From assembly GCF_000577275.2 (NCBI RefSeq), contig NZ_HG916855.1:620001-684000 (forward strand): 64,000 bases of DNA, in the 5' to 3' direction. This DNA comes from Rhizobium favelukesii. GTDB lineage: Bacteria > Pseudomonadota > Alphaproteobacteria > Rhizobiales > Rhizobiaceae. The notes beneath the pieces are model-generated. The model was given only the letters and a program-made list of their open reading frames with translations, did no database searches and had not been told where the DNA came from. The translations under genes and the position numbers were made by a program. Below are positions 1 to 64,000 of the stretch, one piece after another; positions within the stretch are counted from its first letter, which is position 1; each line of letters opens with the position of its first letter.

Positions 1-444
1 TTCACGATCTGGCGCAAGATCAGCATCGTTCGCCGTATTCTCGTCGCCGCGCCGGGCAGCCGGTTTTCCGACATGAAGCACGCCAATGAACTCATTCCTG
101 ACGATTGCCTGGCCTACAGCGGCGACAGCAAACGGGAGACCTGGACGCTATCGGACGGCAGTGGCAGCGCTACGATTTCTGCGGGCCGCGCATTCAGCGC
201 CAATAGTGGGGAGGTACTGGCGAGCATGGCTGCCGACGGAGTCGGGGTCGCCATGCTGCCCAAGTTCCATGTGGCCGAGTATCTGCGTACCGGACGGCTC
301 GTTCACGTCCTGCGGGACTGGTCGCCGCCGGACTTATGGCTGACCCTGTACTACCCCCCGTACCAGGCGCTGCCGCCGCGTATCGCCTCGTTCTCGAAGT
401 TCTTCGAACAACAAATCCCGGCGTTTATATCAGCGATCGAATGA
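1..444 (+). CDS. LysR-family transcriptional regulator, C-terminal part (cut by window start)
   Basis: The frame is open from base 1 and ends at 444, giving about 147 residues. It matches the C-terminal effector-binding half of LysR regulators: a stretch around residues 12-40 resembles the usual segment on the order R-ILVAAPGSRF followed by the PDDCLAYS block. The end has the hydrophobic LWLTLYYPPYQALPPRI pattern and the FSKFF helix typical of the LysR C terminus. The helix-turn-helix half lies outside the window, so target and effector cannot be named. Family assignment is fairly safe. Confidence 0.75.
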   Translation, partial: FTIWRKISIVRRILVAAPGSRFSDMKHANELIPDDCLAYSGDSKRETWTLSDGSGSATISAGRAFSANSGEVLASMAADGVGVAMLPKFHVAEYLRTGRLVHVLRDWSPPDLWLTLYYPPYQALPPRIASFSKFFEQQIPAFISAIE

Positions 445-532
445 ACTATCGCCGATAGAGGAGGTGCCGCTGCCGTTACAACGTCTGCGAAGACGATATC
501 ACAGCACCCTGGGCGCAAAGGAGGGGAATGAA

Positions 533-847
533 ATGAGGTTGTTGCACATCGACACAAACATTCAAACGGTCGGTTCGCTGACCCGCGAGATGTCTCGCTG
601 CGGTCGAGCGGCTCAAGAAGGGCATCGCAGGCATTGAAGTTCAGTACAAGGATTTCGCGGTGGAGCCGCTGTCGCCCATTTCAGCGTCCGTCTTTTCGGC
701 ACATGCCCAAGCGCGGACGTTTCGGACCACGACCAGACCGCGCTAGATGATATCGTCGAGAGCAGGAAGGCGCTGGCTGAATTCCTCGCCGCTGACATCC
801 TCGTTCTCGGTGTCCCCTTCTTCAATTATTCGGTTTCCGTCGCGTAA
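533..847 (+). pseudogene. Broken FMN-dependent NADH-azoreductase (AzoR-like)
   Basis: A good ribosome site (aaaggagggg) precedes the ATG at 533. The first frame gives MRLLHIDTNIQTVGS, the usual azoreductase start. Near 595 the similarity moves to another frame (ERLKKGIAGIEVQYKDFAVEP) and near 740 to a third one (AEFLAADILVLGVPFFNYS, the FMN-site region). It then stops at about 847, where intact members continue for roughly another 100 residues. At least two frameshifts and loss of the 3' half make it a pseudogene. What follows up to about 1130 shows no recognisable gene. Confidence 0.7.
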
Positions 848-1131
848 CAAGCTGATGATGTTGGCGACGAGACAGAGGGCAGAGCATGAGGATGCGGCCG
901 GAGGTGCCGAGAAGGCCGGGACCTACGAACCGATTTTTCTCGCGTTTCCGGTGGGGCAATTGATTGCGACTGCAGTGCTGCAGTCGCTCCTACTTGTGGT
1001 TTCTCTGTCCACTGTACTGGGCCTAGAGACAGTAAGGTCAATGGAAAGGCGACTCGGTGATGGAGGCGACCACCTCAGAATCGAACGTTTGGTTTAAATC
1101 GACGGGCCATGAATTAAGATTGGACGCATCT

Positions 1132-1355
1132 TCACTTTAAATTGGTCGGGACATGCATCCGCTCGAAGTCATCGCTGAGCATCCGCTCAAGCGAAACACG
1201 CCGGCGGCGCGCGCCCATGCGGTGTCCTCGACAATGTTTTCCTCTTCCCCTCGTTAAGGTCACGGCGGTGCGAGATCCATGTCTGAAGCAGTCCATCTCG
1301 CTCTTGCCGCTCAAGGAGTGTTGCGTCCCTCAGGCTCCTGAAATAGGTCCGTCAT
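1132..1355 (-). pseudogene. Mobile mystery protein B (Fic-domain) N-terminal remnant
   Basis: Read on the minus strand from the ATG at 1355, the fragment gives MTDLFQEPEG, then in shifted frames LLQTWISHRRDLNE, EENIVEDTAWARA and RRRVSLERMLSDDF. This order matches the N terminus of the Fic-type mobile mystery protein B. Several frameshifts occur, and the catalytic Fic loop (HPFxxGNGR) is absent because the gene ends near 1132. Its start overlaps the stop of the preceding remnant by an ATGA, the arrangement expected for this two-gene, toxin-antitoxin-like unit. Assignment is from remembered family sequence. Confidence 0.6.
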
Positions 1356-1617
1356 GTCTCGTTCCAGAGGTCGCTCTCAGAGAGTTTGTCGCGAATGTAT
1401 GCCTGGACATGGGATTCGAAATCCACATCGTCCGTGCCCTGCGCTTCGAGGCGCATCGTATGCGTGACGCGTCGAAGCCCGCGCTTTGCGAGTTTCCGTG
1501 CGCGGGCATCGATGACATCCTCGAGTGAACTGTTTGGGACGAGGGCGTAGACGAGCGCACAATCCAGCGCCTGCGCTGCGCGCCTGTCATCGCGAGCGCG
1601 TCGCGCAGTGCCCGCAC
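1352..1617 (-). pseudogene. Mobile mystery protein A remnant (XRE-type antitoxin partner)
   Basis: On the minus strand the text runs from RALRDALAMTGAQ directly, in another frame, to LDCALVYALVPNSSLEDV and onward to the end SESDLWNET. Intact mobile mystery protein A has a helix-turn-helix region between these blocks, so an internal deletion with a frame change has removed the DNA-binding part. The stop codon overlaps the start of the protein B remnant. The pair was probably a mobile addiction-like module that is now dead. Confidence 0.6.
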
Positions 1618-1721
1618 CTATCCCTTTGGCGGTGCTGTGAACCGGTCAAAATCGGTTGGAGCCCCTGCAATCCTTCATCGAGGCGCAAGCGCCCCCTCTT
1701 TCGACTGTCGCTCTTCATCCC

Positions 1722-1841
1722 TGGTCGCTGGCAAGGCCGAGGCGGCGAGGGCGCTGCTAACCCGTCACCGGCTCCGCTGTTGAGCGCTGCGGTTAGTGGT
1801 GCCCGCCAGCCGTCGAACAATCCCCGCCTTGCCAGCGACCA
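1722..1841. repeat. Perfect 16-bp inverted repeat upstream of ardC
   Basis: The arm at 1722-1737 (tggtcgctggcaaggc) is repeated in perfect inverted form at 1826-1841, separated by 88 bases. The 390-base leader between 1621 and 2013 holds no convincing gene; it is GC-rich with further short inverted segments. In conjugative plasmids, genes entering first are sometimes transcribed from folded single-stranded DNA. Such a role here is inference only. Confidence 0.5.
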
Positions 1842-2013
1842 TTGCGTCCTGCCCCGGCTTCAGGTCCTGCCGGGCCCCGCGCCGCCCCGCAACGGCGTTG
1901 CCGTCCTCCACCTGCGTTGCGGCCCTATCGGGTGCGGGCCGGCCCTTGCAGCCCGGCATTCGGACCGCCGTAGCAGGTCGCGATGGTCGCGACCTCAAAA
2001 CGGAGGTTTCAAC

Positions 2014-2937
2014 ATGAGCCGGCAACAAACCCACCAACGAGCCGATCTCTATAGCCGCATCACCGACAAGATCATCGCCGAGCTCGAGCAGGGCGTGCGG
2101 CCCTGGATGCAGCCGTGGAGCTCAGCCCAGGCGACCGACCGGATCACCCGGCCCTTGCGCCACAACGGCCAACCCTATTCCGGCATCAACGTTCTGCTTT
2201 TATGGTCCGAAGCGATCGCCCGCGGCTTCACGGCGCCAACCTGGATGACGTTTCGCCAGGCCCTTCAACTGGGGGCGGCGGTGCGCAAGGGCGAGACCGG
2301 CACCACGGTCGTCTTTGCCAGTTCCTTCATCCGCACCGAAACCAGCGACACCGGCGAAGCGGTCGAGCACGATATCCCGTTTCTCAAGGCCTACACGGTC
2401 TTCAATGCCGAGCAGATTGCCGGACTGGACGCGCGCTTCCATCAGCTCGCCGCCGTTCAGGATCCGCTGGTGCGTATCGGCCATGCCGACCGCTTCTTTG
2501 CCAACACCGGCGCCCTGATCCGCCATGGTGGATCGACGGCCTACTATGCCCCGGTCCGCGATCACATCCAGATGCCCGCCTTCGAAGCCTTCCGCGACGC
2601 TGCCTCCTATGTTGCGATCCTCAGTCATGAACTGACCCACTGGACGGCGGCGCCACACCGACTGGATCGTGATCTCAGCCGCTATGCCAAGGACCAAAGC
2701 GAGCGCGCCCGCGAGGAACTGATCGCCGAACTCGGCAGCTGCTTCCTCTGCGCCGATCTCGGCATCGTTCCCGAACTCGCCCCGCGGCCCGATCATGCAA
2801 GCTACCTTGCCGCCTGGCTCAAGGTTCTCTCCGGCGACAAGCGGGCAATCTTTGTCGCCGCCGGCCATGAGCAGCGCGCTGTCAGCTACCTGCACTACCT
2901 GCAGCCCGATCAGATAGACGACGGGGAGGCGGCGTAA
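2014..2937 (+). CDS. ardC: ArdC-like antirestriction protein (ssDNA-binding plus metallopeptidase-like domain)
   Basis: The 307-residue protein starts at the ATG at 2014, preceded by ggagg at 2002-2006. Longer upstream starts lack a ribosome site. The N-terminal half (about residues 5-130) is the ArdC-type single-strand DNA-binding domain (LYSRITDKIIAELEQG, HNGQPYSGINVLLLW). The C-terminal half carries an HELTHW zinc-peptidase motif near residue 208, a second conserved part RAREELIAELGSCFL, and the ending SYLHYLQ. ArdC proteins protect incoming plasmid DNA in the recipient. This is a typical gene of conjugative-plasmid leading regions. It is intact and followed by a terminator-like hairpin. 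Confidence 0.85.
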   Translation: MSRQQTHQRADLYSRITDKIIAELEQGVRPWMQPWSSAQATDRITRPLRHNGQPYSGINVLLLWSEAIARGFTAPTWMTFRQALQLGAAVRKGETGTTVVFASSFIRTETSDTGEAVEHDIPFLKAYTVFNAEQIAGLDARFHQLAAVQDPLVRIGHADRFFANTGALIRHGGSTAYYAPVRDHIQMPAFEAFRDAASYVAILSHELTHWTAAPHRLDRDLSRYAKDQSERAREELIAELGSCFLCADLGIVPELAPRPDHASYLAAWLKVLSGDKRAIFVAAGHEQRAVSYLHYLQPDQIDDGEAA

Positions 2938-2961
2938 AGCCGCCTGTGTGAAAACGCCTTC

Positions 2962-3008
2962 GGGCCCTGGTTTGACCTGGTTTGACCGGGGCCCTCTCTT
3001 TGGTTTTT
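2962..3008 (+). terminator. Probable rho-independent terminator after ardC
   Basis: A 10-bp stem (2962-2971 with 2985-2994, one G-T pair) is followed by a T-rich tail ending in ttttt at about 3004-3008. It lies 25 bases after the ardC stop. Confidence 0.6.
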
Positions 3009-3104
3009 CAGAGCTGTGCGTGGCATGCCTTGATACTGAGGGCGCGCATGATGCTGGATGCCAGGACCGAGAGCGCCATTTCAGTCTCTGCGCCTTTAAG
3101 GTTC

Positions 3105-3319
3105 CTCGTTAGGAACCGTCGACATCATCCTCTGATCAAGATTGACGCCGCGTTCGCACAGCATCGTTTCAAGATAGCTGATACCGTATTTGCAGTACCA
3201 GAAAACCGCCCAGGGTCACATCTCCGCGAAAATGCCGACACTTGAAATCGCTCATCGAAAAACCTGCTGCGAATACATCTGAGCCAGATGGCCCAACAAT
3301 CGCGTTTTGCAACAGGGCC
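3105..3319 (-). mobile_element. IS6-family element fragment: left end and transposase N terminus
   Basis: On the minus strand a 14-base end (ggccctgttgcaaa, at 3319-3306) resembles IS6-family terminal repeats. An ATG at 3255 then begins MSDFKCRHFRGDVTLG and, after a frameshift, WYCKYGISYLETMLCERGV. This is the start of IS6 transposases. The catalytic DDE domain is missing, so it is a dead fragment. The stretch between about 3009 and 3105 shows nothing recognisable. A second copy of the 14-base end lies inverted at 8839-8852, so the signalling operon sits between two such ends. Confidence 0.65.
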
Positions 3320-3416
3320 AAAGGGGCCCTAGGCGTCGCCGACTGTTACTAATGCTTTTGTAAATTAGCGCAAGCTGATACTATCGCGGCGCGGGTACTA
3401 TACTACGAGGCTCAAC

Positions 3417-4163
3417 ATGCGGCTCGGCGCGATATCTGGTGTCTTTTTGGGATGGGCCGCGATTTGTATTTTGGCGGGCTTTGTTGTTGCCGACGAAGAT
3501 GACATGACCACAGGTGAACGGCTCTCTGCATTGTTGCGCGCCGGCCGGACTGTCATCTCGGGTCATCAAAAGCTCATCAACGACGAATCTCTAGGAAAAA
3601 AGGATCTCACGGGTCAACGTGTCGTCAACGAAGCGCTGCAGATCTTTGCCCAGCGCAAGGGCGATGCCGTATCGGATCAGAATTTCAGCCTTCTCGATAA
3701 GCAATTGTTCGATGCGCAGGTCGCCGCGATAAAGGAAGTTGTCGACGAACATCAAAGCATGATCGATATGAAGGGTGTGGGCTTCAAGGGGTTCATTCCC
3801 TCGACCTTCGCCCGATTGGTCAATGAACGTTTCGAGGAAAAGGTCGGCGATAAGGCGAAGATGAAGGTGACGGCGCCGGAGGAGCTGATCCGCAATCGCA
3901 AGGCGCGCCCGGATGATTGGGAGCAGCACGTCATAGAGAACAATTTTCTGTCTCCCGATTGGCCAAAAGGCAAATCCTTCACCGAGGAGGTGGGGGTAAA
4001 CGGCCGCCAGTCTTTTCGCATGCTGATCCCTGAATATTACTCGGCATCCTGCCTGACGTGTCACGGCGGACCCAAAGGCGAGGTCGACGTGACAGGCTAC
4101 CCAAAGGAGGGTAAAGCTGAAGGCGATTTGGCAGGTGCGATCAGCATTACGCTGTTCAAATGA
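3417..4163 (+). CDS. DUF3365 (Tll0287-like) exported c-type heme sensor protein
   Basis: The protein has 248 residues. The N-terminal hydrophobic segment (residues 4-25, GVFLGWAAICILAGFVV) is a signal peptide or anchor, so the protein is probably periplasmic. The rest matches the DUF3365/Tll0287-like fold, a PAS-like sensor domain. It ends with a heme-binding motif CLTCH at residues 212-216, in the context YYSASCLTCHGGP, and the usual DLAGAISITL tail. It overlaps the following histidine kinase by an ATGA, so the two are translationally coupled. A role as heme-based redox or gas input to that kinase is an inference from coupling. Confidence 0.8.
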   Translation: MRLGAISGVFLGWAAICILAGFVVADEDDMTTGERLSALLRAGRTVISGHQKLINDESLGKKDLTGQRVVNEALQIFAQRKGDAVSDQNFSLLDKQLFDAQVAAIKEVVDEHQSMIDMKGVGFKGFIPSTFARLVNERFEEKVGDKAKMKVTAPEELIRNRKARPDDWEQHVIENNFLSPDWPKGKSFTEEVGVNGRQSFRMLIPEYYSASCLTCHGGPKGEVDVTGYPKEGKAEGDLAGAISITLFK

Positions 4164-6874
4164 GCGCCTTCGTCACCATTCCAATGCGGATCGGCCGCCT
4201 GACGGATCGAAAGATACCGCTTCGCCTTATCTGTCTTTCGGCCGCGCTTTTGGGCGCGTTGCTCCTCAGCGTCGCCTTCATGGCGCATGATCTGCGTGAA
4301 AATCAGCGGCGTGTTGAGGAGGCGAATGGGCGCTTTCATATGTTCGACGATGCTGCCAAGGCGCATCGCCATTTTGGCGAGGTCCGCTATTGGCTGACGG
4401 ATCTGTCGGTCAGCCTGTTGACCCTCTCGGAACGGCGCGCGCAAGAAGCCCGCCAAGCGCTGGAACAAGATCTGGCCCGCATCAAGGTCTTCGCGCCCGA
4501 TGAAGCGAACACGATCCTACAGGGTTCGAACGCCTACTTTGAAAAGGCGATGGAGGCCGTTGACGCCTACACCAATGACAACAGGGTCATAGGCAACTCC
4601 CGGCTGGCGGCCGCCAGAAGCTATAGCGATCAAATCGATTCCGTTCTCATGTCGCTCGAACAACGCCTCGAGAACGAAGCCGATCTGGCGCGCGACGCTG
4701 CCGATGCGACGGCGCGCAACACCTATATGCGAGCTCTGATCGCAGCCGGCGTGACGACGCTGGCCTGTATTCTGATGACCTGGCTGGTGCTGCGCTCCAT
4801 CCTCGTGCCACTCGGCCGGATCGACAGGGCGATGACGCAGTTGACGAGGGGGCAGGAGGATGTCGAACTGCCGCCAGAAGGCAGCGATGAATTCGGAAAA
4901 GTTTCAAAGACGTTGCGATTGCTGCGTGACAGCCAGGCTGAGCGTCGAGAGCTAGAAGCGATTGCCGAGCGCCAGCGCAATACGGTGATGACAGCAATCG
5001 AGACCATTCCCGATGGGTTCGCGTTTTTTGACGCGAGCGACCGGCTGGTTTTGGTCAACCAACGCTATCTTCAACTGTTTCCGGAGACTGCGGACCTGAT
5101 GACGCCTGGAAGGGCCTTTGAAGATATTGTACGTGCGCAGGCAGAACGCGGCACGACCGATATCGGAAGCGGCGGGATAGAGAGTTGGGTCGCTGAGGCC
5201 ATGCAGCGTCACCGTGATCCGCAGGGCATGATCGAGCGGCAATTCGCCAATGGAACATGGCTGCGCATCGCCAAGCGAAAGACGCCGGAGGGCGCCACCG
5301 TGGCGGTCTACACGGATATATCGGATTTGAAGAACCGACAGGCGGAGCTGGAGGAGGCAAGGCGTGGCGCAGAGGTCGCCAGCGAAGAAAAGAGCCGTTT
5401 CCTCGCCTCCATGAGCCACGAGCTGCGCACTCCTTTGAATGCGATCATCGGTTATAGCGAAATGCTCATCGAGGATGCCGGCGATCTCGGACAGACCGGG
5501 TTCATTGCGGATCTCAACAAGATTATGGGCTCGGGACGCCATCTCCTGGCGCTCATCAACGACGTTCTCGATCTCTCCAAGATCGAGGCGGGCAAGATGG
5601 AGCTCTACGTCGAGCGCCTCAGTCTAAGACAGCTTCTTGCCGACGTTCAAAATACCGTAGCGCCGCTGATCGCCAAGAAGGGCAACCGTCTGATGGTGAG
5701 TGTCTCCGTCGAGCAGGACCAGATCGAGACCGATAAGACCAAGCTGCGGCAAAATCTGTTTAATCTTCTCTCCAATGCCGCCAAATTTACGGAGAACGGC
5801 GAGATCAAGCTTGCGGTGCGACGTTACGAGGACGGAGTTGGTGAATGGCTCGAATTTGCCGTCAGTGATAGTGGAATCGGCATGACGAAGGAGCAGCAGC
5901 AAAAGCTCTTCCAAGCATTCGTACAGGTGGATTCGTCGACGACGCGGAATTACGGCGGCACCGGCCTCGGGCTGACCATCACGCAACATTTCGTCAAGAT
6001 GATGGGTGGTGCCATTGCCGTCGAGAGCGAATTCGGAAAGGGCTCGACCTTCCGCTTCACAATCCCTGCGATCACGAAAACAGATATTCTCCAGGGAAAT
6101 ACGCCGCAAAGCGATATCCTGGAAGGTGCGAGCGCGCATCCAACGGTTCTCGTGATTGATGATGAGGCGCGGGCTCGCAATTTCGTCTCCGACGCCGTTC
6201 GCGGCGCAGGCTTTAGCGTCATCGAGGCGACGGGTGGAGAAGAGGGCTTGGCAAAAATCCGTCGATTGCACCCGGACGCAATCGTCCTTGACGTGATCAT
6301 GCCGGGTCAAGACGGTTGGTCCGTCCTGCGTGAAATCAAGTCGGACAAGGCGATCTGCGATATTCCCGTCATCCTCGCAACGGTTGTCGCCGATCGCGAG
6401 ATGGGCCTGGCCTTCGGTGCCGTGGACCATCTGATCAAGCCGATCGACCCCCGGCAACTCGTCGATACCCTAAATGCAGTCGCCGGCGAAGCACGTCATG
6501 ATGTGCTTATCGTTGACGACGACCCCGCAACCCGCGATCTTTTCCGCAGGGTGCTTGTCCGCGAGGGTTGGCGGGTGCGGGAGGCAGCCGACGGTCGCCA
6601 TGGTCTTGATCAACTCGAGGCCGCACGGCCGACGATTATGGTTCTCGACCTGATGATGCCGAACATGGACGGTTTCACGCTCCTTCAGGCGATCAAAGAC
6701 AGGCGCGACTTGGCAGATATCCCAGTCGTTATCGTCACGTCGAAAGATTTGACGCGAGAAGAGATGGATTGGTTGGGCGTTCGCGCGAATGAAGTCGTCA
6801 GAAAAGGAACCGAAGGCCGCACCGATCTGATTGCAGCTTTAAAGCGGCATCTTCCGCAAAAGGAAGAGGCGTGA
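4160..6874 (+). CDS. Membrane hybrid sensor histidine kinase with two receiver domains
   Basis: The protein has 904 residues. Its order is: TM1 (about 22-42), a periplasmic helical region, TM2 (about 190-212), HAMP (213-265), PAS (about 275-390), HisKA with MSHELRTPLNAIIGY (phospho-acceptor His420), HATPase (N-box NLFNLLSNAAKF, DSGIGM and TGLGLTI), and two receiver domains at about 660-775 and 783-900. The expected phospho-acceptors are Asp711 and Asp830. All catalytic boxes are present. It sits between the heme-domain protein and a response regulator and overlaps the former. Phosphate may flow to its own receivers and to the next gene product. The signal is unknown. Confidence 0.9.
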   Translation: MSAFVTIPMRIGRLTDRKIPLRLICLSAALLGALLLSVAFMAHDLRENQRRVEEANGRFHMFDDAAKAHRHFGEVRYWLTDLSVSLLTLSERRAQEARQALEQDLARIKVFAPDEANTILQGSNAYFEKAMEAVDAYTNDNRVIGNSRLAAARSYSDQIDSVLMSLEQRLENEADLARDAADATARNTYMRALIAAGVTTLACILMTWLVLRSILVPLGRIDRAMTQLTRGQEDVELPPEGSDEFGKVSKTLRLLRDSQAERRELEAIAERQRNTVMTAIETIPDGFAFFDASDRLVLVNQRYLQLFPETADLMTPGRAFEDIVRAQAERGTTDIGSGGIESWVAEAMQRHRDPQGMIERQFANGTWLRIAKRKTPEGATVAVYTDISDLKNRQAELEEARRGAEVASEEKSRFLASMSHELRTPLNAIIGYSEMLIEDAGDLGQTGFIADLNKIMGSGRHLLALINDVLDLSKIEAGKMELYVERLSLRQLLADVQNTVAPLIAKKGNRLMVSVSVEQDQIETDKTKLRQNLFNLLSNAAKFTENGEIKLAVRRYEDGVGEWLEFAVSDSGIGMTKEQQQKLFQAFVQVDSSTTRNYGGTGLGLTITQHFVKMMGGAIAVESEFGKGSTFRFTIPAITKTDILQGNTPQSDILEGASAHPTVLVIDDEARARNFVSDAVRGAGFSVIEATGGEEGLAKIRRLHPDAIVLDVIMPGQDGWSVLREIKSDKAICDIPVILATVVADREMGLAFGAVDHLIKPIDPRQLVDTLNAVAGEARHDVLIVDDDPATRDLFRRVLVREGWRVREAADGRHGLDQLEAARPTIMVLDLMMPNMDGFTLLQAIKDRRDLADIPVVIVTSKDLTREEMDWLGVRANEVVRKGTEGRTDLIAALKRHLPQKEEA

Positions 6875-6888
6875 GGGGAGAGGTTCGG

Positions 6889-7254
6889 ATGGTCAAGATT
6901 CTCCTCGTCGAGGACAATGAGATGAACCGCGATATGCTTTCCCGCCGCTTGGAGAAACGTGGTTACGAAGTTGTCAGCGCAACGGACGGGCTCGCCGGGG
7001 TCGAGGCGGCCGTGACCACGAAGCCGGACTTGGTTTTGATGGATATGAGCCTTCCTGTCATCGACGGCTGGGAAGCAACGAAGCGGATCAAAAGAAATCC
7101 CATCACCGCTGCCATACCGGTGATCGCACTTACCGCTCATGCTATGGCCGGCGATCGTGAAAAGGCAATCGAGGCCGGTTGTGACGACTACGACACCAAA
7201 CCGATCGAACTACCGGGTCTGCTCGATAAGATCGCCCGTTTGACCGGAGGGTAA
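6889..7254 (+). CDS. Single-domain response regulator (CheY/DivK-like)
   Basis: The 121-residue receiver starts at the ATG at 6889, with ggggagagg just upstream. A GTG at 6871 would overlap the kinase end and is less likely. The acidic pair (VEDNEMNR), the phospho-acceptor Asp52 in VLMDMSLP, the Thr in ALTAHAMAG and the Lys in DTKPIE are all present. There is no output domain, so it probably acts by protein contact or as a phosphate shuttle between the kinase and the cyclase. It is 14 bases after the kinase stop and 5 bases before the next start. Confidence 0.88.
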   Translation: MVKILLVEDNEMNRDMLSRRLEKRGYEVVSATDGLAGVEAAVTTKPDLVLMDMSLPVIDGWEATKRIKRNPITAAIPVIALTAHAMAGDREKAIEAGCDDYDTKPIELPGLLDKIARLTGG

Positions 7255-7259
7255 CGATC

Positions 7260-8813
7260 GTGGCTCAATCTCGGGACATCGGGCATCGCATGTATATCGC
7301 CAGAATCGCCCAAAACATCGTCGATCCGGCCCAGGCCATTCTGGGCTATCAGGAACTGATTACGGAAGAGGTGCGGGACGCGGGACCCAGTGATGCCTTG
7401 CCGGACCTTGAGAGGATCTTGAGCGCCGCGCGGGAGCTGAATACATTGATCAAGCGTCTGCTCGACATCGAAATGCCGGAGAATGGGGATGCCCCCTCGC
7501 TCGATAGGCTTTTGCGCCATGATCTCAGAACGCCCATGAATGCCATTCTCGGCTATTCCGAGATGTTGATCGAGGACTTCGCCGATACCTTGCCGGCGCG
7601 TCTGCTGGAGGACGTGTCGAAGGTCATCCGTGAAAGCCGCAATTTGCTTGCGCAGATTGACGAAACACTTGATGGATCGCCCCCCGATGTGGATCAGGAA
7701 TTTCAGCCTAAATTCGATGGAACGATCGCCGCCGATCTGGCTAGGACAATGGCGACCCGTTCTTCGGCCGTCACGGAACGGGCAGGACGTATCCTCGTCG
7801 TCGATGACACGGCGTCAAATCGCGACCTCCTGTCCAGACGCCTCCGCCGCGATGGACACACCGTCGTTGCGGCAAGCTCCGGCGAGGAGGCGCTTCGTAT
7901 CTTCGATCAGCAGGAATTCGACCTCGTATTGGCAGATGTCTTGATGCCGGACATGAACGGTATAGAGCTTCTCGGCCAGCTTAAATCGGACGGACACTTT
8001 CGCGAGATCCCGGTCGTGATGATTTCCGGCCTGAAGGATGACGACGCCGTTGCCCGTTGCATTGAGGCGGGGGCCGAGGACTATCTCCGCAAACCGATCA
8101 ATCCCGTCTTGCTGAAAGCGCGCATTGCCGCCTGCCTCGAGCGTCGTCGTTGGCGAACGCGCGAAAAGCAATATCTGGCGCAGATAGAATTCGAGAAGGA
8201 ACGGGCAAACGCCCTACTGCATGCGATTCTTCCGAAGCAGGTGGTGAAGCGGCTTGCCGATGGAGAGGAAGTGATCGCCGATCGCATCGATATGGTCACT
8301 ATTATTTTCGCCGACATCGTCAACTTCACGGAATTTGCATCGCGAACGCCGGCTGCAGCACTGGTCCGGAGACTGGGAGACCTGTTTAGTCGTTTCGATG
8401 AACTTGCTGATCAATATGGCATCGAAAAGATCAAGACGATCGGTGATGCCTATATGGCGGCGTCGGGACTACCGGATTCTCGCGTGGATCACGCCGTCGC
8501 GGGCGTTGCGTTCGCCAAGGCGCTGCTGGCCGAAATGTCTGGAGGCGTCGATGATGGATCAGCGCTCAGCTTGCGGATTGGCATCCATAGCGGGCCGGTC
8601 ATCGCTGGCCTAATCGGTCGGAAACGCTTTGGCTATGATGTTTGGGGACATACGGTCAATGTTGCAAGTCGTATGGAGTCTTGCGGCGTACCAGGTCAAA
8701 TTCAGATATCGCAAACAACGTTCGATGCGCTTGGCGAGGGACGTTTGCCCGCCCGCCGGGAAATCATGAATATTCGCGGCATTGGGAGATGCACAACCTA
8801 CCTTTTGGAATAA
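7260..8813 (+). CDS. Receiver-linked class III adenylate cyclase with histidine-kinase-like N terminus
   Basis: The protein has 517 residues from a GTG at 7260, just after ggagg. Its order is: a degenerate dimerisation-like segment (residues 10-65, QAILGYQELI, no His), a second one with LRHDLRTPMNAILGY (His87), no ATPase domain, a receiver (about 178-295, Asp226 in LADVLMPDMNG), then a class III cyclase domain (about 330-515). The metal aspartates are Asp352 and Asp396; Lys390 (EKIKTIGD) and Asp460 (GYDVWG) favour ATP over GTP. It probably makes cAMP under control of phosphorylation from the upstream kinase. No terminator is obvious after it. Confidence 0.85.
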   Translation: MAQSRDIGHRMYIARIAQNIVDPAQAILGYQELITEEVRDAGPSDALPDLERILSAARELNTLIKRLLDIEMPENGDAPSLDRLLRHDLRTPMNAILGYSEMLIEDFADTLPARLLEDVSKVIRESRNLLAQIDETLDGSPPDVDQEFQPKFDGTIAADLARTMATRSSAVTERAGRILVVDDTASNRDLLSRRLRRDGHTVVAASSGEEALRIFDQQEFDLVLADVLMPDMNGIELLGQLKSDGHFREIPVVMISGLKDDDAVARCIEAGAEDYLRKPINPVLLKARIAACLERRRWRTREKQYLAQIEFEKERANALLHAILPKQVVKRLADGEEVIADRIDMVTIIFADIVNFTEFASRTPAAALVRRLGDLFSRFDELADQYGIEKIKTIGDAYMAASGLPDSRVDHAVAGVAFAKALLAEMSGGVDDGSALSLRIGIHSGPVIAGLIGRKRFGYDVWGHTVNVASRMESCGVPGQIQISQTTFDALGEGRLPARREIMNIRGIGRCTTYLLE

Positions 8814-8838
8814 CACTTCCTGTCGACGTGCTCCATGC

Positions 8839-8852
8839 GGCCCTGTTGCAAA
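8839..8852 (+). repeat. 14-bp copy of the IS6-like end, inverted relative to 3306-3319
   Basis: The sequence ggccctgttgcaaa is the exact reverse complement of 3306-3319. No transposase start is visible to its right before the next element at 9036, so the rest of any element here is gone. The stretch 8814-9035 is otherwise featureless. Confidence 0.45.
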
Positions 8853-9035
8853 GGATGACGGCTGGTGCAGAACGGTTCGTAGTTGCTGTTTCAAGCCGTG
8901 TAGACGCCGAACTGCCGTGTTGATGAGACGCATCCCACCACGCTGTGGACGAAATGCGTGAAAGCTTCTTAGGTCCGATTTCTGTCGTTCCTCTTGGCAC
9001 TCGTGGAGCGACTTCAGCTAGACCCTCGCTAGCTA

Positions 9036-10697
9036 GTGTCCGTCCACAAACGGTAAACCGCTGAAATTATTGGAGGAATCGCGATATTGCCGCGGGCAAA
9101 GCCCGGCGGTTTCAGGTACACTTTAGATCAAGCCATTGATTCTAAAGACAAACCCGCAACCGCCGGAGCCGACAATGCGCCAAGAACGCACCGTCCAATC
9201 CAATATATTCGATCTTTTCGCCGAACACGAGATCGGCCGCGAGCTGAAAGCCATGTCGCAATGGCTGGATGAGCATCGTGATCTGCTCGGGCTGGTAGCG
9301 CAGGACCTGCGCCGCCACGGCGTCAAGGAGACCGGCCGCGAGGGCCTGCCGGCGGAGGCCGTGCTGCGTTGCGCCCTGCTCAAACAACACCGTCAGTTGA
9401 GTTATGAGGAGCTGGCCTTTCATCTGGAAGATTCCGCCTCGTTCCGGGCTTTTGCCCGGCTGCCATGGGGGTGCAGCCCGAAGAAGTCGGTCTTGCACAA
9501 GACGATCAGCGCGATCCGGGCCGGGACCTTTGAAGCGATCAATCGCGTGCTGTTGACAAGCGCCCGGCAGGACAAGGTGGAACGCGGCAAGGTCGTGCGC
9601 ATCGACAGCACCGTCACTTCGGCGCTGATGCACGAACCGAGCGACAGCAGTCTTTTGTGGGACTGCGTGCGGGTGATGGTGCGGCTGTTGCAGCAGGCGG
9701 CTTCCTTGGGCAGCGCCATCTTATGGCACGATCACTGCCGCGCGGCGAAGAAGCGATCCCGGGCGATCCAATTTACCCGCGGTCGTCCGAAACGAGTTCA
9801 GCACTATCGCGCGCTGCTCAGGATCACGCGCACCACCTTGAGCTATCTCGAACAGGCGGCGGCGCAGCTGCCCTTGGCGGCGGGCCCGGCGGTCGAACGC
9901 TGGCAGGCCCAAGTCCGCCACTATAAGCCGCTGATCGAACGGATCATCGCCCAGACCGAGCGGCGGGTCCTGGCCGGCGAGGCGGTGCCGGCTGGCGACA
10001 AGCTGGTCAGTTTGTTCGAGCCGCATGCCGACATCATCGTCAAAGGCAGCCGCGACGTCGAGTATGGCCATAAGATCAATTTGACCACCGGCACAAGCGG
10101 GCTGATCCTCGACCTCGTCGTCGAAGCCGGCAACCCGGCCGACAGCGAGCGCTTGCTGCCGATGCTGGAGCGTCACATTGGCATCTGGGGCGAGCCGCCA
10201 CGGCAGGCCGCCGCCGACGGCGGCTATGCCAGCCGCGAAAATCTGAGCGGAGCCAAGGCCTGGGGCGTGCGAGACATGGCCTTCCACAAGAAGTGCGGCC
10301 TCAAGATCGAAGACATGGTCAAAAGCCGTTGGGTCTATCGCAAGCTACGCAACTTCCGCGCCGGCATCGAGGCCGGCATCTCCTGCCTCAAACGCGCCTA
10401 CGGCTTGGGGCGCTGCACCTGGCGTGGGCTCGACCACTTCAAGACTTATGTCTGGTCCTCGGTGGTCGCTTACAATCTCGCCCTCTTCGCCCGCCTCAGA
10501 TCGAACTGACATCCCATGTCGCCAGCCAAAACCGGACCGGCGGAACGCCGGCAGTTCCCAATGCGCGCATTTCCACCAGAAATCCTGGCCGCCGCAATTA
10601 GCACCCATGAGCCACACCGCATGGCTTCAAAGCGGCCACCAAGCGGAACCCAAACGCGCTGCAAGCACAAGAAAACCAGCCGTTTATGGACGGAAAC
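9036..10697 (+). mobile_element. Complete ISNCY-type insertion sequence, 1662 bp
   Basis: The ends are imperfect inverted repeats: gtgtccgtccacaaacgg at 9036-9053 and, reversed, gtttccgtccataaacgg at 10697-10680 (two mismatches in 18). Both ends are flanked by tagcta (9030-9035 and 10698-10703), a likely 6-bp target duplication. One transposase gene fills the element and is intact, so it could still be mobile. Confidence 0.8.
9175..10509 (+). CDS. ISNCY-family transposase
   Basis: The protein has 444 residues from the ATG at 9175 (MRQERTVQSNIFDLFAEHE); the earlier TTG at 9136 has no ribosome site. The N-terminal part has the conserved EIGRELKAMSQWLDEH block. The middle carries IDSTVTSALMHEP, the first catalytic Asp region, and the C-terminal part has ADGGYASRENL and IEAGISCLKRAYGLGRC, as in DDE transposases of this group. 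The frame is intact within the element's inverted repeats. Confidence 0.85.
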   Translation: MRQERTVQSNIFDLFAEHEIGRELKAMSQWLDEHRDLLGLVAQDLRRHGVKETGREGLPAEAVLRCALLKQHRQLSYEELAFHLEDSASFRAFARLPWGCSPKKSVLHKTISAIRAGTFEAINRVLLTSARQDKVERGKVVRIDSTVTSALMHEPSDSSLLWDCVRVMVRLLQQAASLGSAILWHDHCRAAKKRSRAIQFTRGRPKRVQHYRALLRITRTTLSYLEQAAAQLPLAAGPAVERWQAQVRHYKPLIERIIAQTERRVLAGEAVPAGDKLVSLFEPHADIIVKGSRDVEYGHKINLTTGTSGLILDLVVEAGNPADSERLLPMLERHIGIWGEPPRQAAADGGYASRENLSGAKAWGVRDMAFHKKCGLKIEDMVKSRWVYRKLRNFRAGIEAGISCLKRAYGLGRCTWRGLDHFKTYVWSSVVAYNLALFARLRSN

Positions 10698-10703
10698 TAG
10701 CTA

Positions 10704-11329
10704 AAATCGCGCTACGCCCGCAACATCAGAGCGGTTGGTCGGTTTCTACGAAGGACATTTCAATGTCGACGGACCACAGCGATCAACCCTAATACGTTCA
10801 AAAGCCAGCTGAACGAGCTGACGGACGCTTTCCCATGGACGAGCAAAAGCAGCGGCAATGGCGCGCTTTCGTTGAAGGCGTTGCACACGCTCCTGGCGAT
10901 CTGATCATTGTCATCGCGGAAATCGCCACATTCCTGATGCCGCATGCTATTGCAGCCGCGCGGCTGGGCAAATGAGCGGTTTGGTCGCAACCGTTGGTCT
11001 GTGGAACGATGACAAATCGATTAGGCTGACGAAGTACACATCGCACGGGCATGTTCCGAACCCAATCGAGCCGAAAGGAGGTGGCTCTATTGAAACGCAG
11101 ATAGAGGCTTTTGATCGATCATCCCAAATTACAGGGCATGAGCTATCGGCCTCCCACTACCAGGCCTGCGAATTTGTTAAACGTGGCGCCTTGAGGCATT
11201 GAGCTTGAGGCCATCACCATGACCGCCAGCTTGCGGGTTCACACCGCGCTCCCATAGGAGCGTGGTGATGAATATTGACGATAGATCCTACGCTACCCAA
11301 AATGCAGATAGAACGAAAGGATATGCCAA
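10704..11329. other. Gene-poor stretch
   Basis: About 625 bases between the insertion sequence and the toxin-antitoxin pair. Translation in all frames gives only short pieces broken by stops, and nothing was recognised. Confidence 0.5.
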
Positions 11330-11581
11330 ATGGCTTCGGGAAGCATCCATGTGAAGGTCGGCGGCCAGTTGCAGGCCCATATTCAGCAGCAGATTGGTGA
11401 GGATGGCCTCTACGAAAATGCCAGCGAGTATATTCGTGCGCTAATCCGCCGCGACTTGCAGACACGGGATGAGGCATGGGAGTCACTGCAAAAGGAACTG
11501 GCTCCTGCCATGCGCGCAGATGACAGTGAATTTGTCACCGTCACGGCCGAGGATGTAATCCGTCGCAACCAGCGCCGTTGA
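11330..11581 (+). CDS. ParD-family antitoxin (ribbon-helix-helix)
   Basis: The protein has 83 residues, with a purine-rich ribosome site (gaaagga) before the ATG. The N-terminal half (HVKVGGQLQAHIQQQIGEDG, then YENASEYIRALIRRDL) is a short beta strand plus two helices, as in ParD/CopG DNA-binding antitoxins. The acidic C-terminal tail would wrap the toxin. The stop is 1 base before the next start, the normal antitoxin-toxin order. It should repress its own promoter together with the toxin, as known for the family. Confidence 0.8.
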   Translation: MASGSIHVKVGGQLQAHIQQQIGEDGLYENASEYIRALIRRDLQTRDEAWESLQKELAPAMRADDSEFVTVTAEDVIRRNQRR

Positions 11582-11582
11582 T

Positions 11583-11939
11583 ATGGTTGCGTATCGGTTT
11601 TACCCGCGCGCGGACGCGGCGCAGGACAAAATTTGGCGGGATACCGTTGAGAAATGGGGTGAGAAGCAGGCGGTGACTTACATCACCGGCTTGCATACTC
11701 ATTTGCAGCGGTTGTGCGAGGAAAAGGCGATATGGCGGAAGCTACCGCAACGGCATGCGGTTCCCGCTGATGTCAAACGTGAGGCGTATTTCAGCCGCTA
11801 CGAACATCACTACGAGTTCTTCCGAGAAATCGATAACGGCGATCTCAGTGTGATGAGCATTTTGCACGAGCGGATGAATGTGCCGGTGCGCCTTGCTGAG
11901 GACCTGGCGGTACTACTCGGAGAAAGCCGAGCCTTCTAA
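11583..11939 (+). CDS. ParE/RelE-family toxin
   Basis: The protein has 118 residues. YRFYPRADAAQDKIWRDT at the start and SRYEHHYEFFREIDNGDLS near residues 75-95, followed by the LHERMNVP strand, match the ParE/RelE superfamily fold. It follows the ParD-like gene directly. The superfamily includes gyrase poisons (ParE) and ribosome-dependent nucleases (RelE), and which this is cannot be told by reading. The gene looks intact. Confidence 0.8.
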   Translation: MVAYRFYPRADAAQDKIWRDTVEKWGEKQAVTYITGLHTHLQRLCEEKAIWRKLPQRHAVPADVKREAYFSRYEHHYEFFREIDNGDLSVMSILHERMNVPVRLAEDLAVLLGESRAF

Positions 11940-12082
11940 GCCATAGGCGTTGGCGCTTCCTAAAGGAGTGCAAGCCCGGAACACGCAGAGACTTCTCTTA
12001 TGAAGATGCGACGCCCAGTCGCGAGGACACGGGGGACCCATTCAGGCCGCCTTGCTCGGCACGATGGTGTCTTGCGCGCTCT

Positions 12083-12500
12083 TCAGGTCTCGACCTTCTC
12101 CTGGGCCGACTCCCCGTGGGCGGAGATCATTGCGCCGGCATGGCCATTCGCGCCATTGAACGGATCCAGCCCGCCATCCCGCCCCTGCGCCATCAAAGAC
12201 GCAGCTCCCTTGCGGAAGTCAACTGGCTGGCACGACACCACCATACCGGAGGCGATCAAGCCTTGCGAACCGCTCGAAGGATCCTCGCCAGATGATCGGG
12301 ATCAATATCGCTGCCGGCGCCCACGACGACATCGCCCACCACGATTTCCACCACCGAACTGTCCACCGCTTCGAAGCGCGTGGACTTCTCTGGTTTGCTT
12401 GGTCCCTCCTTCAACGGGGCAACCGCTCCCGACGAAAGCGCCTTACGACGCCAGGCATAGAGCTGCGAGGGGTCCGGAACGCTCGCACCCGGCTGCCTCG
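12083..12500 (-). mobile_element. IS66-family remnant (ends of the two accessory genes)
   Basis: On the minus strand, the C-terminal part of the IS66 first accessory protein (PSQLYAWRRKALSSG, and later DPDHLARILRAVRKA) ends at 12256. It is followed at once by the start of the second accessory protein (VSCQPVDFRKGAASLMAQG, DPFNGA), which runs into a stop at 12083. The large transposase gene is missing. Both pieces are truncated, so this is debris. 11940-12082 shows nothing else. Confidence 0.65.
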
Positions 12501-12915
12501 AATACACCCACCTCCTTTGTCGGTTCAAAGGCCTCGCAGGCGAGAAGGTAGCGTGACACTTGGTCGGTGACCGTCAATGGGTAACAGTAGCGGCCGTCAC
12601 CGAGCTTGAACTCGCCCTTGAAGCCGGCGCACCACAAGTCGTTCGGCAAAAGGGCCTGTGATAAGGCCGTTCCCTCTGCCCGATAACGCTGCCGCTGGCG
12701 GGCATGAGCGACCAGCCCGTGCCGGTCGAGAATGGCATGCACCGTGCTTTTGGCCGGGACGCGCACATCGCCAGCAAGCCTCCTGAGCAAAAGTTCGCGG
12801 ATCTACCGCGCGCCCGCGGCTTGTCCTTCTTGCAGGAGACGATCATCGCCTCGACCGGCTCGGGCGTAGCGCACCGGCCGGCGACTTCATGCCCGATAGC
12901 GAGGCAATGTAGGGA
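12500..12915 (-). mobile_element. IS481-family transposase fragment
   Basis: The minus strand reads RRLAGDVRVPAKSTVHAIL, then LPNDLWCAGFKGEFKLGDGR and CYPLTVTDQVSRYLLACEA, the central part of IS481 transposases around the first catalytic Asp. A frameshift near 12790 breaks the upstream part (CATPEPVEAMIVSCKKDKPR). The 3' end joins IS66 sequence abruptly near 12500. It is a dead fragment. The stretch 12916-13047 holds only the promoter space of the next pair. Confidence 0.7.
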
Positions 12916-13047
12916 ATTCACTCGTTTTCAAACTCAGGAGACATCAGCAACCGACCGTCCGCAATGATGCATAGATGGCAAGCCGTCAACTGCCATCTTG
13001 ATGGCAGAGAGCAATCATTCTATATTGTGCACTAAAGGAGATTTGAT

Positions 13048-13296
13048 ATGGCCGCACCACAACTCTCTGTCCGAAGCTCCAAGGCGCGAGATTTGGCTCA
13101 TAGGCTTGCTCGCCGCGAAAATCGTTCGATTGCCGAGGTGGTCGAACGTGCGCTCGAATCCTATGAGATCCGGGAGGCAGGGCGCGAGCCTGCTTCGAGC
13201 TTCTATTCGCGTCTTGGGGCGCAAACCGGCACAGACATCGATCTGGAAGCTGTAGTCCGTGAAAATCGCCATCGGCATCAGGGCGTCGATCTTTGA
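13048..13296 (+). CDS. vapB: VapB-family antitoxin
   Basis: The protein has 82 residues, with a strong ribosome site (aaaggag) 8 bases before the ATG at 13048. The N terminus (LSVRSSKARDLAHRLARRE, then SIAEVVERALESYE) has the short DNA-binding fold of VapB antitoxins. The C-terminal part is charged. The stop codon overlaps the TTG start of the PIN-domain toxin (TTGA), so the two are coupled. Repression of its own operon is expected from the family. Confidence 0.78.
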   Translation: MAAPQLSVRSSKARDLAHRLARRENRSIAEVVERALESYEIREAGREPASSFYSRLGAQTGTDIDLEAVVRENRHRHQGVDL

Positions 13297-13706
13297 TCTT
13301 TCTCGACACCAACGTTGTTTCTGAGACCTTGAAGAAGGCACCAAATGAGGCAGTGATCGCTTGGCTGGTTCGATTCGATGCGGAATTAGCACTGCCAACA
13401 GTGACGATCGCCGAGATCGCCTTCGGGATCCAGAAGATAAGGCCGGATCAGCGCGCCGATCGGCTGGAACAAGGGTTGCAAGAGTGGCGTCGTCGTTTTG
13501 CTGATCGCATATTCGGATTGACCGAAGAAGCCGCACGCGCTTACGGGGAGATTATGGGCGATGCCGCTCGTAAGGGACGCGGAATGTCGGCACCCGATGG
13601 AATGATTGCCGCGATTGCCCGGGTAAACGGTGGCCGCTTAGCAACCCGCAATCTCACGGATTTCGAGACCACAGGGCTCGATCTCATATCTCCGTGGGAC
13701 TTCTAA
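13293..13706 (+). CDS. vapC: VapC-family PIN-domain ribonuclease toxin
   Basis: The protein has 137 residues from a TTG overlapping the antitoxin stop. MIFLDTNVVSE gives the first PIN-domain Asp; TIAEIAFGIQK carries the conserved Glu; SAPDGMIAAIA and LATRNLTDFE give the later acidic residues. Full length and all expected acidic residues suggest an active RNase. VapC toxins usually cut tRNA or rRNA; the target is not predictable here. Confidence 0.85.
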   Translation: MIFLDTNVVSETLKKAPNEAVIAWLVRFDAELALPTVTIAEIAFGIQKIRPDQRADRLEQGLQEWRRRFADRIFGLTEEAARAYGEIMGDAARKGRGMSAPDGMIAAIARVNGGRLATRNLTDFETTGLDLISPWDF

Positions 13707-13722
13707 TGCCTTTGTGATGCTT

Positions 13723-14080
13723 TTAGCCTTTGGATGAAGCAGAAGAGGGGCTTTCAAAGCGCGGATGCCTTGGTAAGTTGACGCGAAAGCGATCGCGCCG
13801 GCGCTGATAGCGGCGGGTCATTTCCGCGCTCGTGTGGCTGAGTTGCTTCTGCAAGGACCGCTCATCGACCTCGGCGGAGCGGGTAATGCCTGCGCGCAAT
13901 GAGTGGCCTGAAAACTTGAGTGCTCGCTCGACTTCAGCCAGATCACCTCAGATCGCGGCGCGTTTGACCAGTCGCGCCGCTTCCTTGTCGTTCAAACGCT
14001 CCGAACCGACCGATTTTCCCTGTCCCGAGACGCGGCGGAAAAGAGGGCCATGGGCGATCTTGGCGAACTTGATCCAGTGT
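13723..14080 (-). pseudogene. Tyrosine recombinase (phage-integrase type), C-terminal remnant
   Basis: On the minus strand a frame broken by one stop reads HGPLFRRVSGQGKSVGSERL, then FSGHSLRAGITRSAEV and LSHTSAEMTRRYQRRRDRF. The HSLR box and the RRYQRR tyrosine motif are those of site-specific recombinases. The N-terminal half and first catalytic Arg are missing and an internal stop is present. The gap up to 14306 holds no recognisable gene. Confidence 0.65.
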
Positions 14081-14306
14081 CTGATCCTGTTCAACCCCTA
14101 CCATGTGTCCCATACTAAAAATGACTGCATCGTTTCCAATGCGGCCATCTTAACTGATTTGCTGGTGATGGGCCGCCTTGGTCCTTTTTGGGCAGATGCA
14201 CAGGGGCGATGCCTAGAATATCGACAGAGCGCGAGGCAGATCCGCCGTGACGTGTTGATTCTGAGGTCGCGTTAGAATTTGGTACGGCCCTTGCTTTCTC
14301 TCTTGT

Positions 14307-15059
14307 ATGCAAGACTTACATACTGAAAAGACCCGGCAGACAAACATCGAAGAAGCCATCGTTTCAGGCATTCTTTCCGCGCGAATCCATCCGGGCACTC
14401 GGCTCAGCGAAAATCAACTCGCCGGGCTTTTCGGAGTATCTCGTACGCGGGTGCGCGAGGCGATGATGCGCCTCGAAACCCGCGGCATCGTTCATGTGAG
14501 TCCGCGACGAGGATGGTTCGTCGTAGAGCCTTCGGCTGAAGAAGCGATGACGGTCTACGAGGCGCGGCGGGTCATCGAGTCCGGATTGCTGCGGAGCATG
14601 CGGCCGCTGACCGAAGACGGGCGGCAGCTTCTCCTTGCGCATCTGGACGAGGAAAAGGCCGCGATGGCCGCTGGCGACCGTCAGCGCCTAACTTGTCTCA
14701 TGGGCGATTTTCACATCAGGATCGCGGAGTTGTGCGGCAATGCCGTGCTCATCGAAGTGCTGCGCGATCTTACCGCCCGGACCATTCTCATTTCGATGCT
14801 CTACCAATCGGAGTTCCATGCAGCCCAGTCCCATCAGGGGCATTGCCGCATCTTCGAAGCCATGGTCGAAGGCGATCTCGTCAAAGCGGCAGAATTGTCG
14901 ATCGAGCATCTGGACGAAGTGGAGACGGGCCTGGATCTGACGGCGCGCCCCGATCCGCTGTCCGAACTGCGTATTTCCCTGTCCCTCCCACCCAAGAATG
15001 CGCCTTCGACGTCCCGTTTATCCGGCGCGAAACAACCCGTAGCCCCAAAGGAGATATAA
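14307..15059 (+). CDS. GntR-family (FadR/FCD subfamily) transcriptional regulator
   Basis: The protein has 250 residues. The N-terminal winged helix-turn-helix (residues 12-75, GTRLSENQLAGLFGVSRTRV then REAMMRLETRGIV) is followed by an all-helical FCD ligand domain (about 85-215, EARRVIESGLLR, DFHIRIAELCGN). It lies 5 bases before an amino-acid ABC transporter gene set on the same strand, so it probably controls that transporter in response to its substrate; this is inference from position. No operator was identified. Confidence 0.88.
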   Translation: MQDLHTEKTRQTNIEEAIVSGILSARIHPGTRLSENQLAGLFGVSRTRVREAMMRLETRGIVHVSPRRGWFVVEPSAEEAMTVYEARRVIESGLLRSMRPLTEDGRQLLLAHLDEEKAAMAAGDRQRLTCLMGDFHIRIAELCGNAVLIEVLRDLTARTILISMLYQSEFHAAQSHQGHCRIFEAMVEGDLVKAAELSIEHLDEVETGLDLTARPDPLSELRISLSLPPKNAPSTSRLSGAKQPVAPKEI

Positions 15060-15064
15060 AAGAC

Positions 15065-15850
15065 ATGCTCACAAGACGCGTATTTTTTGCAATTGCGACG
15101 CTCGCGGTCACCGCCGGCTTCGGGGTCGCCGCACATGCCGACTCGCTCGCCAACATCACCACCCGCGGCACGATCCGCGTCGCCGTCCCGCAGGACTTTC
15201 CGCCGTTCGGCAGCGTGGGGACGGACATGGCTCCGCAGGGGTACGATATCGACGTGGCAAACCTGATCGCGGGGAAGCTCGGGGTGAAGACAGAGCTCGT
15301 TCCCGTCACCAGCGCAAACCGCATTCCTTATCTCCAGACCAATAAGGTCGATTTGGTAATCTCAAGCCTCGGCAAGAACGCCGAGCGCGAAGCGGTGATC
15401 GATTTCACCGCCGCCTATGCCCCGTTCTTCAACGGCGTCTTCGCCCCCGCAGACGTTTCTGTCACGAAGGCCGAGGAACTTTCCGCAAAGACTATCGGCG
15501 TCACGCGCGGTGCCGTGGAGGATCTGGAACTGACAAAGATTGCCCCTGCCGACGCCGTCATCAAACGCTACGAGGATAACAACGGCACGATTTCCGCGTT
15601 CCTCTCCGGGCAGGTGGATGTGGTTGCAACAGGCAACGTTGTTGCAGCCGCCATCCTCGCCAGAAACCCGCCAAAGCGCCCGGAGCTGAAGTTTCTGATC
15701 AAGAACTCTCCCTGCTACATCGGCCTCAACAAGAACGAGTCGGCGCTGCTTGAGAAGGTCAACGCCATCCTTGCCGCTGCCAAAACAGACGGTGCGCTCA
15801 ACGGCATCTCCCGGAAATGGCTCGGCGCCGATCTTCCGGCCGACCTCTGA
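15065..15850 (+). CDS. Polar amino-acid type ABC transporter, periplasmic binding protein
   Basis: The protein has 261 residues from the ATG at 15065, with aaggag upstream. A Sec signal peptide (residues 1-23, ending AAHA) precedes a type II periplasmic binding fold: TRGTIRVAVPQDFPPFGSV, YDIDVANLIAGKLGVKTEL, VDLVISSLGKNAERE, GVTRGAVEDLEL, and an ending in ISRKWLGADLP. These are the marks of the family 3 amino-acid binding proteins. The substrate is not predictable. It is the first gene of a complete importer. Confidence 0.88.
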   Translation: MLTRRVFFAIATLAVTAGFGVAAHADSLANITTRGTIRVAVPQDFPPFGSVGTDMAPQGYDIDVANLIAGKLGVKTELVPVTSANRIPYLQTNKVDLVISSLGKNAEREAVIDFTAAYAPFFNGVFAPADVSVTKAEELSAKTIGVTRGAVEDLELTKIAPADAVIKRYEDNNGTISAFLSGQVDVVATGNVVAAAILARNPPKRPELKFLIKNSPCYIGLNKNESALLEKVNAILAAAKTDGALNGISRKWLGADLPADL

Positions 15851-15922
15851 TCGTATCCATGGCCGCCATCCCACTGCCTGCGGGATGGCGGAGCCGCTGC
15901 TGAGCGCCAAGAGGGGAACAAC

Positions 15923-16594
15923 TTGAACTATATTTTCGAATTCGGCTGGCTTGCCCAATATTATCCGCAGATCGTTAAGGGCGTTCTGATAACACTCGAA
16001 TTGATCGCCGTCGGCGCGGCACTCGGCATTTCGCTCGGTATTTTCTGCGCGTGGGTGCGGGCGCTCGGTCCCGCCTGGCTGAAGCCGATCGTGGCAACTT
16101 ATGTTGAACTGATCCGCAACACGCCGTTCCTGATCCAGCTTTTCTTCATTTTCTTCGGCCTGCCCTCTCTCGGCCTGCGGCTTGACGAACTGACCGCGGC
16201 AAACATCGCGATGGTCGTCAATCTCGGAGCCTATAGCTGCGAGATTATCCGCGCCGGCATGCAGGCAACCCCAAAGGGCCAGTTCGAAGCGGGCGCCAGC
16301 CTTGCCATGACCCGCTTCGAGACCTTCCGGCACGTCGTGCTCGTGCCCTCGCTGCAGCGCATTTGGCCGGCCCTGTCGTCGCAGGTGGTGATCGTGATGC
16401 TCGGTTCGTCGGTGGTATCGCAGATCGCTGCTGAAGACCTGACCTTTGCCGCGAACTTCATCCAATCGCGGACCTTCCGCGCCTTTGAAACCTATATTGT
16501 CTCGACCGTCATATATCTCTGCCTCGCGATCCTGCTTCGCCAGGTACTCGCCGTCCTCGGCGGTCTCATCTTTCCAAGGAGGGCAGCGCGATGA
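15923..16594 (+). CDS. Amino-acid ABC transporter permease (first)
   Basis: The protein has 223 residues from a TTG at 15923 with gagggg upstream. It has about five membrane helices of the HisM/GlnP type, the family signature YVELIRNTPFLIQLFF near residue 55, and the cytoplasmic EAA-like loop ASLAMTRFETFRHVVLVPSL. It overlaps the next permease by an ATGA, so the two are coupled. Confidence 0.88.
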   Translation: MNYIFEFGWLAQYYPQIVKGVLITLELIAVGAALGISLGIFCAWVRALGPAWLKPIVATYVELIRNTPFLIQLFFIFFGLPSLGLRLDELTAANIAMVVNLGAYSCEIIRAGMQATPKGQFEAGASLAMTRFETFRHVVLVPSLQRIWPALSSQVVIVMLGSSVVSQIAAEDLTFAANFIQSRTFRAFETYIVSTVIYLCLAILLRQVLAVLGGLIFPRRAAR

Positions 16595-17250
16595 TCGAGT
16601 TTTCCACATGGGATATCCTGCGCAATCTGCTGCTCGCGACGCGCTGGACCATCCTGCTCTCACTTGTCTCCTTTGCCGGCGGAGGAGCGGTCGGCCTGCT
16701 TCTTCTCTTCCTGCGCATCAGCATGCGCAAGGCGGCCAGGGTTTTTGCTAAATATTACATCGAGCTGTTCCAGGGAACGCCACTCCTGATGCAGCTTTTC
16801 ATCGCTTTCTTCGGCCTTGGACTGATTGGCATCGACGTGCCGGCCTGGCTGGCGGCCGGAGTTGCGCTTATCCTGTGGACAGCTTCGTTCCTCGCCGAAA
16901 TCTGGCGCGGTTGCGTCGAATCCATCAACCGGGGGCAGTGGGAGGCATCCGCCAGCCTCGGCATGGGGCGGCTGCAGCAAATGCGCTACGTCATTCTTCC
17001 GCAGGCTCTGAAGATCGCGGTGCCGCCGACGGTCGGTTTCTCGGTACAGGTCGTCAAGGGCACGGCACTCACCTCGATCATCGGTTTCGTTGAACTCTCC
17101 AAGGCCGGAACCGTCGTCACCAACGCCACCTTCCAGCCATTCACTGTCTACGGGCTCGTCGCCCTTATCTATTTCGCGCTCTGCTGGCCCCTGTCCAAAA
17201 GCAGCCAAGTGCTTGAAAGGAAGCTCAATGTCGCTCATCGAAATCACTGA
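16591..17250 (+). CDS. Amino-acid ABC transporter permease (second)
   Basis: The protein has 219 residues and the same fold as the preceding gene, with YYIELFQGTPLLMQLFIAFF and the EAA loop ASLGMGRLQQMRYVILPQAL. It probably forms a heterodimer with the first permease. Its 3' end overlaps the ATPase gene by 23 bases, which keeps the genes in one transcript. Confidence 0.88.
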   Translation: MIEFSTWDILRNLLLATRWTILLSLVSFAGGGAVGLLLLFLRISMRKAARVFAKYYIELFQGTPLLMQLFIAFFGLGLIGIDVPAWLAAGVALILWTASFLAEIWRGCVESINRGQWEASASLGMGRLQQMRYVILPQALKIAVPPTVGFSVQVVKGTALTSIIGFVELSKAGTVVTNATFQPFTVYGLVALIYFALCWPLSKSSQVLERKLNVAHRNH

Positions 17251-17953
17251 GGTTCGCAAAAACTTCGGCACCAACGAGGTTCTGAAAGGTATCAATCTCG
17301 ATGTCGAGCCGGGCGAGGTCATCGCCATCATCGGTAAGAGCGGCTCGGGCAAGTCGACGTTGCTTCGCTGTATCAACGGGCTCGAAACGATCACGCAGGG
17401 CTCGATATCGGTCGCCGGTGCGCAACTGCTCGACGACGAAACGCACCTGAAGGCGTTGCGGCTGAAGGTCGGGATGATCTTCCAGCAGTTCAACCTCTTT
17501 CCGCATCTGACGGTCGGCGGCAACGTCATTCTCTCCCAGGCCGTCGTGAAAAAGACACCGAAGGCGGAGGCCGAGTCGATGGCCCGTAGGATGCTCGATC
17601 GCGTCGGGCTGGGGCACAAGTTCGACGCCTATCCGGACGAGCTTTCGGGCGGCCAGCAGCAGCGGGTGGCGATCGCTCGGGCGCTCGCTATGCAGCCGAT
17701 CGCGCTCCTCTGCGACGAGATCACCTCGGCGCTCGATCCGGAACTGGTGTCCGAGGTGCTGGCGGTCGTCCGCGAGCTTGCCGCGGACGGCATGACGCTG
17801 TTGATGGTGACGCATGAGATGAAGTTCGCCCGCGACGTCTGCTCAAGGGTCGTCTTCATGCACCAGGGCCGCGTTCACGAGATCGGACCGCCGCAGGAGG
17901 TGTTCGCCAATCCGAAGACACCGGAGCTCCAGCAGTTTCTCGGCGTTCACTAA
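17228..17953 (+). CDS. Amino-acid ABC transporter ATP-binding protein
   Basis: The protein has 241 residues from the ATG at 17228. Walker A is GKSGSGKSTL (about residues 36-45), the Q-loop lies in MIFQQFNLFPHLTV, the signature is LSGGQQQRVAIARAL, Walker B is ALLCDEITSALDPEL, and the H-loop is MVTHEMKFA. It is full length and typical of the GlnQ/HisP group. It ends the importer operon. Confidence 0.92.
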   Translation: MSLIEITEVRKNFGTNEVLKGINLDVEPGEVIAIIGKSGSGKSTLLRCINGLETITQGSISVAGAQLLDDETHLKALRLKVGMIFQQFNLFPHLTVGGNVILSQAVVKKTPKAEAESMARRMLDRVGLGHKFDAYPDELSGGQQQRVAIARALAMQPIALLCDEITSALDPELVSEVLAVVRELAADGMTLLMVTHEMKFARDVCSRVVFMHQGRVHEIGPPQEVFANPKTPELQQFLGVH

Positions 17954-17968
17954 GCAGCAGGCGCCATG

Positions 17969-18075
17969 TCAAAACGTGATCTTGGCGCTCATTCCGTCTG
18001 CGGTCTCTTCAAGCGCAAAGCAGGCGCGGTGCAGAGCCGCAATTCGCGCAACGATCTTCAGACCCATGGCCGAGG
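17969..18075 (-). pseudogene. Histidine-kinase C-terminal tail fragment
   Basis: The minus strand gives SAMGLKIVARIAALHRACFA and then ends SAKITF. This matches the last ATP-binding box and terminal strand of sensor kinases. Only about 35 residues remain, so it is a scrap. The rest of 18076-18401 shows no gene. Confidence 0.45.
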
Positions 18076-18401
18076 CTCTCCGTTCTCTTTCATAACTGTT
18101 GCATTGCGGCGGGGTGGACGATCGTCATTTTGATACAATCCATTCTAACGATGCCGACATCCTGCATCCAGTCAGCGCGGAACCGAGGTCACCGCGCACG
18201 TCGGTCACATCGAGATCAGACTGACACGCGCCGCGTTCTCGAAGAGCGACGAATGCCCTGCCGACACCAGGTCGATGGCGACAACAGGGCCTCCACGCCG
18301 ACCGTCCTCATCTGCGGTTTTCAGGCCGACCCTAACGATTGTTTCGACTTATCCCGCAGTCGTTGTGCTGATGAAGCAACAGCTTCACTGGTAAAAGCGC
18401 C

Positions 18402-18680
18402 ATGGAACTCTGGGATATCCCTATCATCGTTGCCGGTAATGAAAGTGGCGTGGCGTATACGATTGGAGACAGCCGAGCGGCCATAGACTTCTTGCTGATG
18501 CGCTGGCCTTGCACGCTGAACCACAGCTACCAGACCGCCATTTATGTCTGTGGCCGGTCGATAGCCGACAGAAACGAAAACGCGGCGGCTCAGGAAGCCT
18601 TCATTGCCGCTCTGTCTGACGCGGATATTGCCTTCGACTTCATGCCCGCGTCATCTCAGGGTGGACAGGCCAAGGCTTAG
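18402..18680 (+). CDS. DUF982-family small protein
   Basis: The protein has 92 residues. A beta-rich start (WDIPIIVAGNESGVAYTIGD) leads to RAAIDFLLMRWP and a later EAFIAALSDADIAFDF. This is the pattern of the rhizobial DUF982 family, often found in multiple copies on plasmids. The function of the family is unknown. No strong ribosome site is seen. Intactness is likely from the length. Confidence 0.6.
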   Translation: MELWDIPIIVAGNESGVAYTIGDSRAAIDFLLMRWPCTLNHSYQTAIYVCGRSIADRNENAAAQEAFIAALSDADIAFDFMPASSQGGQAKA

Positions 18681-18713
18681 CGCTGGATCGCACACCTCTC
18701 CTGGATGCCCGGC

Positions 18714-18825
18714 TATGCAAGGCTGCGACGTTCACTGGATGGGCGACGGTATTTGCCTCGGATCAGGCTCATCATGAAATACTCGCAGTCTGCGTCGCGC
18801 GCGACGCCAAGATTGAACTCGAATA
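18714..18825 (+). pseudogene. Short glutathione S-transferase-like remnant
   Basis: The translated text CKAATFTGWATVFASDQAHH, followed by EILAV, parallels the start of a longer glutathione S-transferase remnant at 23452. The two DNA stretches are visibly related but diverged. After 18825 the frame stops. The region 18826-19290 has no recognisable gene. Confidence 0.35.
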
Positions 18826-19289
18826 GGCACTGCGAAATCTCGGGAGTTGTTGTGCGGATGGAGCGAGCGAAACCGATCATCGCTCCATTGGCAAGCGCAA
18901 GCAGCGGAGCCTTTGGCAGGCTGAACCTGGACGGCGCTGCTTTCCAACCGCAGCGACGAGCTACACCCGGCCGCAGACTCCGGCTTCAAATGCGGAATTA
19001 CCGTTTGTCAAAACCCCATGGCTCTGGCGACAATCCACGTCGGAACCCCTGCCGTCAGGGCTGATGCCAGCAATACGGAGACTACCTTGATCACATAAGC
19101 CCGACGCCCGCGGGCGTCATCATCCCATTCGTATCTCATCGACCCAACCTCACACCCGGTCCTGAAATTGAACTACTGGTGTGAGGGACAAGTCGAGTCA
19201 CAATTCTTCAACGTCATTAATAGAGGGTATTCCTGGCGCTATCAGTCTAAGCGCAGACTCTCAACGACCGCATCGAAAACGGCCTTCTT

Positions 19290-19745
19290 TTCCAAGTCGT
19301 TCGGCAGCTCCGCGTCGAGCGGACCGGTGGTTTGCCGATGTCGAAATGGTTTTCGACGGAACGACGCTCAACCCTGCTGGGTAAGAACCTCAATCGCTAC
19401 ACTGAGATGGAGGTGCCTGGTACTGTCGAATATCTGATCGATGAATTGAAGGAAAAGCGTCACAAGCCGGCTCCTGGCGCAGACCTGCTTCTTCCCAATG
19501 TCTACGATGAATTGATGGCCGACGTGATCGATGTGAAGGATCTCGGCAGCGGTGTGAACGGCGGTACCGAATGCGATCATCTCGCGTTTCGCAACAAGGA
19601 CGTCGACTGGCAGATTTGGATCGCCCGAGGCGAGCACCCTTATCCCTGTCGATATGTGGTCACCGACAAGCAGGTTGACCGGGCACCACGGTACACCATC
19701 CAGATCAGGGATTGGAAGACAGGCACTGACGTTGCCGGGCTCGAG
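19290..19745 (+). pseudogene. DUF2092-family protein, frameshifted and truncated
   Basis: A first frame gives FADVEMVFDGTTL and stops near 19384. The following frame, open from 19332, continues LLGKNLNRYTEMEVPGTVEY, ADLLLPNVYDELMADVIDVK and WIARGEHPYPCRYVVT, all as in DUF2092 proteins. The N terminus is missing and the normal C terminus is replaced after about 19740 by unrelated sequence. DUF2092 proteins are exported and of unknown role. A product of the longer open frame is unlikely to be functional. Confidence 0.65.
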
Positions 19746-19918
19746 GCGGGGGAGGGCCTTGCGATCCCCGGTGTTCATAGTTTTGTCTCGACCGCGGAGG
19801 CAAGAGTCGGACGCTGCCTGACGCCGGTCAGCGTAGCCGGCGCGGCGCCCGTCGCGGCGTTGCGCGGCCGGTGTGTATAACGGCTGGGAGCCCCCACTCG
19901 AAAAGGCATTGTGAAAAA

Positions 19919-19954
19919 CCATATCCGCCACATCTGGTGGCGAGGCGGATATGG
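19919..19954 (-). terminator. Perfect 11-bp hairpin, terminator-like on the minus strand
   Basis: ccatatccgcc at 19919-19929 pairs with ggcggatatgg at 19944-19954. On the minus strand the stem is followed by ttttt. No minus-strand gene that needs it is visible, so it may be a relic. Confidence 0.35.
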
Positions 19955-20123
19955 GCGACAATGATCCATGCCGCTCGGGAAGCGATCGACTTGCGTCGCA
20001 AGCGGCTATGTGTCCGCCGTACTGGCGGTCGAAAGCGCTCCAGGCAAAAAAGGAGGGGGACGGGCTGTTCAACGCCCTACGGCCTCGGCTCCTGTGACAC
20101 TAACCGTAGAAAGGTCGAAGGTC

Positions 20124-20474
20124 GTGACAGCAGAAACAGACAAAGGGCAGGGCGCGAAGCAAATGAGGCGCCTGTTCTTCATCGCCCTCGTCGAGCAGCT
20201 TCGTGTGGTCTGGCCAATCATGTCCGGGATCATTACGATAATGGTTGGATGTGGGGCTGCAATTTGGCGCATAGAGGATTGGGGGCTCGGCGAAGCTCTC
20301 TACTTCACCTTCGTAACAGGGCTCACCATCGGCTATGGCGATTTTACGCCCAAACATTTCTCGGCTCGGGTGCTCGCATTGGTAATCGGTTTTGCGGGGA
20401 TTGTGTTGACTGGTCTCATTGCAGCGGTCACCGTCAAGGCCCTGAACGCGGCTGATCGGAACACTGCGAAATAA
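20124..20474 (+). CDS. Small two-helix potassium-channel-like protein
   Basis: The protein has 116 residues from a GTG at 20124, preceded by an AG-rich ribosome site; an ATG at 20163 is an alternative. Two membrane helices (about residues 27-48 and 82-105) flank a pore loop with TGLTIGYGDFTP, which matches the TVGYGD potassium selectivity filter. This is the minimal ion-channel (Ion_trans_2) form without a visible regulatory domain. It would work as a tetramer in the inner membrane. It stands alone between decayed genes. Confidence 0.75.
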   Translation: MTAETDKGQGAKQMRRLFFIALVEQLRVVWPIMSGIITIMVGCGAAIWRIEDWGLGEALYFTFVTGLTIGYGDFTPKHFSARVLALVIGFAGIVLTGLIAAVTVKALNAADRNTAK

Positions 20475-21190
20475 GAAAATTCAAGGCGCGCCAAGTCTTT
20501 CTTCCTGCCAGTGGTTGGCCTGGATCTGCCACTTCGTCGCCCGTGTCAGCTGTGAATCTCTAATGCAGAGGATTGGCACATTTGTTGTTTGACGGGCCAC
20601 CCCCTCGAACAAGCCTTTCGGGGAGAGGCTATGTCAAGAGCGAGTTGTGGTGATGACCGCCACAAGGTCGTCGGGATCGAGCGAGATGCGCGCGACGAAC
20701 ACTTCGAGCTCATCCTCGTTCAAGGCGCCGCATCGGCAAGGGCCGGATCCGGTGCGGACCAGCGCAGGCTCCAATTGACGCTCAATGCCCCGAGGAGCAG
20801 ATGCCAAGCCTTACGCGCAGTGTGGGTTCTACGCCGCCGCAGCTCGGCACACATGTACAGGCGGAGATCGCCAAGTGGACACCCTATCGTGCGCGATGCC
20901 AAGATTGAACTCGAACAGGCACTGCCCAAATCTCCGCAATTAGGTCGCAACTGCCACCAGAGTCCTCGCTCGTGAGCAAGTAGGATCGCTCGATCCCAAG
21001 GAGCGGATGCGTCCTTCGTACGCTACGAGCGGCGGGCAGCCCATCACGACCGCGGAAATCGCCCAGGCCTTCATCCTCGAGACCGAGATTGGAAAAGAGG
21101 ACGCCAAGCTCGAGCAGATTTGGAAATCGGTTCTCGCAGACCTTCTCGTTAGGGAACCGCGTCAGGTAGGTGAAAGGTCGACGGTCAGCA
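20475..21190. other. Gene-poor stretch with decayed coding traces
   Basis: No gene was recognised. A segment near 20890-20940 (ccaagattgaactcgaa and neighbours) is closely similar to one at about 18805-18850, suggesting an old duplication. A plus-strand frame at 21007-21306 is open but has no known match. Confidence 0.4.
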
Positions 21191-21325
21191 TCACCTCGGC
21201 TTTGGTCCATCGCTCTCGTGATCTTGGTCGTTCTCATCTTCCAAGTCTTCCTCCAGATCGATATCGGGCGTTTGGACGACCATGCGTCCGTGGCGGATCG
21301 ATGTAACTTCGATTTGCTCCATCAT
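21191..21325 (-). CDS. Possible 44-residue acidic protein, unknown
   Basis: The minus strand has ggag five bases before an ATG pair at 21325-21320. The product is MMEQIEVTSIRHGRMVVQ followed by a very acidic half (DIDLEEDLEDENDQDHE). No family was recognised. It overlaps a longer plus-strand frame, so one of the two is a shadow. Support is the ribosome site and the non-random charge pattern only. Confidence 0.25.
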   Translation of the reverse strand: MMEQIEVTSIRHGRMVVQTPDIDLEEDLEDENDQDHESDGPKPR

Positions 21326-21428
21326 AAGAGCTCCAACGATATGAAAATTGTTGGAGTGGACGACCCCGAACGGCATCGAACTGTGCCAGCATGAGGTCGC
21401 AACAGATCTCAAACAAAGGAGGCCGTCC

Positions 21429-22517
21429 GTGGAACAGATTATCAGGGTCGGAATGGACACGTCTAAGCATTTTTTCCAGCTTCATGGTGTGAATGCTGCC
21501 GAGCAGCCGGTGCTGCGCAAGAAGCTGCGGCGCAAGGAGATGGTGGCGTTCTTCGAGAAGCTGCCGCCGACGGTAGTGGGGATCGAGGCGTGCGGGGGGT
21601 CGCATCACTGGGCGCGGTTGCTTGGATCGCTGGGGCACGAGGTGAAGCTGCTTCCGCCGCAATACGTCAAGCCCTATGTCAAGCGCGGCAAGAACGATGC
21701 CGCCGATGCCGAAGCGGTGTGCGAGGCGATGAGCCGGCCGACGATGCGCTTCGTTCCGATCAAGAGCGCCGAGAGCCAGGCGACGTTGATGCTGTTTGGC
21801 ATGCGCGACCGGCTGATCCGTAACCGCACTCAACTCGCCAACGCGATCCGAGGTTATGCCGCCGAGTTCGGACTGACTGCCGCCAAGGGCATGTACAAGG
21901 TCGAGTCGCTGCTCGAGCGCATCGCAGCCGATGAGAATTTGCCCGAGTTGGCGCGCGCGCTGTTTGCACTTCACGCGAAGGAATATGCGCAACTGCAAGC
22001 GGAACTGGAGACCATCGAGGCAAAGCTGATGGCGTGGCACCGCGAAAACGAGTGCAGCCGGCGGCTGGCCCAGATCCCCGCTGTCGGCCCGATCGTCGCC
22101 TCGCTGCTGACCATGAAGACGCCGGCGCCCGAGCTCTTCCGATCGGGCCGCGACTTCGCCGCCTGGATTGGTCTGACGCCCAGGGATCATTCGACCGCCG
22201 GAAAACCCCGGCTTGGCGTCATCACGCGCGCGGGCGATGAAGCGTTACGAACCGCAATGGTGGTAGGTGCGACTTCACTTCTTCGTCAGGTTCGTGCCGG
22301 TCGTGGCAAGAACGCCTTGCCCTGGCTTGTCAACCTGCTCAAGCGCAAGCCGCCCAAGCTCGCGGCCGTGGCGCTGGCCAACAAGATCGCCCGCATCGCT
22401 TGGAAGATGATGGTCACCGGCGAAAATTATCGAAAACCTGCTGTTCAGCGACCTGGCATGTGCAGCTTAAGTGATCAGTCGGTTACGGTGAGCGGAGAGA
22501 CAAAGCTACCGTGCTGA
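21429..22517 (+). mobile_element. IS110-family transposase, intact
   Basis: The protein has 362 residues from a GTG at 21429 with aaaggagg upstream. The N-terminal RuvC-like DEDD domain shows VGMDTSKHFF, VGIEACGGSHHW and KNDAADAEAVCEA. The C-terminal domain has the helix-hairpin-helix region (AQIPAVGPIVASLLTM) and FAAWIGLTPRDHSTAGK with the serine-bearing TAGKPRLG part. IS110 elements lack clear inverted repeats and are guided by a structured flanking RNA, so element borders could not be set. The gene seems functional. Confidence 0.85.
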
Positions 22518-23039
22518 TCTGATGCGTGAACTTGCAAGAAACAGCAGATGGTATGATCGATCGATTCGGGACTCGTGACACTCCGCTTGGCGCAATGGTC
22601 GCTGTAGTCGCAATGGCAGCTGCAGGTCGCAAAATTGTTTGGAACACGAGTCGCGAACCCCATCTTGGCCAGCGTTCATTTGTGAGCGCGACAACAGGCC
22701 GAACATATGCACGCAAGCGATCCGATCAAAATCACTGCCAAAACCCTTGCAAGGAGGGGGTCGTCCACATATGCAGCCTCACTTTGCCAGAGCGCCGGCT
22801 GCTGTTCACTCCCATGGGATCTGATTGTGCAAATCTCTGACGAGCGTTGCCTTGTGGATGGAGCCAGCAAGACCGATCGTGGCTCTATCGGCAAGGCGCG
22901 ATCAGCGGAGCCGTTGACATGCTGGACCTAGATGCAGTCCGCATCGCACGCGGCTTCTCGCTGAAATGCACGACGTCGCGCCGCGGGCGGCGGAACCCGG
23001 AGACTTAACAGCAGTTGATCTACGGGAAGGAGAAATGCC
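22518..23039. other. No recognisable gene
   Basis: About 520 bases with short frames only. Part of it may be the 3' flank of the IS110 element. Confidence 0.4.
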
Positions 23040-23312
23040 ATGTCGTCCCCAGGATCAGACTCCAAAAAATCGATAAAAGGCGCCTCAGAAGCATTGGGCA
23101 CAGCACCACCGGCGGCGTCCCATTTGCCCCGCGCGGGCGCAGCACCACCCCCCACGCCGGCGGCATCCCATCTGCCCCGTTTGACGCTTGAACAACGATG
23201 CTTCCTCGAGGCCTATCGATCCGGCCAAGTGGACGAGGGACAGTTTCAACAGCGCCTGGCTGAAGATCCGGTTCTATCGGATTACGTCCGCAGGATATGC
23301 CGCGGTCAGTGA
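23040..23312 (+). CDS. Small protein with a duplicated Pro/Ala linker, unknown
   Basis: The protein has 90 residues, with a clear ribosome site (gggaaggagaa) before the ATG. The middle holds two near-copies of AAPPTPAASHLPR-like text (residues 21-47), from a tandem DNA duplication. The C-terminal part (LEQRCFLEAYRSGQVDEGQF) looks like a short helical domain. No family was recognised. It may be a real gene, judged by the start site. Confidence 0.45.
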   Translation: MSSPGSDSKKSIKGASEALGTAPPAASHLPRAGAAPPPTPAASHLPRLTLEQRCFLEAYRSGQVDEGQFQQRLAEDPVLSDYVRRICRGQ

Positions 23313-23451
23313 TTGCCGCGCAGCGAGGCAAAGGTCCGACCTTTGCATCGAACCGGACCTATCCCCTTGCCGTCTCATGGCCTAGTCTAATGAGCAAGGC
23401 AGCGGCGACGATTGCAAGTGTGATGCCTGCGCCGCTTGCTGCTCGGATGCT

Positions 23452-23853
23452 CAGTCATGCGAGGCTGCGACATTTACTGTATGGGTCATTACCTCGCATC
23501 AGCCCCATTATGAGATCCTCGCCCCCTTCTCTTGCAAGGATACGCCGGCATGGGACCGTTTCGACGCGTTCCTCAGGGTCCGGCTTCAACACATAGAGCC
23601 GGTCTTGGCAGGACGAGAATGGCTCGCCTGGACCCTCTCCGTCGCCGACACACTCACGGCGGATGTGCTGCGCCTTGTCGATCGGTTCGACGGGCTGGCG
23701 GAACATTCCCGCCTGTCGTGGCCATGTCGCACGCGCCACGGCCCCCCGGCCTTCCTAAAGGCACATGCAGACCAGATGGCGCGGCGGCAGAGTAAGCAAC
23801 ATAGAGGCCAAAAGCTGACAGCTGCGAAATCATCGTCTCTTCCGCATTCATAA
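23452..23853 (+). pseudogene. Glutathione S-transferase C-terminal remnant
   Basis: An open frame reads EAATFTVWVITSHQPHYEIL, then DTPAWDRFDAFLRVRLQHIE, GREWLAWTLSVADTLTADVL, RLVDRFDGLAEH and PAFLKAHADQM. This is the helical C-terminal domain of a glutathione S-transferase. The thioredoxin-like N-terminal domain is missing and no start codon fits. A related shorter scrap lies at 18714. Confidence 0.6.
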
Positions 23854-23993
23854 GCCAGGGGTTTCTCCGTCAGCCGGTACTGGTGCACATCGGCGAGCGC
23901 AAACACAGCTCCCGAACTTGAATTCGGCTGCTTTTGATTGTTGCGGTATCGCCTGATGAGCGTAACATCAAATGCCCCAACGGAGGGGACGCT

Positions 23994-24012
23994 GGGGAGA
24001 TCAAATCTCCCC
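23994..24012 (+). promoter_or_regulatory. 8-bp hairpin in the leader of the 24031 gene
   Basis: ggggagat-caa-atctcccc forms a perfect hairpin ending 5 bases before the ribosome site gggagg. Outer bases (ccaacgg with ccgttagg) extend it. It could affect initiation of the downstream small gene. Confidence 0.35.
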
Positions 24013-24030
24013 GTTAGGGAGGACACAAAG

Positions 24031-24242
24031 ATGTCGCTCTTGAACCTCCTATCTCTCGACGACAAGGACATCGACACGGTTACGACCGTGGTCAGGACCT
24101 GGGCGAGAAACATCGTGTCGCATTCGACAGCGAGTGCGGACAGGCCGCCCTGGCGGCGGCGGTAAATCGGGTGATTGCCGGTGAAAAAACAGCCGAGGCG
24201 CTGAACGAGGCTATTACCATCCAGATGCACGTGGCGCAGTAA
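24031..24242 (+). pseudogene. Small conserved-looking protein with one frameshift, unknown
   Basis: A strong ribosome site (agggagg) precedes the ATG at 24031. The start MSLLNLLSLDDKDIDTV leads to VVRTW in one frame. After a single-base loss near 24103 the other frame continues FDSECGQAALAAAVNRVIAG and EKTAEALNEAI to a stop at 24242. Joined, it would be about 70 residues of mostly helical protein. No family name was recognised. The frameshift could be a sequencing error. Confidence 0.4.
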
Positions 24243-24937
24243 GAGCCCGTTCGGTTGAGGGCAAGGCGCTGCGCCAAGGCACTCAGACCATCATAGCTGC
24301 CGCTAAAAAAGGCTGATGTATGAAGAGCAAAGGCGGACATTTCTGTCCACCCTTGCAAAGCTGGCCCATGATGATCAGCTCCCTTGCCACCGCGCCCTCG
24401 TGATAAGCCGCATTGAAATTATACAACGTTAACAAAGCGTCCCAAGCGCTGGAGGAGGCGCCGCTTTCTTCAACGAAATCCGCGAGAAGGCGGCCGTTCG
24501 CTGCGCGATGGCGAACACGACCACATAGCCGCTATGGCGGGACGTCGGTGATCCGAGGTGCGCAACGATCATGAGAAGCCCGCCATATTCGGCGCGCCAA
24601 GAAGAACGCATCCGCAGCGCATGGCGATCGAACGCGAGACCAAACGTAAGCGCTGTTTTCCTAGCACATTGACCAAGAACGTTGGCCCGTTTCGGACGCT
24701 GCGGTTGTGATAGAGGTGGCAAGAATGCGCCATGAGCGGAAGTCAATCTGATCCGGACGAATGCTCACTGATGCCCCGTTGGGGCCGCTCACTAACGGCG
24801 GCCGCATTGTAATTGAGCGGAACTTTGCCGTACGTCTCCAAAGGACGCGGCAGGTGCGCTATTTCCAAAAAGTTGATTTGACAACCCGCCGTCCTCGCGC
24901 CGAGGTTGATTTAGTGTTGCCTAATATGCATCGACTA
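24243..24937. other. No recognisable gene
   Basis: About 700 bases; the frames present have no recognised match and no good start sites. It ends at the border of an IS630 element. Confidence 0.45.
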
Positions 24938-25989
24938 GAGCGCCGTACCTTTAATCGAACCCATAGCCTGCGGCTGTAAAATAGTTTCGACATTCTTGGC
25001 TGTTGAAGAGGTTGCAGATGGATCCGAGCGCATTTGAGAGTGCGTCAAACGTGCGAGCGGCGGCGGCTCGGAGATGGGCCTTAATTTTGGCGAAGGCCAT
25101 TTCGATCGGGTTCAAATCTGGCGAATAAGACGGCAGAAACAGGAGCCACGCACCAACTTCCTTGAGGCAGGCTTTGGCTTTATCGCTCTTGTGAACGCGA
25201 AGATTATCCAGGATGACGACATTGCCTGGTTCGAGTGTCGGCGCAAGCTGGGTCTCGATGTAGGTGTCGAAGATTTCCCGGTTCATCGGCCTGTCAATAA
25301 TCCAGGGCGCAGTAAGACCGAAACAGCGCAAGCCTGCAATGAATGTCTGTGTCCCCCAGTGGCCAAAGGGCGCATCCGTGATGAGACGCTCGCCGCGCGG
25401 GGAGCGCCCACGCAGTCTCACCATCTTTGTGTTCACCGAGGTTTCGTCCAAGAAAACAAGTCGATGCGGTTCAAATCGCATCCGGGGTTGGCGTTTCGAA
25501 ATCCAGACATCACGATCCTTTCGGATATCAGCGCGAGCGCGTTCCGACGCCATTATCTGTTTTTTTATATGTGTATCCCTGCGTTATCAAAAACCGCGAC
25601 AGGGACGATGGTGGAATAACCAATCCATGTTCATCCTCAAGGCGACGGGCAAGCTCTGGCATGGTGATATCCGGTTTGCCTTCGACCTGTGCGACCAGGA
25701 AATCGCGAAACGCCGACAGTTTCCCTGCACCTGGTGGCCTTCCTTGACGCGCGGGGGTTATCAGCCCAGTCCGCTCCCGGCGTTGCAGCAGCTTGATCGC
25801 ACTGCTGTCGCTGATTGCGAAATGACGGGCAGCGGCTCGCCGTGATTGGCCGCTAGCGACCATGGAAACAACACGCTGACGAAGATCAACAGAATGAGAT
25901 TTACCCATGTGATTCACCTCCAACCGCAGTGAATCACACCAATACCCTCGTGAAAACCCCACTCGATTCTCAATTCAAGTGCGATGCTC
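24938..25989 (-). mobile_element. IS630-family insertion sequence, about 1052 bp
   Basis: The two ends share gagc-N3-g-N-ac in inverted form (24938 onward, and 25989 backward). Both are flanked by the ctag tetramer containing the TA dinucleotide that IS630 elements duplicate (24936-24937 and 25990-25991). It holds one two-frame transposase. Confidence 0.65.
24951..25908 (-). CDS. IS630-family transposase in two overlapping frames
   Basis: The first frame starts at the ATG at 25908 ([20 protein letters not shown], a helix-turn-helix domain) and would stop after [16 protein letters not shown]. The second frame carries the DDE domain: [32 protein letters not shown] and [20 protein letters not shown]. 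The join lies at a run of seven A (T at 25560-25566) in the YKK codons; reading [11 protein letters not shown] needs a net plus-one shift there. This may be programmed slippage, as known in this family, or a mutation. All three acidic residues are present. Confidence 0.8.
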
Positions 25990-26004
25990 TAGACGGAGGA
26001 AGCG

Positions 26005-26454
26005 ATGAACACGATTACGCACACGTTATCCCTCACATTGGGCGTTGCTGTTGCGGCGGGGAGCGCTGGTTTAACGCCGTTCCCCACAACCGTACTTGCC
26101 CAGGATCACTCGCACGACGCCGTAGGCTTCGAAGGGAAAGTTATACTGAAGACGACGACAACAGCTACCGACCAACCATTGACTCTGCCGCAGACTGATA
26201 AGCCGGAAGTAACGTCGATGGTCATTACAATCCAACCGAACGGTCACAGCAATCTTCATCGACATCCGGTTCCAATCATCGCTCATGTTGGAAGGAACGC
26301 TGGAAACTCGGGTTGAGGGGGTCTCAAGAACCTATAAGGCTGGGGAGGCTGTAGTACCCCCATGCAAGCCTTCAATCCTGGCGGCGTCCCCACGAAACTC
26401 CTGGTCGTGATGATTGGAGAGGAAGGCAAACCCAACTCCATTGCCGTCAAATAG
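26005..26454 (+). pseudogene. Secreted cupin-domain protein, frameshifted
   Basis: The start MNTITHTLSLTLGVAVAAG is a signal peptide, cut near TTVLAQD. A cupin core follows: VITIQPNGHSNLHRHPVPII in the first frame, MLEGTLETRVEGVSRTYKAG in the second, and FNPGGVPTKLLVVMIGEE in a third, ending at 26454. Two frameshifts (near 26283 and 26358) break it. The metal-binding His pair of the first cupin motif is kept. The stretch 26455-26709 has no gene. Confidence 0.6.
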
Positions 26455-26709
26455 CATTCGAGAACGGCGGCAGCCGGCTAGTTGTTTAGCTGGGTGAGAA
26501 TGCTCGCTACCGGACCAGATCAGGCCTGTAATTAGGATCGCTGGCCGGGACCGCTCATGCGCCAGCGACTGAGAGCGTAAGACTCCCGCCGCAAAATAGG
26601 GCGCGCTCCGAACTCGCAATTATTAGCGCGCTCACGAGAGTCCGCTTCAGTCGGAATCTCTTTCCTCGATTCCGGCTGCAAACCGCAAATTCATGAAAGG
26701 AGCGTTTCG

Positions 26710-27093
26710 ATGCAGATCATTCAAAATCGGCGCACCTTCCTGACCAGTCCCACGGCGGCCGGGAGCGCATGGCCGTTTAAGGTTCGGCCAACCAACGCTG
26801 CTGCGGAACCGGCACCGGAAACGACGTCTGTCCGCTTGCCGCGGTGGGTTGGTGGTTCCTACTGCTGGGCAGGCGCGTACATCGCCGGAGAACTGATGCG
26901 CGAAGAGGGCTTCACCGACGTCCGCTACGTCGAGGGCGACAGGAGCGTCGACCAATCGGAGTGGATCGCACGGGGTGAGACCGATTTCTCTGTGAACTTT
27001 CCGCCGAATCAGATCGCGTCGATCGACGCGGGCGTGCCCGTGAAGGTGCTAACTGGGTTGCACCGGGTAGCCCAAAAATATGAACTCAGCTAA
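26710..27093 (+). pseudogene. NitT/TauT-type ABC transporter substrate-binding protein, N-terminal part only
   Basis: It starts with a twin-arginine-like leader (NRRTFLTSPTAAGSA), followed by TVRLPRW-like text and GGSYCWAGAYIAGELMREEG, FTDVRYVEGDRSVDQSEWIA and FSVNFPPNQIASIDAGVPV. This is the first lobe of a NitT/TauT-family binding protein. After LTGLH the similarity stops and the frame ends 8 residues later. About two thirds of the protein is missing. A C-terminal piece of the same sort of protein lies at 46864. Confidence 0.6.
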
Positions 27094-27774
27094 CCATTGG
27101 ATTTTGCTCATCGAATGGTGAAACTATTGAACTCGGTAAAAACCATGGCGTCGGTCTCAGGATGCATTGCGAATGCATCGAGCGACCGACGCCCGCTCTT
27201 CGGACGGAAAAGCGGTTGGTGCCCAAGGGTGACAAATCTGATAAGACCCACGTCTTTTCGCCGGCCCCATGGAGGGGTAGTGGGTAGATAACTTCGCAAA
27301 TGGCAAGTCGAATTGATAGGACTAAACGACCGAATTTTCGTTGCCACGACATAGCATGTCGTCAACAACTACTGCGTGTCACCTAGCTTCGAGGCCAGGC
27401 TATTCTTGCCGCGATGGCTTCCGCAATTTCGCCAGCCTCCAGATGGGCGCAGTCTTGAACATATCACGGACCAGCGGCAAACGATTAGTTCTAGCCTGGG
27501 GCTTTTTCTTAACCGGGACCTGGCAATCTAGTAGTTTGCATCCGTCGGGCACAGTTCTCGTTAGGCCGCAGGCAGGGAGCCCCTGCTGCTGATCATAGGT
27601 CGGTTGTTGTGAGATGGCTTCTCCTTAAATGACGGACCATCATACTCGATGTCCTCGGAAGGGCGGCCATCCCATAATCAACACACGCACTGATCAAGGA
27701 AGAACTTGTCGCCGTTTTTCGTATTGACGGTTTCTCGGATTGCCGGAACACTTTTAGTCAGAAGTGGAGATGAA
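27094..27774. other. No recognisable gene
   Basis: About 680 bases. A short minus-strand run near 27580-27680 (WDGRPSEDIEYDGPSFKEKP) looks coding-like but has no start and is too short to name. Confidence 0.4.
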
Positions 27775-28347
27775 ATGGCAAACGAAGATCGGGTCAAGCT
27801 GCTGAAAGAGCTGCTGGAGCGACAGAACATCAAGGAACTTCAGTCCCTTATAGCGGACGGATGCCCAGTGGTCGAGCTGAAGGCGGCAACTGCCGACACC
27901 TCGTGGAGGTTTGTGTTGACCAATTCCGGACGCGGCGTCTCGATCGCAAAACTGGACGACCTTTTGACGGAGTGGACGCAGGCGCTCAGCGGCCTCAAAA
28001 CTGCAGCCGCACGCCTACGTGTGCAGGACATGGACGATCCTAGCCGCGCTGCGGAGTTTGAGCAGGTAAGGGTGCGCACTGCCGTCGCCCGCATCGCGGA
28101 AAATACCCAGTTGGCCGGCATTAGGATCAATCGCCATTTGCGCGCTGGCGAACTGTCCCCGCCACCCGAAACAGCTATCGACGACTGCCTCAGGGAGCGG
28201 GGTTTCCAATGGAACGGTGGTGATACTGTCCATGAAATCTGGTCCGAGGAGCATGAAGCTCGTCTTCAAGCCGCAAAAGCGGAACACGCGGCAAGAAGAC
28301 AACTGGCTCAAACGTCCAAGGCAGGCATCGATGCATCAGTCCTTTGA
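27775..28347 (+). CDS. Unknown protein, first of a paralogous pair
   Basis: The protein has 190 residues from the ATG at 27775 (ribosome site gtggaga). Residues about 20-62 contain SWRFVLTNSGRGVSIAKLDD. This matches in pattern the next gene (DWRYVLENCGDQIELSRLSD): WR-VL-N-G then L-DL. The middle is helical and Arg/Ala-rich, and the end is a charged helix. No known family was recognised. It overlaps the next gene by 17 bases, suggesting joint expression. Confidence 0.6.
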   Translation: MANEDRVKLLKELLERQNIKELQSLIADGCPVVELKAATADTSWRFVLTNSGRGVSIAKLDDLLTEWTQALSGLKTAAARLRVQDMDDPSRAAEFEQVRVRTAVARIAENTQLAGIRINRHLRAGELSPPPETAIDDCLRERGFQWNGGDTVHEIWSEEHEARLQAAKAEHAARRQLAQTSKAGIDASVL

Positions 28348-28660
28348 TCTCTCCCGGGTCGCCGCTTTCCGCGTTCAAGCGCGTCGTGATGACGACGAAG
28401 CTTTTGCGGAAGCCGCAAATCGCCATCTCAGTGAAGGCTTGCCAGTAGCGGAGATCCAACAGGCCATCGAGTGCACGGACTGGAGATACGTGCTCGAGAA
28501 CTGCGGTGACCAAATCGAGCTTTCGCGCCTATCCGATCTCAAGGCCTGGTACTTCCAATTGGTCGACCAGATCGAAGAGAACCTTGAGGGTATCCTCCAG
28601 GTTATACCAGCGAGCGCAGAGTGCGACTCACTTGGGATTCCCGAATCGGTGAAAATCTGA
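28331..28660 (+). CDS. Unknown protein, second of the paralogous pair
   Basis: The protein has 109 residues from the ATG at 28331, inside the end of the preceding gene. It shares the core AIECTDWRYVLENCGDQI and LSRLSDLKAWYFQLVDQI with that protein. An IS630-type transposase starts 28 bases after its stop, so the original 3' end could have been changed by insertion. Function unknown. Confidence 0.55.
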   Translation: MHQSFDLSRVAAFRVQARRDDDEAFAEAANRHLSEGLPVAEIQQAIECTDWRYVLENCGDQIELSRLSDLKAWYFQLVDQIEENLEGILQVIPASAECDSLGIPESVKI

Positions 28661-28687
28661 ATCCATGGGGCAAACGGGAGGTTTGCA

Positions 28688-29748
28688 ATGGGTTCGGCGA
28701 TTGCATTGCGCGATGATTTTGATGGTCCTGCTCTGCGGCAGTTCGCGAAAGGGACCAAGGATGCCGCTCAAGCGCGGCGGCTTCTGGCGTTGGCGGAAAT
28801 TTATGACGGCGGCTCGCGTACAGATGCGGCCCGGATCGGGGGCGTGACCTTGCAGATTGTTCGCGACTGGGTCGTTCGTTTCAATGAGCACGGGTCGGCC
28901 GGGCTCCTCAACGGCAAGGCTCCCGGCAATCGGCCCAAGCTGAATGATGATCAGCGCCAGGCCTTGGCCAAGATTGTAGAGCGTGGTCCGATCCCGGCTA
29001 TCCACGGTGTCGTTCGGTGGCGGCGCAAGGATCTGGTCCAATGGATCTTCCAGGAATTCCGGATCTCGATGGACGAGACCACGGTTGGTCGCGAATTGAA
29101 GGCTCTCGGCTTTGCCAAGCTGTCTGCCCGGCCGCGCCACTACGCCCAGAATGAACCCGAAGTGGACGCTTTTAAAAAGAGTTCCCTGCCGCATTGGCAG
29201 CCATCAGAAGCAGCCTCCCGAAGAATACCGAGATCGAACTCTGGTGGGCCGACGAGGCGCGCATAGGTCAGAAAAACAAGATCACCCGCCGATGGGCTCG
29301 CCGTGGCACCCGACCTTCAGCGCCGCTGGATCAACGGACGATGTGGGCGTACATCTTCGGTGCCATCTGCCCCAAGAAAGGTAAGGGCGCGGGCCTCGTA
29401 TTGCCCTATTGCGATACCGACGCCATGAATCAACATCTGCTGGAAATCAGCCAGGCAGTCGATGACGGCGCTCACGCGGTCCTCATCCTCGATCAAGCCG
29501 GATGGCACGTCACGCCGAAGCTCAGCGTCCCTGACAACATCACATTGCTGTTCTTGCCGCCGCGTTCGCCTGAATTGAACCCTGTCGAAAACGTCTGGCA
29601 GTTTATGAGGGACAACTGGCTGTCGAACCGCATCTTCACAGACTACGAGGACATCGTCGCTCACTGCTGTGCCGCCTGGAACAAACTCGTCGCGCAACCC
29701 TGGAAGATAATGTCCATTGGACTGCGCGAGTGGGCGCATCGGTTTTGA
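28688..29748 (+). mobile_element. IS630-family transposase (second type) with a frame change
   Basis: The first frame (ATG at 28688) carries the helix-turn-helix part: RRLLALAEIYDGGSRTDAAR, VRDWVVRFNEHGSAGLLNGK and ISMDETTVGRELKALGFAKL. Near 29178 (tttaaaaag) the reading must shift by minus one, giving AFKKEFPAALAAIR, to enter the DDE part: IELWWADEARIGQKNK, AVLILDQAGWHVTPK and LLFLPPRSPELNPVENVW. All catalytic residues are present. The shift may be programmed or a mutation. It is a different subtype from the element at 24938. Terminal repeats were not found by eye. Confidence 0.78.
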
Positions 29749-29751
29749 TCA

Positions 29752-30138
29752 ATGCATGTTGGTATTAGCGAAGTCCAAGGCAGCCCTAAGGCGATGCTTC
29801 GGCTTCTGGAGGCGCGAGAGGAACTCGGCCGTTATTGCCACGAAGCCTATATCGATGGACTTCGTGTCCAGCGATTTCTTCTGCCGGAGGACGAACCGCC
29901 AGCGCCTGACCTGGATATTCAAGGGGTTCTCGCACGCGCGGGAATGACGTGGGATGGCGGTTTCGAAGTCGAAGCTGCTCCTGGCGAAAACGCGAAACTG
30001 TTTACGGACGCTTGCGCGCTGTGGGCGTGGGAGACGTTTCGTATTCTTAGCGGTTATGCGACTTTTGCAGCGAAGGACCGTGCGACCTCGGCGGCTTCCA
30101 GGGCAGCCTCCAAGCGAGCCGAGGTCTTGTATGGATAG
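29752..30138 (+). CDS. Unknown protein next to the IS630 element
   Basis: The frame gives 128 residues from the ATG at 29752, 3 bases after the transposase stop; the real start may be lost to the insertion or lie at 29794. The body has LEAREELGRYCHEAYIDG, a proline-rich turn (EDEPPAPDLDIQGVL) and an Ala/Arg-rich helical tail. No family was recognised. Its 3' end overlaps a minus-strand gene by 85 bases. Confidence 0.4.
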   Translation: MHVGISEVQGSPKAMLRLLEAREELGRYCHEAYIDGLRVQRFLLPEDEPPAPDLDIQGVLARAGMTWDGGFEVEAAPGENAKLFTDACALWAWETFRILSGYATFAAKDRATSAASRAASKRAEVLYG

Positions 30139-30266
30139 TGCTTCCAACACCACCAGTCGTCGCGTTCTCCCTTGACAAAACTGAAGCCAGCCCAGTCCCC
30201 GCAATGGCATTTCCGGCCGACGAGTGTGGGAGCACGCTGCAGTGTCGGCCGATCGATGTCGTTCAT
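30054..30266 (-). CDS. Small Cys/Trp-rich protein, possible metal site, unknown
   Basis: The protein has 70 residues from the ATG at 30266 with aggagg upstream. The core has RKCHCGDWAGFSFVKGERDD followed by WWCWKHYPYK. Two Cys in CHC, a Cys in WWCWKH and two His could bind a metal ion, as in small zinc ribbons; this is inference. The start overlaps the stop of the upstream minus-strand gene (ATGA). It is the last of four overlapping genes. Confidence 0.55.
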   Translation of the reverse strand: MNDIDRPTLQRAPTLVGRKCHCGDWAGFSFVKGERDDWWCWKHYPYKTSARLEAALEAAEVARSFAAKVA

Positions 30267-30580
30267 AATCCCTCCTTGAGGACCCAACCCGTCTTGGTTC
30301 TTTTCCACCCGCGTTTGGCGGCTCTAAGATCAGCCTCGGCTGTCGCTTTCCGTTTCGCGTCCAGCAGACCATCTGCCCAAACCGTTATGCGGAAACGACC
30401 GACGGCGAAGATGTATCGGTCGGTGTCCGCTCTGCGCCCCGAAGCATAGCCCGCTCGGAAGAGCTTCTTTGCGAGGCTGATGTTGACCCTGTTCTCGAAG
30501 TTCGGTCCCTGAGCCTGCCACCATTTACGAAAGGCGGTCTCGAAATTCGGCTTTGCTGTCCGGCTAGTCCTGTCCAGCAC
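30263..30580 (-). CDS. Unknown basic protein, third of a four-gene run
   Basis: The protein has 105 residues from a GTG at 30580, six bases after gggagg; a TTG at 30598 is an alternative. It contains KPNFETAFRKWWQAQGPNFE, AKKLFRAGYASGRRADTDRY and a basic C-terminal part with RAAKRGWKRTKTGW. No family was recognised. It overlaps both neighbours by a few bases, so the run is probably translated together. Confidence 0.5.
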   Translation of the reverse strand: MLDRTSRTAKPNFETAFRKWWQAQGPNFENRVNISLAKKLFRAGYASGRRADTDRYIFAVGRFRITVWADGLLDAKRKATAEADLRAAKRGWKRTKTGWVLKEGL

Positions 30581-30785
30581 GTTCAACCTCCCGATCAAAC
30601 GTGGGCGTCCATCCCCGCGTCATTCCGCGGCTCATTGCTGCCTCGGCCAATGCCAGTTGCATGCGCAAATGCTTGATGTCACCGAGCAGTGTCGCGATGG
30701 TCGCCTTGGCATCTTCGTCGTGGAAGGCGAGGGCGGCTTCAACCTCAAAGGCGACGTCCATTTGCTTTGCGGGCTTAATCGACAT
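30564..30785 (-). CDS. Small helical protein of a repeated local family (MSRGMTRGW motif)
   Basis: The protein has 73 residues from the ATG at 30785, which overlaps the stop of the gene upstream. ALAFHDEDAKATIATLLGDI and HLRMQLALAEAAMSRGMTRG recur in diverged form at 32094 and 60069 in this window. The predicted shape is two helices. The family function is unknown; the three copies argue that it is a real protein family. Confidence 0.6.
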   Translation of the reverse strand: MSIKPAKQMDVAFEVEAALAFHDEDAKATIATLLGDIKHLRMQLALAEAAMSRGMTRGWTPTFDREVERAGQD

Positions 30786-31137
30786 GGCCCGCTTCTCGAA
30801 CGACGTCATAGAAGGCCTGCACGACGTCGCTCGCATCTCCGGCGCATTGGAACCAGACCGGTTTGCGCATCACGATGCTGGAACCGACGGCATTGAAGTA
30901 GCCACAGGCTCTCTTTGTGGCGGGGTCGACCGCAATGTCGAAATAGCCGAGCGGGCCTCCGGAAGCCATGTCGTAGGCGTTGGCAGAATAGAGGCTCCAG
31001 CCCTGGTAGTTGGGCATCATTATCATGATTGCCATTAGAAGCGGATGGATTTCGGCCATTGTCGCTTCCGTTGGCGGCGTCCAGTAAGTACCTGTGATGT
31101 CTTGAGCGCGCAGCTTTGCGATCGGCATGTGTGGCAT
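30775..31137 (-). CDS. Unknown protein, first of a four-gene minus-strand run
   Basis: The protein has 120 residues from the ATG at 31137 (an upstream start at 31155 is possible). It has PHMPIAKLRAQDITGTYWT, PLLMAIMIMMPNYQGWSLYS, YFDIAVDPATKRACGYFNAV and DASDVVQAFYDVVREAGH. The look is of a small folded domain and not of a membrane protein. No family was recognised. Its stop overlaps the next start, so it heads a compact cluster of small genes. Confidence 0.5.
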   Translation of the reverse strand: MPHMPIAKLRAQDITGTYWTPPTEATMAEIHPLLMAIMIMMPNYQGWSLYSANAYDMASGGPLGYFDIAVDPATKRACGYFNAVGSSIVMRKPVWFQCAGDASDVVQAFYDVVREAGHVD

Positions 31138-31301
31138 GGCCGTCGTCCTCTTCAATGGATCGGATGTTCCTATTATGTTCTCTTTTGTGGCCCAGTCAAC
31201 ATTCGGATATGACGAGACAAGGAAAACTCATTCGAGGGCCAGCTCAACGAGGACGATCGCTCGGAGTTCCTCCGGAGGCGATTTGTCCTGGCTCCTGGTG
31301 A

Positions 31302-31701
31302 TTACTCTTGAGCATGTGCCAGCGACACTAGATCACCAGACTCATAGACCGTGAAAATGTTCTTATGCTCGATTGTGCCGTCGCTTGTTTCGATCTTGAT
31401 ATTCGAAATCCCCTCGGGCCGCACACGGAGCACATCCGGTAGTCAGTTAGTCGCCGGGCGACGGATCTATATATGTCTATCGCCTCGCCGTGGCCTGCTT
31501 CCATGACCTCGGCGTGATCCAACGTCTTGGGGATTTTTTCCGCGCCGGCATCCCCCAGCCTTCGACTTCGTCTCCCTTCGGTAACACGACGTAGCGAAGA
31601 CCGTCATCGTGGATGTACTGGGAGTAAATTTCGACCATTCCTGAGCCTGCGTCCGACCGCGTTAGGCCCCGATAGTGAGCCGCACAAAAGAAACCCGGCA
31701 A
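31302..31701 (-). pseudogene. Decayed unknown gene in three frames
   Basis: The minus strand gives RGLTRSDAGSGMVEIYSQYI and VVLPKGDEVEGWG in one frame, TLDHAEVMEAGHGEAIDIYR and SVARRLTDYRMC in a second, and VRPEGISNIKIETSDGTIEH and ENIFTVYESGDL-like text in a third. The pieces follow each other without gap, so a single gene has taken two frameshifts. No family was recognised. Confidence 0.4.
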
Positions 31702-32093
31702 ACGGTTCTTGGCAGACGCATTACGTACTTAACAGCTATTGCAAAGGCGGCACGTCAAGCGCGCATGTGCCTTATTCCTATAGGATGCGGCCCGTCCGCA
31801 TCCGCCGATGATCTGGAGTGCGATCCTGAGAAAAGGAGTCCATTCAACGGTAGTCGTTGGCTTTTCAGAGCCAAGCTGCAGTCGTACAACTTCTGCGCGC
31901 ACCTATCGACAGACCGGTCATCGGACGATTTCGACTCCCAACCAGAGTCCCAAGTGTTCGGGTTGAAGGAATCACTGGGCTCTGCCACCATTCGCCGGTT
32001 CCCTTGATTCCGGAACGAGTCGTCAATGTTGGGCGTGAACCATGACGTCTGCGAATGATCCTGTCTAAGCCAGAAACCGCGAGGGAAAACGCG
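31702..32093. other. No recognisable gene
   Basis: About 390 bases between a decayed gene and the next small gene; the plus-strand frame at 31675-32007 has no match or start signal. Confidence 0.4.
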
Positions 32094-32291
32094 ATGACAG
32101 CCGCCGAGAAAAGGCTAGACCTTCAGTACGATGCCGTTGAACAAGCGATTGCTTGGCACTCGGGTAACATGAGGGCAGCCATTGTCACGCTGATCGACGA
32201 CTGCAAGCACCTTAGAGATCAGCTCGACACCGCACAGAAATGCATGAGCAAAGGCCTGACACGAGGTTGGGTTCCAAGTCCGGAGCGCTAG
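32094..32291 (+). CDS. Small helical protein, second copy of the TRGW-motif family
   Basis: The protein has 65 residues from the ATG at 32094, with gaggg 7 bases upstream. EQAIAWHSGNMRAAIVTLID and HLRDQLDTAQKCMSKGLTRG line up with the 30564-30785 protein, including the final TRGW-P. Sequence divergence is large, so the copies are old. Function unknown. Confidence 0.6.
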   Translation: MTAAEKRLDLQYDAVEQAIAWHSGNMRAAIVTLIDDCKHLRDQLDTAQKCMSKGLTRGWVPSPER

Positions 32292-32400
32292 AGTGATGAT
32301 CGGCGGGTATTCGTGTGCCGCAGAGCAGGTACTCGATTCCCGTCGTTCTTTAGCGGACGCTAATCGCCTATATCACCCCCTTCAGACACGAAGGAACAAC

Positions 32401-32577
32401 ATGACAAAGAAGCTGAACTCGTTGGAAGCGACAAGGGACTGCGTCTTGACGGCCCGTCCGTTCAAGGGAGCTTTCATGTACATGGCTGTTGCTGTTGCCG
32501 TCACGGCCTGGTCGGTGACGGAAACGCATAAAGCGCCGATCCCTGCGGACGAACAGGTCGCGACCGTCATTCACTGA
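32401..32577 (+). CDS. Small single-helix membrane protein, unknown
   Basis: The protein has 58 residues from the ATG at 32401 (ribosome site aagga). A hydrophobic run near residues 23-40 (GAFMYMAVAVAVTAW) suggests one membrane helix; the tail is hydrophilic. No family was recognised. It converges with a minus-strand gene at its end. Confidence 0.4.
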   Translation: MTKKLNSLEATRDCVLTARPFKGAFMYMAVAVAVTAWSVTETHKAPIPADEQVATVIH

Positions 32578-32821
32578 GAAATCTTCGAAGGTAAGACTTA
32601 GGCACCAAGCGACCTAGTGGGCGGTTGAATTTAGACGGAAAGTACTTCGAGATGCTGCCCTCTCGACTGGCGTTTTCCGCTTCCCAACCGAATTTCCAAG
32701 CATCATGGCGCGCCACCCAGTCACCGAGTGCGACTTCGTCTTCCTTGGGTAGGCGTTCCGGCTTGAGATAGGGGTTTTCGTGGACCTTGAGGCCAAGAAT
32801 GCGTGCCCTACGCCATATCAT
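32567..32821 (-). CDS. Unknown small protein
   Basis: The protein has 84 residues from the ATG at 32821 with ggag close upstream. The text ARILGLKVHENPYLKPERLP and DEVALGDWVARHDAWKFGWE is well mixed and protein-like, followed by a basic end (GRLVPKSYLRRFL). No family was recognised. The ends of this gene and the plus-strand gene at 32401 overlap by 11 bases. Confidence 0.4.
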   Translation of the reverse strand: MIWRRARILGLKVHENPYLKPERLPKEDEVALGDWVARHDAWKFGWEAENASREGSISKYFPSKFNRPLGRLVPKSYLRRFLSE

Positions 32822-32984
32822 TGCTCCGCTAAAGGACTGCGACTTGCAGCATCGCCAACATGGCGATTGGAAGTATCCGGGCTTCGCGCGAAATCGCCGG
32901 TTCAAAATCTCACAGGGCAAGATCGTACATGGGGCCGGAACCAACCGTCCTCAATGAAGTTTTTTGTAAAACGCGGAGGATGTC

Positions 32985-33332
32985 ATGCAGATCACAGGGA
33001 CACGTATAGCACCAGAAGGTCAGATGATTGCCGTCGAGTTTTTGGGGGAGGGTGGCGAGTATATCTCAGTCGTCATGAGCAATGCCGACAACAGCATCGA
33101 CACAGAAAATGCCTTGCAGCATGCGCAGGCGCTTCTGGCCCAAGTCTCGAACTTCGGCAATGAGGTGGAGGCACCAATCAATCGGTATGATGCTCTGAGC
33201 AACGGCAACTTGGAAGAAAGCGTCGGAGGTCCAACTCAAGCGACGAGTCTCGATGCGGGCATGGACGATACTCCGAGCGATCTCGAGACATCAGCAACAC
33301 CGCCAACCCAATCGTCCAAAGTCCCCTTCTGA
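32985..33332 (+). CDS. Unknown acidic protein
   Basis: The protein has 115 residues, with gcggagga just before the ATG at 32985. The N-terminal half (GTRIAPEGQMIAVEFLGEGG, then YISVVMSN) is beta-like; the C-terminal third is low-complexity, rich in Thr, Asp and Pro (TPSDLETSATPPTQSSK), probably disordered. No family was recognised. Single gene. Confidence 0.45.
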   Translation: MQITGTRIAPEGQMIAVEFLGEGGEYISVVMSNADNSIDTENALQHAQALLAQVSNFGNEVEAPINRYDALSNGNLEESVGGPTQATSLDAGMDDTPSDLETSATPPTQSSKVPF

Positions 33333-33553
33333 GGCAGTCTGCAACAGTCCCGATAGAGCGTCGTAGCGGGCACCGAAGCCGTTTGGCAGGGTGGTAGTAG
33401 CCAAGGTTCTATTTGGCCACCGATTGCGATGGAACAAATCTATTAGTTGATTCATTAGCCGGGTGGTCGCCTGGTCCTTCCGAAGACGACTCTTCAGTTG
33501 CCAGCCCGGCGGCCGCAAATTGCTGTTATAACGATCATCACCTGGAGGATGCG

Positions 33554-33787
33554 ATGGTTTCTATCAGCCGACCCGACGTTCACAATGGACGCAAGCTTGT
33601 TCGCGGGGCTCCATATAGCCTCGCGCAGTTCAAGGAGAAGTATGCGCTCGATGACACCGAGGCATATAGGCTTTTCACAAAGTTCGGGCCGTCGTCAATC
33701 GATCTCGATGCCCTTATGGCAGCCCGCGATCGTAGGAAGCTCGCAGAGGAATTTATGCATAGGTCGCTTGGTCGGCGACTTGGATGA
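33554..33787 (+). CDS. Small protein resembling DUF3606-type sequences
   Basis: The protein has 77 residues, with ggagg five bases before the ATG at 33554. YSLAQFKEKYALDDTEAYRL then FTKFGPSSIDLDALMAAR recalls the short helical DUF3606-type proteins of rhizobia, but the match is weak. The C-terminal end is basic (RSLGRRLG). Intact by start and length. 33788-34038 shows no gene. Confidence 0.4.
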   Translation: MVSISRPDVHNGRKLVRGAPYSLAQFKEKYALDDTEAYRLFTKFGPSSIDLDALMAARDRRKLAEEFMHRSLGRRLG

Positions 33788-34038
33788 CCTATAGCTAGGT
33801 GTGCGGCCGCACATTAGATGTGCTGCAACTGCAGTTCCGCGGCGATGGAAGCAGAATGTGCATTGCATGGGAAACCGCAGTCAACCCATCACGGGTTCCC
33901 TCTCTGAGTGTCGGCCGTTTCCTTCAGGCCGCCAGTCCGAGGTCGGGGACGCAAAAATCGTTCAAGCTCCTTGATTTTTTGTAAGCCGCTTGCCACCTCA
34001 TCTGCGCATTTTTTCATTCATCTCGGTGAGGTCTCTGG

Positions 34039-35928
34039 GTGTCCCAAAATCAAGAAAAGCCAGTCGAAAGCCACGTCTTCGAAGCCGATGTTGCTCGCCT
34101 TCTCCACCTGATGGTGCACTCGGTCTACTCTGATAAGGACGTCTTCCTCCGCGAGCTGATTTCAAACGCTGCTGATGCCTGCGAGAAGCTGCGTTATGAG
34201 GCGATCGAAACACCGTCGCTGCTCGGAGGTGATGGGGAAGCACGGATCACACTTACCCTTGATGAGGAAGCCAATCGTCTCATCCTTGAAGACAACGGGA
34301 TTGGCATGAACCACGACGAGTTGATCGAGGCTCTCGGTACGATCGCTCGGTCTGGCACACGGGCCTTCATGGAACGGATCGGAGCCAACAAGCCCGGCGG
34401 CGAGGGGTCGCAGCTTATCGGGCAGTTCGGCGTCGGCTTCTACTCATGCTTCATGGTCGCCGAGCGCGTCGACGTCGCCTCTCGCCGTGCCGGATCGGAC
34501 AATGCGTGGCGGTGGTCGTCGGATGGCAAGGGCAGCTATGAGGTCACGCCGATCGACCCTGTTGACGCGCCAGCTCGTGGGACACGCATCACTCTCCATT
34601 TAATGGCGGATGCCAAGAACTACACATCCCGATGGACGATTGAACGTATCGTCAAGGAACAATCGGGCCACGTGCCCGTGGCAATCACCATTATCGTAAA
34701 GCCCGGCGGCGAGCCCGAGCGGATCACGGATGGCTCCGCACTCTGGACCAAGGCCAAAAATGACGTCTCAAAGGACGAGTACACCGACTTCTACCGCGGA
34801 GTGTCAGGTCAGTACGATGATCCGGCGCTGACTGTTCATTTCCGGGCCGAAGGAAGGCACGAATATACCGCACTGGCCTTCGTCCCCGGTTCCCAGCCGT
34901 TCGACATGTTCGACCCCGATCGCAAGGGGCGGATGAAGTTGTACGTGAAGCGGGTGTTTATCACCGACGATGCCGAGCTTATGCCGCGCTACCTTCGGTT
35001 TGTCCGTGGTCTCGTCGACACCTCTGATCTGCCTCTGAATGTCTCGCGCGAGATGATCCAGGAAAGCCCGATCTTGTCGGCTATCCGCAAGGGTGTAGCG
35101 AACCGCATTGTGACAGCGATCGAAAAGCTGGCGGAGAGTGAGCCTGAAACCTTCCGTACCCTTTGGGACAACTTCGGTGCGGTTATCAAGGAGGGCATCT
35201 ACGAGGATTTCGAACGCCGCTCCCAGTTGCTTGCGCTTTCGAGGTTCCGGACGACAACGTCAGGCGAAGGCTTCAGGTCGCTTGGCGAGTACGTGAAGGA
35301 CATGAAGAGCGAGCAAAGCGTCATCTATTACCTGGCGGGCGGCAACCTCGAACAGTTGAAGGCATCGCCGCAGTTGGAGGGTTTCCGTGCACGAGGAATA
35401 GAAGTCCTGTTGTTGACGGATTCCATCGATAGCTTCTGGACGATGAACGCCCCCGAATTTGAAGGGAAGGCGTTTAGGTCGGTAACGCAGGGCGCTGCCG
35501 ACCTGTCCCAAACCCCCAAGCTTGATGGGCAGTCTCTTGCTAGCCCTGAGGCATCTGCGGAGGCGGATGCGTTTGTAGAGTTTGCGAAGAAGACGTTGGC
35601 CGATCACGTCGCAGATGTTCGCGCCTCCGATCGATTGACAGAGAGTGCGGTGTGCCTTGTCGCGCCCGAGAACAGCTACGACCGCCAAATGGAGAAAATC
35701 CTCCAGAGTGCCGGCCGCCTGGACGCAGCGGCGAAGCCGATCCTCGAAATCAATCCCGCGCATCCGACGGTCGCCGCGATCACGTCAATGAAGGATGACG
35801 ACGGGTTCCGTGAGGACGCGACATATCTGCTTCTCGATGAAGCCCGCATTCTCGATGGGGACAAACCTACCGATCCCCGAGCGTTCGCCGAGCGTCTGGC
35901 CCGGGTTTTCGCGAGGACAGTGCGTTGA
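34039..35928 (+). CDS. htpG: HtpG chaperone (Hsp90 family)
   Basis: The protein has 629 residues from a GTG at 34039 with ggtgagg upstream. The N-terminal ATPase domain shows FLRELISNAADACEKLRYEA, EDNGIGMNHDEL and IGQFGVGFYSCFMVA. The middle domain has LKLYVKRVFITDD-like text (MKLYVKRVFITDDAELMPRY) and VDTSDLPLNVSREMIQES; the C-terminal dimerisation domain follows. Length is normal for bacterial HtpG. It acts in the cytoplasm as an ATP-driven chaperone. It stands alone among decayed genes, so it may be a second copy brought with the element; that is a guess. Confidence 0.95.
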   Translation: MSQNQEKPVESHVFEADVARLLHLMVHSVYSDKDVFLRELISNAADACEKLRYEAIETPSLLGGDGEARITLTLDEEANRLILEDNGIGMNHDELIEALGTIARSGTRAFMERIGANKPGGEGSQLIGQFGVGFYSCFMVAERVDVASRRAGSDNAWRWSSDGKGSYEVTPIDPVDAPARGTRITLHLMADAKNYTSRWTIERIVKEQSGHVPVAITIIVKPGGEPERITDGSALWTKAKNDVSKDEYTDFYRGVSGQYDDPALTVHFRAEGRHEYTALAFVPGSQPFDMFDPDRKGRMKLYVKRVFITDDAELMPRYLRFVRGLVDTSDLPLNVSREMIQESPILSAIRKGVANRIVTAIEKLAESEPETFRTLWDNFGAVIKEGIYEDFERRSQLLALSRFRTTTSGEGFRSLGEYVKDMKSEQSVIYYLAGGNLEQLKASPQLEGFRARGIEVLLLTDSIDSFWTMNAPEFEGKAFRSVTQGAADLSQTPKLDGQSLASPEASAEADAFVEFAKKTLADHVADVRASDRLTESAVCLVAPENSYDRQMEKILQSAGRLDAAAKPILEINPAHPTVAAITSMKDDDGFREDATYLLLDEARILDGDKPTDPRAFAERLARVFARTVR

Positions 35929-36002
35929 GGCGGACAATTTAGCAGGGCCTCTTCCCGGGACGTGGGTGCCGTCGCAACTGCGCGGGTGAGACCGGCGCAT
36001 AG

Positions 36003-36188
36003 TCACTGGGAGTTCGCAGCCATCGGTGCAAAGCGTTTTCGCAGGGATCGTTCAACTTCATCCGCTTCCCAGCGGATGGGATACGGCGCTTCCCAAGTCA
36101 GTCGCTGCAAGTCTTTCGGACTAAGGCCCTGGTATCCCAGCTGCTCAAGGCGAAGTTGAAGCAAACAGGCATCGGTCTGGACAACCAA
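36003..36188 (-). CDS. Possible small protein, unknown
   Basis: The minus-strand frame gives 61 residues, with LEQLGYQGLSPKDLQRLTWE and PIRWEADEVERSLRKRF, which reads protein-like. The only start is a TTG at 36188 without a clear ribosome site. It may be a fragment. The rest of 35929-36448 holds nothing recognised. Confidence 0.3.
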   Translation of the reverse strand: MVVQTDACLLQLRLEQLGYQGLSPKDLQRLTWEAPYPIRWEADEVERSLRKRFAPMAANSQ

Positions 36189-36448
36189 TCTGGCGGAACC
36201 GCCTAGCGGCGCGACCTACCGAGTTATCTCCGCGGAAAAGCGCTCGACCTGGGGGACAAAATCGCGGAGTTGGGTGGGCAGGGGAGGTACGTCGTGTTGA
36301 CCAAGGCGAGGAAACTGCCGCAGGATGCGTTTCTAGGTTTACCCCTCAATGATGCCATCCTGTTTCAACTTGCGAAGCTTTCGGCTCCAATCGGCGTGAC
36401 TTTTTCGGCCCTTGGGCGTTGTCTTCTCACAATCGAGAGGAGCGCACG

Positions 36449-36950
36449 ATGTCATCAAAGGCTACCGCCGCAAAGCAGCGCGAAATCCAGCAACAGGTCG
36501 AAAAGGCCGACAAGAAGGAGAGGTCGAAGCCATCAGGAGCGATGCAGGCCGGTGCACGAGACTATCCAGCGCCGCCGTTCCCGAAAGCCCATCAGGCTAA
36601 GCCCGGCTCAGAAGCGGATCTTCCACTCGCACCGATGTACGACGCGCCGTTCTACAAGGGCTCCGAAAAGCTGAAGAACAAGGTCGCGCTCATCACCGGT
36701 GGCGACTCTGGTATCGGCCGGTCGGTGGCAATCCTGTTCGCACGCGAAGGGGCAGACGTCGCTATCGTCCACCTTGACGAGGATAAGGATGCGGCGGACA
36801 CCAAGGCGGCCGTCGAAAGAGAAGGCCACAAGTGCCTCGTGATCAAGGGCGACGTCAAGGATCCAAAGTTCTGCCGTGACGCCGTCGCGAAGACCGCCAA
36901 GAAGTTCTCGCGCCTCGACATTTTGGTTAACAATGGAGCGCAAGCGCCGT
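36449..36950 (+). pseudogene. Short-chain dehydrogenase/reductase, cut by the IS91-like element
   Basis: The ATG at 36449 follows gagaggag. A long N-terminal extension (QAGARDYPAPPFPKAHQAKP) precedes a Rossmann fold with the glycine motif ALITGGDSGIGRSVAILFAR, and then RLDILVNNGAQ. The catalytic Ser, Tyr and Lys should follow but are lost where the insertion begins at about 36950. The frame runs on to 37054 through element sequence. The extended form is typical of stress-related SDR proteins such as YghA/YhdG relatives. Confidence 0.75.
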
Positions 36951-37019
36951 TCTTACGATTTGGTGGGTGTATAGCGGAGGCCGGGGGAGCGGCGAGGCCT
37001 CGTGGCATCTTTGACCTGT

Positions 37020-37037
37020 TATGCCGAGTTCGGCATA
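37020..37037. repeat. Palindrome near the left end of the IS91-like element
   Basis: tatgccga-gt-tcggcata is an 8-bp-arm palindrome. It shares its core with the hairpin at the other end. Confidence 0.55.
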
Positions 37038-37390
37038 ATGCAGAGCGTTTTTAGCGTGTCGTCGCGGGTATCGACGTTGACGAGCGCTCCGAGGCCGATG
37101 GCGACGGTGCGCTAAAAACGTGTTGGGCTAAGCCGCGGGCGCGAGTGGCGCTCTATGGGTATTGAATGGTGCCCGTCCAAGGAAAGGGCATCGCACAGTG
37201 GCGTGGATGCAGGGGTGGCGGGAGCGCGGGTGACGAAAGCAGCGCAGATTTCGGGTTCGAAAGAGGTAACGATTGACGCTGTAGCCTGCCGGAAGACGCT
37301 GGTGGGCGCGACGACGCACACTTTCGCGGGATCGGCCCGGTTGGCCGGCCGAACGGGGCGATGCGGCGACGATGAAAGTGCTGCGCTTCT

Positions 37391-38587
37391 TCATGACGTA
37401 TCCCGGTATGGCGGTGGTTCGGTGAAGCCGTCGAAGGTTTCGATGGTGATCATTTGCCCTTGACGACAGGCCGGGCATTGCCTGAGGGACCGCCCGGTGA
37501 GCTCCTCGTAACGGTCGCGGTACTCCTTCGGAGCTCGGCTGTCCGACGGCTCGGGAACCGGCATGCCGAGCAGGTCGCGGCAATGGGCAAGTTTTTGTTC
37601 GCGATACCGATTGCCCAGGAAACCGTAATAGCGGATCCGATGGAAGCCCTCGGGCAGGACATGCAACAGAAAGCGGCGGATGAACTCGTCGGCGGAGACG
37701 GTCATGACCTTTTGCCGATCGCCGTGCCGATAGTCCTTCCAGCGAAAGGCGACTTTGCCATCCTCTATGTCGATGAGGCGGTTGTTGGAGATGGCGACGC
37801 GGTGCGTGTAGCGGCCGACATAATCCAGGACCTGTTCGGGGCCCGCGAAGGGCGGCTTGGCGTAGACAACCCAGTCGGTCTTTCGAAGGGGCGCCAGATA
37901 GCGCCGGAAGGCACTGCGCCAGTTGAGGCGCTGCAAGTCGGAGAAGAACTGCAACTTGCCGGCGTTGAAGGCTTTCTCAAGGTGCTGCAGGAACAAGCGG
38001 CGGAACAGGCGTGAGAGCACGCGGACCGGCAGGAAGAAGCCCGGCTTGCAGGCGATCCATCGCGTGCCGTCTGGCGAGAACCCGCCACCCGGGACGACGC
38101 AGTGCAGATGGGGGTGGTGCAGCAAATTTTGCCCCCAGGTGTGAAGAACGGCGAAGAAACCGATCTCGGCGCCGAGATGCCGGGGGTCGGCGGCGATGGT
38201 GCGCAGCGTCTCAGCGGTGGCGCGGAACAGCAGGCCGTAGACGAGCGCCTTGTTATGATAGGCGATGGCGGCAATGGCCTCCGGCAGCGTGAAGACGACG
38301 TGGAAGTACTGTGCGTCGAGCAGCTCGGCGCGACGATCCTCCAGCCATTGCGCGCGGGCCAGCGATTGGCAGCGGGGACAATGCCTGTCACGGCAGCTGT
38401 TGAAGGCGATGCGCCTGTGTCCGCATTGATCGCACGCTTCGACGTGCCCACCGAGCGCGGCGGTCCGGCACAACTCGATCGCCGTCATGACGCGGCGCTG
38501 AGCGGTCGACAGCGATGTGTGCTGGGCACGATAGGCCTCGCCGTAGCGACGGAATATATCCGCCACTTCCGGCCCTGAACGGACCAT
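37391..38587 (-). CDS. IS91-family transposase
   Basis: The protein has 398 residues from the ATG at 38587, 8 bases after the recombinase stop. The N-terminal zinc-binding part has HVEACDQCGHRRIAFNSCRD and RHCPRCQSLARAQWLEDR. The Y1/HUH-like transposase core has YFHVVFTLPE, HTWGQNLLHHPHLHCVVPGG and VLDYVGRYTHRVAISNNRL with the catalytic tyrosines. The end has CPACRQGQM. All parts are present, so it may be active. Confidence 0.9.
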   Translation of the reverse strand: MVRSGPEVADIFRRYGEAYRAQHTSLSTAQRRVMTAIELCRTAALGGHVEACDQCGHRRIAFNSCRDRHCPRCQSLARAQWLEDRRAELLDAQYFHVVFTLPEAIAAIAYHNKALVYGLLFRATAETLRTIAADPRHLGAEIGFFAVLHTWGQNLLHHPHLHCVVPGGGFSPDGTRWIACKPGFFLPVRVLSRLFRRLFLQHLEKAFNAGKLQFFSDLQRLNWRSAFRRYLAPLRKTDWVVYAKPPFAGPEQVLDYVGRYTHRVAISNNRLIDIEDGKVAFRWKDYRHGDRQKVMTVSADEFIRRFLLHVLPEGFHRIRYYGFLGNRYREQKLAHCRDLLGMPVPEPSDSRAPKEYRDRYEELTGRSLRQCPACRQGQMITIETFDGFTEPPPYRDTS

Positions 38588-38594
38588 CGGGAGC

Positions 38595-39476
38595 TCAGAA
38601 ATACTCAGGCTTGGCGGGCGGCGGCGGGGTGGGCGCTGGACGTGGCAAAAGCTCGAAGGGGCTCGCCGTGGCGCAGACCTTGTTGGTGGCGATGCGCAGG
38701 TAATGGGCGGTGGTTGCAAGACTGCGGTGACCGAGCAGCAGTTGAATGGTGCGCACGTCGGCGCCGGCCTCGAGGAGATGGACGGCGAAGGCGTGCCGCA
38801 AACTGTGCGGCGTCACCGGTTTGGACAAGCGGGAGAGATCGTGCGCTTTCGCGCAGGCTTGCCCGACCGCATCCCTGGTGATCGGATGGCCGGCGCGATC
38901 GCCGGGGAAGAGCCACTCTTTTGGCCGCCGCATCTTCCAGTAATCGCGCAGGATCTCGAGCAGCTTCGGCGATAGCATCACATAGCGGTCCTTCTGGCCT
39001 TTGCCCTGCTCGACACGGACGACCATTCTCTGGCTGTCGATGTCCGTGGGCTTCAGGTGCACCGCTTCCGAGATGCGCAAACCGGCGGCATAGCACGTCG
39101 TCAGAATGGCGTGGTGTTTGAGATCGGCCACGCAGCCGAGAAACTGCTGCACTTCATCCGGGCTGAGGATGATTGGCAGTTTCTGTGGCTTCCTGGGAAG
39201 CGGGAGGACCTCTTCCGGCACCCAATCCCTTTCGAGTGTCACATTGAAGAGAAAGCGCAGCGCCGAAAGGGCGATGTGGATCGAGCCCGGCGCCAGCTTC
39301 TTCTCGTTGGCCAGATAGACCTGATAGGTCCGGATGTCCTCACGGCCGAGCAAGTCTGGCGACTTGCCGAAGTGTCGTGCAAACAGCGATACCTGCTGCA
39401 GATACGAGTGCTGGGTATTGAGCGAAAAATTGCGCACCTGCATGTCCTCGCTCATGCGCTGGCGAAGTGGGGTCAT
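38595..39476 (-). CDS. Tyrosine recombinase of the IS91-like element
   Basis: The protein has 293 residues from the ATG at 39476 (gaggagc upstream). The N-terminal SAM-like core-binding domain (NFSLNTQHSYLQQVSLFARH) is followed by the catalytic domain with CYAAGLRISEAVHLKPTDID (first Arg), VTPHSLRHAFAVHLLEAGAD and LLGHRSLATTAHYLR (His and the nucleophile Tyr). Such xerC-like genes often precede the transposase in this IS91 subgroup. Role in movement is assumed from this linkage. Confidence 0.88.
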   Translation of the reverse strand: MTPLRQRMSEDMQVRNFSLNTQHSYLQQVSLFARHFGKSPDLLGREDIRTYQVYLANEKKLAPGSIHIALSALRFLFNVTLERDWVPEEVLPLPRKPQKLPIILSPDEVQQFLGCVADLKHHAILTTCYAAGLRISEAVHLKPTDIDSQRMVVRVEQGKGQKDRYVMLSPKLLEILRDYWKMRRPKEWLFPGDRAGHPITRDAVGQACAKAHDLSRLSKPVTPHSLRHAFAVHLLEAGADVRTIQLLLGHRSLATTAHYLRIATNKVCATASPFELLPRPAPTPPPPAKPEYF

Positions 39477-39618
39477 GATGAGCTCCTCTGTCCAATGGAT
39501 GGGCTGCAACCAGCCGTCCCATCCTCGCGCAGTTGGGGCTCCTACTGAATACGTCACCTCCTTGCCGCTCCGGCGTAGCGGAGCGGGTTAGTCCACTGGA
39601 ATTTATCCCGAGCCCGAG

Positions 39619-39685
39619 ACTATGCCGAGCCAGTTCCCCAAAGCCCGCGATTTCCGATAGGTCCAGATTGCAAGCTCGGCATAGT
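39619..39685. repeat. 12-bp inverted repeat at the right end of the IS91-like element
   Basis: actatgccgagc (39619-39630) and gctcggcatagt (39674-39685) are perfect inverted copies with a 43-base loop. It is probably the terminal recognition structure. Confidence 0.5.
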
Positions 39686-39801
39686 CCCTTGATGTGTGTT
39701 CGGTTGGAACGTGCCACATCCGGACCCTTGTCGATGATGTCCCGAAGGTCCCGTCTCGGAATCCAAAGCCGCTACTCAAGCTCTTGTTCACGCGTAAGCG
39801 C

Positions 39802-40860
39802 TCAGGACGGCAGGCGTCGCCAGCGCTCCACGAGCGACAGGCCACCGATTGCGTAAGCCGAGGCGAGAAGGACGTTGAGCAAGCGGCTGAAGAAGGCCTC
39901 GCCGCTGGTGCCGGGCAGCGGTGACATACCGAGCCCCAAGAGCAGGATGAAGGTTGCGAAGGCTATGGCGTAAATGGGTGCGCGCTCGGCCGCCACCACG
40001 ATCCGGCCAGCGAAAATGAGGCTTGCGGCAAAACACGCCATGACAAAAAACAGCAGCGAGCCGCCAACGAGCATGAGATTGTAAAATCCTGCGGCTGCTA
40101 TCCCGCCGATAAGATTTCCGAGAATCAGTCCGAGCGCAGTCTGCTGCCCTTGTCCTCGGTCGTGCTGCCGGAGCAGCGTCACGATGACTATCAGTACGAC
40201 GATCGCGACCTGCGTGGCGTCGAGAATGAACCAGCTCAGAACTGGGAGCAGGATGAGAGTGTCATAAAGTGCGTGGCGCGCAGCCGTGGTCGGCCCGGCC
40301 GCACGTGCCGTGTCGTTGGCTGGCGACGCTTCAGGCCCCGCGGCCGCAGGAGCGGGGAATATCGTGTGCGCTGTCCATACGGTTATCAGTGCCACGATGC
40401 CGGCCAATACTATCGTGGTGGCAAACGATCCCGCTGCCGCGGGCGACAGAATGGCGATGGTGGGAAGCATGACGGCCGAAATCTGGGGAAGCAGCGTGAC
40501 CAACTCCGGCGCGCCGCGCCGGTGGGCATAGAACGAGAGGTAGATGATGAGCGCGAGTGCGAGGATCAGCACCACCGGGCTGCCGATAAAGGCTGCCGTG
40601 AGCACCATCACTATCCCTGTCGACACGGCGATCAGGCCCAGGAAAGCGAGACCCTGTGCAAGGCTCGGCGGAGGGCGTTCCAGCTTGACGAGGATGTTCG
40701 CGGCCAGGAGCGGGGCGAGGAAGGTCACGTCCCAGTCGAGCGCCTCGACCACCGCGAAACAGGCTGCAACCCCGAAGGCGAGGCGAAGGGCGGCGCGGCG
40801 TGCGCGTTCGGCAGCGCGATCGGGTCCGCCAGGACGCACGGCTGTGGCCTCACTAGACAT
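39802..40860 (-). CDS. DUF2955 integral membrane protein (efflux-associated)
   Basis: The protein has 352 residues and about ten hydrophobic helices in two halves, starting after RRAALRLAFGVAACFAVVEA. The pattern of two membrane bundles around a short loop is that of DUF2955, related to FUSC-type aromatic-acid exporters. Its start overlaps the HlyD-type adaptor gene by 8 bases, the usual partnership for efflux pumps of this sort. The substrate is unknown. Confidence 0.75.
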   Translation of the reverse strand: MSSEATAVRPGGPDRAAERARRAALRLAFGVAACFAVVEALDWDVTFLAPLLAANILVKLERPPPSLAQGLAFLGLIAVSTGIVMVLTAAFIGSPVVLILALALIIYLSFYAHRRGAPELVTLLPQISAVMLPTIAILSPAAAGSFATTIVLAGIVALITVWTAHTIFPAPAAAGPEASPANDTARAAGPTTAARHALYDTLILLPVLSWFILDATQVAIVVLIVIVTLLRQHDRGQGQQTALGLILGNLIGGIAAAGFYNLMLVGGSLLFFVMACFAASLIFAGRIVVAAERAPIYAIAFATFILLLGLGMSPLPGTSGEAFFSRLLNVLLASAYAIGGLSLVERWRRLPS

Positions 40861-41971
40861 AGGTCAGCAGCGCGACGAGCCGCATCCTGATGTAGCCTAT
40901 GGCGTTCATGATGGCGTTGTCGCTTGTGTAGATCATCGTGTTGGTCTGCGCGCCGAAACGGAGTGGCCGCACGTCCTGGTCCAACTTGATACGCACCGGC
41001 ATCAACTGTGGCGGGCGAACCCAGCCGCTCTGTGTCCGCGGTGCAGGCAGGCCGGTGCGCAGGTCGACGCTGCGGTTGCCCACCCCGTAGCCCAGCGCTA
41101 CCACGCGTCCCGTGACCACGCGTCCCGGAAGGATGTCGAGCACAATGTCGGCGGGTTGGCCGACGGCAATGTTTTCCAGGCTGTTTTCCGGGAAAGCCGC
41201 TTCGATCCAGACCTCCCTTGTGTCGATGTAGGTCATCGCAGTCTCCCCCTTCGCCAATAGCTGCCCGATCGCGAGCGAGAGACTCGTCACACCGCCCTCG
41301 GAAGGAGCCAGGATCGCGGTGCGTTGGAGATCGAGATTCGCTTGTTCCAGAACCGCCATGGCATCGCGAATTTGAGGATTGGATGCGCCTGTGGGACCAA
41401 GGGCTTGACGGGCCTTCTCGATCTCGGCTTCGGCCTGGACCACGACAGCTTCCGATGAATCCAGGATCGACTGCGCCTGCGCCCGGCGCGCCTCAGGGTA
41501 GACTCCCTTCTTGACCAACTCGAGGGTGCGCGCTGCCTGCTCGCGCGAATTCTCCCGCTTGGCGATGGCCTCGGCGAGCTTTGCCTCCGCTGACGCCACC
41601 GCCGCGGTAGACGCGCCGATCGACTGCCCGACGGCCTCGAGCTGCACCTCGGCGCGACGGACGGCGAGCGCATACGGGTCGGGGTCGATGCGAAACAGGA
41701 CTGTGCCTGCCTCCACACGCTGATCGGTGTCGACGCCGACATCGATCACGCTGCCGCCAACTTCAGGGGCGATCTTGACCAGATACGCCTCCACCAGTCC
41801 CTGGGCCGTATAGGGGGTGTAGCGGTTGGCGGCGATGCCGTAAACGAAGAGCGCGGCGCAGATCGCAATCACGATCAGCGTCACGCGGCGAACCGGATTT
41901 TTGTGCGATAGAGCCTTCGCCGGCGGTGGCGCAAGCGTCGAGGACTCCGCTACCCTTTTCTCGTCCGCCAT
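40853..41971 (-). CDS. HlyD/EmrA-type membrane fusion protein
   Basis: The protein has 372 residues from the ATG at 41971 with gaggggagg upstream. One membrane helix (about residues 30-50), then a lipoyl-like half (VKIAPEVGGSVIDVGVDTDQ, then VEAGTVLFRIDP), a long coiled-coil hairpin rich in Ala/Glu (80-190), and the second lipoyl half (RTAILAPSEGGVTSL) with a beta-barrel domain. It links an inner-membrane pump to the periplasm. The pump partner is the overlapping DUF2955 gene. Confidence 0.88.
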   Translation of the reverse strand: MADEKRVAESSTLAPPPAKALSHKNPVRRVTLIVIAICAALFVYGIAANRYTPYTAQGLVEAYLVKIAPEVGGSVIDVGVDTDQRVEAGTVLFRIDPDPYALAVRRAEVQLEAVGQSIGASTAAVASAEAKLAEAIAKRENSREQAARTLELVKKGVYPEARRAQAQSILDSSEAVVVQAEAEIEKARQALGPTGASNPQIRDAMAVLEQANLDLQRTAILAPSEGGVTSLSLAIGQLLAKGETAMTYIDTREVWIEAAFPENSLENIAVGQPADIVLDILPGRVVTGRVVALGYGVGNRSVDLRTGLPAPRTQSGWVRPPQLMPVRIKLDQDVRPLRFGAQTNTMIYTSDNAIMNAIGYIRMRLVALLTYV

Positions 41972-42075
41972 GTCATCCTCCCCTCGCACCGTCGTGCGTT
42001 TTCACCGACGCCCCAGTATCCGCTTCCGCCTGCATTCCGCCGCTTCGTATCCCAAGGTCATCGGCGGCTCACGCT

Positions 42076-42720
42076 CTAGTGCTTGGCCGCCGCAATGATC
42101 CCAAGTAAGCCGAGCCCGAAAACCATCATCTCGACAGCAACTGCGGTGAGCAGAATCCCGAACACGACCTCAGATATAATCAGGCTGACCGGGTTCAGGC
42201 GCATCGCTAACTTGTCGATGTTGGAAAAGACCAGATAGTCGAACGCGCCGACCAACAGGATGAGTCCGAGGACGAGGCCGGCGCTGGCGATTGAGACGAC
42301 CTCGCCGGAGGCAACGATCATTATCGTGATCCCAACCGGATTCAGCAGATATGGAACGGCGAGCGGGTAGATTGCGACCCGGTTCGGCTCTGCTTGGACG
42401 CCAGCATCCTCCTCGACCTTTTTGCCAGGCGCGGCCACCATTTCGATAGCCAAGATCGCTAGAATGATGGCACCGGCCACTGCAACGGTACCGGCGGTGA
42501 TGTGCAGGAGGCGCATGAGCAGTGCGCCGGTGGCGAACAGGACGATTGCCGTGACGACCGCCGTCACCACCGTCCGCCGGCCGACCGACCGCTGTATCGC
42601 TGGTTCGAGGTGCTTGGTCTTCTCGAGAAAAGGCACCAATGCGATTTTGGGTCCCATGCCGATAAGCAAGAGCAGCAGCAGCGTCACCACTAGGTCGACA
42701 TCGATCACCGAGAAATCCAT
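42076..42720 (-). CDS. MarC-family integral membrane protein
   Basis: The protein has 214 residues from the ATG at 42720 (aagaaggg upstream) and six hydrophobic helices. The opening LLLLLIGMGPKIALVPFLEK and the middle PLAVPYLLNPVGITIMIVA match the two halves of MarC/YchE-like proteins, whose transport role is not known. It is 105 bases before the efflux adaptor on the same strand, so cotranscription is possible. Confidence 0.75.
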   Translation of the reverse strand: MDFSVIDVDLVVTLLLLLLIGMGPKIALVPFLEKTKHLEPAIQRSVGRRTVVTAVVTAIVLFATGALLMRLLHITAGTVAVAGAIILAILAIEMVAAPGKKVEEDAGVQAEPNRVAIYPLAVPYLLNPVGITIMIVASGEVVSIASAGLVLGLILLVGAFDYLVFSNIDKLAMRLNPVSLIISEVVFGILLTAVAVEMMVFGLGLLGIIAAAKH

Positions 42721-42999
42721 TGAGCGGCTCCCTTCTTTTGATGTCTTTGAAGGCAGATGTATGCGACTTCGCACCTTCTAAATAACCGCGCCCTAATTCT
42801 ACCGTTCGGTGCATTGCGGTCAAGCACCAGGAGTCGGTACATCGACGCCTGGGTCGAAGTGACCGACGTTCGGGGGTGGACGGCTGAGCAGATCGTGCGC
42901 CTGAAGCAGGAATTTGAATGACGCCAATGATATAATCCAGATGTCCATGCGCCGAGCGGAGTCCATCCACGCACTCCGCGGTTGCTTCGCACCTGCGCA

Positions 43000-44079
43000 C
43001 TACGGCGCGACTGCAAAGAACAAGAACACTGCAAAGACGACCAGGTGCACGATACCCTGAAGCACCGTGGTCCGGCCCGTACCCAATGTGATCACGCTGA
43101 GGATCAGAGTCAGCACTAGCAGAACCTGGTCTTTCTCGTCCAGGCCAAGCACCAGGGGCTGGCCAATCACAATCGAAACAAGCGCGACCGTTGGGATGGT
43201 CAGACCGATTGCCGCGAGTACCGATCCCAGCGCCAGATTCAGACTGGTCTGCAGGCGGTTGGCCTGGGCTGCCCTGAGCGCCGCCAGGCACTCGGGAAGC
43301 AACACGACGCCCGCAATGACGATCCCCACGACGGCTTTTGGCACGCCAAGCCAGCTTATTCCTGCCTCCACCGTCGGCGTCAGGGATTTCGCAAGCCCCA
43401 CCACCGCCACCAGCGCGACGAGCAGCAAGGCTGCGCTGGTGGCGGCCATCCTGTTTGACGGCAATGACGCGTGCGTATCCTCGTCATCGGCCTCGAGCGG
43501 GAGGAAATAGTCGCGGTGCCGCACGGTCTGGACGAAGATGAACGAGCCGTAGAGGGCCAACGAGACTATACCGGCGAAGACAAGCTGCGGTGTGCTGAAC
43601 ATCGGCCCGGCTGCGGTCGCGACGACGTTTGGCACGACCAGCGTCAAGACGGTGAGCGCGGCCAGCACAGCCAAGGCGGCGCTTGCTCCGTGGAGCTGAA
43701 ATCCCTGTTCGTGATGGCGCATACCCCCGGAAAGCAGGCAGAGGCCGACGATGCCGTTCATCACGATCATCACTGCGGCGAATACGGTATCGCGTGCCAG
43801 CCCCGCTTTTTCCGCCGGAGCGGAGATCATCACCGAGACGATCAGCGCCACCTCGATGACCGTGATGGCGACTGCCAGCACCAGCGTGCCGAAAGGCTCG
43901 CCGGTGCGGTGTGCGACAACCTCGGCGTGGTGAACGGCGGCAAAGACGGTGGCGATCAGAGCCACTCCAGCAGCCGCAGCAACAAGGCCCCCGACCCCCG
44001 TAAATGGTGCCACCAGCAGGATCGCCCAAGCCACTGCAGGCGACACCCATGTCCACCACGGTGTTTGTTCTGCTGCCAA
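43000..44079 (-). CDS. Calcium/proton antiporter (ChaA / y4hA-like, CaCA superfamily)
   Basis: The protein has 359 residues from a TTG at 44079, with aggagg upstream. About eleven hydrophobic helices are seen. The alpha repeats show GTLVLAVAITVIEVALIVSV and GIVIAGVVLLPECLAALRAA, with conserved Glu residues in the membrane. The loop near residue 200 is acidic (PLEADDEDTHAS), and could be a regulatory part. Function is Ca2+ or Na+/H+ exchange by family. 42721-42999 contains only a short coding-like tail on the plus strand (WVEVTDVRGWTAEQIVRLKQ) with no start. Confidence 0.82.
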   Translation of the reverse strand: MAAEQTPWWTWVSPAVAWAILLVAPFTGVGGLVAAAAGVALIATVFAAVHHAEVVAHRTGEPFGTLVLAVAITVIEVALIVSVMISAPAEKAGLARDTVFAAVMIVMNGIVGLCLLSGGMRHHEQGFQLHGASAALAVLAALTVLTLVVPNVVATAAGPMFSTPQLVFAGIVSLALYGSFIFVQTVRHRDYFLPLEADDEDTHASLPSNRMAATSAALLLVALVAVVGLAKSLTPTVEAGISWLGVPKAVVGIVIAGVVLLPECLAALRAAQANRLQTSLNLALGSVLAAIGLTIPTVALVSIVIGQPLVLGLDEKDQVLLVLTLILSVITLGTGRTTVLQGIVHLVVFAVFLFFAVAP

Positions 44080-44192
44080 AGCGATAGGTCCTCCTTACTT
44101 GCAGCCGAGACTGGCTGCCCATCCTCGCCTATTCCTTCACCGCGACTGGCACTTGACCCCCGTGGTGATCTCGTGCGGTGTTACTGCCCGCC

Positions 44193-45620
44193 TCAGTCCC
44201 GCGTCCAGATAGTGTGGTCGATCTGGTCACCGAACTCGGGATAGTCCCGTCCGTGAAAGCGCGGCTCCACCCCGGCCTTGCGCTGTGCGAAATAATCGCG
44301 CGTCAGCTTCACTACCGTTCCGGAGAGTGCGACGATGGCGACTAAGTTGATCGTCGCCATCAGTCCCATGGCCGCATCGGCGGCGTCGAAGACCGTGGCC
44401 ACCGCCTGCAGCGCGCCCCAGACGACTAGGAGCAGGACCAACCCGCGCAGCACGGTCAGTCCGGTCGCATTGCCGATGCCGAGAAAGACCATCGCCATCT
44501 CGGAGTACGAGTAGTTGCCGATGATCGACGTGAAGGCGAAGAAGAAGATCGCCACTGCGACGAAATAGGGCCCGATCCAGCCGATATGGTGCCCCAACGC
44601 CGCCTGGGTCAACTGTGTCCCGTTGAGACCCGAAAGGTGGACTTCCGAGAGCAGGATCATGAGCGCGGTGCTCGAGCAGATCACGAGCGTATCGATGAAC
44701 ACGCCCAGCGCCTGCACGAAGCCCTGACTCGAGGGGTGGTGCGGCACGGGCGTCGCGGCCGCGGCGATGTTCGGGGCCGAACCCATGCCCGCCTCGTTGG
44801 AGAACAGCCCGCGCTTAATACCGTTGGCCATTGCCGCGGCGACTCCGCCCGCCACGCCGCCCGCCGCCTCCTCGAGTCCGAACGCGGAGCGGACGATGTG
44901 GGTTAGCATGCCCGGCACCAGCGGCAGGTTGGTGAGGAGCACGTACAGTGCCATCAGCAGATAGACACCGGCCATGACGGGCACGATATATCCCGCCAAT
45001 CTGGCGATCTGACGGATGCCGCCGAAGATCACCATGCCGGTGATGGCCGCGAGCACCAGGCCCGTCGCGAGCTTCGGGATACCAAACGCGCCGGCCATAG
45101 CATCGGCGATGGAGTTCGCCTGGACGGCGTTGAATACGAGACCGAAGGAGAGGATCAGGCAGACCGCGAAGACCGACCCGAGCCACGGCATCCCGAGCCC
45201 CTTGGCGATGTAGAAGGCCGGGCCACCGCGGTAGACGCCCGTGCCGCCGCCTTCCGCCTCATGCACCTTGTAGAGTTGGGCGAGGGTCGACTCCGAGTAG
45301 GACGTTGCCATTCCCACCAGCGCCACCATCCACATCCAGAAGATCGCGCCGGGCCCGCCGAGGGTCAGCGCCACCGCGACGCCAGCGATGTTGCCGGTGC
45401 CGACCCGGCTCGCGAGGCTAGTGCAGAGCGCCTGAACCGGAGAGATGCCCTCCTTGTCGCCGCGGGTATCGCGTGCGGTGACGACCCGGAACATCTCGCC
45501 GAAATGCACGATCTGCTGAAAGCCAAGGCGGATGGTGAAATACACCCCGACGGCGAGCAGTCCGTAGATCAGGATATAACCCCAAAAGATCGTGTTGAGG
45601 AAATCGATGATCGTGTTCAT
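44193..45620 (-). CDS. Alanine/glycine:cation symporter (AGCS family)
   Basis: The protein has 475 residues from the ATG at 45620 with ggaggg upstream; an earlier start at 45659 lacks support. Helices and family motifs are clear: SLASRVGTGNIAGVAVALTL near residue 85, GGTGVYRGGPAFYIAKGLG, and FSNEAGMGSAPNIAAAA near residue 285. Sodium- or proton-driven uptake of alanine or glycine is expected. It precedes the antiporter gene on the same strand with 113 bases between. Confidence 0.9.
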   Translation of the reverse strand: MNTIIDFLNTIFWGYILIYGLLAVGVYFTIRLGFQQIVHFGEMFRVVTARDTRGDKEGISPVQALCTSLASRVGTGNIAGVAVALTLGGPGAIFWMWMVALVGMATSYSESTLAQLYKVHEAEGGGTGVYRGGPAFYIAKGLGMPWLGSVFAVCLILSFGLVFNAVQANSIADAMAGAFGIPKLATGLVLAAITGMVIFGGIRQIARLAGYIVPVMAGVYLLMALYVLLTNLPLVPGMLTHIVRSAFGLEEAAGGVAGGVAAAMANGIKRGLFSNEAGMGSAPNIAAAATPVPHHPSSQGFVQALGVFIDTLVICSSTALMILLSEVHLSGLNGTQLTQAALGHHIGWIGPYFVAVAIFFFAFTSIIGNYSYSEMAMVFLGIGNATGLTVLRGLVLLLVVWGALQAVATVFDAADAAMGLMATINLVAIVALSGTVVKLTRDYFAQRKAGVEPRFHGRDYPEFGDQIDHTIWTRD

Positions 45621-45742
45621 GGCGTCCCTCCGGTTTGCGATCATCACAACTACACGCACGCCCTACCATGCGTTCACGATGCGACGTGTCCGGGACAAAG
45701 CCAATTGCGTCCCCTGGGCCCCGGATCGATGCTGATGCCCCA

Positions 45743-46507
45743 CTAGGCGAGCAACGAGACTTTTCCGCTCACGATGTCATAGCGGGCCGCCACGACCTTC
45801 AGTTTCCCCTCCTTGATCGCTCCGGCGATGATGGGGGAGGCTTGGCTGAGCAGGCTTGCCTGAAGCCGGGCATTGGCGTCGATGGCGGCGTCCAGGTTGC
45901 CGCCAGCGACATCCACCGCCGGCCGGATCGGGGCGTAAAGCGCGCTGATCTGACCAGGCACCGCCTTGCCTTCCATCGTTGCCTTGACCGCGCCGCAGTT
46001 ACCGTGCCCCAGCACCATGAGGACCTTGGTACCTAGAACGGCGACGCCATATTCGAGGCTCGCCGTGATCTCCGGTGTGGTGATGTTCCCGGCCACGCGC
46101 ACGACAAACAGATGACCGATGCTCTGGTCGAAGACGAACTCCACCGGTACGCGGGAATCGGCGCATGACAGCACCGCGGCGAAGGGCTCCTGCTTCTCGG
46201 CATTCTTGGACTTGAGGATTGATAGGTCCTCATTGAGGGACCGGAGTTGACCGCCAACATAGCGCTCGTTGCCGTCCATCAACTCCTTGAGCGCCGCATC
46301 GGGCGTCAATGCGCTCTGGGCCGCTGCCGGCCGAACGCGCGTGACCGCAGCACCAGCCAGCGCCACGACGGAGCAAGCGATCGCATTGCGCATGAAGCCG
46401 CGACGCGCAAGATCGGCATCCTCGCCGCGACCCGCTGACGGGGTCGAGCAACTACCGCAGCCGCAAGCCATACCAACGGCTCGGATGGAAATGTCCTTGG
46501 GTTTCAT
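45743..46507 (-). CDS. Beta-class carbonic anhydrase with Tat-type export signal
   Basis: The protein has 254 residues from the ATG at 46507 (gggagga upstream). The N terminus has LARRGFMRNAIACSVVALAG, a twin-arginine signal ending before AAAQSALT, so it is probably periplasmic. The enzyme part has zinc ligands in LSCADSRVPVEFVFD and LGHGNCGAVKATM, and the VVRVAGNITTPE strand. An unusual cysteine-rich stretch (ACGCGSCST) precedes the signal. It hydrates CO2. 46508-46863 shows no gene. Confidence 0.88.
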   Translation of the reverse strand: MKPKDISIRAVGMACGCGSCSTPSAGRGEDADLARRGFMRNAIACSVVALAGAAVTRVRPAAAQSALTPDAALKELMDGNERYVGGQLRSLNEDLSILKSKNAEKQEPFAAVLSCADSRVPVEFVFDQSIGHLFVVRVAGNITTPEITASLEYGVAVLGTKVLMVLGHGNCGAVKATMEGKAVPGQISALYAPIRPAVDVAGGNLDAAIDANARLQASLLSQASPIIAGAIKEGKLKVVAARYDIVSGKVSLLA

Positions 46508-46863
46508 CGGTTCCTCCCTGTGTTCGATGCATGCCATCGCAGATCAGGTCATTCACCCGTGCCTCGCGAGTGAAGTGGAATACACCCTTCTCGTCCTTGA
46601 AAGCCTTACGCTTATGCGAAATATCCAAGCATCGCCGTTCAGGATGGGATAAAACGAGAATCTAAAAAGTACTGTAAATCTACCATAGTTTTCTTGAGTA
46701 TTCTACGATATCGGCTACCGCCTCTATGGAACGTCTTCACACCTGCAAATAGACCTTGCCGGCACTTAGGTAGGCTCACTCATTACATGCTCGTTATGAA
46801 TGTCAGATTTCCGCCGCAGCGGTCCCTTCCGATCGCCAGGATGTGGGGCGGCTTCGGGCCAAC

Positions 46864-47130
46864 AGGCGACTATCGCGCACCGCGGCGCCGGCCCAGGTTG
46901 CCGAGCGCCTGGTGGCGGGCGGGTTCGCCAGCCACTACGATGATGCGTTCGCAGCGATCAGCGAGCTGCCTTACCGGAAATGGCGGGACTACGATTCCGC
47001 TGACACCATCCGCTTCTATGCGCTGCGGCTGAAAGAAGTCGGTTTGATCAGCGCCTCGCCCGACAGGGTTATCGCGGAAGATACGGACTGGCGCCGGGCC
47101 GAAGGCTCTCCGAAACGATTTGCGCCTTGA
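46864..47130 (+). pseudogene. ABC transporter substrate-binding protein, C-terminal remnant
   Basis: The frame gives QVAERLVAGGFASHYDDAF, ELPYRKWRDYDSADTIRFYA, LRLKEVGLISASPDRVIAED and TDWR. This is how NitT/TauT-type binding proteins of the sort seen truncated at 26710 end. No start and no N-terminal lobes are present. 47131-47298 is empty except a short inverted repeat (ccatgg). Confidence 0.5.
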
Positions 47131-47298
47131 CCTCATCCGGCCAATGCCGGTGAACCTCACGTCCAGACTTCCTGGTCGTGAGAACCTCCAATGTAGTCTC
47201 CATGGAGAAACTCCCGTTGCTCTTCCATGGAAAGGCGATCACAGATCAGGGCGGCAAGATCAACGTGGGAGCGGAACACCGGTTACGACCAAACTCGC

Positions 47299-48360
47299 TC
47301 AGGCAGCGACGCGCAGTTCGGGCTCGCCATCCTCCACCGCGCCGATGATGCGCGCGGCGGGATAGCCTGCTGCAACGATTTTCCCGAGCAATTCCCTTAC
47401 CCGATCCTTGCTGCATGAAACGAGAAGCCCCCCGGACGTCTGGGGGTCGGTGAGTATATGGCGTCGCCATATTGGGAGGTCTTCAGGCAGGGAGACGTTC
47501 TCACTGTAACTTGCCCAGTTCCGGTGCGATGCGCCAGTCACGAAACCCTGCTCTGCGAGCCCGGCGGCGCGCGCAAGAAAAGCCATGTCCCTGACACTGA
47601 GCGATATCCGCTTGTTCGATCCTCGAGCCATCTCAAGGGCGTGACCAAGAATGCCGAAACCGGTGACATCCGTCATGGCATGGACGCCGGTATCTAGAGC
47701 AAGGTCTGCTCCGACGCTATTTAGGAGCGTCATCGACGCGATGAGTTCGCCATAGGCGTCCGGTGGCAGCGCACCTTTCTTGAATGCAGCCGAATAGATA
47801 CCCACGCCGAGTGCTTTCGTCAGGATCAGTGCATCGCCGGGTCTTGCGCCGCTGTTGCGGCGCAAGCTGGAAATCGGGCATGTGCCGACGACCGCCAGGC
47901 CGTAGATAGGTTCCGGCGAATCGATCGAATGGCCGCCGGCGACGGGAATGCCGGCCTCTGCGCAGATGGCACTGCCGCCCTTCAATATCTCCCCCACTGT
48001 TTCGGTTGGCATTTTGTCGATCGGCATGCCGAGAATGGCAAGCGCCATCAGTGGCCTGCCGCCCATGGCATAAACGTCGGAGATGGCGTTGGTCGCGGCG
48101 ATGCGGCCGAAGTCGAAAGGATCATCGACCATCGGCATGAAAAAATCGGTGGTCGCGATCAGGCAGGTTTCATCGTCAAGCTGCCAGACAGCGGCATCAT
48201 CGCCGGTCTCCGTCCCGACAAGCAGCCGGGCAAAGGGAGCGGCAACAGGCTGACCCGCAAGCAGCTGCTGCAGAACCGATGGCGCAAGCTTGCAGCCGCA
48301 GCCGCCTCCATGAGCGAGCGCTGTCAGGCGGATGGGCGATGTTGCAGTCGGACTATCCAT
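47299..48360 (-). CDS. selD: Selenide, water dikinase (selenophosphate synthetase)
   Basis: The protein has 353 residues from the ATG at 48360 (ggagg upstream). It makes selenophosphate from selenide and ATP, the selenium donor for SelA. The N-terminal motif [14 protein letters not shown] holds the catalytic Cys and Lys, with Cys instead of selenocysteine. Later parts are [53 protein letters not shown] and [15 protein letters not shown]. It lies on the opposite strand to the rest of the selenium operon. The upstream gene on the same strand is truncated and overlaps its start. Confidence 0.95.
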
Positions 48361-48757
48361 GATGGCCTCCCATAAAGGTTGCAATTGGACGCTGCCGCCG
48401 CTGTCGGTCAGGCAGTAATTTCGCGGGACCGGATCGCGTATCTGAACGCATCCGGATCAAGGCAATCGAGCCTTGCCGACCGGCGTCGTCCCGCACGATC
48501 CTGGCGCTGGCCGCATTGGTCGTCCAGGTAATGTCGCCCGGCCTGTTCCAATCGCCAGCCCGAAGAACGGGCAGCGGAATCCATGCGCGCGCGGCACTGT
48601 CGGCGCGCAAAAGCTCGACACGAGTCGTAATCTCGAACGTTCGCCACGTGGAAGGTCTCGGCGCAAAAGCCATATTTGCAAAGGCTATTTTCGGCAACCC
48701 GGCCATTGCCGACAGCGCGGCTGCCGCTTTCAGAAGTTCACGACGACTGATCATCAT
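48353..48757 (-). pseudogene. Truncated transglutaminase-like exported protein
   Basis: The start MMISRRELLKAAAALSAMAG is a Tat signal. The mature part begins PSTWRTFEITTRVELLRADS and then RAWIPLPVL, as in the N-terminal domain of transglutaminase-like proteins, which usually run past 300 residues. Here the similarity ends after about 105 residues, before any catalytic Cys-His-Asp, and the frame stops inside selD. Loss of the 3' part by deletion is likely, perhaps when selD was joined to it. Confidence 0.5.
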
Positions 48758-49130
48758 TCCCTCCCGATTTGAGTTGCCGGTGCCGGCAGCCATCAGCACC
48801 TGCGGGCGCTCTTAAGATGCAGGCGTCGAACGTCCGAGACCGCTCGTGCGTGCAGCGGTTCACAGTCTTGTGTCGTAGGAGAATTCCAATGTTGCAGGAA
48901 AGAGGTCGAGCACAATCCGAACGGCTCCGCCATTTCCGGCGTGCGGCAACAACCCAATGCGCAATGCCCCGAGACTCGGGAGCGGCAAGCAATCCCATCT
49001 GCTTATCATCGTCCCTTTACGGCTGAACGTCAATTTTAGGGCGATCATAGGATGGTTCAGAAACAGTCAGCCACGGTTCTCGCACAGCTTTGCCGTATGG
49101 CACGACGATGACATCATAATTTTGGGCTTC

Positions 49131-49148
49131 TTATTGATTTGACAATAA
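49131..49148. promoter_or_regulatory. Palindrome upstream of the formate dehydrogenase operon, weakly FNR/FixK-like
   Basis: ttattg-atttga-caataa is a perfect 6+6 palindrome 111 bases before the operon start. Its core TTGAT-N4-CAATA matches the anaerobic box TTGAT-N4-ATCAA in about 8 of 10 positions. The rest of 48758-49258 has no recognisable gene. Confidence 0.3.
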
Positions 49149-49258
49149 AATGTGCTGACCTATTTTTCAAAAACGAGCTATATCTCGAACTGTAGAGAAT
49201 GTCTCCAATTCGCCGGGTTGCCGCGTCGGCAAAGCCGGTTTCAGGGGAGGTATCTGCC

Positions 49259-52200
49259 ATGAACATGGAACTGTCGCGGCGCCAGTTTCTCGCGGTGGCC
49301 GGCGCAGGTGTTGCAAGTACGGCGCTCGGAGCTTTTGGCTTTGCAGACGTCGAAGCAGCCCATGCCGAAGCGATCCGCGCTTTCAAGCTCGTAAATACCA
49401 CCGAAACCCGGAACACCTGTCCATACTGCTCTGTCGCATGCGGCATCATCATGTATTCGAAGGGTGACCTGAAAAAAGGCGAGCAGGCAGAGATCATCCA
49501 TATCGAGGGCGATACCGACCATCCCACAAATCGCGGTACGCTCTGTCCGAAGGGCGCAGCGCTTTTGCATTTCGTCAAGGCCGAGACGCGTCTGAAGTAT
49601 CCGATGATGCGCAAGCCCGGGTCGGACAAGTTCGAGCGCATTTCCTGGGATGATGCGCTGAACCGCATCGCGCGACTGATGAAGGACGACCGCGACGCCA
49701 ATTTCGTCGAACGGAACGCTGCCGGCCTTCCGGTGAACCGATGGACGACGACCGGCTTCCTCGCCGCGTCTGCGACAACGAATGAGACGGCGTGGGAGAC
49801 CTATAAGGTTGTGCGCAGCGCCGGAATGCTGGTCTTCGACAATCAGGCGCGTGTCTGACACGGCCCTACGGTAGCCAGTTTGGCTCCAACATTCGGCCGT
49901 GGCGCAATGACCAACTCCTGGACCGACATCAAGAACACCGATCTTGTTGTCATCATGGGCGGTAACGCCGCCGAAGCACACCCTTGCGGGTTCAAGTGGG
50001 TTACGGAGGCGAAAGCCAATCGCGGCGCAAGGCTGATCGTCGTCGATCCGCGGTTTACCCGTTCGGCCTCGGTCGCCGATCTTTATGCGCCGATCCGTCA
50101 GGGAACGGATATCGCTTTCCTCCTCGGCGTCATTAACCACTGCATCGGCAACGACAAGGTGCAGTGGGGCTATGTCAAGGCCTTCACAAACGCGGCTTAC
50201 ATCGTCAAGGACGGCTTCGCCTACAAGGACGGGCTCTTCACCGGGTATGACGAGGCAAAGCGCGGCCATGATATGTCCAGCTGGGATTATGTGATCGGTG
50301 ACGACGGCTATGCCGTGGTTGACGACACGCTGAATAATCCGCGCTGCGTATGGAACCTCCTAAAGGAACATGTTTCCGCCTATACGCCGGAGATGGTGGA
50401 GCGCATCTGCGGCACGCCGAAGGACAAGTTCCTGAAGGTAGCCGAAATGGTTGCGGAATGCTCGTCACCGACCAAGGTGATGACCTCGATGTACGCGCTC
50501 GGCTGGACGCAGCATTCCAAGGGCTCGCAGAACATCCGCGCCATGGCGATGCTGCAACTGATCCTCGGCAATATCGGGATGCGCGGCGGCGGTATGAATG
50601 CGCTGCGCGGCCACTCCAACATCCAGGGCCTCACGGACGTCGGATTGATGTCGAACCTGTTGCCCGGCTATATGACGCTGCCGAACGAGAAGGAAGTGGA
50701 TTTCGACACCTACATGTCGACGCGCGGCTTCAAGCCGCTCCGTCCGAACCAGATGAGCTACTGGCAGAACTACAGGAAATTCTTCGTGAGCTTCCTGAAG
50801 GCGATGTGGGGTTCGGCGGCGACGCCGGAAAACACGTTCGCCTACGACTGGCTGCCGAAGCTCGACGTGCCCGGCTATGACGTCCTGCGTGCTTTCGAAC
50901 TCATGAACCAGGGCAAGATGACGGGCTATATTTGCCAAGGGTTCAATCCGCTTCTCGCTATTCCAAACCGGGCGAAGGCGACCGCGTCCCTGTCGAAGCT
51001 CAAATTTCTCGTCACAATGGATCCGCTGGACACCGAAACTGCACGATTCTGGGAGAATCACGGCGAGTTCAACGATGTCGATTCTTCGCAGATCCACACG
51101 GAGGTCATCCAATTGCCTTCGACCTGCTTTGCCGAAGATGAGGGTTCGCTGACGAATTCCAGCCGTTGGCTGCAGTGGCACTGGCCGGGGGGCACGCCTC
51201 CTGGCGAAGCCAAGACCGACAACTGGATCATGGCGCAGATCCACGTGCGCCTGAAGGAGCTCTACCGCAAGGAAGGTGGGAAATTCCCCGATCCGATCAT
51301 CAATCTCGATTGGGCATACGCCGATCCGGACGAACCGGCCGCGGAGGAACTCGCCAAGGAGATCAACGGGCGGGCGCTTGCCACCGTGTACGACACGGCA
51401 GATCCTGCCAAGGTTGTGGCCGAGGCAGGCAAGTTGGTGCCGAGCTTTGCCGCACTTCGCGACGACGGCTCGACGTCCTCAGCATGCTGGATCTATTCCG
51501 GCTGCTTCAACGAGAACGGAAACAACATGGCCCGGCGCGACACGTCGGACCCGGACGAGACCGGCGCCTATCTGAAATGGGCGTTCTCCTGGCCTGTCAA
51601 TCGCCGTATTCTCTATAACCGAGCATCGGCGGACCTGTCCGGCAAGGCATGGGATCCGAGCCGCAAGCTGATCGAATGGGATGGTGCAAAGTGGTCGGGT
51701 TATGATGTGCCGGACATCGCGCCGACGGCCAAGCCTGCCGATGTCGGGCCGTTCATCATGAACCCGGAAGGCGTCTCGCGCCTTTTCACCAGGACGATGA
51801 TGCGCGACGGGCCGTTCCCAGCTCACTACGAGCCATTCGAATCGCCCGTTGCCAATCTTGTTGCCCCGGCAGTGCGCGGCAATCCCGCGGCGCGGGTGTT
51901 TGAGGACGATTTCAAGCAATTTGCCGAGCCAGCCTCCAAGGAGTTTCCGTATGCGGCGACGTCTTATCGCCTCACCGAGCATTTCCACTACTGGACGAAG
52001 CATGTGTGGGTGAATGCCGTGCTGCAGCCGGAATTCTTCGTCGAGATATCGGAGGAGCTCGCGGTGGAAAAAGGCATCGCCAAAGGCGGCTGGGTGCGCG
52101 TCTGGTCCAAGCGCGGCTCCGTCAAGGCCAAGGCGGTCGTGACCAAGCGGATCAAGCCCTTGATATGCGACGGCAAGCCCGTCCATGTCGTGGGCATCCC

Positions 52201-52345
52201 ATTGCATTGGGGCTTTACCGGCGCCGCGAAAAAAGGTTTCGGTCCAAATTCGCTGACACCTTTCGTCGGCGACGCAAACATAGAGACGCCTGAATACAAG
52301 GCGTTCCTGGTCAACATAGAGCCCATCGCCGGGCCGGTGGCATAG
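49259..52345 (+). CDS. fdoG: Formate dehydrogenase-N type alpha subunit, selenocysteine-containing (reads through TGA)
   Basis: The protein has 1028 residues if TGA at 49856-49858 is read as selenocysteine (residue 200). Start is the ATG at 49259 with aggggagg. The Tat motif SRRQFL (residues 6-11) sends it to the periplasm. The Fe-S ligands lie in TCPYCSVACGIIMY and LCPKGAALLHF. Around the TGA the text is VFDNQARV-U-HGPTVASL, as in E. coli FdnG/FdoG. The molybdopterin domain continues to the end (52345). It oxidises formate and passes electrons to the beta subunit 12 bases downstream. A SECIS-like hairpin follows the TGA, and sel genes lie in the same operon. Confidence 0.96.
49859..49901 (+). 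promoter_or_regulatory. Bacterial SECIS element in the alpha-subunit mRNA
   Basis: Directly after the UGA, cacggcc (49859-49865) pairs perfectly with ggccgtg (49895-49901). The inner part has a short agcc/ggct stem with loop agttt (about 49873-49885). Position and outline are like the fdnG SECIS that SelB binds. Loop bases were not modelled. Confidence 0.75.
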
Positions 52346-52357
52346 GAGACGGCAGCC

Positions 52358-53299
52358 ATGTTCCGTCCTGTTCCAAATCCCACTGTTGCGCCTGAGAGCC
52401 CTAGATTCGGCGAGCGGGATCTCATCCGCCGTTCGGCCTCAAGCGTGACGCCGCCGGTAGAGCGCCAGACCGAGGTGGCGAAGCTGATCGATGTCTCCAA
52501 ATGCATCGGCTGCAAGGCCTGCCAGTCGGCCTGCATTGTGTGGAACGACACGCACCCGGAGATCGGCGTCAACACTGGCGTCTACGATAATCCGCATGAC
52601 CTGACACCTGACATGTTCACGCTCATGCGCTTCACCGAATGGGAAAATCCCGAGACTAACAATCTGGAATGGCTGATCCGCAAAGACGGCTGTATGCATT
52701 GCGAAGATCCAGGCTGCCTCAAGGCCTGCCCGGCGCCAGGCGCAATCGTGCAATATTCGAACGGCATCGTCGATTTCGTCCACGAAAACTGCATTGGTTG
52801 CGGCTACTGCATCAGAGGATGCCCGTTCAATATTCCGCGTATCTCCCAGGTCGATCACACCGCCTACAAATGCACGCTCTGCTCCGACCGCATCGCCGTC
52901 GGCCAAGGTCCCGCCTGCGCCAAGGCCTGTCCGACGCAGGCCATTGTCTTCGGCACGAAGGAGGAAATGAAGCAGCACGCAGAAGGGCGGATCACCGATC
53001 TCAAGTCCCGCGGCTATGCCAATGCCGGCCTTTATGATCCGCCCGGCGTCGGCGGCACACATGTCATGTACGTGCTGCACCACGCCGACCAGCCGGAAAT
53101 TTATGCCGATCTGCCGAATAATCCGAGGATAAGCCCGGTCGTCGAGGCCTGGAAGGGGGTCACGAAATATGCCGGGCTCGCTGTCATGGGTGTGGCAGCC
53201 GTCGCCGGCCTCGTTCATTATCTGGTCAACGGACCAAACCAGGTTTCCGAGGAGGACGAAGAGGCGGCGGAGAGACTGACGGGAGACGGTTCCTCATGA
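52358..53299 (+). CDS. fdoH: Formate dehydrogenase beta subunit (iron-sulfur protein)
   Basis: The protein has 313 residues. Four ferredoxin-like cysteine clusters are seen: [38 protein letters not shown] and CTLCSDR with [10 protein letters not shown] membrane helix near residues 266-285 ([20 protein letters not shown]) anchors it to the periplasmic face. It carries electrons from the alpha subunit to the cytochrome b subunit. The stop overlaps the gamma-subunit start. Confidence 0.95.
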
Positions 53300-54003
53300 G
53301 CTCGAACACAAACGACGATATGGCAAAAGGCGACAGCGTCCACCCCGGTAAGCCCGTCACGGTCGATCGCTATACCGCAGGAGCAAGGATCAACCACTGG
53401 ATCACGGCGGCAAGCCTCGTGCTCTTGGCGCTCTCCGGCATGGCGCTGTTCCATCCGAGCCTGTTCTTCCTGACCGCGCTCTTCGGCGGCGGTCCCTTGA
53501 CGCGCATCATTCATCCATGGATTGGCGTTGTTCTCTTCTTCAGTTTTCTCGGCCTTTTCCTGCGTTTCTGGAAAGCCAACCTTTGGAGGCGGGAAGACAG
53601 CAACTGGCTCGCGCACGGCCGCGATGTTCTGGCCGGCCATGAGGAGCGCGCGCCGGAGGTCGGTAAATACAATGCCGGTCAAAAGGTCGTGTTCTGGTCA
53701 ATGTCGATCTTGATCATCGTCCTGATAACAACGGGCACCACAATCTGGGACCAATACTTTGCCGGCTATACCACGATCGAGCTGAAGCGATGGGCGGTCT
53801 TGTCGCATTCAATCGCAGCCGTCGTCATCATCAATGTGTGGATCATTCATGTCTATTCAGCCTTGTGGGTACGCGGTACGATACGGGCAATGACGCGCGG
53901 CTCTGTGACAGGTGGGTGGGCGTGGCGGCATCATCGCAAATGGCTGCGTGAACTGGTCACCAGGTCAACAGGGAAAAAATCGGGGGGTACGCCCGCCGAA
54001 TGA
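53296..54003 (+). CDS. fdoI: Formate dehydrogenase gamma subunit (cytochrome b556)
   Basis: The protein has 235 residues and four membrane helices. [20 protein letters not shown] gives the first heme-ligand His; [19 protein letters not shown] and [20 protein letters not shown] provide the others. It passes electrons to quinone in the inner membrane. It overlaps the beta-subunit gene by an ATGA and precedes fdhE by 52 bases. Confidence 0.92.
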
Positions 54004-54055
54004 CCGGGCGTTACGGTCTGCATCACGTGGCCCGTGCGGTTCGTGAGGGAGTGTC

Positions 54056-54973
54056 ATGAAAGGCAAAAGCGCGGTTGTGCCGGATCCAACGGCAATTGGA
54101 GACGTATCATCGCCACCGTTTGCGCGTCTTCCAGATCCCGCTTTACTCTTTTTGGCCAGGTCGAAACGTCTACGTCAGTTGGCTGAAGTCAGCATCCTGG
54201 CGCCATACCTGGTTTTCCTCGCGCAGCTCTTTGAGGCCCAACACCATATCCAAGCGGATCTGCCCCTTCCGGAACATCCGGATCCCGAGTCGATCAAGCG
54301 TGTGCGGGAGTTTGAAATGCCGCCGCTCGACCGCGACACGATAGAAGTCGACGGAACGATCAGCGCGATATTCGACGGCCTCTTTGCAGCTGTCGATACC
54401 ATCGAAAAACCGGCTGCTGCCGCCGAGGCGCTTGGCCGCGTCACCAGGACCGATGCCGGACAACGCATGTCCATGGCGCGAGCCGTATTCTCCGGCGCGT
54501 TGCCGGCGGATGCGATTGCCGAGCATGTGTTCGTCTGGGCTGCACTTCAGGTGCATTTTGCTCGGCTCGCGTCAGTTCTCGACGCGGCAATGCTGGTGCC
54601 TGTGGCCGATGGCCTGTGTCCTGCATGTGGCAGCGGGCCGGTGTCGTCCATGGTCGTCGGCTGGCCGGGCTCGCATGGCGCAAGGTACTGCTCATGTTCG
54701 CTTTGCGGAACATTGTGGCACTATGTCCGGGTCAAATGCACACTTTGCGGCTCCACCAAAGGGATCGGCTATCAGGAGATAGAAGGGCAGGGCGGGGCCG
54801 TCAAAGCCGAAACCTGTGATGAATGCCAGGGCTGGTCGAAGATAATCTATCAGAACACAGAGCCGGCGGCCGATCCGGTCGCCGACGATGTGGCAAGTCT
54901 CAATCTGGACCTTCTGATGCGCGAAGGCCCGTATCGCCGGGGTGGATTTGCGCCGCTTCTGGCCGGCTTTTGA
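54056..54973 (+). CDS. fdhE: Formate dehydrogenase accessory protein FdhE
   Basis: The protein has 305 residues. The C-terminal half has the rubredoxin-like pairs GLCPACGSGPVSSM, YCSCSLCGTLWHYVRVKCTL with CTLCGSTKG, and AETCDECQGW. FdhE binds the iron-sulfur subunits before Tat export and is needed for active enzyme. Gene order alpha-beta-gamma-fdhE is the same as in E. coli fdoGHI-fdhE. It is 10 bases upstream of selA. Confidence 0.93.
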   Translation: MKGKSAVVPDPTAIGDVSSPPFARLPDPALLFLARSKRLRQLAEVSILAPYLVFLAQLFEAQHHIQADLPLPEHPDPESIKRVREFEMPPLDRDTIEVDGTISAIFDGLFAAVDTIEKPAAAAEALGRVTRTDAGQRMSMARAVFSGALPADAIAEHVFVWAALQVHFARLASVLDAAMLVPVADGLCPACGSGPVSSMVVGWPGSHGARYCSCSLCGTLWHYVRVKCTLCGSTKGIGYQEIEGQGGAVKAETCDECQGWSKIIYQNTEPAADPVADDVASLNLDLLMREGPYRRGGFAPLLAGF

Positions 54974-54983
54974 GGTGGGAGAG

Positions 54984-56390
54984 ATGGACGCCAGTGCTAA
55001 CCTGCGGGAGATTTCATCGGTCGACCAAATCCTGAAAACGGCTCCTGCTGGCGCCGCGATCGAATGTTTCGGGCGAATCGCGGTCACGCAGGCCATTCGA
55101 GCTATCCTTTGTGAAACGAGGGAGAAGGTACGCCAGGGAAAGGACGTCCCATCGCGCGAGGAAATTGCGGCGGCGGCGTTTTCGAGGCTCGACGCCAACG
55201 ACCGCCCGATGCTTCGCTCCGTCTTCAACCTGACCGGGACGGTCCTCCATACCAATCTGGGCAGGGCCATCCTCGCGGAAGCAGCAGTCGATGCCGCGGC
55301 AGCGGCTATGCGCGAGGCTGTCGCGCTCGAATTCGATCTTAACAACGGCAAGCGCGGCGAACGGGATGATCATCTGCGCGCGCTGATCTGCGAATTGACG
55401 GGCGCCGAAGATGCAACCGTCGTCAACAATAATGCTGCGGCCGTCCTTCTGGTGCTGAACAGCCTGGCGGCCGACAGGGAAGCCATCGTCTCGCGGGGCG
55501 AACTGATCGAAATCGGCGGGGCCTTCCGCATGCCGGACATCATGGAGCGCGCGGGTGTCCGTCTTGTCGAGGTCGGCACCACGAACCGCACCCATGCCAG
55601 GGACTACAGGGATGCCATCGGCCCCGATACGGGCTTGATACTGAAGGTCCACACGTCGAACTATCGAATAGAGGGTTTTACCAAAGAGGTCGGAGCGCGC
55701 GAACTTTCGGGGATCGCCCACGACAAGGGCGTGCCGCTGATCAACGATCTCGGTTCCGGTACCCTGGTCGATCTGGTCCGTTTTGGGCTCGCATACGAAC
55801 CCACCGTTCGCGAGGCGATCTGCGAGGGTGCCGATGTCGTCACCTTTTCAGGCGACAAGCTTCTCGGCGGGCCACAGGCCGGCTTCATCGTCGGGCGCCG
55901 GACACTCATCGAGACGATCAACAAGAACCCGATGAAACGCGCGCTGCGGGTCGATAAGATAAGGTTGGCCGCTCTCGAAGCGACACTGAAACTTTATCGC
56001 GATCCGGAGCGCCTGGGCGAGCGCCTCCCCGTCATGCGACTGCTCACACGTTCTCAGCTTGAAATCAAGACGCAGGCGGAACGGCTGGCACCTGTCGTCA
56101 AGGGCCTGCTGAAGGCCGCTGTCCACGTATCTGTCGTTGCTTGCGAAAGCCAGATCGGCTCCGGCGCCCTGCCGCTGTCCTGCGTGCCCAGCGCGGGGCT
56201 TGCGCTGACGCCGATCGAAGGCAGCGGCAGCGCGCTCGCAGAACTGACGTCTTCGTTCAGACGGCTGCCGATCCCGGTCATTGGTCGAATCGAACGCGGA
56301 TCGCTGGTGCTGGATCTGCGCTGTCTCGAAGATGAGGAGAGTTTTGCGGCTAATTTGATGAGCCTCCCCGCCGGTCAGGGGAGGGTCTGA
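54984..56390 (+). CDS. selA: L-seryl-tRNA(Sec) selenium transferase
   Basis: The protein has 468 residues from the ATG at 54984 (gaggtgggag upstream). It uses selenophosphate to convert Ser-tRNA(Sec) to Sec-tRNA(Sec). Motifs are FNLTGTVLHTNLGRA, VNNNAAAVLLVLNSLA, ISRGELIEIGGAFRMPDI-like text (SRGELIEIGGAFRMPDIM), LKVHTSNYRIEGF and the PLP lysine in FSGDKLLGGPQAG (Lys292). It is full length. The stop overlaps the start of the next gene (TGATG). Confidence 0.96.
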   Translation: MDASANLREISSVDQILKTAPAGAAIECFGRIAVTQAIRAILCETREKVRQGKDVPSREEIAAAAFSRLDANDRPMLRSVFNLTGTVLHTNLGRAILAEAAVDAAAAAMREAVALEFDLNNGKRGERDDHLRALICELTGAEDATVVNNNAAAVLLVLNSLAADREAIVSRGELIEIGGAFRMPDIMERAGVRLVEVGTTNRTHARDYRDAIGPDTGLILKVHTSNYRIEGFTKEVGARELSGIAHDKGVPLINDLGSGTLVDLVRFGLAYEPTVREAICEGADVVTFSGDKLLGGPQAGFIVGRRTLIETINKNPMKRALRVDKIRLAALEATLKLYRDPERLGERLPVMRLLTRSQLEIKTQAERLAPVVKGLLKAAVHVSVVACESQIGSGALPLSCVPSAGLALTPIEGSGSALAELTSSFRRLPIPVIGRIERGSLVLDLRCLEDEESFAANLMSLPAGQGRV

Positions 56391-57211
56391 TGAACCTTTT
56401 TAGCCGCTTCCTGCGAAAGCCAGCCGGGAATGCAGTCCGCTTCGAGGCGCAGATGAACGCGGCGCTCGCCGCTGCGCGGCGCGGTGATTACAAAGCGGCC
56501 CTCACCATCTGGGAGCCTCTCGCAAGAGCGGGAAACGCACGGGCGCAAAACAATATCGGCGCATGCTTCGTGGAAGGACTGGGCGTCGTCCAGGATGCTG
56601 ATCTTGCTTGTCACTGGTTGACATTGTCGGCGGAGGCGGGCGACCGGCTTGGCCAGCGCAACCTAGCCTCTTTATTATTCAGGGGAGAGGGCATCCAACC
56701 GGACTATGGGCGGGCGGCGGCGCTCTATCGAGCGGCGGCTGAACAGAATGACAGCGAAGCCCAGGATATGCTGAGCTGGATGCTGCTCGAGGGCGATATT
56801 ATCGAGCCTGATTTTGAAGAGGCTCGCCGATGGGCGCTTGCGGCTGCGAAAAACGGCTCTGCCGCTTCGATGACGCGGCTCGGTATGCTTTATCACAATG
56901 CCCTGGGCGTGCCGCGCAATCCCGTCGAGGCGGTCTATTGGTGGCGGCTTGGCGCTACCGCTGGCGACGCTGATGGACAGGCCATGCTCGGCGCGGCCTG
57001 TTATCTCGGAAACGGCATTGCCCGCGACTTGATCGAAGCCTTCGCATGGTTGCTGCGGGCGCGCGCTGGCGGCAGCGCGCTCTCAGCAGCGTTCTTCGAT
57101 GCCGTTCGCGCGTCGCTCAATACGGATGAACTGGCGCTGGCCGAACGCCGCGCAGCTCTGCCGTTGTCGGAAATCGCCGATCCTCCCGCAGATAACCGAG
57201 AGGGGGAGTAG
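56390..57211 (+). CDS. SEL1-like repeat protein inside the selenocysteine operon
   Basis: The protein has 273 residues, mostly helical repeats of about 36 residues: ARAQNNIGACFVEGLGVVQD, GQRNLASLLFRGEGIQPDYG, AQDMLSWMLLEGDIIEPDFE, SMTRLGMLYHNALGVPRNP and GQAMLGAACYLGNGIARDL. These are SEL1-like (TPR-related) repeats, which usually bind other proteins. Start overlaps the selA stop, and the end is 2 bases before selB, so it is cotranslated with both. It has no signal peptide, so it is probably cytoplasmic. A role linked to selenocysteine incorporation or formate dehydrogenase assembly is inferred from position only. Confidence 0.85.
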   Translation: MNLFSRFLRKPAGNAVRFEAQMNAALAAARRGDYKAALTIWEPLARAGNARAQNNIGACFVEGLGVVQDADLACHWLTLSAEAGDRLGQRNLASLLFRGEGIQPDYGRAAALYRAAAEQNDSEAQDMLSWMLLEGDIIEPDFEEARRWALAAAKNGSAASMTRLGMLYHNALGVPRNPVEAVYWWRLGATAGDADGQAMLGAACYLGNGIARDLIEAFAWLLRARAGGSALSAAFFDAVRASLNTDELALAERRAALPLSEIADPPADNREGE

Positions 57212-57213
57212 TA

Positions 57214-59286
57214 ATGATCGTCGGCACTGCAGGACATATCGATCATGGCAAGACATCCCTCGTCCGGGCGCTGACCGGCATCGACACGGATCGGCTGAAA
57301 GAGGAAAAGGCTCGCGGCATCTCGATCGATCTGGGCTTTGCCTATATGCCCGTGAATGGCGCGCAGATACTTGGCTTTGTCGATGTACCGGGCCACGAGA
57401 AATTCGTTCACACGATGCTTGCCGGTGCAAGCGGCATCGACTTCGTCCTGCTGGTGGTCGCGGCCGATGACGGCATCATGCCGCAGACGCGCGAACATCT
57501 CGCCATTGTCAATCTTCTCGGCATCGAGCATGGCATTGTTGCTTTGACCAAAGCCGATCTTGTGCCGGAAGACCGTCTCGTCGAGGTCGAAGTCGCCGTG
57601 CGAAACGAGCAAGCCCCCTTAACGCTCGGCAATACCCCAGTCATCGCCGTCTCGACGGTTTCAGGCCGGGGTATCGGAGCTCTGCGCGATGAGATCGTCA
57701 ATGCCGCACGCAGGTTCACGCCGCATCAGGCGTCGGGGCGCTTTCGTCTGGCCGTCGATCGTTCCTTCACAATTCAGGGGACGGGCACAGTCGTAACCGG
57801 AACAGTCCTGTCAGGCACGGTATCGGTCGAGGATCATGTCGCCGTAAGCCCTTCCGGCCTTGTCGCAAGGGTGCGCTCGATCCATACGCAGAACCGGCCA
57901 AGCGAAAACGGCCGCGCGGGCGATCGTTGCGCCCTAAACCTCGTTGGCCAGGGGATCACGAAAACGGCCATCAATCGCGGTGATATGGTGTGCGAGCAAA
58001 GCCTGCATGCTCCGACGGGCCGCATCGACGCGACACTGCGTGTGCTCTCTTCAGAGGCAAAACCCATCGGTCATTGGTTCCCCGTCCGGCTTCATCACGC
58101 ATCGGCAGAGGTCGGTGCCCGTATCGTCGTGCTTGCCGAGGAAGCAGCCATCCCAGGAACAGATACCTTTGTGCAGCTCGTGCTGGACAGTCCGATCGCA
58201 GCCGCGGTCGGTGACCGTTACATCATCCGCGATACCTCCGCACGGCGCACCATCGGCGGAGGCCGGTTCCTGGATTTACGCGCACCGGCACGCAAGCGCC
58301 GGACGCCGGAACGGATGGCTCAACTTCAGGCGCAGACGTTGGTTGCACCTGAGCGCGCGTTCGAGGCGTTGCTCGCGGTGCATCCGTTTTATGTCGACAT
58401 TGCCGCTTTCGCCCGCGACAGGGCAATTGCCACAGCAGATGCCAGCGCCGTGGCCGCATCGCTGGGAACGGTGCCGTTGTCCATCGATGACACGGCGCTC
58501 GCTATGTCGCCTGATCGCTGGGAGAAATTCCATAGCAACCTTTGGAGCCGGCTTGAGAGGTTCCATGTGGAGAACCAGGATCTGCCGGGAATGGGCATCG
58601 AGCTGTTGCGGGCTGGGCTCGAGGTGCGCTTGCCCATCCCGGCATTTCGCGCAGCCCTGCAGAACCTCGTCCGCGCGGGAGAGATCGTGCTGGATGGCGC
58701 TTGGGTCCGGCTTTCGGGACATCAAGTGACGATGACATTGGCCGACGAGCGGCTGTGGGACAGGATTGAGCCGCTGCTCGGCGGGGCAGCGCGGTTCCGT
58801 CCTCCGAGGGTTCGCGATATTGCCGCATTGCTGGCGGTCCCCGAGCAACAGACACGTCGGCTGCTGAAACTCGGCGGCCGCATGGGCAAGGCGCATGAAG
58901 TAGCACAGGATCATTTCTTCCTGCGCGAGGCAGTTGCGGAGATGGTTGCAATCATTGCCGAGATCAGTTCTGGCGCCGAGGGGGGCTGGTTCACCGCAAT
59001 GCAGTTTCGCGACCGTGTCGAAAATGGCCGCAAGGTCGCGATCCAGATCCTCGATTTCTTCGATCGCCATCGCGTTACGCTGCGTCGCGGCGATCTCCGC
59101 CGCGTCGACCAAAACCGTCTGGACCTGTTCGGCAATATGTCGAATAGTATCGCCGGCGACGGTGTCGTTTCTGGAGGAGATACGTCCCCGGTGGGGCGTC
59201 CGGACTTCAAATCCGGGAGGGGCCGAGAGACGGTCTTTCGTGGGTTCGACTCCCACTCTCTTCCGCCAAGTATCCGCCTTATATAA
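57214..59286 (+). CDS. selB: Selenocysteine-specific elongation factor SelB
   Basis: The protein has 690 residues. The GTPase domain begins MIVGTAGHIDHGKTSLVRAL with FVDVPGHEKFVHTML and ALTKADLV, followed by translation-factor barrels (FTIQGTGTVVTGTVLSGTV) and winged-helix domains (about 410-645) that bind the SECIS hairpin. Usual members end near where this one has RRGDLRRVDQNRLDLFGN. The frame here goes on for about 40 residues through the whole tRNA-Sec gene to TAA at 59284, so the last stretch (from about GGDTSPVG) is encoded by tRNA sequence. Confidence 0.94.
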   Translation: MIVGTAGHIDHGKTSLVRALTGIDTDRLKEEKARGISIDLGFAYMPVNGAQILGFVDVPGHEKFVHTMLAGASGIDFVLLVVAADDGIMPQTREHLAIVNLLGIEHGIVALTKADLVPEDRLVEVEVAVRNEQAPLTLGNTPVIAVSTVSGRGIGALRDEIVNAARRFTPHQASGRFRLAVDRSFTIQGTGTVVTGTVLSGTVSVEDHVAVSPSGLVARVRSIHTQNRPSENGRAGDRCALNLVGQGITKTAINRGDMVCEQSLHAPTGRIDATLRVLSSEAKPIGHWFPVRLHHASAEVGARIVVLAEEAAIPGTDTFVQLVLDSPIAAAVGDRYIIRDTSARRTIGGGRFLDLRAPARKRRTPERMAQLQAQTLVAPERAFEALLAVHPFYVDIAAFARDRAIATADASAVAASLGTVPLSIDDTALAMSPDRWEKFHSNLWSRLERFHVENQDLPGMGIELLRAGLEVRLPIPAFRAALQNLVRAGEIVLDGAWVRLSGHQVTMTLADERLWDRIEPLLGGAARFRPPRVRDIAALLAVPEQQTRRLLKLGGRMGKAHEVAQDHFFLREAVAEMVAIIAEISSGAEGGWFTAMQFRDRVENGRKVAIQILDFFDRHRVTLRRGDLRRVDQNRLDLFGNMSNSIAGDGVVSGGDTSPVGRPDFKSGRGRETVFRGFDSHSLPPSIRLI
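59173..59268 (+). tRNA. selC: tRNA-Sec (anticodon TCA), nested in the 3' end of selB
   Basis: The 96-base gene has an 8-bp acceptor stem (ggaggaga with tctcttcc, one G-T pair), anticodon stem ccgga/tccgg with loop cttcaaa (anticodon TCA at 59207-59209), a long variable arm, the T-loop ggttcgactcc and an encoded gCCA end. The overall sequence closely follows E. coli selC. It is on the same strand as selB and wholly inside its reading frame. Confidence 0.95.
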
Positions 59287-59420
59287 TTGATATCATTTCA
59301 TATTTTAAAGAGCATAAGTAGGCGTCCGCACTTTTCTCCCCACTCCATTTTGCCCCTGAGATAGCTTTTGGTGGGATGACACGGCCGCATCGTTCGCGAA
59401 GCGCGACAGCGCCTTTCGTT

Positions 59421-59712
59421 TCAGACTGCCGGCAAATCGTTGATGACATCGGCGGCCAATTGCAGGTCTGTTGCCGCCGCGTCAAAGTCGATTTTGCCTC
59501 CTGAATGACACCAGAAGCTAGCCAGCGCCTTCACTTTGAAGCCTTCCACTGTATGAACCTGAATTGCCTCGATCAGTTCCACGAGGTTACTGCTGGCCTC
59601 GGTACGCAGCCCTATAGGCTTCCTCGTCCGCGTCGCAGGAACGGAAATTGGTGCTCGACGTCCCACATCGCTTTCAGCCCTTGAGCAGTCTGAGCTCTGC
59701 GTCATTCATCAC
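59421..59712 (-). pseudogene. Decayed rhizobial hypothetical gene
   Basis: The minus strand reads ASSNLVELIEAIQVHTVEGF and KVKALASFWCHSGGKIDFDA up to 59421; its beginning (DADEEAYRAAYR) is in another frame. A second coherent piece just upstream (59690-59890, LDELLTKFDRAHPHYTDTTH and EDIIAHWKAVDDVMNDAELR) ends at its own stop. Neither has a start. They look like remains of one or two small genes. 59287-59420 and 59891-60068 hold nothing recognised. Confidence 0.4.
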
Positions 59713-60068
59713 ATCGTCAACGGCTTTCCAGTGCGCGATGATGTCTTCGTGCGTTGTGTCTGTGTAGTGTGGATGCGCGCGATCGAACTTGGTCAGCAGT
59801 TCATCGAGCGACGTCTCTGCGTAGAATACCCACGAGAGCCGAGATCGCGGACGACGGTCGATTTTCTTGCTGCCAGGGACTTTGGTCCGTCTGGTGAGCC
59901 GTGCAGATTAGCGTAATCTGTCCTTGTTCTGACCGCTGGGGACCAGGACAAGAAGGGAAGCTTTCGCCCCATGCGACAGCCACGTTGCAGCAATATCCCG
60001 CCGAGGGCTTCCCTTTCGATCAGGCTCCTGAGATGGCGGTTTCATCGTTCATTTCGAAGTAAAGGCAG

Positions 60069-60243
60069 CGCTCGGCTTGGCACGACGACGACGTGAATGC
60101 GACCATTGCCACACTGTTCGAGGACATCCGTCATCTGCGTCTCTTGGCTTTGGCCGAGGGAGCGATGAGCCGCGGCATGACGCGCGGCTGGAGGTCAAAG
60201 TATAAACGCTCAGGCGAAGCACGACCGCCATTTGCCGCCCCAC
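60069..60243 (+). pseudogene. Third copy of the TRGW-motif small protein, incomplete
   Basis: The frame RSAWHDDDVNATIATLFEDI and RHLRLLALAEGAMSRGMTRG lines up with the proteins at 30564 and 32094, with one residue lost in the HLR-QLALAE part. No start codon is seen upstream and the C-terminal end is different. It is probably a fragment. Confidence 0.45.
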
Positions 60244-60321
60244 CGCAGGAACATTTACGACCGGTGTACGTTGACACTATTCACCCGCAGTTTTGGCGCG
60301 GGCAACGTGAGGGAGGTTATC

Positions 60322-60759
60322 ATGAAAGTCAGCCACTGCATGACCACAGACGTTCAGATCGCCGATCCGGAGCAGACATTACGGGATGTCGCCCTGATCA
60401 TGGGACGTCTTGATGCCGGCGTTCTCCCGGTGAGTGAGAATGACAGGCTGGTCGGCATGATCACCGATCGCGACATCGCAATTCGTGGCGTGGCGGAGGG
60501 CAAAGGCCCCGAGGCAAAGGTTCGCGATGTGATGAGTATCAAGGTTAGATACTGCTTCGATGATGAAGATGTTGAAGACGTGCTTCACAACATGGGTGAT
60601 CTTCAGATACGGCGCTTGCCAGTACTGAACCGAGACAAGCGCCTCGTCGGCATCATCTCGCTTGGCGACCTCGCCACCAAGAGCGAGGCCACCGAAACGG
60701 GTAAGGCACTGAGCGGCATCTCACAACGCGGCGGCGAACATTCGCAGACAGCGCATTGA
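60322..60759 (+). CDS. CBS-domain pair protein
   Basis: The protein has 145 residues from the ATG at 60322, with gagggagg upstream. The two CBS domains are clear: MTTDVQIADPEQTLRDVALI, GVLPVSENDRLVGMITDRDI, then VRDVMSIKVRYCFDDEDVED, RRLPVLNRDKRLVGIISLGD. Such stand-alone pairs bind adenine nucleotides and regulate partners; the partner is unknown. 60760-61047 shows no gene. Confidence 0.85.
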   Translation: MKVSHCMTTDVQIADPEQTLRDVALIMGRLDAGVLPVSENDRLVGMITDRDIAIRGVAEGKGPEAKVRDVMSIKVRYCFDDEDVEDVLHNMGDLQIRRLPVLNRDKRLVGIISLGDLATKSEATETGKALSGISQRGGEHSQTAH

Positions 60760-61047
60760 CGGTTGGCGGCAGCCATCTGCAAAGGCCAACACCAGTCAGC
60801 TGCCACCTGTCACCTCAAGCGCCTCGCGCCGTTGCATCAACGGCACCGGGCGCGACATCTACGAATACCACTATTGCTGCGCAAGGAAGGCTGTGCGCGC
60901 GAAGGGCGGCCGGGCACATCAACGGCTGGTGCGATTGAAACGTGTCCTCGCCATCACGCTCAAGACGCGACAAGCTTTAGCGAAACGCTCGAAACGGTTC
61001 AGACAAACCGAGCCAACTCTGCCTTTCGCAGTGGCGACTGTCCTGCG

Positions 61048-61191
61048 CTATTTTAGAGGATCCGGCTGCTGAATTACCGCAGGCGGCTCCTCGCTTCCTT
61101 TGCCGCCTTCCTGTATGAACGGCTTTATCAGCGGTATCGCCAATATGGATCCGACCATTAGTCCGATAATCAATATCAACAGGATTCGCAT
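61048..61191 (-). CDS. Small single-helix membrane protein, unknown
   Basis: The protein has 47 residues from the ATG at 61191, with gggag eight bases upstream. A membrane helix (RILLILIIGLMVGSILAIPL) is followed by a short polar tail with QEGGKGSEEPPAV. No family was recognised. The long frame extending upstream of it is probably chance. Confidence 0.45.
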   Translation of the reverse strand: MRILLILIIGLMVGSILAIPLIKPFIQEGGKGSEEPPAVIQQPDPLK

Positions 61192-61229
61192 ACGATGTGC
61201 TCCCAATCTTCGCCCGATTCCGACGACGA

Positions 61230-61539
61230 TCATCTCACTGCGTTGAGCCTCAGCGTCTTCTGATATTCGCCAGAAACAGTCTCGCAAGTCGCCAAATCGC
61301 CATGTCTTCGCTTCGCTGTTCGGGTCTCTTGCTCTGATGAAACTCCCCTGCTTTCTATTTCGACACCGCCCTTTGTCGGGGCGAGGAAAAACCCTGCTAT
61401 GGTCATGTCGCCACCGATGAGACGCTGGATATGTAGCGCGTAACCCAGAAAGATCGCGGCGACGATGGCGGTTATCTGGCACCATGCGGACGCGGCGGAA
61501 AGGCGACGACCGGGTCGAGAGCCGGGCCTGCGGATAGCG
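61230..61539 (-). CDS. Possible membrane protein frame without a start codon
   Basis: The minus strand is open from about 61539 to the TGA at 61230 and reads SAASAWCQITAIVAAIFLGY, ALHIQRLIGGDMTIAGFFLA, then PTKGGVEIESRG and a polar tail. One clear hydrophobic helix suggests a real or former membrane protein. No usable start is visible, so it is probably a fragment. Confidence 0.3.
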
Positions 61540-62134
61540 AGCGGGGATTATTCAACCAGCGCAACTGCGTCAATCCCTGCAGGGATAAGCATGGGGTATG
61601 ACCGGTCAGGGCCGCATGCCACCACACGTTCAACTGCGCCGGTTGGCCGGGTAATCTCGTCGCTTGCTGCTACTCCCATCCCGAAGGGGGGATCTTTTCG
61701 CAAAGCTGCTCTTAGGAGTTCGACGATCCTTGGTGGCCATTTTGATTTATCTCGCCCCGAAACTTGGCGGTCAAGGCATCTGCATAGGCGATCGCCGGGG
61801 TAAGACACAGACCGTCGCGGCATTGCCGCAAGCACTGGTACCAGTTGCAAACAGAGTCATTCAATCCGCAAAAAAGCCGAATCAAGAAACCAAGTGATTT
61901 TGAATTGCAACCTGCAATACTCGAGCCGGGCATTACTTGGTCAGAGTATAAATTATTTTATTCATATTATAATTATTAACCATCTTTCATTATCTGTTTA
62001 TTCACGAGTGCTCTCTTCTGACAAAGCGAGACATGAGCTCAACGGCGCTCGGCCGGTGTCCCCGGATAACGCTCATTGTTGCAGCATCGCGCAATTGGTT
62101 GCTTGCGCGATTATTTGCGCTTGGAGGATTGCGA
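61540..62134. other. Leader region of the chemoreceptor, no clear gene
   Basis: A minus-strand frame at 61548-61850 has no recognised match. The AT-rich part near 61940-62000 may hold the chemoreceptor promoter. Confidence 0.4.
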
Positions 62135-64000
62135 ATGACGTTTCGATTTGGCATCGGCCCCCGCCTTTATACAGCTTTTGGTTTCCTGCTGCTGCTGATG
62201 ATTGGCTTGACCGTCTTTTCCATTTCAAAGATGAACTTTGTCGACCACGATCTCGTGCAGATCAACGAGGTCAATAGCGTCAAGCAACGCTTCGCCATCA
62301 ATTTCCGGGGTAGCGTTCATGATCGGGCCATTGCCATTCGCGATGTCGTTTTGCGCGATGAGCCAGCCGCGCGTCAGACCGCGATCGATCTGATTGCAAA
62401 GCTTGCTGCGACGTATGCCGAAAACGAGCAGAAGATGAATGCGATGATTTCTGTCCCAGGCGCTGCGAGCGAACCCGAGAAGGCGATCATTGCGGAAATC
62501 GCCGACGTCCAGTCCAAAACCAATCCAGTTGTCGCAGATATCATCGCGCGCCAGATGTCAAACGACCCGGTGCAAGCCAAGCAGATGCTGATCGAGCAGG
62601 CAACGCCTCTCTTCGTCAACTGGCTCAAGGCCATCAACAAGTTCATCGACTATCAGGAAAACTTGAACAAGTCTGTTGGCAGTGGCGTCAGCGTCGTCGT
62701 CGCAGGCTTCCAGACGCTGGCGCTGGGCTCGTTGGGAGGCGCTGTGCTTATGGCTATTGCCGCCGCGTTCCTCGCGACCCGCTCGATCACCGTGCCGATG
62801 GCCAAGCTGCAGATCGCCCTGCGGCGGATGGCAGAGGGCAACAACGAAAGCACCAGCGATATCGAGGCCCGCAGCGACGAGGTCGGCGATTTGGCGAAGG
62901 CCGTTGGCGCCGTGCGCCAAGCCGTGACCTCGCAGGCCGAGGCGCGCGCCGCTGCCGACGCTCGCCGGACCGCTGATGAGAACGCGCGGCTTGAAGCAAC
63001 CGCGACGGAACGCGAGGCGCTATCGGCGCAGACGAACGATGCCGTTCGCCAGCTCGGCCAGGCGCTTGAGGAAATGGCCGCCGGCAATCTTGATATCCGT
63101 CTCGACAATCCGTTTGCCGTATCTCTCGATATGCTGCGCCTCAACTTCAACAACTCCGTAGAGAAGCTTCAATCTGCGTTGAAGACGATCAGTGACAACG
63201 CTTTGTCGATCGATGCCGGTGCCCGCGAGATCAGCGAAGCTTCCAATGATCTGGCAAAGCGCACCGAACAGCAGGCGGCATCGATTGAACAGACCGCCGC
63301 AGCGCTCGATGAGATTTCGACGACGGTCAATGGTTCGACCCGTCGCGCGGAAGAGGCCGGCAACCTTGTTGCACGAACACGCACGAATGCCGAGCGTTCC
63401 GGCGAAGTCGTGAAGCGTGCGGTCGCCGCGATGAGCCAGATCGAAGGTTCCTCGAACGAGATCAACAATATCATCAGCGTCATCGATGACATTGCATTCC
63501 AGACCAACCTGCTGGCACTGAACGCCGGCGTTGAGGCTGCACGTGCCGGAGAGGCGGGCAAAGGCTTTGCAGTCGTCGCCCAGGAAGTTCGCGAACTGGC
63601 TCAACGCTCCGCCAATGCCGCCAAGGAAATCAAGCAACTGATCAGCAATTCCGGCGTTCAAGTGCGTTCCGGCGTGACCCTGGTCGGCGAGACCGGTACG
63701 GCGCTGACGGAGATCGTCGGCGAAGTGCAGGAAATCAACCGTCACGTGAGCTCAATCGTCGAGGCTGCGAAGGAACAGTCCACGGCGCTGAAAGAAATCA
63801 ATGCCGCGGTGAATTCGCTCGATCAATCCACGCAGAAGAACGCGGCGATGGTCGAAGAGACATCCGCAGCCAGCCATAAGCTGGCTGACGAAGCAGGTTC
63901 GCTGACAAGCCAGCTGTCAAAATTCCGCTTTCAAGGCTCTGCCGGGGCGGCGCAATCTGCCTACGCACCGAAAGCGCCACAGAGAAACGCTCCAGCGGCA
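62135..64000 (+). CDS. Methyl-accepting chemotaxis protein (cut by window end)
   Basis: It starts at the ATG at 62135 with ggagg 8 bases upstream and is open for 622 residues to the window end. Order: TM1 (about 12-30), a four-helix periplasmic sensor (to about 185), TM2 (about 190-212), HAMP segments (213-350), then the methyl-accepting coiled coil with the hairpin tip [20 protein letters not shown] and [20 protein letters not shown]. Ligand unknown. The tail after the hairpin is rich in Ala/Gln and may end in a receptor-binding peptide outside the window. Confidence 0.93.

Follow-up and report, generated by a model that had tools for sequence, protein, structure and literature searches.

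A four-gene operon of Rhizobium favelukesii in which a stand-alone heme Cache protein may form a receptor with a four-helix-bundle kinase beside a receiver-cyclase

Introduction

Why should a gene for a small, stand-alone heme protein head an operon that ends with a cyclase gene? The question is raised by four genes in a 64,000-nucleotide stretch of Rhizobium favelukesii DNA, corresponding to positions 620001-684000 of contig NZ_HG916855.1 (hereafter the window, to which coordinates refer unless stated otherwise). The first gene encodes a member of the sCache_heme/DUF3365/Tll0287 family (PF11845). The accessible part of a 2026 preprint (PMC12889525) divides heme-Cache proteins into a stand-alone class with a redox role and a fused class for NO sensing: the stand-alone P. 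putida protein (C59) was redox-like, with Cys/His ligation and only weak binding of NO, and the HAMP-bearing P. azotoformans protein without that Cys showed slow NO release. The words "operon" and "genomic context" are absent from the main text of that preprint. Here, we followed up a sequence-only reading of the window, which had proposed a path from the heme protein through phosphotransfer to cAMP.

Results

The operon and its replicon

The ORF list and Pfam placed the four genes on the same (plus) strand between 3417 and 8813, with the composition that had been read from the letters (a DUF3365 protein with CLTCH, a hybrid kinase, a single receiver, and a receiver-cyclase). Genes 1 and 2 share four bases, as do genes 2 and 3 when gene 3 is read from its listed GTG, and five bases separate genes 3 and 4. 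All four frames were open and the key residues were intact. The features are as follows.

3417..4163, plus strand: stand-alone DUF3365/Tll0287-like (sCache_heme) protein, 248 aa (PF11845, 64 bits; cut-off 24.1)
4050..4064, plus strand: CLTCH c-type heme motif, residues 212-216
4160..6874, plus strand: hybrid histidine kinase with TM, four-helix bundle, TM, HAMP, PAS_7, HisKA, HATPase_c, REC, and REC (Pfam)
4310..4744, plus strand: periplasmic four-helix bundle, residues about 51-195 (predicted model)
6889..7254, plus strand: single-domain receiver (Pfam, one Response_reg); the listed ORF starts from GTG at 6871
7260..8813, plus strand: receiver-cyclase of 517 aa with pseudo-DHp, DHp (His87), REC (Asp226), and class III cyclase domain (Pfam)
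7293..7478, plus strand: first DHp-like repeat of the cyclase, H-box His replaced, Gln18 (BLASTP)
7512..7673, plus strand: second DHp, RHDLRTP with His87, without HATPase domain (PF00512, 57.7 bits; no PF02518)
8277..8810, plus strand: class III nucleotide cyclase domain (PF00211, 188 bits)

The contig measures 1.93 Mb in a genome of 7.57 Mb, and it is most likely a megaplasmid because plasmid pT136a of Rhizobium sp. T136 showed 100.0% identity to a 5701-base stretch around the operon. A match was found in 176 plasmid records, in 11 of which at least 80% of the query was covered. Rhizobium plasmid records had 94-95% DNA identity over 98-99% of the stretch, and S. meliloti plasmid records about 67% over 45% of the query; when the S. 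meliloti copy was used as the query, the whole stretch was found in pSymB of strains 1021 and 2011 (99.2%). At the protein level, orthologs from the family-level and named loci were 42-100% identical to those of the window, far beyond chance.

The flanks of the operon vary from locus to locus. In the window, an ArdC-like antirestriction protein (1525-2937) and a DDE transposase (9136-10509) are the neighbors (Pfam), and ParE-type and PIN-domain proteins (11583-11939 and 13293-13706) are probably toxin-antitoxin members. Further away, selD-like, selA-like, and selB-like ORFs, named by eye from their translations, form a selenocysteine set (47299-59286), with Rfam matches to SECIS_3 in a formate dehydrogenase region, likewise named by eye (49853-49911), and to tRNA-Sec (59173-59264). 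A block of about 70 bases directly upstream of the operon (about 3347-3416), containing CTAAT...ATTAG in the window, is kept in six Rhizobium copies, and the DNA further upstream is little conserved.

Across the 24 loci used for comparison of neighbors, which do not include the order and class loci, no family beyond the four genes occurred in more than four; an ABC-transporter permease and an ATPase were each found near the operon in 4 of the 24. An Fe/Mn superoxide dismutase gene, whose product has an export-type N-terminus by eye, adjoins the operon in three loci (L023, 11447-12127; L025, 12137-12817; L019, 6991-7740), downstream in two and upstream in one.

The heme protein

The N-terminus of the gene 1 protein looks signal- or anchor-like by eye, its predicted model has the Tll0287/Cache fold, and CcmE and CcmF genes are present in the source genome. 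Covalent heme in the periplasm is a prediction from CLTCH, the N-terminus, and CcmE/CcmF. Among 47 group members (the proteins of 39 places described below and eight named relatives), CXXCH was present in 46. The exception (L096) keeps a REC-cyclase-type operon although its heme protein is without the motif, by either loss or an assembly error.

No Cys outside CXXCH was found in any of the 47 proteins beyond the first 20 or so residues of the matched part. This distinguishes the group from the classical stand-alone type, represented by nine weak order-level matches with frames of 180-276 residues, eight of which have in GPxxAxxxC a Cys that is presumably the axial one; in the ninth this part of the sequence is masked. 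Profile-profile alignment of the classical branch with the window protein starts after this classical Cys. The second, axial-type Cys that marks the Cys/His-ligated stand-alone branch (cluster 1) is absent from the window group, which unites a stand-alone gene with a Cys-free pocket. Because of this combination, we would expect sensor-type behavior of the group, toward NO in the first place and redox state in the second.

The kinase and its periplasmic bundle

The phosphorylation sites of the kinase, HisKA His420 and receiver residues Asp711 and Asp830, were unchanged across 22 aligned sequences. Among the best fold matches of the bundle model were LytS, TorS, and QseE, each of which takes its input from an envelope protein encoded separately. 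The bundle is presumed to be the docking site for the heme protein. Ordinary chemoreceptor bundles also resembled it, McpS (15.0) and MCP2201 (14.6) scoring between LytS and TorS. The TorS sensor model PF21689 gave no match in the window kinase at E <= 0.001.

The single receiver and the receiver-cyclase

In an alignment of 22 sequences, the start of the single receiver kept in relatives was Met7, i.e. 6889; its acceptor is Asp58, numbered from the GTG.

The receiver-cyclase carries the residues of a class III adenylate cyclase. Alignment to mammalian adenylate cyclases identified Asp352, Lys390, Asp396, Asp460, Asn467, and Arg471, which we take, by analogy with the mammalian enzymes, to be the two metal-binding Asp (Asp352 and Asp396), the adenine-type pair (Lys390 and Asp460), and the transition-state residues (Asn467 and Arg471). 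These six residues showed no substitution in 34 aligned cyclases (one or two gaps each), of which 26 + 3 came from the 39 places and five from genomes without the heme gene. Asp226 was present in all 34. His87 was found in 30, where it sits in RHDLRTP or near variants, and fell in a gap in four (L089, L095, L096, and L122).

In two-sequence BLASTP comparisons, the first repeat matched the kinase DHp with E 2e-13 and the second repeat with E 6e-10, and by eye its H-box His is replaced in the cyclase alignment, mostly by Gln. Pfam detected no HATPase_c in the window cyclase, in a relative from a genome without the heme gene (L118), or in any of the 120 relatives listed. Where a His is invariant but no ATPase domain accompanies it, a role in phosphotransfer or phosphatase action is suggested, or a fold kept for docking to the kinase. 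The DHp is not always needed, as three REC-cyclases (L089, L095, and L096) without it show.

Linkage across relatives

Strong relatives of the heme protein (E <= 1e-50) occurred at 15 places in 14 of the 297 genomes sampled from the family. The order sample had them in 20 of its 397 genomes (29 at E <= 1e-3) and the class sample in 7 of 385 (8 at E <= 1e-10); each count includes the source genome. After removal of repeats, 39 heme-gene places in 38 genomes were left, including that of the window. We left out of the counts a match with a frame broken by a stop on a short contig (G1018/L099, E 3.4e-21), an Eggerthellaceae match (L021), and the nine weak order-level matches (E 1e-4 to 9e-4). No related kinase, receiver, or cyclase lay beside eight of these nine within the 3.1-9.0 kb available for each; the ninth (G501) had a short locus only.

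In 38 of the 39 places, the heme gene adjoins a gene with the kinase-type periplasmic bundle; in the other (L097), the contig ends within the following gene, which gave a partial bundle match (15 bits). The 38 genes comprise 37 kinases and one chemoreceptor (L098). Two kinases (L078 and L092) run off their contigs, leaving 35 kinase loci with enough DNA, and the single receiver was present in all 35. A cyclase-type output was found in 29 (26 DHp-REC-cyclases and the three REC-cyclases, the latter called by profile and not by Pfam). Four loci had a SpoIIE-type gene, namely a convergent REC-SpoIIE in three (L037, L087, and L088) and SpoIIE without an upstream receiver in one (L038), and in two (L090 and L091) no output gene was visible. 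The SpoIIE domains of L037, L087, and L038 were confirmed by Pfam, and the call for L088 was made with a profile built from L037 and L087. Two cyclase genes (L076 and L077) are partly masked; L077, in which everything beyond the receiver is masked, including the whole cyclase domain, was counted on its DHp-REC part and because P0034, found on a contig of equal length, bears all three domains. The profiles were partly built from family-level loci, which match by construction. All four genes were also present in each of the eight named relatives outside the 39 (L016-L020 and L022-L024), with the receiver frame of L023 split in the record.

A reciprocal search of 249 order genomes with a profile of the kinase N-terminus (bundle and HAMP) gave 17 matches at E <= 1e-50, and all 17 bundle kinases lay within 126 bases of a heme-gene match. 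As at most 10 candidates were scored per genome and the 17 genomes were all known heme-gene matches already, this search is a consistency check and not an independent sample. Weaker matches began at E 3.7e-17; most of those listed covered only the C-terminal part (TM2 and HAMP), and a few reached into the bundle (G315, 58-262; G330, 78-260).

Separation of the genes in relatives had been named beforehand as evidence against the first reading. For the first three genes the outcome favored that reading, since they stayed together in all 35 kinase loci, whereas co-occurrence of all four held in 29: the cyclase is not an obligatory part of the set. As a unit, the four genes are conserved in some bacteria of soil and root nodules.

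Exchange of parts

In L098, a chemoreceptor gene (HAMP, MCPsignal) starts 73 bases after the heme gene. The periplasmic part of this chemoreceptor scored 113 bits against the bundle profile (47-249 of 262), and both the RYW-TDL and the NRV--N motif are retained in it.

A parallel operon in the source genome (L123; G000:C62:818000-834000, near 825-831 kb of contig C62) encodes a Peripla_BP_6 protein, a hybrid kinase, a single REC, and a REC-cyclase (Pfam). Its kinase has the same PAS_7-HisKA-HATPase-REC-REC order as the window kinase, with a PF21689 score of 23 bits, below the cut-off of 27. The presence of an ABC-type binding protein in the first place supports the idea that the first gene of the operon is a sensor slot. 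The same genome also encodes, near 110 kb of contig C62, a DUF3365 domain fused to a class III cyclase (L124, 530 aa).

In the class sample, the cyclase was matched at E <= 1e-60 in 16 of 385 genomes, nearly at full length in eight. In five of these eight (G824, G743, G763, G966, and G1038) the heme gene was not matched at E <= 1e-10; this type of cyclase is thus more widespread than the heme operon. DHp-REC-cyclase genes were seen in three of them (L118, L120, and L121 in G824, G763, and G966, respectively), and in G743 (L119) the cyclase has a GAF-containing hybrid kinase in its vicinity.

Discussion

Proceeding from what the sequences show, namely the genes with their domains and catalytic residues, the linkage, and the way in which parts are exchanged, we consider it reasonably likely that the operon encodes a bipartite periplasmic receptor, a heme Cache protein seated on a helical bundle, which drives His-Asp transfer to the cyclase and thereby sets cAMP. 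The DUF3365 protein would be exported, gain a covalent c-type heme at CLTCH, and dock on the membrane-distal tip of the four-helix bundle of the kinase. A change at the heme (in redox state, or through binding of a small ligand such as NO) would alter the bundle and act through HAMP and PAS on the kinase activity of His420. Phosphate could then pass to Asp711/Asp830, to the single receiver, or to both, before it reaches Asp226 of the cyclase, possibly via His87 of the cyclase's own DHp, and phosphorylation of Asp226 would change cAMP output. In this scheme, export, attachment of heme, and docking are inferred, as are the direction in which phosphate moves, the kind of signal, and the sign of the effect on the cyclase.

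A bolder form of this scheme, in which the two-protein receptor is portable between kinases and chemoreceptors, the kinase form works as a His-Asp-His-Asp relay via the cyclase DHp, and periplasmic NO or redox state sets cAMP, is offered tentatively and is, as a whole, rather unlikely.

The first reading is partly supported. The gene anatomy agrees with the path that it proposed, from the heme protein via the kinase to the receiver-cyclase, but the cyclase is dispensable to the set and cyclases of its type occur in genomes without the heme gene. Absent from the sequence-only reading were the bundle that probably receives the heme protein, the DHp repeats of the cyclase with one invariant His, and the redox, non-signaling roles assigned to stand-alone DUF3365 proteins in the accessible text of PMC12889525.

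Those roles lead to a rather unlikely alternative, that the heme protein is an electron-transfer or protective partner, the bundle directly senses a small ligand of its own, like the bundles of chemoreceptors, and the genes are linked by a shared redox condition. The redox-type behavior of the stand-alone P. putida domain (PMC12889525, accessible text), the superoxide dismutase genes with export-type N-termini flanking the operon in 3 of 24 loci, and the scores of the ligand-binding bundles McpS (15.0) and MCP2201 (14.6) between LytS and TorS speak for it. However, such a loose functional link would let heme gene and bundle part, whereas all 17 bundle kinases adjoin a heme gene and the pair recurs with the chemoreceptor of L098; moreover, the group is without the Cys found in eight of nine classical relatives (the ninth masked).

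It is less likely still that the receptor is bipartite as proposed but has its main output elsewhere, the receivers feeding other partners and the cyclase being one interchangeable end. The trio is constant while the output varies, 6 of 35 loci having no adjacent cyclase (four of these with SpoIIE-type genes), and such cyclases are also encoded apart from the heme gene; against this, a cyclase gene follows in 29 of the 35 loci and Asp226 is kept in all 34 aligned cyclases. Finally, the operon might lie idle on a megaplasmid that bears mobile elements, as a cassette that currently has no function in this strain. This is suggested by the ArdC-like and transposase neighbors and the differing flanks, but is very improbable given four open frames with intact key residues and 94-95% identity over 98-99% of the stretch in Rhizobium plasmid records.

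The individual parts are all of known kinds. What appears new, as judged from the open-licence literature, is that a stand-alone heme Cache protein is constantly paired with one particular bundle, whether on a kinase or on a chemoreceptor, and that the cyclase carries a DHp. The gene set was not found described in that literature, which omits most subscription journals. If the bipartite receptor is real, it would represent a third class of heme-Cache protein, stand-alone yet a receptor subunit, beside the redox and NO-sensing classes in the accessible text of PMC12889525; part of the unassigned stand-alone heme proteins would become testable sensors, kinases that read a partner would gain a heme-type partner, and periplasmic NO or redox state would be tied to cAMP in rhizobia. 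As S. meliloti strains 1021 and 2011 carry the operon on pSymB, this is testable in a standard laboratory strain. To our knowledge, the input is known for only a few of the type III cyclases of this species. The accessible text of PMC13001267 gives their annotated number as 28.

Comparison with known systems

The window protein belongs with the sCache_heme/DUF3365/Tll0287 family by its Pfam match, CXXCH, and modeled Tll0287 fold; compared with classical stand-alone members, its group is without their Cys and sits beside receptors in 39 places (one contig-cut).

Judging from the structure titles, the kinases of XylFII-LytS, TorT-TorS, and QseG-QseE were solved as complexes with an envelope protein that is distinct from the kinase. 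The operon resembles these systems in having a separate sensor gene, whose product is probably exported, beside a kinase with a modeled four-helix bundle, and differs in that the partner is a heme Cache domain. As for TorT-TorS in particular, the separate sensor gene adjoins the kinase gene (17 of 17) and the kinase has a predicted periplasmic helical bundle, but the partner is a PF11845 protein instead of a periplasmic binding protein, which L123 does have.

On the output side, cyanobacterial CyaC is a two-component-regulated class III cyclase with a complete histidine kinase in the same polypeptide. The window cyclase likewise has a receiver directly before the cyclase domain, whereas its kinase is a separate protein and the cyclase itself has two DHp repeats, with HisKA and no HATPase_c match. 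S. meliloti CyaC, a single protein, is redox-regulated by heme B and has six TM helices and two b-type hemes that exchange electrons with ubiquinone, phosphotransfer not being mentioned in the accessible text (PMC10463352). Heme-linked redox control of a rhizobial class III cyclase, as described there, would be shared with the scheme proposed here; the six-TM diheme anchor is not, the 517 residues of the window cyclase being accounted for by the DHp repeats, REC, and cyclase as predicted from sequence. L124 combines the same sensor family and output type as the window operon in one protein with no kinase domain.
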